This document shows, piece after piece, positions 1-64,000 of a DNA stretch of 64,000 bases (positions are counted from its first letter, which is position 1; every line of letters starts with the position of its first letter). The stretch lies in contig JAVLRN010000008.1 in the NCBI GenBank assembly GCA_032821775.1, positions 1,426,001 through 1,490,000 of the forward strand, given 5' to 3'. The position numbers and the translations under genes are program-made. The notes under the pieces are model-generated. The model made no database searches. It worked only from the letters and a program-made list of their open reading frames with translations, and was not told where the DNA came from. This DNA comes from Sanguinoderma infundibulare (Eukaryota > Basidiomycota > Agaricomycetes > Polyporales > Polyporaceae).

Positions 1-106
1 CTTCTGTATATACTTCACATCTATCAGGTGCATCGGAGCGGATAATTGTTATAGCAAGCATTCGGGATACGCTTCCACTCTGCCGGCGCAGGTGAGTGGA
101 GTTACG

Positions 107-583
107 GCTGATTGCAAAACACTAGGCCCGCTCTAAAAAAACTCGTTCAGGTCGCTTAGCTGCCGATAACGAACCGGAGGCCAGATGTGGCAGTTAGATC
201 CCCGCTGGCAGAGACTCGCGGGAAGGGGCGGACAGGAGGCGGGGTCTATGGAGACCCTTCTCTAACGCCAGACTGTCAAATCGTGGCTCGGATTGGGCCC
301 CGCTACTAAGCGAGCTGAACGAGTATTTGGTGGAGGGCCTACTGTTTTGCAATCGGCTCTACTACAGCTGTTTTCAAAAAGATAGGCCCTCTCGAAAAAC
401 GCACGTCCAGGTCGGTTAACTAGCCGATGTCGAGGAGTCACCAGACGCTCATGTACCATGGCCCAAAGGCCCCCAGGCGACCGTCTGACCACTAACTTGA
501 GCTCTCGTCGACGTCGGCAACAGTCAGCTAGCTAACCGACGTGAGAGTACGTTTTTCGAGAGGGCCTATCTTTTTGAAAACAG
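107..583. repeat. Four alternating inverted copies of a ~60 bp repeat
   Basis: Four related copies lie at 107-171 (+), 303-358 (-), 367-428 (+) and 523-583 (-). The third and fourth are the closest pair: ctgttttcaaaaagatag.. at 368 is matched by its exact reverse complement ending at 583 over about 34 bases. The first and second share gattgcaaaacaNtaggccc and an actcgttcag block. The layout could fold into two hairpins and resembles the arms of a foldback or MITE-like element. No transposase or target duplication was seen. Confidence 0.7.
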
Positions 584-759
584 GCGTAATGGAAGGCGGT
601 CCTCTACTGGACGAGCGCCGTTTGACAGCTACCTCTCCGCGAAATGCATTAACAGGACGGAGCTTGAAGAACCGCATAATACAATAAGATGGATGATGCG
701 TGAGGACATGGAAACGAAACACGCACCCGAGGAAGTCGGGCCACACAATTACGCCACAA

Positions 760-2080
760 TCAAGACGGACGCCCACCCTGACCTCGGTCCTTGGCCACCC
801 CAGTATTACCAGCGGTGCCACATTCCGCCACGCCAATGCTTTTCCAGACGCCAGCACTCTCCAATGAAGGGCGGGTTACCATGATCTGTGTCAAGGTCGC
901 ATGCTCGAGTTGAGAACGGCCGAGTGCAATGATGAAAATGATCACCATCGGGTACATGGCCTGGAAGTCCGCCGCATCATGAGTTTTTATTGTCCCCATG
1001 CTACCAGCCCGATGTGCTTACAATAAGGTGAATCACACACCCGTAGGTGAAAGCAGAGAACCCACTCACGAACGTGCGAGTGTGACCTGTCGTTGTTTGG
1101 TTGGCCGCGATGTATATGATTGAGATTGCCTAGCCACATCCAACTTGAAGTTAGCGAGCGGCGACCCAAAGTGAGCACATCAATACCCACTAAAATAATA
1201 AAATATGCGGTTCCCATCTCGACAAGCAGCATGAGGACGCCCAACACGAATCTGCGCCCCTTGTCTTCTGTGAAGTGGCCCCGGAGAGACCTCCGATGCT
1301 GCCTGTATATCCGCCGGGAATCAGTGGCCACCGAAGCCATCACCGTATCACGTCAAACGCACCAAGCCTTCACTGCGATGAGAATTGTAGCAAGCAGGTT
1401 CATGACGAGCGAGAGGCCCACCGAGATTTCCAGGTATGGATGTGGGGCCATGATATTTACTAGGACACCCAGTCCGTCAGGCGGGCCCGCCCTAGCCTGT
1501 ATACTCGCCCGAACCGACCCGAGAGCTGTCTCAACCCATTTCGTTCCAGAAGTTGAGCATCAGTGTCACGCCAAGCGATTAGATGTATGGACGACGCACT
1601 GAGCGCCGCCACAAGCACAATGGCCCTATCCAATACACGCGCCTATTCCGCCACAGCACACACACACGCCACCACACGATCGCGTCCCCCATCAACGCCT
1701 ACCGTTCCGGACGTCAGTCATGCCAACGCGTGGATAGGAACATCGCGCTACTCACTGGCACATACATTGAATGTGAGGCACATGGTCGCTATCCATGCCG
1801 CCGTCAGAGGGGACATTCCACCGTCGACAGGAACCGCGGCCGACTCCGGAAAAATCTATGATGCGGTTCTTCGCCATCGCCATGTGCGGTGCAATACGTC
1901 ACTGTAGGCGCATAGAGAAGATCGATGCACGCGATCATCACCGCGACAGGCGCGCTCCTTGCGCTTTCGACCTGGATGGAATTGCGAGATGAGCCGGTAT
2001 CTCTAGAGGGCAGAGAGACAAGACCATAGTAGCTACACTAAAAAGCACCACGACGTCCCCGCGAGTATCGTTAGTACGCC
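760..2080 (-). pseudogene. Seven-helix membrane protein, frameshifted copy (7TM-D)
   Basis: This minus-strand gene follows the exon plan of the intact seven-helix genes at 3641, 19214 and 24978. Recognisable exons on the minus strand are about 2078-2035 (GVLTILAG..), 2002-1766 (helix two), one reading ALMGDAIVWWRVCVLW, one ending SLVMNLLATILIAVKAW, then LGVLMLLVEMGTAYFI, and a last exon starting AMYPMVIIFIIALG and ending at 760. The third exon is 237 nt where both paralogs have 238, so one base is missing and the frame breaks between helix two and helix three. Exon 1 could not be placed; it would lie next to or inside the 3' end of the neighbouring protease remnant. All other splice signals look intact, so a sequencing error in one base cannot be excluded. 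The function of the family is unknown. Confidence 0.65.
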
Positions 2081-2219
2081 TGCCATACACAGATCAGTCT
2101 CGGACTTGTTTATACAACTACCAGCGGTACTGCAACGCAACCTCCATGACAATGATTCTGTGTCCCGGACAAGTTGCAACGAATGTCCATTGGCCTGGAA
2201 TAGATTGGTGAGCTCCACC

Positions 2220-2653
2220 TCAGTTGGTCGTGGCGTACGTGAAGGGCGTTGGCGCAAACCCGACGTGACGTCGTAAACGTAATAGAACCGCTCGAGGAAC
2301 GTGAGGCCGTTGATGAAGTTGAGGCCGTTGCTCGAGCTTGAGCCAAGGTCGGCAGTAACAAGGTAGATGCTGGCCTCGTCGCCACCGATGACAGTGTTGG
2401 GCTGCAAGGCAAAGGCGTCAATATCGTTCAGGTCACCGACGCATCAGGAGCAGAACAGGGGGCATACAGAGCGGGGCCAGATCTGCGCGTTCGGCGTGAA
2501 CTCGTAGGTGTTGTCACCGATGTGGAAGAAGAGGCTCTCGAGCTTCGCGAACTGGTCCGCGGTGATCTTGAGCAGGCCGGTGGCGTGATCGAGGACGGCG
2601 CCGGTCACCATTTGGTACGCAGCGAACGCATCTGTTTCGAACAGGTTCGTCAA
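2220..2653 (-). pseudogene. Aspartic protease (pepsin A1, polyporopepsin-like), C-terminal part
   Basis: Two minus-strand exons encode the end of the C-terminal lobe of a fungal pepsin-type protease. They read DAFAAYQMVTGAVLDHATG.., TPNAQIWPRS, then after a clean 66 bp intron (2402-2467, GTATGC..TTGCAG) VIGGDEASIYLVTADLG and FINGLTFLERFY. The expected ending VGFAPTPFTYATTN and stop (2220-2222) are present but in another frame from VYDVTS, so a small deletion precedes them. Neither catalytic aspartate motif (DTGS, DTGTT) nor the N-terminal lobe was found upstream. This is a truncated, frameshifted remnant of a secreted protease. Family assignment rests on remembered conserved blocks of basidiomycete polyporopepsins. 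Confidence 0.75.
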
Positions 2654-3640
2654 ATGCGTTAAAGGGAAGGAAGGAGAGCCGGAGCGCCTACTAACCGGAA
2701 GCGAGAAGGAGCCAACTGAGCCGATACAAAGTGGAGAATTGACCGGCTCACATGCTCCCCGAAGACAGCCCCAGTTCGGTACGAGTCCATTGCGGGAGCT
2801 ACCACCGACGCAACGGCAATTACAAGGCGGAAGGTTTCATGAAGACTGGATGCGGTAGACGGTTGTCAGGGGCTATCATGTTGACCATCGAGGACGCTGT
2901 GGGAGACGGGGAGGTCAGTCATGATCGTTCATTGGAATGACAAGATTCAAGGACTTACTGCAGGCTTCCATTCACCCCAGCTCTTCCCGTATCCGTGGCT
3001 AGGCATACCGCAACGTCGTTGGCTTGATCTGCTCTCTGTGCGGCACTAACATCGACTCAGCAGATGGTGTGACGCCGAGATCCACGTTTAGAGGCAACGG
3101 CTCTCGAGGGACAGCTGTCGAGAGATGACAATACTGGGACCGGAGCCTAGAACCTGCCCGGGAAGACGAAGTTTGGGGCATCGCGGTGGAGAGCGGAGGA
3201 AGAGACGTAGATGAACGTTCCAGGTGGGCCACCGTGGCAACGTTAGAATTCATAGACAGTTCCTATTAGCATGGACAGGAATAATTAGAAAGGAAGGAAG
3301 GACGCGAGACGGCGAGCAGGAAGGAAGGGGGACGATTAGAAATTCGGCAATATTACTCGGCGTGGGAGTCCTTGTGTGTCTCTATTTGTATTGTGGCTAC
3401 ACTCACAAACCACTCAACTTCCGAGAGCATTACCGTACACGAGTCACTACTCAGTACCCGGCGTGTATCTGGCTCATCAGACTATCCGGAGGCTACAGAA
3501 CAACTTGTGACGACAAAAACTCAGTCCGGTGCACAGTGGCGTCACGGAGTCACCCTCCTCCGCTGGTCCGAGTCTTGGCGATCGTGCAGACTCGATGGCT
3601 GAATTAATTGGCCCACCTCCTAACTTCTACAACTCGCATC
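2654..3640. other. No recognised gene
   Basis: Only short frames are present. A minus-strand pair near 2960-2750 (..GYGKSWGEWKPA, then a GTAAGT..CCCACAG intron) could be a small spliced frame, but I do not recognise it. The stretch between the protease remnant and the following seven-helix gene holds nothing else I can support. Confidence 0.4.
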
Positions 3641-5037
3641 ATGCCCATACTACCACGGCCTATGAACATTGACGAAGACTACACACTCCTGCCTCTGGAA
3701 TTCCGCAACGGACTTGACAACATAGTACTGTCATCTGCGGTGTATGGTGCGTGGCTACTCCGAGCCGTGACGGAACGTGGCATTTTACACTGCTGCATAC
3801 TAAACTCCTTCGCGGACTATCAGGAGGAGCATTCGTTGTGTTTTTAATGTCATTTTTCTTTCTTCTTGTGTGAGTACAAGCTCCCACGTACCATACCGCG
3901 CTCCCCAAAAACGTGCTCACTATCATTTGTAGATCGATATTCCGCGAGCAGGACGACAGAAACCTGACAGCAAAGCTAGCTCTCGTCCTCTTCATGCTGA
4001 CCTTGTTCGGCTCCACCACCATCTTCTTCGTCATCGACACTATCGGCCACCCCATCCGACTCATGCAGCTAGTGATCTTCCGGATGGGTCTTCACCGACT
4101 GGTGACCAGTGATTACAATTACTCCTGGCTTTATTATCTCAATCTTTGGAGGCACGCCAAAATAGGAGCGTTGACCTTTAGCGTGAGCAAAGATCGAGAC
4201 TGCCGCCTACGAACGCTCAACGCTAACTCGCTTGCTCAGATGCTCATTGGCGACTCAGTCGTTTGCTGGAGAGCGTTCCTGGTCTGGAGAAGGACTCATC
4301 CGCGCATCGGCCGTACCTGCGTACTCATATCCTTCCTCCATTTCGGTGAGTACCCCGGAACATTTGCTCGAGTCCCAGCACCACGAGTCTGACGAAGCCC
4401 GCCGGTAGGAGTTCTGGGTCATGCTGCTGGTCCGCTTCGCATCAAATGGGCCTCCGGAAACCCTGTCGGGCTTGGGTATCCGCGTACCAGTGCCGAGGAC
4501 GTCGAGTATGGCATCCTGGTGTACGCCCTTGCCGCATTTACGAACATTGTCATCGGCCTTCCCACAGCATTGCAGCGGGCGCGAGTGCGATTCTCTCAAT
4601 CGGACGTTCACGAGCGACTCGGCGTCGCGAAAGGAAAGCAGGATACCGATTGTCCTGTATCGTCCAATGAACAAGATCTGTATATCGCACTGGTGGACTT
4701 GCTCGGCGCGTGTTACTGCGCTGTTTTGGTGGGTATCCGATGTGCGCATGCAGAGGCCGACTGCACGTTCGTTATATACTCATTCCTTGCGGTTTCCAGC
4801 TCTATGACCTCATAGGAAAGGTCGGCATGCACACAATGCCCCTATGTCATCATGACGACTGCCGGACGAACACCTACACGCCCATGCTTTCGAGTTTGCA
4901 GTGGCCTATCATCCCGCTCATCGTATGTTCCCCACAGCCTATTGATTTATATAGCTGAGCTTTCTATGCTGATGCGGCTGCTCACGCAGGCAACGTACTC
5001 AGCAATTCTCTGCGCGACTATGGCCTGCGAGCTATAA
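3641..5037 (+). CDS. Seven-helix membrane protein (7TM-C), intact
   Basis: Seven exons (3641-3746, 3824-3869, 3933-4182, 4240-4345, 4409-4728, 4800-4922, 4990-5037) join in frame to 332 residues. The exon borders match those of the genes at 19214 and 24978, except that the intron after helix five is lost. Diagnostic blocks are GGAFVVFLMSFFFLL (helix 1), MLIGDSVVCWRAFLVWRR (helix 3 and following loop), YGILVYALAAFTNIVIGL (helix 5), LYIALVDLLGACYCAVL (helix 6) and ATYSAILCATMACEL at the very end. It lacks the 70-residue cytosolic tail of the tandem copies. An in-frame ATG at 3662 could be the true start. The family is common in agaricomycetes and resembles GPCR-like seven-helix proteins in topology, but no ligand or role is known to me. 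The low similarity to 7TM-A/B suggests an old duplicate. Confidence 0.75.
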
Positions 5038-5608
5038 GATACTGCAAGCGAGACGGGCGGGCTAGCAAATAGGAAGGTGAAGATCCTTTGCAGCTGACCG
5101 AGTTGAAGCTTAATATGTTTCCGATTTATGAGATGAATGCACCGGGGCGCCGTACGTCACACATAAAGAGGTCTGGTCAAATATTGTATATTTTTAGGAG
5201 CATAGAACAGGTGCAACAGCGAGTCTCCGCCCATTCAAGGGAGGGCGCGGGGTAAAACCTAGCCTTCCTTGGGTCGTCGTAGATAACATACGTCCGCCCT
5301 GCCCTTGTGGCTGGAAGTGCAGGAGTGTCGCTGCCGGTTACCCCAGCAGCGACCGAAACTCCCCCCGGGACGTGAGTCCCACCAACGCCCGAGACTCGCT
5401 GCGCGTGCCTGTCCCGTAAGTAAAGGGACTACGGCCACGGGCCACTGTGAACGCGATACACAACACAGGAAGCAACGAGCCGAAGATGTACGCGAGAAAC
5501 ACAGTGCACGCAACCACGAACAGTAAGATGAGAAGGAAGCACACACAACAAAATACCAGGGAAGGTCTTAATCGACTTGTCGCGTGGTGGGCCTGGCCCT
5601 CGGATGTG
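5038..5608. other. No recognised gene
   Basis: Only overlapping short frames. A minus-strand frame near 5259-5546 contains a hydrophobic stretch (LLCVVSRSQWPVAVVPLL-like) but has no homolog I recognise and runs into the tandem repeat that follows. Confidence 0.3.
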
Positions 5609-6450
5609 AGCTTGAACGACCGTTTGGGTCTACCGCGTTGGCGGCGTCGAGTTGACTGAGGTCTGCCTAGGGGAAGCCAGTAGAGTCGCCAGCACCGAGG
5701 ATAGCGTTGACAGTGTCGGGTACGGCAGTCTCCACAGTTGTCTAAGGCAAAGCTCGCAGAGGCGAGACACAAACCACAGCCAAAGACGTGCGAAGCGGAA
5801 GACAAGCGAGCACTCAGCGCCGCCAAAGACAGATACGAAGCTAACCACCGAGTGAGCTGTTGGTCGACCTTGAGTGTAAGCTTGAGTGACCGTTTGGGTC
5901 AACCGCGTTGGCGGCGTCGAGTTGCCTGAGGGCTGCCTAGGGGACGCCACGAGAGTAACAAGGACAAGTAGGGCAACGTCGACGGAGGAGTCGCACAAGT
6001 CATTAGTCTTGATGGTGTCGGATACGCCTCCACAGTAGTAAGGGGGAAGCATCGCGAAGCACAGACGTAGATGAGGGCCACAGGACGCACCAAGCGGAAG
6101 ACAAGCGAGTACTCAACCACCGAACCACCGTGACCGTCAAAGCCAATTCCAGCAGGCGTGGGGGATCTTATCGGCGTTGCGTGCAAGCTTGAATGACCGT
6201 TTGGGTCTACCGCGTTGGCGGTGTCGAACTGCCTAAGGTTTGTCCTGGAGGGCGCCACCAGAGTCGCCAGCAGCTAGAAGTTCATCACGAAAGTCGGGGT
6301 TGACGCAAGTGTCGAATGCGTCGCCGTAGCTATCAAGTTGAAGCGTTGTAGCATCAGGCCGAGACAAGAGACGAGGACGTACGAAGCGGGAGACAGGCGA
6401 GTCCTCAACCACCAAACCACCGTGACCGCCGAAGACAAAGACGAAGCCAA
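5609..6450. repeat. Diverged tandem triplication, ~270-305 bp units
   Basis: Three units start near 5609, 5876 and 6182. Each opens with cttgaNtgaccgtttggg, then ccgcgttggcgg and a block like gcctaggggaNgcca, and each later carries a gaagcgg(a/g)agacaagcgag block. The spacing is about 267 and 306 bases. Minus-strand frames through the units repeat the residues NSTPPTRLTQTV and ASPRQ, but stops and shifts interrupt them. Whether this is coding or an untranslated satellite is unclear. Confidence 0.75.
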
Positions 6451-7423
6451 GTACAGCAGGAACAGAGATCTTAGATGTCAGCCACCACAGTGAGAGTATC
6501 CTGAGATCGAGCTAAGCACATACAGACGGTGAGCGGCGATGTCGACCCCGGGTCTTCTGTGGTTGGTGGTTGTGGTCGCGTCGTTGAGGGGAGCGAGCTT
6601 GACTGACGATGTTGAAGGACGATGAGCGACGAGGCGAGCATTGAGTGGCGGAACCGGGGACCTGCGAAGAGGAAGAGGGCAAGATGCATTGGCGGTTTGA
6701 ACAGACGGTTGCGGTTTAAGTAGGCTGGAGGGAGGGCGCACAAGTCAGCCGCGCTTGAAACTCCGCACGACTCGGCGGACAATCATCGTCCAAAAAAGGA
6801 AGGTCACTTACTATTCTCGGCGAAACATCCAGTCACGTGTGGCAATCGCTTGCCCGCCGCAAAACCGCCGCAAAACGGGGACGGCAGCGGCCGCGACTCT
6901 ATGGACGAGGCTGACGTCGCCGTTGCCACTAGAGGAGTGCTTGAAGGAAGAATTCTAGGGAGGGAGATCAAGGGTGTGACGCACGGCAGTGGCTGCGACG
7001 AGTGCAGTACTTAGAAAGGGAACCTATCTCACCTCCCGCCAAGATCTGAAGATTACCGTGGGCCATAAGATGGTAGCACAACAGTCACAGCTCCGTAGTG
7101 ATGCCCGCATGAGGGACTCGACCTATCTCACGCATGCTCGTCCGAGTACGTCGCAAGACATTCGTGCGACCCGGGTGACTTCGCTTCTCGTCCCGGACGC
7201 GGGTTAGCGCACAGATCTTTAACTAGAGGTTGTACGACTGATATAGAAAACCGTACCCTGGAAATGTCTATCGCTTTCGAACGCTGAAATCCATCTTTGC
7301 CTTGTAACACCTACGATTTTCACTGGACGGTACCAGATAGACACGCCGCTGCGCACTAGCTAGCTGAGCCCCTCTTCTGCCGTCGTTCGCGCCTCGGCCC
7401 TGTCCCTGCACCCGGAGACGTAT
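6451..7423. other. No recognised gene
   Basis: Short frames on both strands only. Nothing resembling a known family, RNA gene or transposon end was seen. Confidence 0.35.
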
Positions 7424-8753
7424 CTAATGCGACCTTACGTTCAATGACACTTCTGTGAAGCAAACAAACTGCTCACCTCGACGCGCCTCCTCGTACCCCG
7501 GAAGCGTCTCCGATATCCCCGGTGGCTGTCCACCCCGGGCCATCTCGCTCAACGCTACCCGCAGCGCTGCGATCTCTTCCTGTAGGGACTGCAGTGCCCC
7601 AGAGCTCACCACCGAGGCCTCCGAGCTCGGCCCAGACCCTGATTGCTGATACGACATCCGAGAGCGCATTTCGCGCTGGAGGGTGTCGATCCGTTTCGTG
7701 AGCTCCGCTTCTCGCAACGTCCTAGGTGAAGGCGTCACACTCGAGGATCCGCGCGACAGACCTGCACGGGCGAATATCAGTGAATGCCCGACGAGCAGAG
7801 GGGCATAACCGACCTCCAACCATGTCGGTACCGTGGAAGGACGGGCCGAGAAAGCTAGCGCTCGACGATGTTCTGACGTGCGCAGGCGCGGACATGAAGG
7901 GCTCGGCGAACTGGTCGGTCGGATGACGGCGACGACAGCGCCAGTAGCAGTAGACAATCCCGGCAAGGATGAGCAGCATCACAAGGCCGCCCACAACTCC
8001 ACCTACGATGGCTGCTGTCGCGGGGCGGGAGGACTCTGACACTGCCGCGGTGGGAGAGATGACTGCGGATATCCCAGAAGCGGCTGCAGACGAGGCCGTG
8101 TCCTCGACATCGGTGGTGTAGAGGAGGTAATCGAAGATGATGAGCGACTCTTGGAGTCCGGACGCGCTCATGATGAGCGTGTGATTAGAGTTTGCGGACA
8201 AGCTCGAGTTTGCATAGACCAACTTGTTGTAGAGTATATTCGAGCTGGAGTCCGGGATATGCGAGAAGCTCCCGACGGTCTCGTTGTCGATCGCGAAGGA
8301 GATATTGGCAGTGGTGTCCGCGCCCGGAAGGGTGTTTGGGACGATGTTGTAAACATAGACGGCGGTACCCGGGAAGGTGACGATGACCTGCATCGGGGCG
8401 GTGTTCTGGACGAAATACGTGCCGTGGTGCCATGTTTGGTTGACGATCTGGCTGGCGTTGAATTGGGAGGGCAGGACTCTGCAGGTATCGCACACTTCGG
8501 TCGGGGACCCGTCGTGCCACAAAGAGCCGTCGTGGGGGAGATAGGTTGGTATGACGCGCGCTGGGCCTCCAATATTTCCTAATGTGTCGTCGACGGTGAT
8601 GTTGACAGATTTGGTGGCGGAACGTGGAATGAGAGCAGCGAGGAGAGAGAGGAGAAGCGTAGGGGTGCATAAAGATCTTTCCCCTGAACGTCTGTGAGCC
8701 GACCGCGTTGAAATGTCGATGGGAAGATGATACCTACCACGAGCTGGACCCAT
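7424..8753 (-). CDS. Single-pass surface glycoprotein, jelly-roll-like ectodomain (copy a)
   Basis: Exons 8753-8734, 8676-7832 and 7761-7424 join in frame to about 400 residues. Exon 1 supplies MGPARGR, and the signal peptide continues as LLLSLLAALIPRSA. The ectodomain has VNITVDD, a C..C pair in CDTC, NQTWHHGTYF, PGTAVYVYNIVPNTLPG, ILYNKLVYANSSL and IIFDYLLYTT, with several N-glycosylation sites. One helix follows (GGVVGGLVMLLILAGIVY) with a basic stop-transfer, then a cytosolic tail with a short coiled coil (REAELTKRIDTLQREM) and the terminal motif LPGYEEA. The second intron could instead start at 7813 (also in frame). The last residues after LPGYEEA differ from the paralogs, so the 3' end is less certain. 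The family is widespread and uncharacterised in agaricomycetes; a role at the cell surface is inference. Confidence 0.75.
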
Positions 8754-9923
8754 GAATGTGCGCAGTCTGACAGTGGCCGCCTAGCCAATAGATAGCCAAG
8801 ACGAGAGGATGCTCGTCCGTGAAGGATCTGTAACACCTGGGTAGCAGACACAATCCGAGCCCAGCTGGAAGAGCGTTGAGATGAGGGTGAGAGAAGAAGT
8901 CATGAGCTCCGAGGCTCTGTTCGTTACTACATAAGTACCAGCTGACCAGTACATACTGTGCTCGGAAGGCAGGGCGACTTGGATGATGATGCCAAGTTGG
9001 TTGGCCATTGGCCATCGGAAGCCATCTGTCCATGATGATCGTGGGAATCTCGGTTGGTTTGATACCCGCGCGCCATTTCCGACATCCCCGGGATCCTAAG
9101 CCTACTCCTCCCCAACAGATGCCCACCTGGCCACGCGCAATCCATCCAGCGGCACTGTAGGTTTTCCTTGGCACTGCGACATATGTAGATATCACAGATT
9201 GTAAGTCCTTTGTCCGATTCCTTCCCGTTCGATCCACACCTCATGCTCCGGTCAGATCCAGAAGTATTTTCGCACTGATGGCGATGTGCCTGAGATCCTC
9301 ACGTTATCGAGCCTTCTCACGTCCTCCTTACCATCTGGGACCTTTGTTGTAACGTTCTTCTCTCAGGTCCGCCTAATATCAGTGAGCTCGGCATAAAGGA
9401 TTCTTTGCGGAGGGCCAAGGTGGTTGTGCATGCCAGAGTCTTGATTGGAACGCCCGATGCTGTGGATTTGTCATCAATGCGGCGATGTTGCCTCGACACA
9501 GTCGTGCGTAATGCTATCCTGCCTTGATCACTTCTTTCCTGTATGTGACACATTTCGCAGGAACACATACTCGAGAGATGATCGCATATGCCTTGGCGCC
9601 GTTTCGTGATCACAATCGACACCAGTGGAATACGGCTCGGAACGTTACAGCTGGTTCTACGGTGTCCGGGCTCCGACTTGAGAGCCTGGGTTCTTCGAAT
9701 CCTCGCTTGAAGCACTCAATACTGAACCTGCATTAAAAGGTGTGTTTATGTAACAACGACTCCCAAGAAGATCCAATTATCCAATCTTCGTATGTATGCC
9801 TAACAATCAGTCTTGAAACAGAGTAGCCCGCACCGCAACCATGCCTACCACTCCCCCACCTGTTAGCATCCATAAGCCTTCTAAGAGACTATAACGAATG
9901 AGGCCATCGACTCACAAACATCC
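8754..9923. other. No recognised gene between glycoprotein copies a and b
   Basis: Frames on both strands are short and resemble nothing known to me. The stretch probably holds the promoter of copy a (right of 8753) and the 3' flank of copy b. Confidence 0.35.
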
Positions 9924-11198
9924 CTACAACTCCTCGTACGCAGGGAGCGGCTCGAGGTTCTCCCGCCGCTCAGAATCCGCCACCCTCGCGCTCAGGCCCG
10001 CCAGAGCGCTTCGCAGGTCAGCCATCTCCACCTCCAGCTCCCGAATTGCGACCGGATGTCCAGTGTTTCCGATGCCGTCTGCGGTTGAGCCCCCTTCAGG
10101 TCCAGGTCGGGTAGGGCCTGCAGCAGCGGGAGAGGAGAGGACGGACATGCGGTGTTGGAGCATCTCGAGCCTTTGGTTCAGCTCTGCGCGGCGCTTCGAT
10201 GACCCTGGGCTCGCCAAGTTCATGTGGTTTGTCACAGAACGGTCGAGCGATTGGGTCATGGGTGGGGACGTAAGGCCTCCGGAGATGGGAAGCGCCGGCT
10301 GCGTCGGCGAGGAGGAGGATAGGTCGTCGTCTCTGTATGGGACTTGGACTTCCTTGCGCTGAGTCAAGCCGATATGGCAGTCCTCCGTGGCTTCCGTGGG
10401 TAGGAGAGGGGAGTGTGGTCTAGTAAGCCTTGGTCTCGCGTGCCTTCGACGGCGACGGAGGAAAAGTAACCCAAGCGCGGCGACTCCGAGCAGAACAACG
10501 ACGCCCCCGACTACGGCTCCAGCGATGGCCCCGGTGGGTATCCCAGAACTGGACGATTCTGCTGGTGTAGTAAAAGCGGGGGCGGTTTCGGTGGTGTACA
10601 GCGCATAGTCGAATAGAACAAGAGACACGTTACTGCCTCCCGCCGTCATCACCAGAGAATGTGGGCCGCTCTCGAGTGTCGAGTTGGAATATATGAGCTG
10701 GTTGTACAGTATCGTAGATGTGGAAGGTGAAAATGCCTCCAGGCTGCCCGTCGAGAGCGAAGGAGATCTTCGCAGTGGTCACCGAGCCGGGGAGCGTGTT
10801 AGGGAGGATGTTGTACACGTACACCGCGGTTCCGGTGAAGCTCAGGATAATCTGAACTGGGGTAGAACCAGGCCTATAGGTTGCATCGTGCCAGGTTTGG
10901 TTGTGTACCAGGCTGAGGTCGAACGTGGAGGGCTGAATGAAGCAGATATCGCAGTCCTCAGAGGGGGAGATGCCACACTTGGGAGTCATTTGGCACGTAT
11001 GTCGGCTTGAGACCCGTTACGCTGTCGCCGTACTGGTCGTCGATGGTGACGTTGACCAGAGTAGAGGTGGTGGGGGACAGCAAGGAGAGGAAAAATGCTT
11101 TCGTGTATCCGTCAGCAGGATGGCTTGTAACGCACTAAGACCATGAGCATACCGAATAGCAATACACGTCTCCAAGAAACCCCGACTGGTGAATCCAT
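9924..11198 (-). pseudogene. Surface glycoprotein, frameshifted copy (copy b)
   Basis: Same family as the copies at 7424, 11940 and 22227, closest to the last. Exon 1 (11198-11153) reads MDSPVGVSWRRVLLF and joins after a 55 bp intron to a signal-peptide core FFLSLL. Compared base by base with the 22227 copy, it lacks five bases near 10989 (after VWH) and eleven bases near 10724 (after GGIFT). The ectodomain therefore falls in three frames. The helix (GAIAGAVVGGVVVLLG), the coiled-coil segment (RRAELNQRLEMLQHRM) and the C-terminal PLPAYEEL are intact. Two shifts argue for a pseudogene rather than an error. Confidence 0.75.
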
Positions 11199-11939
11199 GC
11201 GTGTGCACCAAGGTTTAGTTGCTATCCTGGAGGGAAGAGGTTGAGCCAAGACCGATGGTTATGCGAATAGGTTGAAAGAATGAGAGGGTATTGGCAACGC
11301 AGCTCACGGCAGCCAGGGACGAGGGAACGACGATGCAGTGCAAAGTCAATCCTGTGTCTGCTTCTACTCCAGCCCCGGCGGCGGCGATCTGTACTTGAGA
11401 AGACAGCAATGCCCGCGGCCCAACTCTCAAACCTTACTAGCCTGGGCGTGACGCTGCAGGGATCTCCGCTGGGCGTTATGTGAATGGGATCCCAGATCTG
11501 TACATCCGTTTACTGTGGGTTTCTATTAGCGAAAAAAAATGGGGAGAATGCGACATCGGGTTGGAAAGGAAATTGTACTGGGAGATGGGGGGAGGAGGAA
11601 ACTTCAGTTGTTTGTTCGTGTTGCTTCAGTGGCTATCGGTGGCTGTCCTGCAAGCGCAACCTATTCTCGATTCTGTCGTCTTGATCGGACTTGAGAGCGG
11701 TGTTCCCAAACAGCTCGACGTCGCTTGCTTTCTGATATATTGCAACGGTTGTGTCCAGACACCAGATAGTTTGTAACACAGGCGTCCGACAGTCGTCCGT
11801 CTATACTTATGCGGCATACACTTGCTTCCCAAGGAAAGTTCAGGATGGAATCTGGACGATATGCATAGTAAGTCCATCGTCCATCGCTCTCAGAACAAGG
11901 GATCGCAAACGCACGCACGCATTCATATCCACTCCACAA
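11199..11939. other. No recognised gene
   Basis: Intergenic stretch between copies b and c. Short plus-strand frames (for example near 11480-11776) have no recognisable similarity. Confidence 0.35.
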
Positions 11940-13347
11940 CTATTCCACATACGCAGGAAGCGGCTCGACGTCCAGCCCCAACTCGCGCCGCTCAGCCTCG
12001 GACTCCGCCAGCCGTGCGCTCAGGCCAGCGAGCACGCTGCGGAGCGCAGCCATCTCCGCCTCCAGCTCCCTGATCGTCGCCGAGCTCCTGCTGCCCACGC
12101 TCAGTTCGGATCCGGTGATGGCTGTCATCGCAATGGGCGCCGGGGACTCGGAGGAGAGGATCGACATGGTGCGCTGAAGGGTCTCAAGCCTTTGGTTGAG
12201 CTCGGCGCGTCGTTTTGACGACCAGTTCGGCGATTCTGCCAGTGCAGGTGTGGGCGTGAGGTGTGGTACCCCCTGTGATGATGTATCGGAACTGGGGCGC
12301 TGGGGCAGGGAAGGGGTAAGCGATGACATGAGGCCATCCGTCCATGAATGGTCGAGGGATTGGGATTGGGCCATGAGTAAGGACACGAGGGCGTCAGAGA
12401 GGGAGGAGGACGGAAGGTCAAGATCATTGTCTCTGTATGGGACTTCGTTGCGTCTACCTAAGCTAGCACGCTCGTCTTCCGAACCTTCTGGAGGTAAGCT
12501 AGGGCGATGTGGCCCAGGCCAAGTGGCGCTCGTGCGCGTTTGACGTCGATGGAGGAAGAACACGCCAAGAGTGAGTCCGAGTACAAGCACGAGGCCCCCG
12601 ACAACTGCCCCCACGATAGCTCCGATAGGCGTCCCGGAGCGGAGTGATTCGACCGGTGAAGTAGAAGCAGGAAGTCCCGTCCCAGTCTCTGGTGGAAAGG
12701 TGGACGTCGTGTTCGCATCGTTGACTTTGGTGGTGTAAACCACGTAATCGAATAGGACCAGCGCCTTCGTATCGCCTCCCGAGATCATGACGAGAGTGTG
12801 CTGGCCATCCTCGAGCGTCGAGTTGAAATATACGAGCTGGTTGTACAGAATGGTCGAGCTCGAATCCGGAGGGCGAACGAAGTCGTCCATGAATTGTCCG
12901 TCGATCGCGAAGGAGATGTTCGCGAAGGTCGCGGTGTTGTTGGAGAGCGTATTGGGCAGGATGTTATACACGTACACCGCGGACCCCGTGAAGTTGACGA
13001 TGATCTGGGCTGGGGTGAGACCGGGTGTGTGGGTGGCATCGTGCCAGGTCTTGTTGTGGATCTGGTCGACGTCGAGCGTGGACGGCTGGATTTTGCAGCT
13101 CGAGCAGTCCTCGGAGGGGGAGCCGACGTGCCAGGTACCGTCGTTGGGCAGGTAGACGGGTATGAAGCCATTTACGCTGTCGCCGAACTGGTCATCGATG
13201 GTAACGTTGACCAGACGCGAAGTGGTGGAAGGCAAGAGGAAGAGGGGAAATGCTTCCGCATGTGCATTAGCCGGACACGTAATCCACTAACATCATGGAC
13301 GTACCGAAAGGTAACCTCCTCCAGAAAGCTCCGACTGGTGTCAGCAT
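11940..13347 (-). CDS. Single-pass surface glycoprotein, intact (copy c)
   Basis: Exon 1 is 13347-13305 (MLTPVGAFWRRLPF) and exon 2 is 13252-11940, separated by a 52 bp intron (GTACGT..GGAAG). Together they give 451 residues. The signal peptide ends near PSTTS. The ectodomain contains VNVTIDDQFGDSV, CSSC, NKTWHDA, VYVYNILPNTL, ILYNQLVYFNSTL and VLFDYVVYTT. A Ser/Thr/Pro-rich stalk precedes one helix (GAIVGAVVGGLVLVLGLTLG) and a basic HRRQTR. The long cytosolic tail ends in a coiled coil with leucine heptads (RRAELNQRLETLQRTM; IRELEAEMAALRSVLAGL) and PLPAYVE. The first in-frame ATG defines the start, and the short first exon is the same in copies b and d. This copy shows no damage. Function unknown; surface sensing or wall attachment would fit the architecture. 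Confidence 0.82.
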
Positions 13348-14978
13348 CCGTGTTGTCCTAAGAGATTTCGTTTGGGAGCGGCATGGGCTATGGCTCTACG
13401 CAGCAGATTGGAGTGCGGAGAGTGGAGAGGTGGGTAGCAAGCGCTTACACTCAGGCTAGGGCAAGACTCGGCAGTGTTGACGCAAACTCATATCTGTCAT
13501 CCAGTTAGCTCTCGCATGAGCGCTGGCGATTGGGCGAACATTTCCTGAGATAACGATATCGCACAACGGCCTGAGGCCGGAACTCAACTTTAAGTACTGT
13601 GCATCATCGGCAGAAAACTCTCGAAGCCCAGTGACAGTGGCGGCACCGCTGCCGCTGGATGGGTGCTGCCACGGACCCTGGTAATATGAGCATCAGTGAG
13701 CGTTCCATGGATGAGACGATGATTTCTTACACTTGCTCTGAAGGAGAATAGAACGAGCAAGGAAATGGTTCAAGCTAACGCCCGGGGAGGACGAGGTCGC
13801 ACAAGCTCATGCGCTATTTGTCCATGTTGTGTTTGTGGCGCAATCCGAGGAATCTCTATTGCCACCGCAAAACCGAAACGCCAGATGAAACAGGGCCTCA
13901 TCCTGTCCTCAACAGATCCAAGTCAACTCATCCAGATCCCGGGAGCCCTCGAAGCCGTATCAACCACGTTCTGAGTTAAATCGCGACAAGTGCTTATGAC
14001 CGTCCCACTCAGCTCCAAGAGCAGGGCGCGTTCGGGGGAGCTCAAGACCGAAGTCCTCCGAACACTCGAGATGCTGGCGCGAGCAAGATCAACGGTTAGC
14101 AAGTGAGTTGTGTGCTGCGGTCTTCCACGAATATCATGCTGACATAGCGAAGGTATAGTCGCCTACCGCATTCTCTGCTGTCCGGCTCTAGCGTTAACTC
14201 GGACAAGTCGAGTCGGGACCAGTCTGACTTTCTCTTCGCGGTATATCTCCACGGCGTGCACCTAGCTTCATTTCGAACTCGTTCTGAGCTAGCTCTGTCT
14301 TCCTTAGCCCGCTCTGGCACACCATGCTCCTGCCAACTCGCCGTCCTCCCCGTCCTCGTGGCAAAACTGTTGCGCCTTCGATCCCGACATAATGCCTCCA
14401 TCTGTTTCTTGCTTAGCCGAACCCTCAATAGCTCAAATGCGCCGCGGGAACCGAGGACGCGTTCCCCTCATCCGGATTCTGCACTGTCGCGACATTGTTT
14501 ACCAAACAGTTACATCATCTACAAGTGTAACAGCCAATGGCAATCAGAGGGTCTATTCGTGAAGCCAACGCGGACAGGGCCGGGTCAGTCACTTCTATTC
14601 TAATGAGTACGGTGTTTCCCTTATCGTTGCCAGTGCTGTCTACCCGTATGTCTCGAACCGTCCATGGCCGACCCAAAAACGTGCAGCACTCGCGCGATTT
14701 TTTCAGGAAGTGTCGTTGCTGCAATTCAGGTGCGTCGTACCAATACAGGGCCTTCCTTCACCGACTGGACTGACGTATTGACGTAGTGCTCGAGTAATCA
14801 TGTAGCCTCGCCCATTACTTCGCTACGATAAGAGCAGATACCGGCGGCTCGTCGTGCTCATGTGCCTAAGCAAGCTTCGATGCCATCCGCCTGACAGCAC
14901 TCTACTCCCTTCCCTCTTATTTATTCTGTTTGTGGGTGCCCCTACGTTGCGCGATTGCCGCGTACTCTGCGTCTCAAC
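13348..14978. other. No recognised gene
   Basis: About 1.6 kb between the glycoprotein array and the P450. Short frames only (for example minus 14428-14096), without recognisable motifs. The divergent promoters of copy c and the P450 should lie at its two ends. Confidence 0.35.
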
Positions 14979-17287
14979 ATGCATGTCGACGCTTTCCTAG
15001 TATTGATGCCTTCAAGATTTTCTCTAGCCTTATCGCTAGTTGCGATGGCCTTGGTACGTCTATTCGTTTCCAGTGCCGCCGCCCATTGATAATCATGACA
15101 TGTTATCAGCTCTCACACCAAGTCTTCCGGAGATCCGAGACGTTCTCTCTTCCACTCCACGCCTGTCTCCTGCTCCTCCCGCCCGCGATTGCTACTGTGT
15201 CCGTCCTCGAAATTGAATCGTCTTCAAGTCCGCTTTCCATCACCATCGCCTTCTGCTACGCGATCTACCTGGGTGGCCTCGCCGTCGCCGTCGTCTGTTA
15301 CCGGCTCTCGCCTCTCCATCCTCTCCATCGGTACCCCGGCCCGTTCTGGTACTGGACGTCAATGTTCTGGCACGCGGCGTATACGACTACCGGCCGGCAA
15401 GTAATGAATCTCAAGTATTTGCACGACACGTACGGGAGCGTAGTTCGCATAGGTGAGCTTCGATTCCAACTTTTTACCCCGACGTAAGCATTGCTGATGC
15501 CATCCGTCGTGGCGGTGCAATACCGAAGGTCCCAACGCTGTCTCTATCCGAGATGCTTCGCTCGTCGCGCATCTGTTGGGTCCGTCCGGTATACCGAAGG
15601 GCCCCTGTATGTCATACGGCGTCACGGTCGCTGGTCGCGTGCCGTTCTCGGGTGCTATGCTGACACGTCCGGTTTTGCCAGATTACAAGGGGACTGTCCT
15701 GTCCGAGGACGACGTACACTTGACGGGGATACAGGACGTCGACGAACACGCTCGCCGTCGCCGACCGTGGAATCGGGCCCTCGCTCCGGTGGCAATCAAG
15801 AAGTACGAACAGGTCATCGCGCGGCGCGTGGTTCAGCTAGTGCAGCGGCTCGAAGAGCAGAAGGGCCGGGCGGTGGTCCTCGGCGAATGGTTCAACTACT
15901 TCGCGTGAGTTGCCGAGCCAATATCCATTACTTCCCAGTCGTTAACCCCTCCCGTTAGCTATGACTTCATGATCGACATGGCGTATGATTCCGAATCTTC
16001 CCTATCCTGTACCTCTGCTGGTCTGAGCGTCTCTTTCTCTGTTTAGTTTCGGCGGAAGGTCAGAGCTTATGAACGAGGGTGACAAGGACAACATCTGGGT
16101 CCTCCTCGAGAAGGCAATGGCGTGAGTGAGATGCCTCAAGCGACGAGTTATCGTTTTGCTAATGCAGGTACATATTCATTGAAGTGTAGCTTTCTTTCTC
16201 GGACAGGTCCCCTGGCTCGGGATCTACCTTGGATACGTCCCTGGCGTCGCAGACTCGCTAAATGGTATGCTCGCCCATGGCCGGAAAGAAGTGGAAAGGC
16301 GCATCGCGAGGGGCTCTGATACACATGACATCTTTCATTATCTCGTACGTGCGCACCGTCTGCAGCAGCCCGTGGTCTCGGATTCGCTTGCTTACAGTTC
16401 GATTATGCAAGAACAACGACGATCTCCCAGGCGAAGAGCCCCCACCCGCCCGTCAACTCGTCAACGACGGCATCCTGGCGATTGTCGCGGGGTCTGATAC
16501 GAGCTCAAGTGCTTTGACGAGCGCCTTCAGCTGTCTTCTCGCGCATCCAGCAGCGTATCGCGCACTCCAGGAGGAGGTCGACCGGTTCTACCCTCAGGGC
16601 GAGGACGTGTGTGTTCCCAAGCATCATCGGGACATGCCCTATCTGACTGCCGTGATGTATGTATGCTCGTCCTTTGCTGTTCCCCTTCTCTATCTGACAG
16701 CTTCGTTCGCGCGTAGATTTGAGGCCATGCGGCTATTTCCCCCAGTTCCAACGAACGGCCCGCGTCTAGTGCCTCACAGCTCTGATCCCGTCGTATTCGA
16801 TTCAATGTGCGTACGCCCGCCTCCGCCTCCGCTCTGGCTGACGTGAACCGTATTCAATACGCACAGCGTCCTCCCGCCAGGAACGTACGTCTACATGCCT
16901 CCCTACGTCCTCCACCGCGACGCGCGCAACTTCGTCTGCCCGGACACGTTCTGGCCCGAGCGCTGGCTTGTTGCGTCCGGCCGCCTCTCCCTCACGAGCG
17001 CGCGCGCGCCATCCGCGACGAACGCGCACTCGGACATTCGTTTCGATCACGATTTCGATTTCGTGCACAACGAGGCGGCGTTCATCCCGTTCTCGCAGGG
17101 CCCGATGAATTGTCCCGGAAAGGGCCTCGCGATGCTCGAGATGCGGACGGTCATATGCGCGTTGGTGCAGCGGTTCCGGATCCGGGCGAGGGAGGGGTGG
17201 GACCCGAGGAGCTATGAGGCGGAGTTCAAGGAGTGGTTGGTGACTAACCGGCCGGAGGTGCCGGTCGTGCTTGAGCCGAGGTGGTGA
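14979..17287 (+). CDS. Cytochrome P450 monooxygenase, nine exons
   Basis: Exons 14979-15053, 15110-15452, 15529-15904, 15959-15982, 16047-16121, 16185-16344, 16412-16656, 16717-16806 and 16867-17287 join without frame error to 602 residues. A long N-terminal membrane region (helices around residues 10-90) leads to the proline hinge YPGPFWYW. The I-helix has AGSDTSS (about residue 377), the K-helix ExxR is FEAMR (about 433), the PERF-like motif is PERW (about 494) and the haem loop is FSQGPMNCPG with the ligand cysteine near 545. All catalytic motifs are intact. Several acceptors are plain AAG, chosen because they alone keep the frame (for example TGCAAG before NNDDLPGEE). An ATG at 15006 is an alternative start. 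The triple-helix N-terminus resembles the basidiomycete CYP5037/CYP67-type enzymes; that subfamily call is from memory. Substrate unknown. Confidence 0.85.
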
Positions 17288-18945
17288 ATCTGTCGTCGTC
17301 GTCGCTGTGGCCTGAGCGAGCCTCTTGCCTGCCAGCTGGTGATTGTCGAGTGCCAAAGAACGTTGGATGGATCTGATGGTCCCTGTCAGACGTGAATGAA
17401 GCTGAGATAGCGGCCGAAGAATCATTATTGTGACCAGTGGCGTAAAAGCTGGGTGCCTGATAGAGCATGCCCATCCTGGGCGACGATCATCAACATGGAG
17501 CAGAATGGCAATGTGCTGACCACCGCGTCAGCAAGCTCGTCCTCTGCAATAGTTGAGTACATGCGCTCTCTAACAGTTCATTGGGTTCGAATCTGGTTGG
17601 CACACGGTTTTGACAGAAACGGGGCCCATGGTCGGCAACGCAAATGTAGATATTCGAACGAAGTTCGTTACAAATCTTGTATCCATAAGGTGATAACCGG
17701 GCCTCAGATGAAGGTGCCGTACAACTCTACGACGATGTACACTCCAACGCACCGCAGCTTAACCCCTTCCGCTAAGGCAGATATTCGCGGGGAGGTTGCT
17801 GTCGAAGGGTGTCGTATGCTCGACCGTCAAGCAGCATTCGTGAAGCTGATAAGCTAGCGCATGCCATCTCGGCTTCACGGTCCACCTGCATAGCAGCTGC
17901 TGTGGTGGGAAAGGTGTAGTAGAATCCTGGCTGGACTCCTTGATATCTGCATGAGTCGTCAGTGTCGGTAGCAGCAGGTGTCGGAGAGCGCTTTGGTGGA
18001 CAAGCCACATCACAAGCGGAGTAGAACTGCAGCTTCGTGTGGACGAGTAATTGCGCGACGGTGCATAGGAGGCAGAGAGACTGCAAATCGAGTTGGTTCG
18101 GGTCTGCATTAATCGCGAGCAGTGGCAGAATTCCGAGAACAATCCGCCAAGGAATGATGCTTGGTACTCACTTAAACAGATCCATCATCCAACATTCCGC
18201 CACCCCATGCATGTGGCACCCTCCCCTTCTGCCCTCGCACCGCCTGCCGGAGAGAATGTGATTGAGCATCAGCCTCCTCCTTGCACTACAATCATCCAAC
18301 GTCGTGTCTCTGAGATTCTGAGCAGTCGCTGGCAGGTCAAGTCTGTCAAACGTGAAAACACCATTGAACCGCGCTCCATCTATAGTCCACGAGGCCTGTT
18401 GGCTGCGGAGGTGACATTGACAATATGGAAAGCCCGTAATGAGATGGTGGTCTGCGCACAGGTGAGGATGGTTTCGGCTGCCAACATGGCCATCGGGAGT
18501 TGCCGGACTTCTGTGCCCAATTACATAAGCACAGCATTCCGACTTGAGGTGCGATGCCACGTCTGTCCGACGAAGTTGTCTTCTTCCTTGACTGTGGCCG
18601 CAATCTCAGGACCATGACACCGCTGATTACCATACGTCGTAGATTATCTTGTCGACGGGCATCCAGCGCATATAATACTAGTACGTCCGAGTCTCTTGAA
18701 CTTCCTTAGTGAATCCTCACATCTCTTGGCAATGCCGGCCAGGTACCAACTTGCAAGCGTAACGCTTCCATTCTTCCTGACAGACGTCGACCGCTCTCCA
18801 CGGGTGACAACTAAGCACCTCTGTCGCTGGATCGCGGTGGCGGCGGATGCTTGGATTCCTTTAGGCACAAGCACGTCGCGACATCTTACACACGGCCTTC
18901 CAGCTCTTACGTCGGAGTTTAATAGTACGTACAACTATCGTACGT
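17288..18945. other. No recognised gene
   Basis: Frames up to about 170 codons (plus 18093-18617) occur but show no recognisable domain. No RNA gene or transposon end was seen. Confidence 0.35.
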
Positions 18946-21103
18946 ACATTTCCTCAGGTGTGTACAAAGGAATGACACTACTACAAAGATCGCATCTCAC
19001 CATCGCGTTCGCGACTTTGCAACCTCGGAATACATATGCGGCTGCAAGATCCGTTGTTTCTAAGCTTCTTCGACAGTTCGATCGTCCCCGGTCGGCCTTG
19101 CGCAGATCCCCCTTGCTGCCCAGTGTGTAAAAGCATGCATGAGGGGCTGATGCACCCGTGTTCGACTCCGCGCTCTCTCTCTCCGGTACCCCATCCAAAT
19201 TCCATGAGCGAGGATGCCGCTCGTCCCAGTGCGCATGACGGGTCGAGACCTGCAGACAGCAGAGATTAACGAGCTCGCGCTGAACACGACCCTGTACTAT
19301 GCCGCCGACCTGTCCTACACCGCGCTTGATATCGGTTTGTCGAGCGTGTTATTCGGTGCGTCAGCTGTCACAGCATACGCGATCGAATAGACCAGTCACT
19401 CAAGGAATGACAGGCATTTTAACGTCGCTCGTACTCGTCGCGGTCATCTTCCTCACGTATGCACTTACACTTCACTATGGCGCCGATAGCTAGTCCTGAC
19501 TTTCACGCATCGGCAGACGCAAAGGGTTGAGCCACAGACCGGTCCAGATCCTCCTCCCGAGCACAATAATCCTGTACGGGTCCACCGCGCTCTACATGGC
19601 CTCGCTGGCAAGCCACATCGCCAGCGTCAATCGCCTCGTCTCTAAGGCGCAAGGCGGCCTCTACTCCACAACATTCACTGACGCCGAGATCGAAGCTTTC
19701 CATGGTGACACCCTGAAGCAGTCGTGGATGATGACGGCCGCCCTTGGGATAAATGTGCGATGCGCTCCTCTCTTTGTATACAGACTATGTCGCTGACATG
19801 GATGCCGTGTCCAGGTCCTGATTGGTGACAGTATCGTGTGGTGGCGCGCGTGCGCGGTCTGGAAGCACAATGCCGTGTACTCTCTCGGCCCTCTACTCAT
19901 CATCCTCACCTTCGGTGCGTCGCGCAACGGTGCATCCATGGAGCGACCAGCTCATTATCCTTTACGACAGCTTTTGGAGTGAAGGATCTATCCGGGGTGC
20001 ATCAATGCACGAGCCCCTGCAGACAGCCGGAAATGCTTCTCCAAGGCACGGGCTACACCTACGCGTGTGCGGTATTCTCGCTCGCTGTCAACATGATCGC
20101 GACGGTATTGATAGGGTACAAGGCATGGTGTGTGTGCTTTTTAGCGTGTCCCACGAACCTTTCGTCATGCCTGATGTGACTGACCACACATACTATACAG
20201 GGCGCACAGGCAACTCCTCCGCGGACACTTCGGCCACGGTCAACGGAAGTCGCAGGTCATGAAGGCGCTCGCGCTACTTGTAGAGTCGGGCACGATCTAC
20301 TGCCTCCTGTTGGTACGTATATGTCCATCGCTCGCGCGTGCATCGTACTATTCGCTAATTCTCCCGGGCATGTATTGGCGAACAACAGATCGTCGTGGTC
20401 GTGTACGAAGTCAGCCCTGCGGAGTTCGCATCTCCAGAGGTGGACCAAGGCGCACTACTTCGCGTCGTCGCGGACTACACCTACTCCTGCTTCATCCCCA
20501 TCATCGTGAGTACCAGCACCTCTGTTACTCTTCTGCCCTTGTGTGCGCTGACGCAGAGCAACCCGCCTGTGGACGCTAGGCGATATACCCGGTCCTGATC
20601 ATTGTCATCGTCGCGCTCAACTGGTCGCCCATCGAGCACAGCGGACTCACGGACTCATCGGACGTCACCACCCGCCTGGCTACTGACACGGACTTATCTT
20701 TTCCCCTGCGGCGGCGGCAGTTGGATTTGGGCAGGGCGACGACGATGAGCACCATCGTTGTGATGGCGGATTTGGGGCGCTCTCAGTGTGGACAAGGTAG
20801 GGAGGATGGGATATCGGAGGCGGAGACGAAGCACACAAGTTTGATGGACGCTGTATGATTTGAGGTAGTTGCGGGGTTCGATAATGATTGTATGTCTGGG
20901 CTAACGATGCCTCTTGCTCTTCTTCACGCTCGATTCATATGCTATTTCTGCAATTATGCAGCGCATGTTTGGTGAACCAGGCTGTGGCCGCTGCCAAACA
21001 TAGACCACATGCCTTATTGCTTCACCCTTGCGTGCAACTATGTTTCTGTAGTAAGTATCATATTAAGAACTCTTATATGGCGGTTATTCCACGGTTCCAA
21101 TGG
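18946..21103. repeat. Direct duplication unit 1 (carries 7TM-A)
   Basis: From about 18946 (tcaggtgtgtac) to 21103 (ggcggttattcca) the sequence is matched, in the same orientation and with few gaps, by 24722-26857. The match covers the promoter, all exons and introns of the seven-helix gene and about 250 bp of 3' flank. The upstream part is more diverged than the gene itself. Confidence 0.85.
19214..20858 (+). CDS. Seven-helix membrane protein (7TM-A), intact
   Basis: Eight exons (19214-19355, 19414-19456, 19517-19754, 19815-19914, 19971-20127, 20201-20312, 20389-20505, 20580-20858) give 395 residues in frame. Helices in order: SVLFGILTSLVLVAVIFL; ILLPSTIILYGSTALYMA; SWMMTAALGINVLIGDSI; LGPLLIILTFAFGV; YACAVFSLAVNMIATVLIG; MKALALLVESGTIYCLLL; IIAIYPVLIIVIVALNW. 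The conserved WWRACAVWKH follows helix three. After helix seven a polar tail of about 75 residues contains LSFPLRRRQLDLG. Topology predicts N-terminus outside and tail inside. The gene is the twin of the one at 24978, and a relative of 7TM-C and 7TM-D. It is an expanded agaricomycete family without a known function; receptor-like is only an inference from topology. Confidence 0.85.
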
Positions 21104-22226
21104 TTTCACCGCTTACGCTGTTTGATACTTGTGGTGATAAATTGATACTAATCTCCGATTCGGACATCCTGAAACTGTGCCACCGGTCGAGCTTGCGCAA
21201 ACTTGCACCATTGGAACACTCGAAGAAACTTATAAGTAGCCCTATGCACGGAATGAACTACTACTGGTAAGTACTCTTCAGAGAACGTAATGCCGGGCAT
21301 CGCGACCCGATGCTGTGCTGCGAGTTAGCTGGATCGGACAGATGGCGACATAGGGACAACAACACTCCGAGTCCGCGGTGTGGCGCGATCGTGTCCGCTA
21401 CGGCATTATCGGTGACCAAAAGCGTACGCGTGAGCGTTACAGGCGAGGCCGCTCCTTTGCCTTCTCCGACCGAACAAACAACCGTTGTGCACGACATGTT
21501 ATGAATGACTAGAACATACCGAGTATAGGAACTCCTCAACTGCGAATGCGTACACCCTGGACCTGATAGACCATGACCCCGACAGGGCACGTCTAACGCA
21601 GACATTGCCAGCGTGATCGACTTCGACCATCCATAGGTTTGAGTTTGCGCGGTAGCGTTTACTGATGGTCGGTTCCGACAGCTGTCCAAGTCGGCGAGCC
21701 TCCGATGATGAAGGGAGCGTCCGCAGGGATCATCACATCCTAGAATGATCCTAAGTCAAGCAGTGTCACGCGAAGTCAGCTGCCAGCGCGACGGTTGGGG
21801 GTGACTGACGCCACCGAATCTCTTCAAGCTCTTGACCGGTCGACCACTGGACGGCATTCCCGACGATGAACATCGACCAGTTTCACGGGCGATGGCCTAT
21901 TTTCTCTCTCGAGCATGCGCTGTCCAGCTTAACAACGACGAGGTCCACCATCTTCCAGATCACTCAGGCTAGCACTGCTGTCAGTGGCAAGCTCTGAGTC
22001 CTGACAGTTGGGCGATACTATCATCTTCTCAAGGAGTAAAAACTGTCGTCATTGGTCCTCAAGCGGAATCGGGCACTGCATTTACATTTGCATCAACATC
22101 CCTCGCCCCGGCTACGGACTCAGAGTCGAGACGCAAGGTTTACCTCCCTTTCCACACTACTACTCCCTCCTTTAAACCTGCGGCGCCGAATTGTCAGTCT
22201 TGGCTCAAGGTCCTTGGGGCACACCC
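21104..22226. other. No recognised gene; 5' flank of copy d
   Basis: Between the duplication unit and the glycoprotein gene. A pyrimidine-rich stretch with tttaaacc at about 22170 precedes the ATG at 22227 by some 55 bases and may belong to the promoter. Nothing else recognised. Confidence 0.35.
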
Positions 22227-23574
22227 ATGAATACACCGGTCGAGGCTTCCTGGAGACGTGCATTCCTCTTCGGTATGCTCATGGTCGTCGTGCGTTAGTA
22301 CAAACCATCCTGCTGACGGATACACGAAAGCATTTTCCCTCTCCCTCTTGCCTACCGCGACCTCTACTCTGGTTAACATCACCATCGACGACCAGTACGG
22401 CGACAGCGTAACGGGTCTCAAGCCGATATACGTGCCAAATGATTCCCAGGTGTGGCATCAAGGCTCCCCCTCTGAGGACTGCGATATCTGCTACATTCAG
22501 CCCTCCACGTTCGACCTCAGCCTGATACACAACCAAACGTGGCACGATGCAACCTATAGGCCTGGTTCTACCCCTGGAGGGCAGGTTCAGATTATCCTGA
22601 ACTTCGCCGGAACCGCGGTGTACGTGTACAACATCCTCCCCAACACGCTCCCCGGCTCGGTGACCACTGCGAACATCTCATTCGCTCTCGACGGCCAGCC
22701 TGGAGGTATCTTCACCCACTCTGCAGATTCAACATCTACGATACTGTACAACCAGCTCATATATTCCAACTCGACACTCGAGAGCGGCCCACATTCTCTG
22801 GTGATGACGGCGGGAGGCAGTGGTGTGTCTCTTGTTCTATTCGACTATGCGCTGTACACCACCGAAGCGACCGACGTCGCGACTACGGGGATAGCGACTG
22901 CGATTACGGGGATAGCGACTGCGACTACGGGGATAGCGACTACGATCGGACCTCCGCTGTCTACTGCACCAGCGAATTTACTCCGTTCCGGGACCCCTGT
23001 CGGGACCATCGCTGGAGCAGTCGTTGGGGGTATCGCTCTCCTGCTCGGGGTCGCTGCACTTGGCGTATTCTTCCTTCGTCGACGCCGACGGCGGGCGAGC
23101 TGGAGGCCTAGCCCTCACTCCTCTCTCCAAGCACGCCCGGAAGAAGTCCAAGGCGGGTACAGAGACGATAACCTATCCCCATCCTCCTCCCCGCAGACCG
23201 TACTCCCCGGAGGCTTCATGTCCACAGCCATGAGCCAATCACTCAATCGTCCTGGGACACATCACATGCCATCCCTCGCTTCTTCCTCCGAGGTGCAAAG
23301 CTCGTCGAAACGCCGTGCAGAGCTGAACCACCGGCTCGAGACGCTCCAGCCCAGCACGTCCATCCTCTCCTGTCCCACTGCATTTCCCACCCGACCCGGA
23401 CCCGAAGCGAGCGGTGCAGGCGATATAAATCCAATTCCAAATCTGGTCGCGACTCGGGAGTGGGAGGCAGCGATGGCTGCCCTGCGGAGCGCGCTGGCAG
23501 ATCTGAGCGCGCGGGTTGCGGACTCTGAGCTTCGGGAGAGTGTCGACCCGCTCCCTGCATACGAGCAGCTGTAG
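22227..23574 (+). CDS. Single-pass surface glycoprotein, intact (copy d)
   Basis: Exon 1 22227-22272 (MNTPVEASWRRAFLF) and exon 2 22331-23574, split by a 58 bp intron with a CTGAC branch site, encode 429 residues. Order of parts: signal peptide; ectodomain (VNITIDDQYGDSV, CDIC, NQTWHDATY, AVYVYNILPNTLPG, LDGQPGG, LYNQLIYSNSTL, LVLFDYALYTTE); a stalk with three direct repeats of a 7-8 residue TGIATA unit; helix GTIAGAVVGGIALLLGV; basic RRRRRR; tail with coiled coil RRAELNHRLETL; final PLPAYEQL. It is the only copy on the plus strand and lies between the two seven-helix duplicates. It shares most of its sequence with the broken copy b, so these two diverged recently. Confidence 0.85.
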
Positions 23575-24721
23575 GGACAGGATATTTTCAAGTTGATGGG
23601 TCGTTCTCTATGACTGGCGGTCTTACGGATAATATGATCCGACTCCAGAATCAAGTTCTACCTTATAGTTATCTAATCGCTTTGGGGAATGGGAGGTGTG
23701 GCTGCGTTGGACTGACTGTTAGCCAGCCGTACAAATCACAGATGTTTGTAGACAGACAGTTGTTACCTAGACATATATGTTCTGAGTAAGTGCGGACTGT
23801 TTCCCATTCGAGAGAGCCCGAGATAGACTCAGCCACAATGCCAATAAGGACAAACAACCGTGCCGGCGCTACAATGTCGAGCATCATGCTCTTGCGGTGC
23901 TCTTGACTCTCACCAGCGCGTCGCCTGCTTGTTCTCGATATGCTCTAGCCTCTGCTCTGTTCTCATCACCCGAACGTCAAGATACACGAAGAGATGCTAT
24001 CTCTGAATCGGACTATTCTTGCCTGTGCGCTCGGAGTCGACGTGCTGGTTATTACGACACTCCATGGAAGTTGGTATAGAAGTCTGCTTCGACTCACCGA
24101 CATGCAACACTATAAAAGCTGTTCTATTCTGGAAGGAATGCCGTTTGAGTTCGGGCCAGACGACTCTCACCATGGCGGATTTGGTATTTTTGGAGGGTCG
24201 CGCATCTATGCCGTGGTGAGCATCACTTTGTAGACCGTCTTGTTGTGAGATTTTGAGCATTTCTTTTGTGTTTCTTTGGTAACCCGATCTCTGTTCCTGC
24301 CTTTCCCATGGATTGTCTTTTGTTTTAAGATCGGATGTTCGTCTTCATATTCTCGTTCGCTGTGACACTCCTTCTAGCAGTCGATTCTGTCTGTGACCGC
24401 GGGATGACGTTTGTTTGTATGGTACCCCCTGAATGTCATGACTTCGTGTCTTCCATATTCGAGCTGCACCTCCATGGGCAGTCAAGAGCTCTATGTAGGC
24501 TTTATCCATCCGGGACGGCACCACTCGTCCTTGGACAGGCCTCGCTACCCCCAGGGATTCCAAAGAAGCACATGGTGCATCGCTGCTCGACGATGCATTT
24601 GGGTACCCTCATCGCTGTGAACTCTGCGGTCGCGGGTGGTCCTGACTAAGGTCAGGTACCCTTCTGAACTGTGACTTCGAGGCCACGACGGAGTTTGCGG
24701 ACATCCTGACTGTTATATCTC
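23575..24721. other. No recognised gene
   Basis: Plus-strand frames at 23994-24233 and 24335-24649 are hydrophobic at their start (for example MFVFIFSFAVTLLLAV), but have no recognisable family or convincing exon partners. Confidence 0.35.
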
Positions 24722-26857
24722 CTTTCATCAGGTGTGTACGAAGCAATAACATAGCCGTAAAGATCCTATCTGACATATCGTGGTCATTTGCGGCGTCAAC
24801 CTGTACAGCCGCAACATCTGTTGTATCCAAGCTTCATTGACAGTTTGATCGTCCCCGGTCGGCCTTGCGCAGATCCCCTTTGCTGCCCTGTGTGTAAATG
24901 CATGCGTGAGGTGCAGGTCCACCTGTGTTTTGACTCCGCACTCTCCCCGATACCCCATCCAGATTCTATGCGCGAGGATGTCCCTCGTCCGAACCTCCCC
25001 ATATCTGCAGACTACAGAGATCAACGACCTCGCGCTGAAAACGACCCTGTACTATGCCGCCGACCTGCCCTACACCGCGCTTGATATCGGTTTGTCTGGC
25101 GCGTTATTCGGTGCGTCAACTGAAACTGCATATGCAAGCGACTAGACCAGTCGGTGACTGACGGAATGCAGGCATTTTAACTTCGCTCGTACTCGTCGCG
25201 GTCATCTTCCTCACGTACGCATTTACATTTCACTATGGCGCCGATAGCTAGTCCTGACTTTCACGCATCGGTAGACGCAAAGGGTTGAGCCACAGACCGG
25301 TCCAGATCCTCCTCCCGAGCACAATAATCCTGTACGGGTCCACCCTGCTCTACATGGCCTCGCTGGCAAGCCACATCGCCAGCGTCAATCGCCTCGTCTC
25401 TAAGGCGCAAGCCAGCCTATACTCCACAACGTTCACTAACGCTGAGATCGAAGCTTTCCAGGGTGGCGTCCTGAAGCAATCGTGGATGATGACGGCTGCC
25501 CTTGGGATAAATGTGCGATGCGCTCCTCTCTTTGTATACAGACTATGTAGCTGACACGGACGCCGTGTCCAGGTCCTGATTGGTGACAGTATTGTGTGGT
25601 GGCGCGTGTGCGCGGTCTGGAAGCACAAGGTCGTGTACTACCTCGGCCCTCTACTCATCATCCTCACCTTCGGTACGTTGCGCAACGGTGCATCCACGGA
25701 GTGATCGCTCATATTCTTTACGACAGCTTTTGGAGTGAAGGACCTATCCGGGGTACATCAGTGCACAAGCCCATGCAGACAGCCGGAAGTGCTTCTCCCA
25801 GGCGGCAAGGGCTTCTCCGACGTGTGCGCAGTATTGTCGCTTGCTGTCAACATGATCGCGACCATGTTGATAGGGTACAAGGCATGGTGTGTGTGCTTTT
25901 TAGTGTGGTCCATGAACCTTTCCTCATGCCTGATTATGACTGACCACACATACTATACAGGGCACACAGACAACTTCTCCGCGGACACTTCGGCCACAGT
26001 CAACGGAAGTCGCAGGTCATGAAGGCGCTCGCGCTACTTGTGGAGTCAGGCACGATCTACTGCCTCCTGTTGGTGCGTGTTTGTCCATCCCTCGCGCGTG
26101 CATCGTACTATTCGCTAATTCTCCCGGGCATGTATTGGCGAACAACAGATCCTCGTGGTCGCGTACGAAGTCGGCCCTGCGGAATTCGCATCCCCCGACG
26201 TGCACCAAAGCGCGCTGCTTCGCTTCCTCGCTAACTACACCTACTCCTGCTTCATCCCCATCATCGTGAATACCAGCACGTCTATTACTCTTCTGCCCTT
26301 GTCTGCGCTGACGCGGAGCAACCTGCGCGTGGGCGCTAGGCGATATACCCGGTCCTCATCATTGTCATCGTTGCGCTCAACTGGTCGCCCATCGAGCACG
26401 GCGGACTCACGGACTCATCGGACGTCACCACCCGCCTGGCTACTGACACGGACTTCTCTTTTCCTCTGCGGCGGCGGCAGTTGGATTTGGGCAGGGCGAC
26501 GACGATGAGCACCATCGTTGTGATGGCGGACTTGGGGCGCTCTCAGTGTGGACAAGGTAGGGAGGATGGGATATCGGAGGCGGAGGCGAAGCACACAAGT
26601 TTGATGGACGCTGTATGATTTGAGGTGCGGGGCCCGATAATGGATGTATGTCTGGGCTCACGATGCCTCTTGCTCTTCTTCACGCTCGACTCATATGCTA
26701 TTTCTGCAATTATGGAGCGCATGTCTGGTGAACCAGGCTGTGGCCGCGGATAAACATAGACCACATGCCTTATTGCTTCACCCTTGCGTGCAGCTATGTT
26801 TCCGTAGTAAGTATAATATCAAGAACTTCATATATGGCGGTTATTCCATGGTGACAC
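24722..26857. repeat. Direct duplication unit 2 (carries 7TM-B)
   Basis: Second copy of the unit at 18946-21103, same orientation. The boundaries were placed where the alignment by eye ends (left at tcaggtgtgtacgaag, right at ggcggttattccatgg). Confidence 0.85.
24978..26618 (+). CDS. Seven-helix membrane protein (7TM-B), intact
   Basis: Eight exons (24978-25110, 25172-25214, 25275-25512, 25573-25672, 25727-25886, 25961-26072, 26149-26265, 26340-26618) give 393 residues. It differs from 7TM-A mainly in the N-terminal tail (MSLVRTSPYLQTTEIND) and in the loop before helix five (LPGGKGFSDVCAVLSLAV). Introns are nearly the same length as in 7TM-A and mostly alignable. All seven helices and the tail with its basic LRRRQLDLG are kept. 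Both copies are open, which points to selection or to a very recent duplication. Confidence 0.85.
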
Positions 26858-26906
26858 TCCATAAGTCCTAAAGTTCAAGCACAGGCTTGGCGCACTTCCT
26901 CTATGT

Positions 26907-28225
26907 TTATACAGCCGCGTCGCATCCTTCTGCGCCTGCAGGGTCTAGTGTGCGATCAGTGATGGATACGAGTCCAAGTACAGCATGAGGTGTCGCACAC
27001 GTACCGGCAGCGCATCCACTACATTCCAGGTCTCCCGCCTTGCAAACCCATGGTGAGTCGCCCGTGAGCCAGGAGTATTCTTCCTCACGTCCAGCCAATA
27101 GCGCGGCATACGAGTCCGAGGTAGGGGTAGGGGCCGCCTCCCTTGCTGAATCGTCGCCGCGTGCCGACAACACCGCATCCAGGCCAGCGGCGTCACATAT
27201 TTCTCCTAGTGTTCCGATGCAATCAGCGACGCATACGAGCCTACAACACAAGGCTTCCCATACGCACCTGCAGCGCATCCGCCACAGTCTGGGTCCCCTG
27301 CTTTGCAAATCCACGAGTCGCCCGCGAGCCAGGCGTACTCTTCTTCCCGAGCGGCCAACAGCGCGGGGTCCGAGGTATCCGGGGCAGCCTCCTTTTTGAA
27401 GAGCCTTATGCCCTTGAGCCAGCCGAGTACATCGTCTTCAGGTGCACGTTCGACGACATCGTTGCGCTTCTGGAGTTCGTACCCCCACGACTTGGTAGCG
27501 TGGTCGTATTTCTGCAACGAGGATCCAGCACAAGTTACTTATCAGCCATTGCATGCGTGCCGGTCCAGGTACAACGGTAAGTTTGACGGTGGCGTCCTCA
27601 CTCACATTGGCGTCGGATATGTCGAGCACCCGTCCCTCGGCGCCGGTGCGATCCTGGAACGCAGTGAGGTGGCCGCAGTGGGAGCAGTACACGTCATGCG
27701 CAAGCTTGCCCCCAGTCCTACCGTCGCGCAGCGCCTCGACCAGCCACTCGCGCGTGTGGACGCCGCGCTTGAGCGCCGTGAAGACCCTGCCCATTCAAGT
27801 CCAAGTATTAGAGCCGCGGTGCGAATGGACCGAGAGCCTGTAAGTAGGGACTGAAACGAAGGGACGAGACGAACCAGTCGATGAACTCCGTCTCCTTGCC
27901 GCAACGCGGGCACACCTGGGGCGGTCCGGTCGTGTACGTCCCGCCGATGTCGAGCTTAGGAACGTCATACTGGAGGAGCTTCGAGAGGCGGCGCTCCTCG
28001 TCGTTGTCGATGATCAAGGCATACCCGCGGCCAGGACCGTCTGACGCGTCTTTGAGTTCGACGTACTTGCCGGTGGCGCGAGCTTCCACCGTCTAGTAGG
28101 GCAGATGCGTGCATTAATGGCAGAATGTGACAGGGAAACAAGCACGACATGCGCACCTTGTGAACGACCGGGAAGGCGGCCACGCTGATCACGATGAAGG
28201 ACGTGAGGCGGATCGGGGACTTCAT
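26907..28225 (-). CDS. Constant/variable secreted precursor 1 (Cys-rich cargo)
   Basis: Exons 28225-28157, 28092-27875, 27786-27606, 27511-27268, 27205-27005 and 26944-26907 join to 316 residues. Constant part: hydrophobic start MKSPIRLTSFIVISVAAF (signal peptide or anchor); an acidic segment; CPRCGKETEFIDW, where the W codon is split by an intron; GVHTREWLVEALRD; then YCSHCGHLTAF, so two CxxCG knuckles about 50 residues apart that could bind zinc. Variable part: KYDHATKSWGYELQKR, with a possible kexin site, then two copies of a Cys module (REEEYAWLAGDSWICKAGD..CGGCAAG and REEEYSWLTGDSPWVCKAG..CSGCAA). Each module ends in an intron at the same point, so exon plus intron were duplicated. The final exon reads PAGAEGCDAAV. 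I know no characterised homolog. A secreted or surface peptide precursor is inference. Confidence 0.65.
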
Positions 28226-28307
28226 GGCGAACAAAGAGTGGAAGACGGCGTGTGTGGGCGTGTGTGTGTGGGTTGCACCTCGTCGAAGGGTATTAGCTAC
28301 GGAAGGT

Positions 28308-28364
28308 TTATATGATGCGCTGGAGGTGAGTCCATAAGATCACCGCGCATGACTGCCCATGCTG
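28308..28364 (-). promoter_or_regulatory. TATA box and shared upstream motif of precursor 1
   Basis: ATATAA lies at 28308-28313, about 83 bases upstream of the ATG. Further upstream, at 28331-28364, is a block (read on the plus strand) of the form cataagatcaccgcgcatg followed by a second catg. The same combination precedes the paralog at 57044 and, more weakly, those at 61103 and 62680. Confidence 0.55.
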
Positions 28365-29059
28365 TAAACCTCTACGGGCATGAGTGAGACGTAGATGAGA
28401 CATAGGTCAGACATACCACAAACTGAGGAAAGGCCATACACAGGCTCGAGTCAGAAACCGACCAAAGGACTCATGATGGTTGAGAATGTACCGCGATTCC
28501 ATCAACACTGGTTCGCGCTTAGGAAGCACATGGCCGAGTAATTGAATAGAATATAAAGACTCTGTAAAAATGTCTCGCAACGGATCTTGCGTCATCTATC
28601 GCGCTCGAGGTGATTGCGAGCGCGGTCTGAAACACCTGCCGCGCGGTTGGAAGAGGCTTGTAGCGCTGCGCTGGAGAGGAATTCCCCTGATCAGCGCTGT
28701 CCTGACTGAAAACTGACAGTGCTATACCAATAAGCGCTACCTTCATGTTGTCCCCGACCTCCTTTGAAAACTAGGACACGTGGACGTGCTTGAAAAACCG
28801 TTCGACTCCCCGGATCGCCCACCGGTTCCATAACTATCATCGTCGGATGCCCCAGTACTTGTTCGCTGAACATTATATGTATCTGCGACAAGTTGGTTGG
28901 AAGTGGTTGGCTGCGTGAGCCTGAGGGTCTGCGCGTGACGCCACGTTGGCCTACAAACCATGCATAACGCGTTACGTCACGCGTAGACGCGTCACTCGGA
29001 GTCGGCGGCGACTGACAGCGACTGACCAACTTAAGCACTGGCCACGTCCTTGGAGTCCG
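28365..29059. other. No recognised gene; contains an inverted copy of a block at 58.5 kb
   Basis: Bases about 28575-28735 are the reverse complement of 58525-58680 with few mismatches (shared ggaattcctctccagcgc and gcgctcgcaatcacctcgag). Both lie upstream of a precursor gene. No gene was identified in the rest. Confidence 0.5.
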
Positions 29060-29365
29060 TCACCACCGATAAGTATGTGAGGCCGACTTCGGGTGCAATG
29101 CGAAGTTGGGACTGGGGGGCGCGGTCACCGGAATCCGACTGAGAACAGTGGAGCGCCGGTACACCTCGTTTGCACTGGCCAACGTGAGTTCCAACCACAC
29201 TGCCGTGGATCTGGACATTGCAACATGTTGTAATTGGGATGTGTGCAGTCCGTCGCGTCCGAGCGTGTACAGTGTCACTCATCTCATTTTTTGTAGGAAA
29301 TCCGGGCAAAGGGTGACGACATACACTATGGAGTCGTGTTTGGACGTCGCATCGAGGGACGCAAC
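29060..29365 (-). pseudogene. C-terminal half of a membrane-protein gene split by the gypsy element
   Basis: The minus strand here continues the plus-strand frame that ends at 49247, once the retroelement and the later inversion are undone. The GCAAC target duplication sits at both ends (29361-29365; reverse complement at 49243-49247). The joined frame passes LSILCDIGMTVTIERK on the 49 kb side into ATSKHDSIV here. A probable intron then leads to VWLELTLASANEVYRRS and a stop at 29060. The pattern of a helix followed by a basic loop and a TxxxxDSxI-like segment recalls the DUF6534 family of agaricomycete membrane proteins. That assignment is tentative; the split is well supported. Confidence 0.45.
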
Positions 29366-29569
29366 TGTAGCGCGGGCGGCGCGCCACCATCTTCCCTAGT
29401 GGTTACCGGGTTCCTGATGATGACTAATCTTCACCATATCGAGTTTAGTCCCAAAACATAGTATATAAAGCCCGAGCCTGTACTACGAACAAGCTTAGCG
29501 TTCAATCGAGACCGACCTTACCCCTGTCTTTCCCCTCGAACGAACCTCCTCCGTGAGGCAACCGCCTCA
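29366..29569 (+). mobile_element. Gypsy 5' LTR (204 bp)
   Basis: Begins TGTAGCGCGGGCGG and ends CAACCGCCTCA. The same 204 bp occur inverted at 49248-49451. The two LTRs differ at only about three positions, all C/T or G/A changes at CpG sites. A TATA-like tatataaag lies at about 29462. It is preceded by the 5 bp target duplication GCAAC. Confidence 0.9.
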
Positions 29570-29827
29570 TATTTTTGACAGTTAGTCTCTCTCGACAACC
29601 CCACCCTCTCTCAAAAATCTATTGCTTGACTCTTTCGTCTCGCTCTAGCCGACAGCCCCCTTTTCTCTCTCTCTCTCTTCTCGGCTTTCCTCTCACTCTC
29701 TACTCGTCGACTGGGCTCCCTCCGAGTCTGATCAACTCGGAGCTCCTCTCGACGACCAAAACAAAAAAAAAAAAAGAACTGCACGTTTATTTTCTCTCCT
29801 CTGCTAGCTAACCAAACTTCGAAAGAC

Positions 29828-32191
29828 ATGTCATCTAGATACCATTTCCGGCCTCGTCACTCTGGCGTCGAGGCTCCAGTTGCTGCTCAGCCCCCGGTAC
29901 CTGGTGAGCAGCCCCCTGAACCTACCGCACCTGACGTCCCCATCTCCGGCAGCTATCTCTCGGATGCCCAGTCCAATTCCGGAAGCTCCAGCAGCTCCGA
30001 GACCGAGCACCGTGCTGCCGCTTCGAGTGCCCGATCCCCCGTGCAAGAGGGATCGGAGACCGCCATCGCGGACACCCTTGTGGCAAAAACCCCCTCCCCT
30101 TCCGCCACTCCCGGAGTATGGCGGAAGCATCCGGCGACCGTCGAAGACACCACGGATGACGAGGATGGCGGGCCCTGGACTACGGTTCAGCGGTGCCGCC
30201 GAACGTCGGGCTCGGAGCCCGACTCAACCCCACGCCAGGCACCCGTCGCTGCGTAGGGCGGGCCCGAGCTCACCAGCCCACAGCGTGAAGCTGTGGACAC
30301 GGCCGCTGCGGGGCTAACGCCCACGGAGCGGGATCGGTTTACTCGCTGTATGGCTGCAGTTGAGTTTCGCCGCCGTCGCTCGCCATCTCGGGAGTCACGG
30401 GGCGAGGGACCCTCCTGGGACAAGGGGAAGACAGTCGACGCCCGGAACTGGGGCGCCCCTGGCATCCTGGATGAGGAGCTAGACCTCACAGCTCAGAGGC
30501 GTGAGCTGGAACTATATGCAAGTAGTAATGATAATATATTTGCTGGTTATGAACCTGAGGAACAACGCCTGATTTTGGAGTACTGGAGGGCTCGGAAACA
30601 CGAGGAGTCCGAGCCGACCGCCATCACAATGCTGGGTGCATCACGGTCGAGCTCCCGCTCGTCCCTCAGTTCATCACATCTCCTTTCTGGCAGCCCGTTA
30701 GAAGAGCCTGACGATGCCACGGCCTCGGAATATGCTCCGCGTCGCCAACGGACATCCAGCCAGGAGCAGAATCGGCTGCTCTCGGAACAGCTTGCTGCCA
30801 TCAAACGCGAGCTCTGGCAGCTGCGTGATAAGGCCAAGCATCACAAGGCCGCCCAAAAAAAAAAGCGGGCTGTGCAAAAGGAGCGCAAGGCCGCGGAAGC
30901 CTCTGCAAAAAGCAAGTCAGTTAGCGGGAGCAAGAGTGCCATGAATGCGCACCGGGGATCATCGTTACGGCCGGTAGCGCAGCTCAAGCCAGGCAGCTAC
31001 CTCAAGCGTGCATTTGCGGACATTGCTGGTGGCGGAGGGCCCTCCGGCAGCTCCTCAAGCTCATCATTGAGCTCACAGTCATCATCGACTCCAGATTCCT
31101 CGGACGAGGGCGGTTCAAGCTCCTTGGACAACAGCAGCCCATCTGAAGGACGCAAAAAGAAGCGCAAAGCTCACAAAAAGAAGAAATGCACCAAAAAACT
31201 GTTTCTAAAGCCAGAGAAGCCGGATCTGTATGGAGGGGAGTCTAACGCGCAGACATTCCATAAGTTTATGCGTCAAAGTGTCAAATACATCCGGGGATAC
31301 GAAGTCAGCCCCCGAATGTATGCCTCAATGATCTCTAATTTTCTGAAAGGAAAAGCTTACACCTTTTGGGTAAATACAGTGTCGAATAACCCCTCCAAAT
31401 GGACGCTAGAGGACCTGTTCAAGGAACTGTTCAATTATTGCTTCCCTGTGGACTACCGCCTGCAAATGCGGGAGAAGTTGCGGAACGCTCACCAAGGAGG
31501 GCACAGCGTGCACGACTTTGTCCATGAGCTTGAGAGCCTATTCCTGCTTGTTGGATTCATCTCGGAACGCGAGCGCGTTGATAGGCTGTGGCATGGGTTG
31601 AATGAAAGTATTCAGCGCAAACTCTGGAAAAAGGAGCTCACCCCAACAACTTCGACTTGGATTGAGGTCCAAGAAGCCACTGAAATCATCGAGATAGCGG
31701 AGCGCGTTGGTCGGGGGTGTAACACCCACTCTGGAACTGATAACCACGGTCGCAGGTGTGATGACTGGAGTCCCTCTTGCTCATGGGGCCTCCGGAAGGC
31801 TGGGTCGCGCCCACACGACCGCGAATGATGCCCGAATGACCAGCATCGACGGCCTGGCAGCCATGGCAGGCAAACACCACAGTCGAGATCCAGCAGAAGT
31901 GGGAAACCCTTCGGGGCCCCGAAAAGGGGCCCCCTCGCCAAACCGGAGCCACAACTGACTAGTCGCGAGCACACAGAGTTGCGTGATCAAGGGAAGTGTT
32001 TTATCTGTAAGGAAACTGGTCACTTTGTGAACGCTTGCCCGAAAGCGAGCCTGGTCAAGTCTGATAGAAAAGGAAAACCACCTGGGCTCACCTCATACAG
32101 CGTAGAGGTTGGATCACGCGATGGTGCTGAGCATCTGCACAATCTAGCCGCTACTACGGAAACAATGGCCAGCATTGATTTGCATGCCATC
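29828..32191 (+). pseudogene. Gypsy gag with CCHC zinc knuckle
   Basis: ATG at 29828. A Ser/Pro-rich N-terminus is followed by charged linkers (a KKKKRKAHKKKK-like basic stretch near 31155-31200), the retrotransposon gag domain (FHKFMRQSVKYIRGY; LKGKAYTFWVNTVS; ELFNYCFPVDYRLQM; VDRLWHGLNESIQRKLW) and the knuckle CFICKETGHFVNAC at about 32000. The frame is unbroken except for stops TAG at 30254 and TGA at 31826. Gag would package the element RNA into virus-like particles. The frame continues through the solo LTR insertion site into pol. Confidence 0.85.
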
Positions 32192-33619
32192 TGTTATGAC
32201 ACTAACATCGCGGTTATCATTTTTTCTTTACTACCCTTACCCCGCACGGACTTATGCCACTATCGCTACCATCTCGGACCTCACATCCCTCACACGCACA
32301 TAGGGATTATACCCATACCATCCACTCCTCCACCGACCGTCCATATCCATGGACGTACACACTCGTTGTCCACAACTCTTACATATCCTCGGACTACTAT
32401 GGACCTATACGTTTCCTCCCACTTCAGGCCATACCGTCAACAGTTCATTCCTTTATCACCTATTGATATATGCTCGGACGACACCATCCCCTCGCACATA
32501 TCAAGACCACTTTGAACCTATAAGACACGTTCACAAGATCGTGTCCCAACTATTCCATACCAGTACAGTAGACTGTGTCGTACACAATCTACCCACGCAT
32601 CCTCCTCAGAGACTGGGCCATCAACAGCCAGTCTCCACCTCTACCATCATCAGTAACTGTGCTAGACACAGTTCCCTATCAGTCCTTACTCCAACTATCC
32701 TACATGGACTTGCGACCAGACTAGACACGCCCACGTGACCGTGTCCCGGCAAGGACATATATCAAGCGCTCTAGACTGTGTCCTACACAGTCTAACCTTC
32801 CTCTAATACTCAGGCTCACTGTGACTCCTTCGACAGTCCACGGTCTATAGTCATATCCAGAACATTTCACCAAGCATGGAAGTGTTCTCAGTACAACTCA
32901 GGATTCGTCAACAGGACTCATCCCGACTCGGACCCCGCCAGGGCTCAATCCACAAGTCATACTGCACAGTCCACCGTGCAAAGTTCTCCACGATGACTCA
33001 TCATGACTCATCCACAGTCATGCTGACTCATTCTGCAGTCACGATGACTCACAGCACAGTCCACAGTGCACAGCCCGCAGCAGTGACTCACCATGACTCG
33101 TCCCGCAGCCATGCTGACTCATTTCACAGTCACGATTACTCAGTCCACAGTCTACAGCAGCAGTCTGTATATACCATACATAGTACTTTACCTAGTTACA
33201 ACCTGAGTCAGCCGCAGCACTCAGATGTATATATAAGGGGCGACGCACCAGTAGTGACCCCCAGTTTTCAGTCTCCTGTTTATCCAATGGAGTTTACTCT
33301 ACTCTATAGAAACTGCCTAGTTTCTAGTTCATAAGTCACACCAATAGGGGACCACCCCCATGTCTCCCTAAGTCGTGTACAAAAGGTCTTTCAGAAGATA
33401 CTTTAGTCGCCTGCATCGTTATCAGGCCGTAGTAGTCAACAATTGTAGATCAGACATCTAAGTCATTGCCTACAGACTAGGGAACACTCCTTTGGACATT
33501 CCCGTCTCTTGGGTTGTTCGGACAACAACTCATGGCTTTACTTCGATAAGTAAGGCTAGATCCAATACTAGTCTACATATTGATACCTGCATAAGGTTTG
33601 CAGGTATTGAGACGTAACA
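32192..33619 (+). mobile_element. Solo LTR (1428 bp) inserted in gypsy gag-pol
   Basis: Starts TGTTATGACACTAACATC, ends GACGTAACA, and is flanked by the 5 bp direct repeat CCATC (32187-32191 and 33620-33624). Removing it with one repeat restores the host frame (..DLHAI then GSLWCTPRL..). It has a TATA-like atatataagg at about 33226, AC/CT-rich stretches and many catgactca/actcatc repeats between 32990 and 33150. No coding capacity. Typical of an LTR left after recombination between the two ends of an element. Confidence 0.88.
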
Positions 33620-36600
33620 CCATCGGGAGCCTTTGGTGCACTCCAAGGCTGGACACATCGCCCGAATATGAGTATTTGGTCGACAGTGACCAACCTGCAA
33701 TGCCCCTGGGCGGTGATTTGAGCTCCGGATGCAATAGTGTGCCTGGTTTACAGACAGTCAGCGACTGGTCTGATTCAGAAGACTCGGAGTCTGCCTGGAC
33801 AGACACGGATGGTTTGGAACTTACAGATTGGGATGTATCTGAACCATATGAGCTTGCATTAGGGTATTATGATGATGAAGTCTTTGGGGACATCCCCCGG
33901 TTGACTCCAGTCAAAGTAATTTGGCCAGCAATGAATCAAACATTGCCCCAGACATGCCACGATGGCTGGCCGAGACGCAGCATTGGAGACCTGCTTGCGG
34001 CATGCGTGGAATGACTCCTGAGGCAGGGCAGGCCATACTGCTGCCATGAAGTCGGAATAGGCCTCGGAGGTGACAGTGCCTCCATTCACGTCTACCAAAC
34101 GGCTCCTGGTTTGCACATCATTTTTCATTGGAATGTGGAGGACGTACTAGTCGAAACAGCTTCTCTACAAGATCCCGAGTTTGATGTGGTCTGGTACTAC
34201 CAACAGTGAGTGGTGGAACAGAAGGCTCCAGACCACCAGGAATGCTTCCTCCAGGGCTGCGATGAGCCAGGCAGTGCCATGGGAATTGCTCTCAACCGCG
34301 AGCTGTCGAGGCAGCTGGAGGAGGAGTTTCCTTGGCCGGAGGGAGGTGACTTTCATAAGTGGCAGTTTGCTGTACTGCCGAGCTTCAAATTTGCCACAGT
34401 GTGCGATCTGTACCTAGGAATCAGGGTGGATATCCCTGTGTGCCTCCTTGAAAATGGAAAATTTGATGCACTGAATTATTTTGCATGAGAAGTGCGGGGA
34501 CGCCTCTGAGTCCCCGCATTTATGCTGGATGACTTGGAGGGTGAGTTGAGAATCCTGTTCACTCGTCCACCGCCACCGGAGGTAAGTGGTTCCATCCCTC
34601 TCTTTGCGGTATGCCCAAAAACTCACCCAGCGAATTCAAATGATGACCTCGGGGCCCTGCAGCATAACGCGGCTGTGCCTCAGGATTTCTCATGCCTGAT
34701 TCCGGAGCCTGTAGTCATTGTCGTCAATGTTAATGGCCAGCCGGCCTGAGCCTTGGTAGACTTGGGCTCCCTGTCGGATTTTGTCTCTGCAAAGTTCACG
34801 CATCAGCTTAATCTGAAGGTTTTCGAACTGACAAAACCATTACCTGTCCAGCTCGCCGTGCAAGGCTCCTGTGCTAAAATCAACTATGGCTGCCGTGCCC
34901 AACTCAAGTATCAGCGCATTTGGATGGAGAGGTACTTCGACATGATAAACTTATTGAACTACGATCTGATTCTGGGAACACCGTTTTTGTTCCAGCACAA
35001 AATAACCCTGGGACTCAACCCGACTACGCTGGTAATCGGGAGTGTGCCGGCCCTGCCCATCGAAGGCCATCAAGTCTGGACGCTGCAGTCCCACGCAGCT
35101 GATGTACTCGACGATGCTCTCGAAACTGCATGGCAGGAACTGTGTAAGTATGTGGATCCCATTTGTAAAGAAGCCAGCGACTCACCATTGCCCCCATTGC
35201 GTGCCATTAACCACCGCATCCCACTCATAGATCCCGACAAGGTGTATTCGTGGCAGCCGTCAAAGTGCCCAGATGCACACCTAGCTAGCTGGGTAGAAAA
35301 ATGGAATGTGTACCTAAAATCAGGATGTTGGAAATATACGAGTGCTCAGAACACTTCACCTATGCTGTTGCTCATGAAACCAGGGACTGGCGTGAAGGGA
35401 ATTCCACCGCAGCTCTGGGTTGTGTGTGACCTGCATGAGCAAAATGCCAACACAAAGAAACTGATGTCGCCTCTTCCGGGTATGGAGGCGATTCTGCGGC
35501 GGTTATCTCGAAAGCTGTATCAGATGCTAATTGACGGAAAGGACACATATGAGCAAATTCATGTCGACCCAGAACATGTGAATCAGACAGCGATGACCAC
35601 ACCTGACAGTAATATGGTTAGTTTGGTTCTGCAGCAGGGTGATTGTAATGCGGTCACCACATACCAGAGCCTAATGAACTACATTTTCGGACCGCATATT
35701 GGTGTGTTTCTCGACGTATACCTTGACGACATTGTTATCTATTTGGATTCCCTATCCGAACACATAAAACACATCAAAATGGTGGTGGATATCCTGTGAC
35801 GAGAGAAACTGTACCTCAGCATGACAAAGCTTTGATTCCTCTGCTCGGAAATGAAAGTGCTCGGCCGCATAGTCGATGATCACGGAATCCGTATGGACCC
35901 GGACAAAGTTGACAGCATGCTCAACTGGAAGGTTCCGACATCAAAGGAGCTCCTCCGCAGGTTTCTCGGCTCAGTTGGGTATCTAGCAGACAATATTGCG
36001 ACAGTATGCATCCCCATGGGGATGCTGGCCTCGATGACTGGTGCGATGGCATCATTTCAGTGGGATTTTACCCATCAGCACGCATTCGATGAAATCAAGT
36101 GGTTGGTGCATGCTCACCGTGAACACCGCCGGGTGCCGCTGGACTACTCGGCCGTGGCAGCCCCTATTTGGCTTGTTATGGATGGATCTCATGGCAGAAT
36201 AGCCGGGGTGGTATCGCAAGGTGACGATTTTCGAAGCGCACGAGTAGTGGCCTTCTTCTCAGCTAAACTGTCCTCTGCACAGCAGAACTACCCTGTACAC
36301 AAAATCGAAATGTTAGCAGGAGTTGAAGCGATGTTGCAGCACCAGGACATACTCCTCAGAGCCTCATTCACATGGGTAACGGACCACAAGGGGCTGGTTC
36401 ACTTACTGAACCAGCAGAACCTGTCAGGCAGGCAAGCACAATGGCTTGAGAAGATCGCAGAATATGACTTCAAAATCGAGTACGTACCGGGTGCCGAAAA
36501 TGTCCTGGCGGACGCATTGTCACAGATCTATTTGAATGATCAGCCTGGCATGGTACGTGCCTCGTCTGAGTACACAGAGTACGACGAAACTGCGCCTGCA

Positions 36601-38566
36601 CCTGCCGTGCTCGCAACGCACTCGATCTCCGTACCCCTACTCATCAACCTCGAAGGTCGAGCCGCCACTGAGCTCACCGCCCCTGCTCTGGAAACCACCC
36701 CTTGATGCTCCTCACGCCTTTCTGCAAAGGCGGCACGTCTCCTGCCACCGATGGCATCGCAGTTGGTGGGCTCCCAGACACAGATGCAGTCGCGTCTGCC
36801 CGGGGAGAACAGCGTTTCACATCCACATGATCGTGTACCACTACAGCAGACATCTTGCTCACCATCCCCAGCATCATCCTCGTCATTGGCAGTGGCGGAG
36901 GGTGTGTACGTTGGCCAGGACATCATGGTGGGAAGCCAACAGACGGAGGGCGCCTGATGTGCGTCCGATAAGGGGCCAGGTGGGAAGGCAGCTCACCCAA
37001 ATAGGAGACATGGGTGGGGGGTGGCCCCGGCAGAAACCGGCCACCCTGAGACGGTGGCGGAATTTGCAGCTCAAATCAAACGTGTCGTTCTGCGTCCTCT
37101 CCATGCTGAACGACAGGAGGGCGCATCCGGGACCCCAACACACTCGAACACGACTGATCAGCCTTGCTCCGGTGACCTAAGCGACCCCCTCTCTGCTCTA
37201 CAACCCCTCTCAGGTGATGATCACACTCAAAACAGCAGGATCAAATCGAAGACGACCTCTAGGACAACAAGTCAGCCTCCAGGTGACCATGGCTCAACAG
37301 AGAAGCCCTCCCGCTTGCACTCACTTCCTGCCTCTACCACAATGGCAGGAACGTCGACCATCTGCACGGAACCAGCCGTTATGGCTGCCAGAACAACTGA
37401 GGCTCAACTACTCGACCACATCGCAGCCACACACAACGGGCTGCATCTGGAGGGCGCAATATGCTGCCGCTATGGAGAGGACCTGTTTTTTGGTTCAATT
37501 GCTGTAAACCTTCATGAGTACAAGAATTTTCGAGTCTTGAATGGCCTGGTTTTTCTCCGTGATCAAGGATGGGAATTACTATGCATCCCACATGTTATTG
37601 TGAACAGTAGAAATGTTCGTGAGATTGTTATCTCACACGCACACTTGCTGTTGGCCCACTTGGGGCCCAAAAAGACGTCAGACTGCCTGTGCGATCATGT
37701 CTGGTGGAAGACATTGCTTTTGGACGTCCAGGCTTACTGCGACTTGTGCAAAACGTGCAAGCGCAGTAAGCCGGCCAATCAAAAGCCCTATGGGCTGCTT
37801 AACCCCCTGCCTGTACCGGCTACACCCTGGGAGGCAATTGGTATTGATTTCGTGGGACCTCTGCCTGAATCCCAGGACCACGATGGCATGTATGACTCCA
37901 TTACTACAGTAATCGACCTTTTGACTGGCATGGTACACCTCATCCCGAGTCGCACAACCTATCATGCTCTGGATGTGGCGGAACTCGTGTTTTCTGAAGT
38001 ATATAAATTGCACGGACTCCTGAAAGCGATTGTGAGCGACCGGGACATGCTATTCACAAGCACGTTCTGGTTGCATCTGCATAAACTCATTGGGACTGAG
38101 CTCCGCATGTCCAGCGCATACCACCCTGAGTCAGATGGCTCTACAGAGTGGGCAAATTGCACAGTTTCGCAGATGCTGAGACAGTGCATTGAGCCAAACC
38201 AAAAGGACTGGGTGGCCCGTCTTCCGGGCATCGAGTTCACAATCAATATGGTGCGTTCTGACACCACAGGATTTGCTCCTTTCTTACTGAATACGGGCCG
38301 AATGCCACGGCTGATGATCTGGAACCGCACTTCAAAGGATGAGTATCCTGGTGTATGGGTTTATGCACAAAAAGTCAAAATGGCTGTAATGGCGGCACAT
38401 GACAGTATAATCGCCACGCATGTGAAGCACACGTGAGATGCCAATTGGCGTCGCTGCCCTGCTCCTTTTACGGAAGGAGATTTGGTGTATATCTCTACAA
38501 AGAATATTGCAATTCTGAAGGGACTGGCCCGGAAGCTTGCACCAAAATACATGGGCCTGTACAAAA
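33620..38566 (+). pseudogene. Gypsy pol: protease, RT, RNase H, integrase (12-stop frame)
   Basis: One continuous frame. Protease-like ALVDLGSLSDF has L where the usual motif has S or T after the catalytic D. Reverse transcriptase has WVVCDLHEQNANTKK and YLDDIVIYLD. RNase H has WLVMDGSHGRIAGVVSQ and TDHKGLVHLLNQ. Integrase has the HHCC end (CDLCKTCKRSKPANQ) and core IGIDFVGPLP, IVSDRDMLFTS and YHPESDGSTEWAN, so D, D and E are kept. In-frame stops are TGA at 34012, 34207, 34486, 34507, 34747, 35797, 35833, 36703, 36955 and 38434. No frameshift was found. Many Arg codons have become Trp or stop. The frame is cut by the copia element after GLYK and resumes at 51956 on the minus strand. Confidence 0.88.
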
Positions 38567-38917
38567 TGTTGAATGTGCATAGCCGAGCATAGCGTTGCAC
38601 GGCATAGCTGCATATCTTGATATCGGCACAGCCTGATATTACATCCATTGCACAGGCGCTGTATAGCTGCCGCACATGATCATCTCATGTGATGCCATAC
38701 CTTGTATCCCGGTATGGCATGTCTTGTACTGTATAGCCTTAGTAATGCAGTATGCTCTGTAGTATATATATGGCCCCTATTGGCCCTAATATCAGCAGTT
38801 CTTCTACTCTTCTCCTCACTTGCCTCTACAGCCTTTCTACCTCTCTAGCCAGGTGAGTATGTGTGACTGCTGCATCTAGTTGCACCCCACAGTGGACAAC
38901 CCCCACTGTGCTCAACA
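38567..38917 (+). mobile_element. Copia 5' LTR (351 bp)
   Basis: Perfect ends TGTTGA..TCAACA. The same 351 bp occur inverted at 51962-52312 with only a few differences, mostly at CpG (for example aatgtgc against aacgcgc). TATA-like tatatatatgg lies at about 38762. The following ggttatgagccc is a candidate primer-binding site. Target duplication CAAAA at 38562-38566. Confidence 0.92.
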
Positions 38918-39263
38918 GGTTATGAGCCCTGATCGATGTTGTGGATACTGCGCCACTCACTGCTGGCTGCGTTCCACTCCTCACCAGCTCACCTGGTGTT
39001 TTTACACGTTTATCATCTATCCCTTGTCGCCATTATGGCAGACTATCCATGTGTTGGATCAGGCGCGATCATACGCTGCCAGCCACACATGATGGTGGCT
39101 TGGATGTGGTGCGATCTTTGTTATCGCTGCCTGCCAATGCCACAAGAGGGGGAACCCATGCCGGTATACGCTCCCGGCATTCCTCTCTTCTCTTTGATTG
39201 TCATTCAGAATGATGACTAACTAGTCTCTTCTGTCCAGAAGTCAAACCATCTTATCGATCGCC

Positions 39264-41693
39264 ATGTCGAAGGACCTCATCAACGCCATTCCTCCCCTCA
39301 CTGGCCCCAACTACCTTGTGTGGGCGCCAAAAATGCAGGCTTTCCTCCAGTCCAAGAGTTGTTGGGTCAAACCGATGACTAGGACCAAGCCCGCTACCAC
39401 CGCCGATCAGGACGAGATCGACAAGTGGGATGAGGACAACTCATCTGCTCAAGGCAACATCCGTCTCCGTGTCGATGACGCCATCGGCACCGCGATCGAG
39501 TCCAAGACCACCGCCAAGGAGGTCTGGGACCACCTCAAGGACACCTACGGCAAGCCCGGCATCCCAGTCATCTACCAGGACTTCCGCGCCGCCATGGGCA
39601 TCACCATCCCTGCTGATGGCAACCCCATCCCAGCGATGGACAAGCTCTGCGCTCACTTTCAAACCCTCGAGACCAACAAGTTCACCGTCGCTGAGCACAT
39701 CAAGGGGATGATCCTCCTCTCGAAGCTCCCGCTGGCGATGGACCCCGTCATCCAGGTCTACATCTCGGGGATCACTGGCACAGCGGCGAACCCTGCTGTG
39801 CACCAGGTGACCTTCGATGAAGTATGCAACCGCGTAATCATGCACTGGGAGCAGTGCCAGGGGTGCCACCAGCAGAAGCCATGCGACAGCACGAACAAGA
39901 TCTCAGCGGTCAAGCGCAAGCCGCAAGACCCTACCTTCCACCAGCAGCAGCGCCCGCAAGGGCAGCAGCAGCAGCAGCAGCGCCCGCATGGGCAGCAGCA
40001 CCAGCAGCAGTGCCCTCAGGGGCAGCAGCAGCAAGGCCAAGGCCATCATGGTCGGCACGGAGGGCGTGGCCGTTTCCAACAGCACCAAGGTGCACACCAG
40101 CATGCCCACATCGCACATGTCGCTGAACTCTCTACCATCACCAAGGGCATGCTGCCGCACTTGGAGGACCCGCGTGCACTCCTGTGCAAGCCCGTCCGCG
40201 CAGAGACTGGCCCCAACCACCAGTACCCTGCGCTCATGCGTGCGTTCACCCTTGCGACGCAGTTAGGCGTGGAGCCGACCATCGAGCACATCAAGACGCT
40301 CGAGGTGCTCATCATGGCCAGCGGCCAATACAGCCGCGTCAACGAGGACGCCCTCAAGGACCCCGTCCCGATGCTGGTGACAGAGCCATACTCAATGCAC
40401 TCATCACCGGAATCCTCCGCGACGTTCAGTGCAGACTCCCGCCACACCAGCCCGGACGTGTCGCACAGCCCAATGCCCTTCGCGGGCCCCAGCAGTGCGC
40501 AGATCGTTGAGGTGGACAGCGACAAGGACATGGACTGCGAGGACCATGAGCCCAAGCGCCGCCGGCGCACCCTCAGGGAGCGCATCAGGCTGCACCTCAG
40601 GGAGCGCATAGGTGTGGTCGCCGAGGACGTGGACATGGAGGACACCGTGTCCCTCAGGCTCAGCAGTGAAGACGAGCAGGATGACGATGTCGAGGAGTTC
40701 TTCAATCGTCAATGGTCAGTCCCTTCCCCACTACACCATGAGTTGTATGCTGACTGCACGCCTCAATTGGCAGTGACTAGTATTGCAAGACCCTCTTGTC
40801 GTGTAGTATCATCACGTGTACCTGTAGCTACACCTGTATTACAAGTGGCTACAGAAGATAATATATGTATTCACTGCTCTACATATGCAGCGTGCGCGAA
40901 GTGTAAGGGGAAAGCGAAATCAGTTGTTAACAACGACCTTTGGATGCTCGACTCAGGAGCGTCCATGCACTTCACTTATTCTATGAGTGATTTTGCCAAT
41001 TTCCGCTACTACAAGACCAAACTGCCACTCAACACTGCTGATGGCGTAACTTATATGACTGGTGAAGGAACTGTGTTCCTACTATTGGAAACAGGCAGAA
41101 CATTAAGGCTGAAAAATGTCGCCTTCGTTCCTAATCTCACCAACAAACTCATTTCTATGGGTGCTCTACTGCGAGACGGGATGTCAGTGCATGCTACTAC
41201 CACCAAGATCTCGCTCTACCGCAACAATGAGCGTGTCGTTTCTTTTGAACTGCGCAATGTTGGTGATACAATTTATGTTATTTATGTGCAGCCTGTACAG
41301 GCACAAAACATGGTTGCGCTGAAAAGCGTAGATCATGAAACTCTCCACCAAGTGTCCGATTGTCGAGACTCTCAAAAAGGACTCGATTTGCTGTGGATGT
41401 GCTGAAGGCAAAATGCCATCACAATCTCACCCGATTGACAATTGGCATGCATCCCGACCTTTTGAGCTGATCCATGTTGATCTGAAATCTTTCCCTGTGC
41501 TGTCATACCACAAGTACCAGCATGCAATCCTACTCTATGATGATTATTCATTGTATGTGTGGGTGATTTGCCTTCGCACCAAAGATAATGCACTGCAGGC
41601 CACACGACAATGGTTCTCATATGTTGAAATGCAGTTCAATGCGAAAGTAATCAAGTGGAAATCAGATTCTGGAGGTGAACTCAAATCACATGC
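39264..41693 (+). pseudogene. Copia gag, protease and integrase N-terminal half
   Basis: ATG at 39264. Gag resembles the Ty1/copia type (LTGPNYLVWAPKMQAFLQ; AKEVWDHLKDTYG). It is followed by a Gln-rich stretch encoded by cag repeats (39945-40040) and an acidic linker. Protease is LWMLDSGASMHFT (catalytic DSG). A frameshift near 41330-41400 moves the reading to the frame with CCGCAEGKMPSQ and the integrase core start (FELIHVDLKSFP; KWKSDSGGELKSH). The frame is then cut by the X insertion after the codon for A in HA. The 713-codon first frame is open, so gag and protease decayed little. Confidence 0.85.
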
Positions 41694-42712
41694 TGTAGGG
41701 TCCCCTACGCGCCCTGTGCCCAGAATCTTCGCATTCCGCGTGGTTCCCTCTCGCACCGATCGGTCACCACCGTATGCACCATACACGACTCGGGCCATCG
41801 GCCTTCCGCATCGTGCAGGCTCTTCGACTACCACACGTATCTACCGCGCGGTTACCACGCATCGTGCGTGTCCCCCTTTGACCGCACGGCTCCTCTTCCT
41901 CGCGGCCCGATTACGCACATGGATTACGGGTGCCCTCGCACTCGGGGATCGTTCGGTACGTCCTCGATCGTATGCACGTCTCATTAAGTGCCACAGGACG
42001 TGCGGTGGCATGGCACAGTACCTTGTGGCTAGGCCTCCGATCGGTTTAGTACGATACGCAGCTATCTTCGACATGGTCACGATGCGTCGATCACAGTCAC
42101 GTGTTGTGCTCGGCATGTACAGGATTCTTTGACTCTTTTACGATACTGCACGTTTCAGCTCGCGGTTGTTAGGTAGTTCTGTCACAGGTGTCTCTCGGAC
42201 TCTCTTTTAGGTTACAGTACGGTTCCACATGGTCTCTGTAGCTACGTTCCAGAGCTATGGTAGTCTAGTGGTGTTTGTGCCACTGCGCGGTATGCACAGT
42301 GTGTGTCCTCTTTGTACTTAGTTTTGGATTGGTGTATGGATTCTCCAGGTTACCCCTGGGCCTCAGATCTCTCGTCTCTCGTACCTGCGTGCGTACGACT
42401 CCCGTCGGGCTCCAAGTAGCCTCTCCGCATCGACTTCGAGCCTCTCTCCGTCAGTACGTTGTGCGATTGCACGTACTCCGCATCGTTCTTCCTCCGCAGT
42501 GCCCGTGCGCACCGATCGTATCCGCATCGTATACTACCGCGTGGTAGTTGGTCTACGTGGCCGCACCGTAGTTGAGTCTCCCCCTTTCCCTACCATTCGG
42601 TGGCCTTTAGGCTTGCAGCACACCTGTACCACCTCGCATCTTTCCGTCACGGCCTGTCCTTTCCCCGCGTTGATCCTCCGGTTCTACGCGCAGGTTCCCC
42701 GTGCACGTAACA
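41694..42712 (+). mobile_element. X element, left copy (TG..CA, 1.02 kb, LTR-like)
   Basis: Begins TGTAGGGTCCCCTAC and ends GTGCACGTAACA. A near-identical copy lies inverted at 55299-56318. No gag or pol; the long frames reading through it carry no known domain. Ends and size fit a solo LTR or a non-autonomous retroelement. The left flank is copia (ATGC at 41690) and the right flank is the precursor gene (GCGC at 42713). The two flanks therefore do not match each other, but each matches a flank of the other copy. Confidence 0.85.
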
Positions 42713-43081
42713 GCGCGCGCCCGGCTGGGCGTCCGGGTTCGGTTAGACATACGATGACGACTCGGTTGCGGAGCCCGTGGCCAAACGCGCTTCTGGCTGG
42801 GCATCCGGACTTGGTTGGACCTATGACGACGATTCTGTCGCTGAGCCGGCAGCTAAGCGTGCACCGGGCTGGGCGTCCAGCTTCGGTTGGACGTACGATG
42901 ACGACTCGGTTGCAGATCCCGTTGCCAAACGTGCGCCTGGTTGGGCTTCCGGGTTTGGTTGGACCTACGATGATGATTCGGTCGTTCATGCGGTATGCAC
43001 GTCAAACTGTACACTTGTGACCATCGCTCATCAGTACTCCAGGAACGCGCGAACGACCCCGCCCCCGGCTGGCGCGCCTAG
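42713..43081 (+). pseudogene. 3' part of precursor gene 2: tandem Lys-Arg-flanked peptides
   Basis: This is the end of the gene whose start lies at 56319-57044 on the minus strand. The frame gives four 24-residue repeats: APGWASGFG(stop)TYDDDSVAEPVAKR, ASGWASGLGWTYDDDSVA.., APGWASSFGWTYDDDSVA.. and APGWASGFGWTYDDDSVV... The first has TAG where the others have the TGG of the second Trp. After the last repeat a 50 bp intron (42993-43042, GTATGC..CTCCAG) leads to a 12-codon exon ending in APGWRA at 43081. The intron is nearly the same as the last intron of precursor 3. The repeats are separated by Lys-Arg, the usual kexin cleavage signal. Split by the X insertion and moved by the inversion, so not functional as it stands. 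Confidence 0.8.
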
Positions 43082-43604
43082 TTCTGGCATCTCAAGAGGC
43101 ATGATGTCGGTGACTACATGTTGGTAGGTCCGCAGTGTGGCACGAGGTTCGACGTTACTCATGGGCATGGTAGAAACGTGCAGGTGAGTTTGTTAGGGAG
43201 GAGTCACCGTCTGGATGCAACATGTACTGTAGTGTCGGCTTGACTCGGTGCCCATTCGTTTCATAACAGTACTCTGCGCTGTGCTTGAATTTTGTATTTA
43301 TCGGGAATTAGTGAACTCGAAGTCGGGAGCTCATATGTCCCGCGCAATTTCATATAGTATGTGTTCCTCCATGCGCTACGGCGTTCATGTCCCCGAGAAG
43401 ACGAGAATGCACCCTCGTTCTGAAATCAACGACAACTCCAGGTGCAAATCGGTCCCTCGCCCCAAAATCCTACCGATTCCAAGGCTGAGTCGCTTAAATG
43501 ACCACCACAGACGCCGTTCTCCTCTTACTCCTGTGGGCTGAAATCATCGATATTTTTGCTTGCGAAATCAGACGAACGTCCTCAGTATAGCATACGATGT
43601 TGGT
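43082..43604. other. No recognised gene; 3' flank of precursor gene 2
   Basis: Original downstream flank of the split precursor gene. Only short frames and no recognisable element. Confidence 0.35.
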
Positions 43605-44527
43605 AGAGTCTACACACGCTTTTGCAAGTGCGCGGTTTATTATACCGACCGCACTTGCAAGTGCGCGGCCCGCCGGTCCCGGTCCACTCCCTCCTCCTAT
43701 CCCCTCTCCTCCGGCCCCTCCTCTAGTTTGTATTTATAGCCCTGCTATAAGCGCATCTTGTACATCTTTTCGGATACAATGGTAATTGATTAATATTCAA
43801 AAAAAAATGCTACCATCAAGACTCAAACCAACGACCACCAAACACTTCACTAACAACCCATTTCACCACTACACCACCAGCTCCTTATACCTGTTGGGGA
43901 GGACAATGTATATAACACATACTTACAGCCCCGATGCTCGCGCCCGCGCTGATGCAAGTGACTGCGCCGCGTGACAGCCCATCTGATGGAGGCGCCTTGC
44001 CCTGATGCCAAGCGTCTCGCCCCTGATGCAAGCGTCCTCCGGGAGTGTCCCAGAAGTGCGTGAAGTCCCAGTGGGGTCGTACTTGCAGATGACCCCAATA
44101 TTTGCAAGTCCACGGCAGTGCTCAGCCCTGGAAGGTATCTGATAGAGAACATACACACAAAGAATTCATTCAACACTTTCCAGAGTGTGCAATTGCATCA
44201 GGGCGCCGCCATCTGGGCATTGGGCGGAGATTCATGCTGGGTCGTCGCACTACATAGGGCAAATGATAGTATTACTCCTAAGGAGTATATAGACTAGTGG
44301 ATTGGAGTACTGTTCAAAACAAGATGGTTCGTGTTGCTAGGGGTTCGAACCCTGATTTTGCCATTGTCTTTTCTTTCCCGACCCGACAATCGCGCACCTC
44401 CGACAATCGCGCGACGGTTGCCCCTGTCTACCCTGCGCGCCATCACCGCCCAGCCCCCTCCGGATCTTCCCGCGCACTTGCAAGTGCGGTCGGTATAATA
44501 AACCGCGCACTTGCAAAAGCCTGTGTC
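43605..44527. mobile_element. TIR element M1 (~0.92 kb, non-autonomous)
   Basis: The ends are inverted repeats of about 50 bp. Left: cgcttttgcaagtgcgcgg, tttattataccgac, then gcacttgcaagtgcg. Right: the reverse complement, ending gcgcacttgcaaaagcctgtgt. The palindrome acttgcaagt occurs in each arm. No transposase frame inside. It is related to M2 at 50215. The target duplication could not be defined. Confidence 0.75.
44283..44364 (+). other. tRNA-like segment inside M1
   Basis: Contains a perfect B box ggttcgaaccc (44342-44352) with flanking gctaggg..cctgattt, and an A-box-like tagactagtgg (44290-44300). The cloverleaf is not convincing, so this looks like a tRNA-derived pol III promoter remnant rather than a working tRNA gene. 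Confidence 0.5.
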
Positions 44528-45299
44528 ATCAGCAAACTGGGTTTGAGGTTTAGAAAGACCTGTAATAATGCATCTAGCTCTGTAGCCATGGTAGTGGTTA
44601 GTAGGTGCCTCACCCGATATTCCAGTTTAGAATCTGGCTCTGCAGCCTTCCGGCGGACGCGCCGATTGGCTACAGTTTAGAGCTGAGCGTGCTCCGGGGC
44701 GCTGTAGGATTTCGCCGGAGCGGGGGGAAATACTGTAGTGGCCTGTCGGATAGGTGTGCACTCCCTGTAGTGCCAGGAAGGATCAATATGGATATATTGT
44801 AGCACCATGCAGGACTGATGGGGAGATATGGTGGAGGATTACAATAGTCCCCGGGCGTATGGTAGTGTACGATGAATGGCTATAGTTGCTGTATAGTGAC
44901 TCCCCGGCAGGCATTGCCCTGGTACTCGCCCACAGCCATGCAACGCACACGAAATTTAATAATGGTCAAAATTATCAATTTTGGCGGGCGGAGCAACAAT
45001 ACATCACAGCATCTATTACGAAAAGAGAGAGCGCGCGAGCATGCGATTTGTGGACCAGTGTGAGACTGCTGCGAGACAAAAAGAGACCGAGGCACTTGCG
45101 AATCAACAGCCAGAGCGAGAACAGGCGAGCAGGACAGAGAGAGCCATCAAGAGAGTGAGCAGACAGCATGCGCAGGGAGGAGGTCGAAGCGTTTAATGAG
45201 ATCCTCTGTACTGCTGAAGTAAGGAGGTCGTCGTGGAGGACCTGAACGCAGCGTGAGATCAGCAAGATCAGCAAAGCTAGCTGGTGTGCGTACTCTATT
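44528..45299. other. No recognised gene
   Basis: Between the M1 element and the hydrolase remnant. A minus-strand frame runs on from the hydrolase into this region (to 44975) but loses all family similarity at about 45300. Confidence 0.4.
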
Positions 45300-46321
45300 T
45301 TGGAATGGTTCACGTTGCAGCCGAAGAAGACGGGAAGCCCAGCCCTGAGCTGGCGCACGATGGCGTCCTTGAGGACGTCAATATCCGCGTTCAGGTCTGG
45401 GAGCACGAGTGTGGACGAGAGACCGTGTGCCATGCCAGTCTTGATCAGAGATGCGGGTCTGCAAAGGCGCTGGGGAGTGCGCGATGGGAGCAGGACTTAC
45501 AGAGCACGGGGCGGCCGCCCTAGAGGTTGCTGAGCTTGTCGACGGTGTAGAGCTTGCGGTACTCGTTCCGCGGGTCGTTGATGAGTGAGAACGAGTCCGT
45601 GGGCTGTCACATACATGACCCGCGCACGGTCGGCACGCGCGTATCAACGTCTGGGCAAGTTCGCGCAGGGACGGGGACTCACCGAGTGCTTGTGGTACGC
45701 GAACGACCTGTAGAACTCCTTCGGGGTGCCCGTCCACGTCTTGGCCTTGCCGTCCTTGTCGTAGTAGTCCCACGTGAACGCCTCGTCCGGCTGCGGCACG
45801 ATGCCGAGGGTCGCGCTCATCACGACGTACACCTCCTTCAGGAGGGCCTCTTTCTTGGCGCGGAGCGTCACAAGGGCTGTGGGAGCCGAGTGCTCGCTGT
45901 TTGCCGTGAGGGAGACGTGGAGCGCACGCAGGATGAGGGCGTGCTCGCGCAGCTTGGTCTTGAGAAGAACGTTGATGGGGGACGAGAATGAGGAGTGGAG
46001 GGACTCCGGGTGCACTGCTTGTGGGACGACGCCGTAGGTCGGCTCGTGCGTGCGCGAAAGCGCCGGTAGACGGCGACAAGTATGAGAATAAAGGAAGGAA
46101 GGAAGGGGTGTGAGCCGGACTAGTTGCATGGGTGAAAGGAGAGAGGAGGGAGAACAGACCTCGAGCAGGTTCACGACCATGTCCCACTGGCCGCCATCGC
46201 TGATGAGCTGCTTGGCGAGGTACTCGACGAGGCGATCGTCGACGGGGCGGTCTGCGTTCTCGATTGAGAGCTCGAGATAGAAGTTGGCCTTGTTGAGCTT
46301 GTCCCAGAAGAAGAGGTACAC
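45300..46321 (-). pseudogene. Bleomycin hydrolase / aminopeptidase C (Lap3-like), internal fragment
   Basis: Minus-strand exons match the middle of this cysteine peptidase family (C1B). The first (46321-46160) has LFFWDKLNKANFYLE and ISDGGQWDMVVNLLE. The next has YGVVPQAVHPESLHSS, TTKLREHALILR-like KLREHALILRAL, LKEVYVVMSATLGIVP and FTWDYYDKDGK. Later come FSLINDPRNEYRKLYTVDK and LKDAIVRQLRAGLPVFFGC. The family's conserved tryptophan after the YTVD block is a TAG stop here (LSNL, stop, GGRPV). The N-terminal part with the catalytic cysteine and the C-terminal part with the catalytic His and Asn are absent. The family is a cytosolic housekeeping peptidase. This is a dead fragment, and the intact gene must be elsewhere. 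Confidence 0.85.
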
Positions 46322-47840
46322 CTGTGGGAAATCACTCATATGAACGAAACTGCACTCATAATGATGGGAACGTGCTCACGTTGGCCACCACGCTCAATGA
46401 GGACGTATATAGTCACGTCCAAGGAGGGACTCACCTGGCTTTTGCATCCTCGTTGTCGGTTGTGCTGCTCTTCCCAGCTTCGACCCTTTTGTTTCTGACC
46501 GGAGTACGAAAGGAAGAAAGATTTACTCACATTTCGAAGGAGCCGAGGCCTTGGTGATGGTGGATGCGGGTGCAGGTGCTTTTGTGCTGTGCGCGTTTGC
46601 GCCAGGCTTGCGAAGTGGAGTACCGTGTCGTGTTGGGCTTGCACTGTTGGTCTGCGTGAGGCCGTGACTGAGCATGTTGGATGGCGGCTGTACTAATGCG
46701 TAGAACAAGCAAGCAGGATAGTGGAAGTATAAGTTCAAGACACGAGTGGGGAAGTAAGTCATTGGGGGAAGCTTTAAGAGACGCGTCGCGTGCGCTTACC
46801 CCAGTGGGTGTCTGCCATGTGAATATCCTCAAGCGCGCGTCCGAATCGTGGCTTGCAACTTGCGTTTGAGACAGGGCAGCGGTGACGAGATGGGCGTTGC
46901 TCAAGATGGTGGCGGTCGTGGTGCCGAGTATGACGATGACGATGGGGTAGATACAGTGTATGCAAGGATGGGCTATGCGCCCTTGTGAAACCTTTCAGTC
47001 TCTCTCGCATATCTCTCTTGTGCGCCCGGGTCCTACTGCACTGAATATCTGCGAAGTATATCTCCCAGGCTATACCTGCAGTATTGCTCTGCAATAATTG
47101 GCCGCACGCCGAGGATGGATTGCATCACTTTGCAGTGATTGATGGCATCCGTCGCAACAGCTACATTGCTCTGTAGTAATTACTAGCACCCGGCGGCTGC
47201 ATTACAGGGTTCTACAATGATTACTCGTATACGGCTGAACCCTCCAGCATTCCATCGTATCCGACGACTTCCTACAGAGTCCTACACGGTGGGGCCGGAT
47301 CCTGCGAAATCTAGCATAGCCCCCTAGCGCTTAGTGGAGCCTTGCAGGCAGGTTGCGCTTTTGCTGATGGTAGACGGCTCGATGTTGGGACCCAGCTCCT
47401 GCCCGGAACTTGCGTACCGCATCCGACCCCGTCCCACCGGTGACGTAAGCACCTCCTCCGAGTCGCGCACCGGAATCGGCGCCACACACGCATATAACCA
47501 ATGAAACGGTCAAGCATGGCGGCAATGTCCATCAGAAGGTCCCTAGTCATGTACATGTGCGCCCATTTACTCAGGGTTAGTACAGCGGGGACTCCAGTCA
47601 TACCAACGGTCATACGCATTCCGAATGCAACCTCAAAAACAACTGTATTGGTATAGAGTAATGTGTACGCGCTCCCCCGCCCTCGGGGGATCAAAGGCCC
47701 AGCAACATGTGTCTCCGACAAACCCAAGTCCGTATCTCATCAGTCACGTTTCCCAGCATTCCGAACCAATGCACAAAACCATGAATGCACTCGCAACTCG
47801 TCCCATCTCGGCGTCTTCCCCCTTCGAACAGTACAACCCC
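46322..47840. other. No clear gene; possible membrane-protein fragment
   Basis: A minus-strand stretch at about 47070-46870 reads YPIVIVILGTTTATILSNA, which could be the last helix of a seven-helix gene, but no partner exons were found. A minus-strand frame at 47727-47311 has no recognisable domain. A short degenerate repeat lies at 47078-47250. Confidence 0.3.
47078..47250. repeat. Four degenerate ~40 bp tandem units
   Basis: Units share a core of the form (t)tgcagt/tgtagt/ctacaat followed by gatt or aatt: gctctgcaataattgg, actttgcagtgattg, gctctgtagtaatta and gttctacaatgatta. Spacing is about 40-50 bases. Diverged but clear by eye. Confidence 0.5.
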
Positions 47841-48548
47841 CTACGGCCTGTAACTGACCGCCGAAATTGCCCCCAGCGCCGTGGCATTTTTGAGAGCGGC
47901 CCCCACATCCCCCGAAGAGCCCTCGGGAGCGGGCTCTGGCAGTGACTGTAAAATACGGTTGCCGATGCTGAGCAGGGCCTCGGCCAAGGCCTTGGAAGAC
48001 ACGCGCGGCAGTGACCCATTCGGGAAAACTGGCGGGGAGGAGCTAGTCGTCCCGTTGGCACCCGACCCGCTAGGCGACACGGTGGCAGGCCCACTGAACG
48101 CCGCTTCGCATGCCTGGATAAATGTTGACGAGTTTCTGAGGATCTGTTGGACGATTTCATTAGCGGCTGGGTCGACGTCGAGGGCCGCTTTGGTCGTGTC
48201 GATACCGGCCGGGATCTGGAGTGCGTGACCAATAGTCTTTTTGGTGTCCTCGGTCGTCGGAGAGGCCAGGCCACGCTTCATCTCCTGAACCCGCGTAGCG
48301 TCCTGTAGCTCGGGGACAATGCGCGTCGCCACCTGTTGAAGGGTGCCGTCTGAGGTGCTAGCAGGTTCGACAGCAGGCGGAGTGACGCCCGGGTGGTCTT
48401 GACGCTGTTGCAAAACTGTGGGTGGAGACGAACACAGTCAGCGCATAGTCGACAACTAGCACAATGGGTGGTACATACGCGAGGCTCCGACACCACCACA
48501 GACAGACAGGCCGGCGACGAGGAGGGGGGCGTACTTGATAGCTACCAT
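47841..48548 (-). CDS. Small secreted protein, 214 aa
   Basis: Exon 1 48548-48479 and exon 2 48415-47841 (63 bp intron, GTATGT..CCACAG) give 214 residues. A clear signal peptide (MVAIKYAPLLVAGLSVCGG, cleavage likely after VGAS) is followed by a hydrophilic body: LLQQRQDHPG, a Pro/Thr-rich stretch, helix-prone segments (EIVQQILRNSSTFIQAC; ALAEALLSIGNRILQSL), one N-glycosylation site region (NGTTSSS) and a hydrophobic end (AALKNATALGAISAVSY). Only three cysteines, so not a classical Cys-rich effector. I recognise no family. It lies inside the inverted segment, so its upstream neighbour changed with the inversion. Confidence 0.7.
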
Positions 48549-48656
48549 GGTGGTCGAGGATAGGATGTGCGAAGGCGAACGCGACGACAGCGGCGGGCGA
48601 GAGTGATGGAACCCGTGGACGGAGACCACGGGGAGGAGAGGACGAAGGAGGAGCCA

Positions 48657-48663
48657 TTTTATA
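48657..48663 (-). promoter_or_regulatory. TATA box of the small secreted protein gene
   Basis: Reads TATAAAA on the minus strand, about 110 bases upstream of the ATG at 48548. Confidence 0.55.
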
Positions 48664-49041
48664 GGTCTCCCGCCGAAGCGCCAGCCCCCGAGGTGACTTG
48701 CTCGCCCAAGCTGGATCCAGTAGGTGGTTGACCGATCCAGAGTACACACATGCCGCGTCGCCGTCCACGATCCTTTCCCAGCAGCCGGATGGCATTTTGC
48801 AGGCTGACGTGACCACTCGAGAGCCGACTCCGTTGTTTCTGACAATTCGCCTGCCGCATCCAGTGGTTTCGAACCACCGGTCGATCCATGGATGATCACT
48901 GTGACGTTGCCAATCAGCCACAGACATCACAGAAGTCGAGGTCAGAATGCTTAAGTTGCTTATGTCTCGCCAGCCGATGACTCTTCGCAAAGTTCAGCCA
49001 CCATGACGCTCGTTTTGCGAAACGTAGTGTAAGCTGGAGAG
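48664..49041. other. No recognised gene
   Basis: Upstream flank of the small secreted protein gene; short frames only. Confidence 0.35.
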
Positions 49042-49247
49042 ATGGTCGTAATGTATGCAACACATCCGGTTCGTCCTAGGGTCTTTACGGCAGGCGTGGC
49101 GCACCGGAAATGTGACATTGATTCACTTCTTGTCGGACCCTCTTCGCGTACGGCCCGGGATCAGCTGTGGTACATTGGCTCGGCATTGTCCATCCTGTGC
49201 GACATAGGAATGACGGTGACGATCGAGAGGAAGCCCGGAAAGGTTGC
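49042..49247 (+). pseudogene. N-terminal side of the membrane-protein gene split by the gypsy element
   Basis: The plus-strand frame includes DQLWYIGSALSILCDIGMTV and TIERKPGKVA before the gypsy LTR. Its continuation lies at 29365-29060 on the minus strand. The helix-like LSILCDIGMTVTI followed by a basic loop is reminiscent of DUF6534-type proteins. The upstream exons were not resolved. Confidence 0.4.
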
Positions 49248-49451
49248 TGAGGCGGTTGCCTCACGGAGGAGGTTCGTTCGAGGGGAAAGACAGGGGTAAG
49301 GTCGGTCTCGATTGAATGCTAAGCTTGTTCGTAGTACAGGCTCGGGCTTTATATACTACGTTTTGGGACTAAACTCGATATGGTGAAGATTAGTCATCAT
49401 CAGGAACCCGGTAACCACTAGGGAAGATGGTGGCGCGCCGCCCACGCTACA
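49248..49451 (-). mobile_element. Gypsy 3' LTR (204 bp, inverted)
   Basis: Reverse complement of the LTR at 29366-29569, with three CpG-type differences. On the minus strand it is followed by GCAAC, the target duplication that pairs with 29361-29365. Confidence 0.9.
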
Positions 49452-50214
49452 TACGCCCTCCTGGGCGGACGCTCGCGATGCCCATGCCTACTCCTGCGGT
49501 TCCTCCTACGCCGAGCTGGCCGCGGGCCGCATGATAACATCGGCGCTGGCAGTGGGGGCCACGGGAGTCTTGGGAGTGACAGAGGACGAGCCCGAGGGGA
49601 CAGACGTGGTTCCGCCCAAGCTCGAGAAAATGGCGAGCTCGGAGTCGATCATCGTGGCCGTAGGAGGGGGAGGAGAGCCGGTGGGAGTGAGAGATCCGAG
49701 GGTTGAGGTGTCGTTGTCGAGCTCCGCCGCGGCACGGAGCACCTGGGATTTTACGACGGCCTTTGCGACTTGTCTCATCGCGGAGGCGTGCTTCCCCTCT
49801 CGGAGCTGGTCCTTGCGGCGTTGGTCGCGATTCTCGAACTGTTTGCGTGACTCCTGAGCGCACCGAACCTCTCGGTGCACGGCCTCCTCGAGCATCTGCT
49901 CGTACCGCTCGCGCTGCTTGCGGTTGAGGCGGTACTGGTCCTCGCTGCTCGGATCGGTGTAAGCGAGGGAGGGGATGAGGACCTCGCGGGGAACCGGGGG
50001 TCATTCGTCATGGTAGACGGTGCCGTCCGGGAGGAAGGTGGCCCAGCTTCACGGATTGTGTTCGTCCTCGTTCCAGGTGGACCGGAACTCGTGGTACCCG
50101 CCCGGGATGGGCTTTTTGGTTATGTCGAATGTCTCATTGGCGGTGTGGAGTGCCCGGAGGTCCCGGTCATGGTCGAGGTAGTCGCGGAGTGTGTGCGGTC
50201 TGTACTTTGAGTAG

Positions 50215-51283
50215 AGTCTACACACGCCCTTGCAAGTGCGCCGGTTTATTAAACCGACGCGACTTGCAAGTGCGCGCGGAGAGATCCGGGGGGGTATGGG
50301 CAGTGATGGGGTGCAGGGCAACGGTCACGCGGCGGTCGGACGCGCGCGATCATCGGACAATCGTCCGGACTCGGTTTGCGGTGGACGGTGCGGATATTCG
50401 TCCATCTTTGTTGCATAGATATTCAGAGTGCGCCCAGCAGCTGACGGGGAACCGCGGCCGGGCGAACAGAGGACGGGGTGTGGGCGGACGACCAACGGGG
50501 GGCGGGTGGACGACCAACGGGGCACGGGCGACACTGTTTTGATGATGCAATATTCGACAGTCCGAGAACATCGGCATGACGCCACACTCGGTGACCTCAT
50601 TTCCTTGGCACGCGACGATCACGGCCTGCAACCGTCGGACGCGACCGCGAGATGGGCTGCGGGTAAGGGCTCCACGTTTGTCAGCTTTGAGAGGGCCGTC
50701 CAACTCTTCGTGTCACGAACATCTCCGAAGACACTCAGGAGAACGACCTCTGCGACCTCTCTGGTTTGGCCGCGTCGCGCGTATGTATGTCGGACGTGAC
50801 CGCAAGTTGGGATGTGGGTAAGGGTGTCAGCTTTGAGGAGAAGGCCGTCGCGCCGAAAGCCATGGAGAATACATTTGCATCAGGGGGAGGGTGTTCTACC
50901 AGACCATGCTGATGCAAGTGACACTTGCATCAGCGCGGACGGGAGCATAAGCGCTGTAAGTATGGGTTATAGGCATTTTCTTTCCCTTTGGGTATAAGGA
51001 ACTGATGGCTTAGTGGTAGAATGGGTTGTTAGTAATTGTCCCATGGTACTTAGTTTGAGTCCCGGGATGGTAAATTTTTGAAAACTGATCAATGAGCATT
51101 GACGGTGGTATACAAAGGTATATACAGGATGAATTGATGACAGGGTGTTACCTATGAACAGGAGGAGGGCCGGAGGAGAGGGGACAGGGAGGGGACGGCG
51201 ACTGGTCTCCCAGGCGCCATCAGCGCGCACTTGCAAGTGGCGCCGGTATAATAAACCGGCGCACTTGCAAGTGTCTGTGTAGA
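50215..51283. mobile_element. TIR element M2 (~1.07 kb) inside the gypsy tail
   Basis: Left end gtctacacacgcccttgcaag, then gccggtttatta and acttgcaagtgcgcg. Right end is the inverted form (gcgcacttgcaagtgg, gccggtataataaaccgg, cttgcaagtgtctgtgtagac). Same arm structure as M1. No transposase. It separates two parts of the gypsy tail frame. The internal gggtgtggg/gaccaacgggg stretch (50470-50525) is a short GC-rich repeat. Confidence 0.8.
51002..51073 (+). other. tRNA-like segment inside M2
   Basis: A box tggcttagtgg (51006-51016) fits the pol III consensus and agtttgagtcc (51052-51062) is close to a B box; the spacing is tRNA-like. It sits at the same relative place as the tRNA-like segment of M1 and is followed by gatggtaaattttt. 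Confidence 0.55.
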
Positions 51284-51961
51284 CGGCTCACTTCGAGGTC
51301 TCGGCGGAGTCGACGGGGGAGATGAGGAGGTCCCCGTTCGGACAGAGGGTCCTGTGGGCGTGGATGAGTGGTGGCATGGTTTGGGGCTGATGGGACAGAA
51401 GGGGCGTGAGCAGGGGGACGACAGCAGTGCTGGTGGTGATTGTGGGGAGAAGTCGTCAGGCGAGGCACGGGGGAAGAAAGGAAGGAGGGGGAGTGAGCAT
51501 CGACCAAGTTATATTCCGACATGATCGATTGGATGAGATCGTGAAGGAAAAGGTCAGTGCATCCGACGAAAATCTGCGGGTCATCCGGTGGTGGCCTCAT
51601 GCCTTCAGCCAATGGCGCAATGGTGTCAATGCCTTGTGCCTCAAGATAAGTCTTCAATGCATTAAGCGGCTTGGCCGTGGCATACGGGATCCACGTGCGG
51701 TCACCCAATTTCCACTCCACCTCAAAAATAGCGGTTGTCCCCTTACCAACGTGCCCAACGATCGAGCTAACAGCCCACTCATTCTCCGGGTCTTCAATTT
51801 CGAACATTTGAGCATCCGATCGACCAGGGAACAGCCTATCATCGTTCGGTTCATGGATACGCAGCAAGCTCGCATGAAACATGTCGTGGATCCCTCTGTG
51901 CTTTAGACTACCAGGAAGCTCAATCCGAAACGATGAGTTGCAGAAGTCCCAAATGATTTTG

Positions 51962-52312
51962 TGTTGAGCACAGTGGGGGTTGTCCACTGTGGGGTGCAAC
52001 TAGACGCAGCAGTCACACATACTCACCTGGCTAGAGAGGTAGAGAGGCTGTAGAGGCAAGTGAGGAGAAGAGTAGAAGAACTGCTGATATTAGGGCCAAT
52101 AGGGGCCATATATATACTACAGAGCATACTGCATTACTAAGGCTATACAGTACAAGACATGCCATACCGGGATACAAGGTATGGCATCACATGAGATGAT
52201 CATGTGCGGCAGCTATACAGCGCCTGTGCAATGGATGTAATATCAGGCTGTGCCGATATCAAGATACGCAGCTATGCCGTGCAACGCTATGCTCGGCTAT
52301 GCGCGTTCAACA
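51962..52312 (-). mobile_element. Copia 3' LTR (351 bp, inverted)
   Basis: Ends TGTTGA..TCAACA, same length as the 5' LTR at 38567. On the minus strand it is preceded by the polypurine tract gcaagggggag (52313-52323) and followed by the target duplication CAAAA (51957-51961). Confidence 0.92.
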
Positions 52313-55298
52313 CTCCCCCTTGCTAAGTACGCACTCGCAAGTATGCAAGCGGATATGGCGCTTTAAGCTGGCTTAGGGAAATGCAAGCCAAGATGAGGAC
52401 GGAAGTGGTGGAACTTCACAGTGCCCAAATTCTTGGTGAAAATATCAGTGGGATTATCAGTCCCTTCGACATAGAATATGTCGGTGATACCTCGATCATA
52501 CACTTCGCGAACATAATGGTAACGGATGTCGATGTGCTTCGACCTTGCTTCCATGACAGCATTTTGTCCGATGTGTATGGAGCCTTAGTTATCTCCAGAT
52601 AGTGGTACGCGACCGAGGTTATAGCCAAGTTCAGCAAGCAAGTTGTGAACCCAGACTATTTGGCAACTACAGTCACTCATTGCCATATACTCAGCCTCAG
52701 TGGAGGAAAGAGCAATGGTCTTCTGCACATATGAAACCCACAAGAATGCGCAGTTCGCTAACTTTAGCATGAAGCCGGTTTGCGATCGTCGAGAGTGTGG
52801 GTCTGAAGCCCAATCACTGTTGGTTGCAGCAATTAAGCCGAGTTGAGAATCGCCATTGTAAACCAAGGCATAGTTCTTGGTACCGATGAGGTAGCAGCAA
52901 ATGTGAAGTGCCTTGCTTAGATGATCCTCGGTCGGGTTTGCGGCGTACTGTGCCAGTTTGGTCACAGCGAAAGCTATATCTGGCCTCATACCTAGCATGA
53001 GGTAGAGTAGAGAGCCGATAACTTTCTGGTACCTGGAGCAAAGCTCCGGTGTAGCTTGTCCTGTGTTGGGGGCAGGTATGTAACCCGCAGGGAGTGGAGT
53101 TGAAGACGGTCATGTGTTTGTCATGCCGCAGCGGTCCAGTACTTTCTCCAAGTATGCATGTTGATCTAAAAAGATCTTTTGGCCAATACGAGTGATGCGC
53201 ATGTGCAAAAACTCCTTTGCATCGCCTAAGTTGCAGCATTCCCATTTGTTCATGAAGCGAGCTTTAAGTCTAGCTACAAGCTTCTTGTCGCACCCACAGA
53301 AAAGCGCATCGTCAACATAGACAATCACAACTACTATAGCACCATCAGAGTGACGCTTGTAGATGTATAAACCTGCATCGTTGGTGAGCCGGTGATAGCC
53401 CATCAACTTCATGGACTCAGACAAGGTGCGCCACCACGCTAAACCTGCCTGCTTAAGTCCATAAAGAGCACGCTTCAATTTAAAGACTTTGTGCTCGGAG
53501 CCAGGGATGTGAAATCCTTCTGGCTGCTCCAGGTAGATCTCCTCGTCCAGCTTGCCATACAAGTAAGCACTGCGAACATCAAGTCCTGAGATGTGCCAGT
53601 CCTCGAGTGCTGCAAGAGCCATGATGAGACGAACTGTCTTGAAGCGGACAACTGGGGAGAATATCATGTCGAAGTCTTCACCTTCAACCTGGGAGAAGCC
53701 TTTTGCTACAAGTCTGGCTTTCTTGTGACCGTCAGTTTTGACATCGAATACCCAGCGGTTTTTCACGACCTTGCGTCCTTTCAGACGGTCGACCAAGTCA
53801 TAAACGTCGCACCTGTGAAGGGCCTCTAATTCTTTGTGGCAAGCGGTAAACCACTCCTTTTGCTCAGCCTTTGGTAGACTGGTAATATCATGGTAAGTCC
53901 ACTCGCGCACATTGGGCGGTGAGACTTTCTCCCCCTCATCTGGTGGAATCGCCTTTGTGATAAGGTATTGGATGAGACTAGCTCCCCCTTCCTGGCATAG
54001 TTTTGCCACATCAATTCTAGAGGCACGCAAGACACCTTTGACTTCTTCTGATGAGTGACCTGACGACTCTTCTTCTGATTCATATTCATCTTCATCCTTG
54101 TCGTCATCGTCATCATCGTCATCGTTGGGGTCTGAGCGATCTGGACTAGGAGCGGCTGACTGAGGTTGAGGCAGGAGTTCTGCAGGTATAGGTATTGGGT
54201 CTGAGCCCAAGTCCTCCTCTTCCTCATCATCGTCGTCGCTACCACTAGACGAGATTACAGGGGTTGATTCCCTGTGCATGCACATCGAAGGTGGAAGTGG
54301 AATGGGTGGTCTGCGTACAGCGGATCTATCGCGTGATTGTGGAAGTGATCGGGCATGGCTAGGTCCGGGAACCTGCTCATCCCTTGAAGGTGGTGCGGTC
54401 TGAGAGCGACTCAGTATCTCGCCAACCAACCTCTTCCACGATCCCCGTTTCTCAACATCCTTAAAAATGTCCATAGGGTGACGTGATTCACCATAGACAT
54501 TACCTTCGCGAACTGGTACATTCCGCTCCCTCACAGACCATCGTGGTGCGACTGACTGTTCAACCGGAGGAGGTTGCGGCGGCAGAGGGTGTTGCACTAC
54601 TGGTACATCTCCTCCGTGCTGTGCGCGAGGTTGAGGAGGTACAGGGGATACAGCCAGAGCTGGTGCATGCGCTTGGCCTTGTGCATTTCCCTTGCCCTTT
54701 GTGGAAGGTTTTCTGGGAGGACGACATTGCTCTTCATCGTCATCAGAGAGTAAAGAAGGAGTAGTTGCCTGGTCCATAGGTTCAACTGGTTCAGGTGCAC
54801 TCTGCTGCCCATGTCGCTTCTTTTTATGTGTACATTTCGGAAACAAACTTTCGTCAAATAGTGCTTGAGCAGCTATGAAGATGACATTGTTTGGTGAGCG
54901 CATAAACTTATGATTGTGGTTACTGGCACTGACACCAAGATAAATCATCAGCTCAGATTTGGGTGATAATTTATTCCTGCGGACTTCGGGGGGCAAAAAG
55001 ACATATGCACCATAACTGAATACACGTAGGTGACTGATGTCTGGCTTGGTACCATTCAAAAGTTCATAAGGTGTCCGCCATTCAAGGTGACGAATAGGTG
55101 TCCTGTTGTACAGGTGCGCTGCATGTTCGAAGGACAATTCCCACCAAGATTGAGGGATGCAGGCGTCATGCCACATTGCCTCGCTCTTGTCCATGAGTGT
55201 ACAAATGATTCGCTCAGCGCGGCCATTCTGTTGATGAATATGAGGCACGCTAGGTATGATCTCAATGCCTCTGTCTTTGAGCATGTTGTTGAAGGCGT
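52313..55298 (-). pseudogene. Copia integrase second half, reverse transcriptase and RNase H
   Basis: On the minus strand the frame opens at the X junction with AFNNMLKDRGIEIIPSVP and HQQNGRAERIICTL (the integrase E), then WELSFEHAAHLYNRTP, an acidic linker and the reverse transcriptase (WVFDVKTDGHKKARLVAKG; GLDVRSAYLYGKLDEEIYL; VIVYVDDALFCG with the YVDD site). A TGA follows GMTNT at about 53110. RNase H follows (NSDWASDPHSRRSQTGF; SSTEAEYMAMSD), then a TAA in GDN(stop)GSIH at about 52585, and the end KHIDIRYHYVREV and NPTDIFTKNL. Two stops and the upstream frameshift make it non-autonomous. The first ~90 codons of the open frame on this strand are X-element sequence, not protein. Confidence 0.88.
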
Positions 55299-56318
55299 TG
55301 TTACGTGCACGGGGAACCTGCGCGTAGAACCGGAGGATCAACGCGGGGAAAGGACAGGCCGTGACGGAAAGATGCGAGGTGGTACAGGTGTGCTGCAAGC
55401 CTAAAGGCCACCGAACGGTAGGGAAAGGGGGAGACTCAACTACGGTGCGGCCACGTAGACCAACTACCACACGGTAGTATACGATGCGGATACGATCGGT
55501 GCGCACGGGCACTGCGGAGGAAGAACGATGCGGAGTACGTGCAATCGCACAATGTACTGACGGAGAGAGGCTCGAAGTCGATGCGGAGAGGCTACTTGGA
55601 GCCCGACGGGAGTCGTACGCACGCAGGTACGAGAGACGAGAGATCTGAGGCCCAGGGGTAACCTGGAGAATCCATACACCAATCCAAAACTAAGTACAAA
55701 GAGGACACACACTGCGCATACCGCGCAGTGGCACAAACACCACTAGACTACCATAGCTCTGGAACGTAGCTACAGAGACCATGTGGAACCGTACTGTAAC
55801 CTAAAAGAGAGTCCGAGAGACACCTGCGACAGAACTACCTAACAACCGCGAGCTGAAACGTGCAGTATCGTAAAAGAGTCAAAGAATCCTGTACATGCCG
55901 AGCACAACACGTGACCGTGATCGACGCATCGTGACCATGTCAAAGATAGCCGCGTATCGTACTAAACTGATCGGAGGCCTAGCCGCAAGGTACTGTGCCA
56001 TGCCACCGCACGTCCTGTGGCACTTAATGAGACGTGCATACGATCGAGGACGTACCGAACGATCCCCGAGTGCGAGGGCACCCGTAATCCATGTGCGTAA
56101 TCGGGCCGCGAGGAAGAGGAGCCGTGCGGTCAAAGGGGGGACACCCACGATGCGTGGTAACCGCGCGGTAGATACGTGTGGTAGTCGAAGAGCCTGCACG
56201 ATGCGGAAGGCCGATGGCCCGAGTCGTGTATGGTGCATACGGTGGTGACCGATCGGTGCGAGAGGGAACCACGCGGAATGCGAAGATTCTGGGCACAGGG
56301 CGCGTAGGGGACCCTACA
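55299..56318 (-). mobile_element. X element, right copy (inverted)
   Basis: Inverted, near-identical partner of 41694-42712 (1020 against 1019 bp). On the minus strand it is preceded by precursor gene 2 (GCGC at 56319-56322) and followed by copia (acgc, complement of 55295-55298). Confidence 0.85.
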
Positions 56319-57044
56319 GCGCTCGGCGACATCGCGCTTCAAGACATTCCACGACTTGGCCGCGTGGTCATATTTCTGCAACGAGGCACCGCCAGTCATC
56401 ATTCACTGCGTGGCCGCGAGATATCCGCCATCGCGACTCACGTTGGCTTCCGAGATGTGGGCCATGGGCCCCTCTGCGCCACTGGCGTCCCGGAACGCCG
56501 TCAGATGGCCGCAGCGGGAGCAGTACACGTCGTGTTCGGTCTTCTTCCCTATCTTGCGGTCGCGGATCATCTCAACGAACCACTCGGGGGTGTGTACGCC
56601 ACGCGCGAGCGCAGTGTAGACCCTGAAAGACATTCCAAGTCAGCTGCAGTAAAATTGGACCGAACGGTTCGCGGTGCCAGGCTGCCGCAATGGAGTTGAC
56701 GAACCAGTCGATGAACTCGGTCGGCTTGCCGCAGCGCGCGCACACCTGCGGCGGGTGCGTCGTGTACGTGCCCTTGAAGCCGAACTCGCTGAAGTCTTCC
56801 CCGAGGAGTTCAGAGAGATGGTGCTGCTCGTCCTCGTCGATGAAATTGAGGTACTTCGCATCCTCGGCCGGCGGGTCCTCGAGCTCGATGTACTTCACAG
56901 TGCCGGTGACGCGAGCCTCAGCCTGGCGGGGATGTGTGAGTAGTTGTAGAAGGAACAAGAATGCGGCGTCCGCACCTTGTGGACGGCAGTGAGTGCGACC
57001 ACGCTGATCACGGCGACGGATAGGAGGTTAAGCGGCGACTTCAT
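56319..57044 (-). pseudogene. 5' part of precursor gene 2 (constant domain)
   Basis: Exons 57044-56976, 56922-56705, 56622-56442 and the start of exon 4 (56375-56319). Start MKSPLNLLSVAVISVVAL; then YIELEDPPAEDAKYL, CARCGKPTEFIDW, GVHTPEWFVEMIRD, YCSRCGHLTAF and HISEAN; exon 4 begins KYDHAAKSWNVLKRDVAER and is cut by X. Intron positions and phases match precursors 1, 3 and 4, including the split W codon. Removing X and one 4 bp repeat joins DVAER in frame to the repeats at 42717. The precursor was therefore intact, apart from one TAG, before X inserted. Confidence 0.8.
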
Positions 57045-57118
57045 GGCGAACAAAGATTGGACGATTGAGTGGGTGAATCTGTGTGGGTGTGGGTTCCTCC
57101 TCCTGGATGGGTCCCGGC

Positions 57119-57160
57119 TTATATGTGCCCATAAGATCGCCGCGCATGGCCGCGCATGCC
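57119..57160 (-). promoter_or_regulatory. TATA box and shared upstream motif of precursor 2
   Basis: ATATAA at 57119-57124, 75 bases upstream of the ATG. The plus-strand block cataagatcgccgcgcatg and a second catg follow at 57129-57160, as in precursor 1. Confidence 0.55.
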
Positions 57161-58524
57161 GCCCAGACCTATGGGTGCAATCGATTGGAAGGGAATTTTT
57201 TATTCTGCATTGTGTTAGCGGCATCTCAAAAGACAGGGTGTCCATTGACGGCGCGTTGGGTAGTGCAAAAGACCGGCGGTCGCATAACGTGATGGCGCAT
57301 CGCTAGTGGCTCGGAGATATACATAGTACTTACAACTTGCAGTGTCCAATGCACAGTCTCTGGTTAGGAACCGACCACAATCCCATGATGGTTGAGAATG
57401 TGCCATAATCAGGAGTCACTCGCGGACAGTAGATGATTATCAGGTATAAGACAATAATGCGATTCGGAAACATTTGCACAAGGAATCAAGCATCGTCTTC
57501 ACTGCACGACACTCGGGGTCATTATGTGCAGGATATGCCGTACCCTGTCCCCCACCGAGTATAATGGGGCCTGTAGCGCGCCACGCTGGAGATGAAGCCT
57601 CGCTGCATCAGCAAAGACAAGCCCGCAGAAGAGAGCTTTCACAGGCTCAAAACCATTATCTCTATCGCGCTCCGTTAGAATCCCTCTCCGATGCGCTGAC
57701 AGTAGGACACGGCTGCTTGAGGGAGCTATAGGCATCGGCAGCTCGACATGAATTGTTCGGCATTGGTAGGACGCTAGAGCGCTTGGTCAAGGCACGGGTA
57801 CTATGAGAGCAAGAAAAATGGCATTGCATCCATGACGTGTGGGCGAGGTGTGAAACACCATGCTGTACGGGGCTTGTAGAGCGCCCCGCTGAACACGAAA
57901 CATGAGCAAAGGCGATCCGAGACTGTACTTATTATCTCCTGTTACGCTCCCTTAACATCCCTCTCCGAGTGCTGGCTTCGGAGACGGCTGCTTCAGGACA
58001 GCGTGGTGGGTATGGTCAGCACGACATGAGTCACTCTTCAGGATGCCGGGGTGTTTGGTCAATCGACCGGAACGAAGGACATATGCACGCAGGGAAAGTA
58101 GCAGCACGCTGCTGCGCTTGGGCGACCGGTACGATTTCCATATAGAGCGAGGGAAGTGGCATCATACCCTTGTGGTGTGTCGGGATGCTCACGTCTATAA
58201 ACCCCGCTCATGTCGCAAGAGGCATTCCAATCATCTAACCAGTGAAAAAGCAAAGTGAAACACACCACCAAAGAATTGGTAAACCATTGAAGTCTTCAGC
58301 CGCCATTCTTGGGCCATTTAGCAGCGTACCATGGGCCCGATATTTAAGGATCTGTGCCTTATATCAGTGATCTACTCAATGTTACTATAGAACAGTTCAC
58401 TCCTCGACTTACGTACCTCCGGTGGCTTGCTCTATCCTTGGTGAGTTTGAGTCTGCGCAGCAGAGATGGCCAACCTGGGACGGACACGGCACGGGAAGGG
58501 GAGGGATGGTGAAGTAACAAGGTA
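57161..58524. repeat. Non-genic stretch with a diverged tandem duplication
   Basis: Blocks at about 57550-57775 and 57855-58060 correspond: ctgtagcgcgccacgctgga against cttgtagagcgccccgctga, then gagc/gcaaag, attatctc, cgctcc(c/g)tta, atccctctccga and cacggctgctt/gacggctgctt. The period is about 310 bases. No gene recognised in the stretch. Confidence 0.5.
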
Positions 58525-59520
58525 CGTAAGTATAGCACTGGCAGTTTTGAGTCAGGACAGTGCTGTTCAGGTGAATTCCTCTCCAGCGCAGTGCTCCAAG
58601 CCCCTTCCAACCGCGCGGGAGGTGTTTCAGAACGCGCTCGCAATCACCTCGAGCGTGATAGATGACGCAAGATCCGGGAGGAGGGACAGGCCCGCCTGGC
58701 AGGAGCCTGAGGGAATCGAACGTGATGGGAAAGCGCTTACAAATAGATCCAAACAGTCGCTTTCCCAGGAAGCCGTGACACACGTGTCACGACCGCACAG
58801 TTGAGACGCCTGCCTATGGAACTTCAGCTTCAAAACCATGAGGTTCTCGATGTATGGCGACCTTTTTGACACGGCGGTACTCCAAGATCTTTTCTTGAGC
58901 TCAATTTGTGCACTTTTACCTTCCTAACAGCCGCTAGGCCTACCATGTTCTTTGCCCTCCTCGGCACGTGTGGCACATCAGTACTTCCGGAAATTGCTTA
59001 ACCGTGCTTAACGGGGCCATTAAGCACCGTTAAGCACGTTAAGCAGCCGTTAAGCACGATAAGCCGATAAGCCGTAAGCAGGTCTCGAAGCGCCCGTAAG
59101 TGCCGCCACTGACGACCTCCCTTCTACCAGCACCGCTCCCCCGCACTCTCACTGGCATACGGCGGGGGACAAAGAGATGTCTCCTCGACACGTTAGAGGT
59201 AGAAGTTTGCCCAGGATATCCACCAAGATCCGGGGGGGAGGATGGCCATTTTCCGTTAAGCCGTTAAGCCGTTAAGCAAAATCCGACTTTACTGATGCAC
59301 GGACTCGGACTCGGAGTCTCGCGGCGGCTCTACGAGTAAGTAGTCTCGATACTCAGGTCCTTTCGCGATGCTTGCAATGTTGTCCAAGATATAGCTAGAA
59401 AGCCAGCTTATTTAGTCATGCTACTCGATGTGCGCTTCATCTGCCTCCCGTGTCTCGCCCGTAGTTCACTGCGAAGCTGAGGTTCATTCCTTGAGGGACG
59501 CCGCAGCGTACTCGTCCCAC
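58525..59520. repeat. Segmental duplication block shared with 28.6 kb and 63.5 kb
   Basis: 58525-58680 is the reverse complement of about 28575-28735. 58690-58960 and 59310-59520 match 63550-64000 in the same orientation (shared aatcgaacgtgatgggaaagcg, tttcccaggaagccgtgacac, ttctcgatgtatggcgacc, ctacgagtaag). The second match is interrupted here by a TIR element. No coding function recognised. Confidence 0.75.
58974..59299. mobile_element. MITE-like TIR element with ttaagc subterminal repeats
   Basis: Absent from the duplicate at 63.8 kb. The ends are inverted: catcagtacttccgg, aaattgcttaac on the left and, read inverted, catcagtaaagtcgg, attttgcttaac on the right. Dense copies of gttaagc/gcttaac lie near both ends (59000-59080; 59250-59276). 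No coding capacity. The pattern resembles non-autonomous hAT-like elements; superfamily uncertain. Confidence 0.65.
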
Positions 59521-60106
59521 ATCCTTTCAACCAAGTATGTAAATGTCGGAATTGTTCCATTGCTTATAATCAATGCTGAACTGAACTTGTGGTGCGCCGC
59601 TCCAGACCAGAGGGACACGCGCGATTTGTCGTACGGTATACAATGATACAATCCGAACAAAGCCGAACTTATGGCCGACAGTGTGACTGGATGTGAATGA
59701 GTATGGACGGGACGCGGACGGACTTGGTTTTGCATAAATACATCCCCAAGCCTGCCAGGGATCAAAACGAAATTCAAGGACGCTAGGCATAGGCAGAGGA
59801 GCAGAGGAGCAAAGCTTGAGACTGGCATACTAATCTCATGAAGCCGATGCTCCAAGGATGCGGTGTGCGAGCTTGACCTGCCATTCGTGCCCCCATTGTG
59901 TGATAGCAGCGACGACCATATAACTCGTTCCGTCTAGATCTTTCTGCAAGCAGAGCCGGGGCTAGTGGCGCGACTAATATCTCATCATAGAACATATTAT
60001 ACAAATCATTAAATCGCAGCTGCTATCTTCTATTCCTACACTCCGCATTCATCTTCGTGAGTAATGCCTAAGCTTGTACCACATCGGGGGTTCATGTGGT
60101 AGACAG
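59521..60106. other. No recognised gene
   Basis: 3' flank of precursor 3. A minus-strand frame at 59855-59484 shows a hydrophobic start but no recognisable domain. Confidence 0.35.
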
Positions 60107-61103
60107 CTACGGAGTTTGTTCCTGGCGTACTGATGAGCGACGGTCGGAATCGTACAGTTTCACATGCGTACCGATACAGCATCCGCATCATCGTAGACCC
60201 AGTTGAACGCTACAGCCCAGCCAGGCGCACGTTTATCAACCGTGCCAGCGACCGAGTCGTCATCGTAGACCCAGTTGAACCCTACAGCCCAGCCAGGCGC
60301 ACGTTTGGCAGCGGAATCGGCGACGGAGTCGTCATCGTACGTCCAGCTGAACGATCCACCGGCAGGCCAACCGGGCATACGTTCAGCGATGTCGCGCTTA
60401 TAACCTTGATGCCCCCACGACTGTGCAGCGTGGTCGTATTGCTGTGCATGCAACGACGGTTCACCACATATCATCAGTAATTGCATCACGGCGAGATATC
60501 CGTCATCGCGACTCACGTTTGCCTCGGAGATGTGGGTCATCGGGCCCTCTGCGCCCGTCGCGTCTCGGAATGCGGTCAGATGGCCGCAGCGGGAGCAGTA
60601 CACATCGTGTTCAGTTTTCTTCCCGATCCTGCGGTCACGGATCGCCTCGACGAACCACTCGCGCGTATGGACGCCGCGCTCGAGTGCCGTGTATACCCTA
60701 CCCGTTCGAGGTCAACTACAGCATGAACGTGAATACGGGCTGCATAGATGGACAAACCAATCTATGAATTCAGTCGCCTTGCCACAGCGTGGGCACACCT
60801 GCGGCGGGTGGGTCGTGTATGTCCCAGTGAAGCCGATCTCGCCAAAGTCGTGCCCGAGGAGCTCGGAGAGGCGGCGCTCCTCGTCCTCGTCTATGAACAG
60901 GAGGTACTTCGCATCCTCGGCCGGCGGGTCCTCGAGCTCGATGTACTTGTACTTCGTGGTACCAGTGGCGCGAGCCTCCGTCTATCGCAGATGCGTGAAT
61001 GGTTGAAACGCAGAAGTGAGTGCGACATACGCACCTTGTGAACGACAGAGAACGCGACCACGCTGATCACGATGAAGGATAAAAGGCGAAGCGGCGACTT
61101 CAT
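60107..61103 (-). CDS. Constant/variable secreted precursor 3: tandem Lys-Arg peptides
   Basis: Exons 61103-61035, 60981-60758, 60697-60517, 60441-60172 and 60121-60107 join to 252 residues. Constant part: MKSPLRLLSFIVISVVAF, YIELEDPPAEDAKYLLF, CPRCGKATEFIDW, GVHTREWFVEAIRD, YCSRCGHLTAF, HISEAN. Variable part: QYDHAAQSWGHQGYKR, DIAER, then MPGWPAGGSFSWTYDDDSVA..KR, APGWAVGFNWVYDDDSVA..KR and APGWAVAFNWVYDD. The last exon adds four residues. The repeats show as about 72 bp direct repeats in DNA (60180-60350). Kexin cleavage after KR would free peptides of about 22-24 residues. No damage seen, so this is the best candidate for an active member. If the last intron is not spliced, the frame ends five codons later at 60160. 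Confidence 0.72.
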
Positions 61104-61159
61104 AGAGAGCAAAAAGTGGACGACCAGGCGTTGCTTCCATCATGGGTTGCAACCACGGC

Positions 61160-61198
61160 TTATATGTGCTGAAGGTTCACTCCCACCATGCTGTCATG
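61160..61198 (-). promoter_or_regulatory. TATA box of precursor 3
   Basis: ATATAA at 61160-61165, 57 bases upstream of the ATG. A weakened form of the catg..catg block lies at 61182-61198. Confidence 0.5.
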
Positions 61199-61676
61199 TT
61201 CTACCCGCCCGATCGGTCGCCCACGCACCAGTGCGTTCTTCCGTGTTTCAGACGACAGGATGGTCACATACGGAGTACTGCCTGTTGATACATGGTATGA
61301 ACTTGTTGTCAGCCATGGCATTAAGCCGGGTGAGAAATTTTCAAAGTTGAGTACGAACCATAACTCAAACGACATGGTTCGCCTCATTGCAGCACATGAC
61401 TGGCAGATGCAAAACCATGATGTGGGCGAAACACCTTGGTACCGGAGCTGACGGTGTGTGTACAGCATCACATCGCATAAGAACATACTGTACAAAGCGA
61501 TCGCGCCTGTGGCACTCTGTTCCGATAAATCGCACACATCATCGAAAATTCAAGCCTCACAATCTGACGACCGCCACACATCTCCGCACGTATCTCCACG
61601 AGTGCCTATACCACGATGTTGGACCGCAAGTTCAGCCCACCGTAGTGAGCTCATCCGCGCGTTTCTATAATGCGTA
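61199..61676. other. No recognised gene
   Basis: Between precursors 3 and 4. A plus-strand frame (61188-61451) has no recognisable domain. Confidence 0.35.
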
Positions 61677-62680
61677 TCAGTAAACGGTCAAATATTCGCT
61701 ATATCCAGGGCGCACCACAACGTTATCCGGCGCATTATATCTCTTTATATTCCAGAGAGGGTGCCAACCGACCAGCTCACTATTCACGGCGTCCGAACCA
61801 TCGGTCGCATTATTGACATTCGCGAGCTCGTCCACGCGTTCCTAGCATGTTGCTGAGCGTTGCATACGAGTGTAGTACCCTTTGGAGTACACGCACAGAC
61901 AGAGCGTCCGGAGCCCCCGTGTCCACTCTTTGAAGCCATATAGGGTGCCAGTTCGCTTCTGCAGGCGGGCGTGCGTCGCGCTTCTGGACTTGGTACCCGA
62001 ACGACTTGGCGGCGCGGTCGTAGCCCTGTAACAACGGTCCATCATCGATCAGTCATTGCATGACTGGACGACAGTTCGCATGGTGACAACGCGGCTCACG
62101 CTGGCTTCGGATATGTCGAGCATCCGCCCCTCTGCGCCACTCTGGTCTTGGAAGATCATCAGATGGCCGCAGCGGGAGCAGTACACATCGTGCGCAGTTT
62201 TCTTCCCATCCTGCCCTCCCGCAGCGCTTCAACTAGCCACTCGCGAGTGTGGACGCCGCGCTCGAGCGCCGTGAATACCCTGTCCATTGGAAGCTATCCA
62301 TGAGAATAAAGGCATGAATGAGACATTGCAACAAAGGACAAACCAATCAATGAACTCGGTCTCCTTACCGCAACGCGGGCACACCTGCGGTGGGTGGGTA
62401 GTATGTGTCCCGACGATGTTGAGCTCGGGGAAGTTGTGTTCGAGGAGCTCCGAGAGGCAATGCTCCTCGTCTTTATCGATAATCAAGGCGTACTTGGGCC
62501 CATCTGGTGCTTCTTTGATCTCCATATACTTGGTGACGCTAGTGGCACGGGCCTCCGTCTAGTACAGAGGCGTGAATAGTTGTAGTAAGCAAGCGGGAGC
62601 GATATACACACCTTATGGATGGCAGAGAAGGCCACGACGCTGATCACGACGAAGGACAAGAGGCGAAACGGCGACTTCAT
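61677..62680 (-). pseudogene. Constant/variable precursor 4 (WHPxW cargo), one-base frameshift
   Basis: Exons 62680-62612, 62558-62344, 62279-62100, 62025-61897 and 61841-61677. Constant part: MKSPFRLLSFVVISVVAF, YALIIDKDEEHCL, CPRCGKETEFIDW, GVHTREWLVEALRE. Exon 3 is 180 nt where all three paralogs have 181: one base is missing in aggatgggaag near 62205. The second knuckle (YCSRCGHLMIF) is therefore out of frame. Variable part: GYDRAAKSFGYQVQKR, then NWHPIWLQRVDTGAPDALS; after a 55 bp intron (61842-61896) a 55-codon exon repeats the module as GWHPLWNIKRYNAPD. Apart from the single base everything is open, so this could be a very young pseudogene or a sequencing error. Confidence 0.65.
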
Positions 62681-62732
62681 CGTGAGCAAACAGTGGACGG
62701 TTTGCTTCCACTCCATGCATGATGATACCATC

Positions 62733-62774
62733 TTATATGCCCTCACGATATCACCGTGCATGGCCGGCCATGAT
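62733..62774 (-). promoter_or_regulatory. TATA box and shared upstream motif of precursor 4
   Basis: ATATAA at 62733-62738, 53 bases upstream of the ATG. The block ccgtgcatggccggccatg (62755-62773) contains a near-perfect palindrome and corresponds to the catg..catg block of precursors 1 and 2. Confidence 0.55.
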
Positions 62775-63539
62775 CCTTGAATGCTCTGATTGCGTGATGT
62801 ACGCGATAGGAATTCTTCATGCACCCACTGTGTCTAGGGTATGTCAAAAGACAGAACAGTCGCGAAGGCGCGCTACTTACTGAGCCGCAGGATGGACTTG
62901 CTGAAATCAATGCACCAACACGGGTGAACGAGAGAACCAAAGCAGTTGGGCATGTACCGAAACTCCACCAGCATGGACTGCGCCCGGATGGACACATGAC
63001 TGGCGGGTATAAGATAGTTAGCCAGATGATATGCCTTCGCAACAAAGAGAGCAGGCAAAATGGCTTTGTTGCCTAAGACGTAGAAATTCTCGCGTCCAGA
63101 AACCCATCTCATGACACAGCGCCGCCTCTCGCATCTTCGTCACCCGAGGAAAGGCATGTTCACGTGTCGAAATGCGTGACAAATGAATCAACGCACCACA
63201 GGGCAATCGAAACACCGAATTTGACGGACCGACGTCCAACAGCGCGCAGTAAACCGGATATTTGTGGATAATCTGTCATTTGCATTTGTGGTCTACTCGA
63301 ATTGATTCCACTGAGTAGTAGTTGATCAGGTGACGACTTGGGGCCTGAAAGGTATGTCGAATGGCTGGTGTGCTTCACTTGGACCGCTAGCGGGCTAGGG
63401 TCCGCACGGGAGCGGAAGCCGAGTACGAGTGCATACAGCCGGCCAGGGGATCCGGAACAGGAGAAGGCGTGTAAGTAGATTTGTTACCAGCGGTGACTCG
63501 GAGCGACGCTGTTGTGGTGGGAGTCAAGAACCAGTTCAA
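62775..63539. other. No recognised gene
   Basis: Short frames only; nothing recognised. Confidence 0.35.
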
Positions 63540-64000
63540 CCCGCCGGGAGCCTGAGAGAATCGAACGTGATGGGAAAGCGCTTTGCAAATAGATCCAAAC
63601 AGTCACTTTCCCAGGAAGCCGTGACACATGCGTCACCACCGCACAGTTGAGACGCCTGCCTCTGGAACTTGAGCTTGAACTATGAGGTTCTCGATGTATG
63701 GCGACCTTTTTGACACGGTACTCCAAGATCTTTTCTTGCGCTACGATTGGTACACTGTGGCATTACTAACAGCCACTAGGCCTACCATGATCTTTGCCCT
63801 CCTCGGCACCGTGATGTGCGGCACAGTCGGAGTCTCGCGGCTCTACGAGTAAGCAGTCTCGATACTCAGGTCCTTTCGCGACGCTTGCAAGGTTGTCCAA
63901 GATACAGCTGGAAAGCCAGCTACTCAATGTGCGCTTCATCTGCCTGACGTATCTCGCCTGTGTTTCACCACCAAGCTGAGGTTAATTCCTTGAGGGACGC
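63540..64000. repeat. Second copy of the 58.7-59.5 kb block
   Basis: Same orientation as 58690-59520 but without the TIR element, so it shows the empty site. Continues to the end of the window. No gene recognised. Confidence 0.75.

Follow-up and report, generated by a model that had tools for sequence, protein, structure and literature searches.

Probable KEX2-processed repeat proteins with a conserved Cys4-type carrier domain in the polypore Sanguinoderma infundibulare

A 64,000-nucleotide stretch of contig JAVLRN010000008.1 of Sanguinoderma infundibulare (the window, with positions counted from its first letter) encodes members of a family that we consider, with good confidence, to be KEX2-processed repeat proteins (KEPs) built on an unusual folded carrier of the Cys4 type, the peptides of which would be released by kexin. 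The kexin-type architecture is well supported by sequence comparison, and from it we infer the cleavage, secretion, and function of the precursors. KEPs are a known class, for which a definition and a survey of 250 secretomes (PMC6339444) and a further survey of 1461 strains (PMC7329392) are available, and KEP peptides were detected by mass spectrometry in four Agaricomycetes, together with a proposal of STE13-type trimming (PMC9769878). As in the Agaricomycete KEPs presented there (Coprinopsis cinerea KEP 490115/497993 and Pleurotus KEP 1091723), we observed a signal segment, tandem short units, and dibasic sites, as well as X-Pro or X-Ala starts in some members and Trp in some cores. Unlike the KEPs in the parts of PMC9769878, PMC6339444, and PMC7329392 considered here, a conserved carrier, predicted to fold, with invariant Cys residues stands ahead of the units, and this carrier also occurs in relatives without a signal-like N-terminus. 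New are thus the widespread carrier and its no-signal relatives, which make the origin of a KEP family unusually visible.

The precursor gene at 60107..61103 on the minus strand (copy C) consists of five exons (61103-61035, 60981-60758, 60697-60517, 60441-60172, and 60121-60107, with intron phases 0, 2, 0, 0) and encodes 252 residues. A preliminary description of the stretch had placed here a precursor with a hydrophobic start and a CxxCG..CxxCG domain, and indeed the spliced frame is open and contains both motifs. Exon 1 (61035..61103) encodes a hydrophobic signal segment of 23 residues, with a maximum 11-residue mean hydropathy of 3.0, and is followed by a phase-0 intron. Exons 2-3 (60517..60981) encode the carrier domain, which aligns as PF26731-type and contains CPRCG and CSRCG. 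Exon 4 starts with the linker QYDHAAQSWGHQGYKRDIAER (60379..60441), in which the first KR site is part of KRDIAER, and continues with core unit 1, MPGWPAGGSFSWTYDDDSVADSAAKR (60301..60378), core unit 2, APGWAVGFNWVYDDDSVAGTVDKR (60229..60300), and core unit 3, APGWAVAFNWVYDDADAVS, which together with a 50-bp intron (60171-60122), EQTP, and the stop codon spans 60107..60228; the last exon contributes the four residues that end the frame. Tandem units of 24 residues had been announced; the repeats are tandem, but their lengths in copy C are 26, 24, and 19(+4) residues, and two of the three Trp units end in KR. With Tandem Repeats Finder, we detected two arrays with a 72-base period, one at 60188-60339 with a score of 234 and the other at 42723-42982 with a score of 280. 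The GT-AG borders of the introns hold by construction, since we selected the sites by eye on that criterion. The splice model is supported by the identical intron phases 0, 2, 0, 0 in copies C, E, F, and G and by annotated relatives that have the same exon joins (EFIDW-VYTAL and the PYDH junction). Judged by this comparison, copy C is a real gene. TATAA lies 61 bp upstream of its ATG.

Searching the whole genome (48.9 Mb, 87 contigs) with each carrier half revealed seven carrier copies. The window contains copies A, B, C, and D; its end is separated from copy E by 1.35 kb, and F and G are found on contigs C10 and C3, respectively; A and D were absent from the precursors listed previously. Five copies (A, C, E, F, and G) are open after splicing, with five or six exons each, and two (B and D) are broken. 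In every copy, a TATAA precedes the ATG at a distance of 57-87 bp. The five open copies have a signal-like N-terminus with a hydropathy maximum of 2.7-3.0, compared with at most 1.7 in 28 no-signal relatives. The cores in copies C and E are units of the pattern GW/AW...W-x-x-DDDSVA...KR, and F and G each have a single AWSGxxxxAW(L/I)xKR-like unit followed by ETAPDA..KR; tandem near-identical units were thus found in C, E, and the broken B, with one unit each in F and G. The tails of C and E have three KR sites each, of which the first belongs to the linker and the other two separate the units, in agreement with the kexin-type KR spacing claimed earlier. The Trp units start with MP, AP, and AP in copy C and with AP, AP, and VP in copy E, the first of each being preceded by a single Arg. 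Units like TTAAGCACG/CCGTTAAG are also repeated in short tandem stretches between copies B and C (59016-59277).

Copy A (26907..28225, minus strand) is, by its splice model, an open paralogue of 316 residues with the same carrier and a KR behind it. Instead of KR-flanked Trp units, its C-terminus has two EEEYxWLxGDSxW(I/V)CKAGDxxCxGCAA-like units without dibasic separation, and the tail contains one KR. Each of these Cys-rich units (26907-27437) is interrupted by an intron right behind the Cys-rich stretch, in which the other copies differ. Copy D (about 61780 to 62680, minus strand) has a frameshift in the carrier, within exon 3. Its tail pieces, read by hand, include NWHPIW, which resembles AWHPIW of the Fomes relative P0016, and a second possible WHPLW stretch.

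Copy B had been described as a second precursor in two pieces. Both pieces are present, but they belong to a broken gene. The carrier half (56319..57044, minus strand) is cut in the linker after ...KRDVAER, and the core half (42713..43081, plus strand) contains four Trp units with a TAG in the first; the last exon would read ERANDPAPGWRA when translated by hand. The halves are 13.2 kb apart in opposite orientation and are split at the carrier/core junction. Each adjoins a 1.02-kb LTR-like copy (55299..56318 on the minus strand and 41694..42712 on the plus strand); the two are about 98.6% identical and oppositely oriented. We take this stretch for an LTR because it has TG...CA ends and copia domains lie nearby. 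The segments 39225-42712 and 53110-56318 hold gag and Pol_BBD domains of the copia type on the plus strand and an 859-residue frame on the minus strand that resembles, by eye, a copia integrase/reverse transcriptase. Together with the inverted LTR-like copies, these features suggest an inversion by which one half of gene B was displaced by 13 kb. Another retroelement, probably of the Ty3/gypsy type, is marked by gag, reverse transcriptase, RNase H, and integrase zinc-binding domains at 30257-38433 on the plus strand, in the interval from copy A to copy B.

The carrier comprises about 120 residues and precedes the peptide units. We pooled its relatives from protein searches giving 6, 29, and 82 rows (the 29-row set from the best 7990 candidates) and obtained 84 database proteins, 64 of which have the label PF26731; all named relatives are from Agaricomycetes. 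The label is precomputed on the homologues, the best three of which are 43-50% identical to copy G. In the alignment, the CxxCGK...EFIDW...HDVYCSxCG residues of the labelled relatives are present in copies C, A, F, and G, by which the carrier is of the PF26731 type and belongs to a family of basidiomycetes not confined to this fungus. The preliminary description knew of no described family. This stands insofar as a Pfam scan of the window and genome copy proteins, with a set of models that does not include PF26731, gave no family above the cut-off, the PDB contains neither a match to the predicted carrier fold nor a solved relative, and no paper naming PF26731 was found in the open-access literature; it does not stand insofar as a labelled basidiomycete family exists and the KEP class is described. 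Likewise, among the titles and abstract beginnings listed for the open-access literature, none dealt with the carrier; some relatives, such as a Lentinus protein with seven units, may well be within the supplementary tables of the KEP surveys.

The conservation of the carrier raises the question of catalysis. Borosins carry an N-methyltransferase domain that modifies their own C-terminal cores, and plant BURP cyclases also modify their own cores. In the same way, the carrier might be an enzyme modifying the cores behind it. Twenty columns are invariant in 57 relatives from both sides of the secretion split described below, and the invariant residues include four Cys, two His, Asp/Glu, and Arg; moreover, the fold is predicted confidently and has no PDB match. 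The precursors also share with borosins a conserved N-terminal domain, a C-terminal core, and a basidiomycete host. Unlike borosins, however, the five copy proteins scanned gave no methyltransferase match, and we recognised no motif for a cofactor. Invariant Cys pairs are equally expected of a plain structural zinc site; zinc-ribbon families remained below the cut-off (the best was Zn_ribbon_NUD with 23.2 bits for copy G against a cut-off of 24.8). We therefore regard a self-modifying carrier as improbable.

To place the copies among their relatives, we used an unrooted carrier tree of 62 rows and 129 columns. Signals were judged by hydropathy only, and the rows were labelled signal-like or no-signal (at most 1.7), P0012 being counted as signal-like from its later Met. 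Signal-like N-termini, with a maximum 11-residue hydropathy of 2.4-3.3, were found in Trametes, Fomes, Daedaleopsis, Lentinus, Earliella, Lenzites, Cubamyces, and others. No-signal rows come from Sebacinales, Cantharellales, Boletales, Russulales, Agaricales, Gloeophyllales, and some Polyporales (Panus, Steccherinum, Meripilus, and Phlebiopsis). We looked up the taxonomy of Cristinia, Panus, Steccherinum, Meripilus, Phlebiopsis, Earliella, Fomes, Serendipita, Gloeopeniophorella, and Gloeophyllum. One branch with a support of 100/100 separates 27 secreted rows and six with an incomplete N-terminus from 28 no-signal rows and one incomplete row. The signal thus changes once among the labelled rows, and eight times when the seven incomplete rows are treated as a third group, for which the least possible number is two. 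The database row nearest to the carriers of this genome is P0016 of Fomes fomentarius. The no-signal relatives are, from their sequences, probably intracellular, and because of their wider spread, we infer that the no-signal form is the older one; the alternative is that the secreted form was lost elsewhere.

We compared the tails behind the carriers with shuffled versions of themselves. In the secreted clade, 15 of 29 tails contain the pattern W-x(2-8)-W-x(1-3)-[KR]R, with 53 matches in total, compared with a mean of 1.7 and a maximum of 6 in 1000 shufflings of the residues within each tail; this is an effect size and not a clean P value because the pattern was framed after viewing the sequences and because neither the units of a repeat nor the related species can be counted as independent. 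The Trp pair alone is less striking, with 76 matches against a shuffled mean of 50.5 and a maximum of 68. Such an arrangement of dibasic sites speaks against precursors that are secreted whole, with the Trp repeats as a structural or surface-binding tail (for example for cell wall or polysaccharide) and the KR sites unused. In addition, an acidic residue follows the motif in 38 of 51 occurrences (23 Glu and 15 Asp), and, as seen by eye among the relatives, the spacers between units diverge while W-W-KR stays. What speaks for secretion of whole precursors is the variable length of the units, copy A without KR flanks, and the no-signal relatives, which keep Trp motifs with KR in four of 27 tails, so that the Trp motif appears to have a value without cleavage. 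On balance, we consider it unlikely that the KR sites are unused. The preliminary description had asked whether homologues also end in KR-separated repeats; members of the secreted clade, from Polyporales, do. Outside this clade, the case that the description had named as refuting does occur, since the no-signal relatives combine the carrier with a Trp tail and few KR. Of their 27 tails, 20 contain W-G-x-W-W-L, five other Trp pairs (Panus and Steccherinum, in several copies, with LWIPSNPW), and two none. It is plausible from these short motifs that W-G-x-W-W-L is homologous to the secreted Trp pairs, for which KWGPVWICKK in P0032 may be compared.

Fourteen of the 29 secreted-clade tails are without the exact motif, namely, short gene models, P0016, P0019, P0045, P0054, and copies A, C, and E of this genome. 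Fomes P0016 has KK in place of KR, and P0019, P0045, and P0054 have cores of another kind. In the two Cubamyces proteins P0045 and P0054, the same carrier is followed by repeated xTYGWDTISC(L/I)(T/A)KR units with one Trp and one Cys. Among the other relatives, P0007, P0008, and P0030 have 7 to 11 units that resemble one another. KEP cores in general are highly diverse, and many are without homologs, according to the portion of the survey considered (PMC7329392). Copies C and E differ from the exact motif in the position of the dibasic site: KR stands ahead of each core, and DDDSVA is found where the relatives have KR. The unit of Fomes P0002, HTDGWPAGFNWIY-KR-EESAVEDTEPA, and that of copy C, APGWAVGFNWVY-DDDSVAGTVD-KR, have nearly the same aromatic core, but KR, which directly follows the core in Fomes, comes in copy C only after the whole acidic spacer. 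With cleavage behind KR, the peptides of the relatives would end at the Trp pair, and those of the B, C, and E type would start with the Trp pair and have the acidic tail behind it.

Under the KEP reading, which we prefer, the signal exon would bring the precursor into the secretory pathway, where the carrier, predicted to fold, would escort the C-terminal tail. Kexin would then cut behind KR/RR, and KEX1 carboxypeptidase would take off the basic residues. For copies C and E, an STE13-like dipeptidyl peptidase may take off the leading X-Pro. The AP starts had indeed been read as suiting a dipeptidyl aminopeptidase, which fits these two copies; in the secreted clade as a whole, X-Ala or X-Pro comes directly after only 28 of 120 dibasic sites. 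Processing would thus yield linear peptides, each about 20 residues long and containing two Trp, such as GWPAGGSFSWTYDDDSVADSAA, GWAVGFNWVYDDDSVAGTVD, GWLGGSRWLFDDDSVADTVA, and their kin from C and E, and these predicted peptides are available with exact masses as detection targets. The calculated monoisotopic masses are 2489.012 for unit 1 of copy C and 2260.918 for the same unit without MP, 2171.944 for unit 2 of copy C without AP, and 2334.092 or 2166.002 for unit 1 of copy E; 2340.033 is shared by unit 2 of copy C in untrimmed form and unit 3 of copy C in trimmed form. Most likely, the peptides would serve to communicate or interact with other mycelia or with other organisms. The precursors are similar to ascomycete alpha-type pheromone precursors in being apparently secreted and in having kexin sites and, for copies C and E, dipeptide starts, but inspection by eye showed neither a related core nor a related carrier; the mating pheromones of basidiomycetes are lipopeptides.

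Comparison of copies C and E indicates how the two parts of the gene have evolved. In exon 3, 6 of 181 bases differ, all synonymous (pS 0.14), and in exon 2, 25 of 224 (pS 0.28, pN 0.065); exon 4 has 47 differences in 264 bases and 15 gap positions. For carrier exons 1-3 together, pN is 0.033 and pS 0.181, and for the core, 0.196 and 0.378, respectively. Between these two copies, the carrier is thus held while the cores vary more in amino acids; pN/pS of the core is below 1, and positive selection is not indicated between them. The introns differ at 0 of 75 (intron 3), 1 of 50 (intron 4), 4 of 53 (intron 1), and 6 of 60 bases (intron 2), and the flanks at 12 of 298 (3') and 102 of 266 bases (5'). 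Exchange between the copies is likely because the divergence is patchy, being raised in exon 2 and the 5' flank, with introns 3 and 4 near-identical. The last unit of copy E resembles the first unit of copy C. In the older pair F and G, exon 4 has diverged as far as the introns (45 of 144 bases, against 26-43% in the introns), compared with 24 of 209 in exon 2 and 18 of 181 in exon 3. A decaying multigene family without present function would account for the two broken copies among the seven, but it is very improbable in view of exon 3 of C and E, free of amino-acid change at a pS of 0.14, and of five copies that stay open across five or six exons.

We also searched the genome exon-wise for processing and modifying enzymes, so that all counts are lower bounds. 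P_proprotein, the signature domain of kexin, has one match, the frame of which is interrupted by a TAA, as expected if it contains an intron. DPP-IV_N matches are present, which is no proof of STE13 because 5 of 14 control genomes match too. UstYa (PF11807) has at least 10 matches, eight of them on the main contig of the copies, and none in the 14 control genomes. Kexin-released cores could be cyclised oxidatively via Tyr/Trp by UstYa-type enzymes, giving a RiPP like the dikaritins (ustiloxin/phomopsin type), with which the precursors share secreted, KR-flanked, repeated cores with aromatic residues; the cores are rich in Trp and Tyr, and a partner enzyme need not be clustered. Unlike in dikaritins, no UstYa match was found near any of the seven copies, the nearest being about 480 kb from the array, and none on contigs C10 and C3 with copies F and G. 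In the part of the KEP survey considered, UstYa (DUF3328) neighbours were reported for 103 of 1680 basidiomycete KEPs, or 6.1% (Umemura 2020, PMC7329392). We consider the cyclised products quite improbable. The eight UstYa matches lie within about 210 kb (C8:1973886-2185428), possibly a dikaritin-type gene region far from the precursor array.

Returning to kexin-released peptides on a conserved carrier, the origin of the family is best accounted for by a single conversion of a probably intracellular carrier with one Trp tail, which would have gained a signal exon, several copies of the tail, and dibasic sites; afterwards, the peptide part would have diversified while the carrier stayed conserved. 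The conserved carrier makes the origin of a KEP family traceable, since one branch parts proteins with a signal-like N-terminus and KR-spaced Trp units from no-signal proteins, mostly with a single Trp tail, and the birth of a secreted peptide family thereby becomes testable. The carrier is also a handle for collecting such precursors across polypore fungi, even with completely different peptides. A bolder variant, which seems to us rather unlikely, is that the carrier is a dedicated binder of, or self-acting enzyme for, the Trp-pair tail, intracellular with one W-G-x-W-W-L in most Agaricomycetes and exported in Polyporaceae, where it would modify or fold on the tails before kexin acts. If this were true, the released peptides would mimic, or pair with, an ancient module of the cell interior and could act on that module in neighbouring mycelia.

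Two further observations concern the surroundings and the assembly. A cytochrome P450 exon is located at 16262-16843 on the plus strand, about 10 kb from copy A. DPP-IV N-domain matches with identical scores recur at about 12-kb steps at C6:2796207-2854569 and C16:9661-98579, as well as at C6:3359554 and C20:99062, which looks like tandem copies together with duplicate (haplotype) contigs in the assembly.
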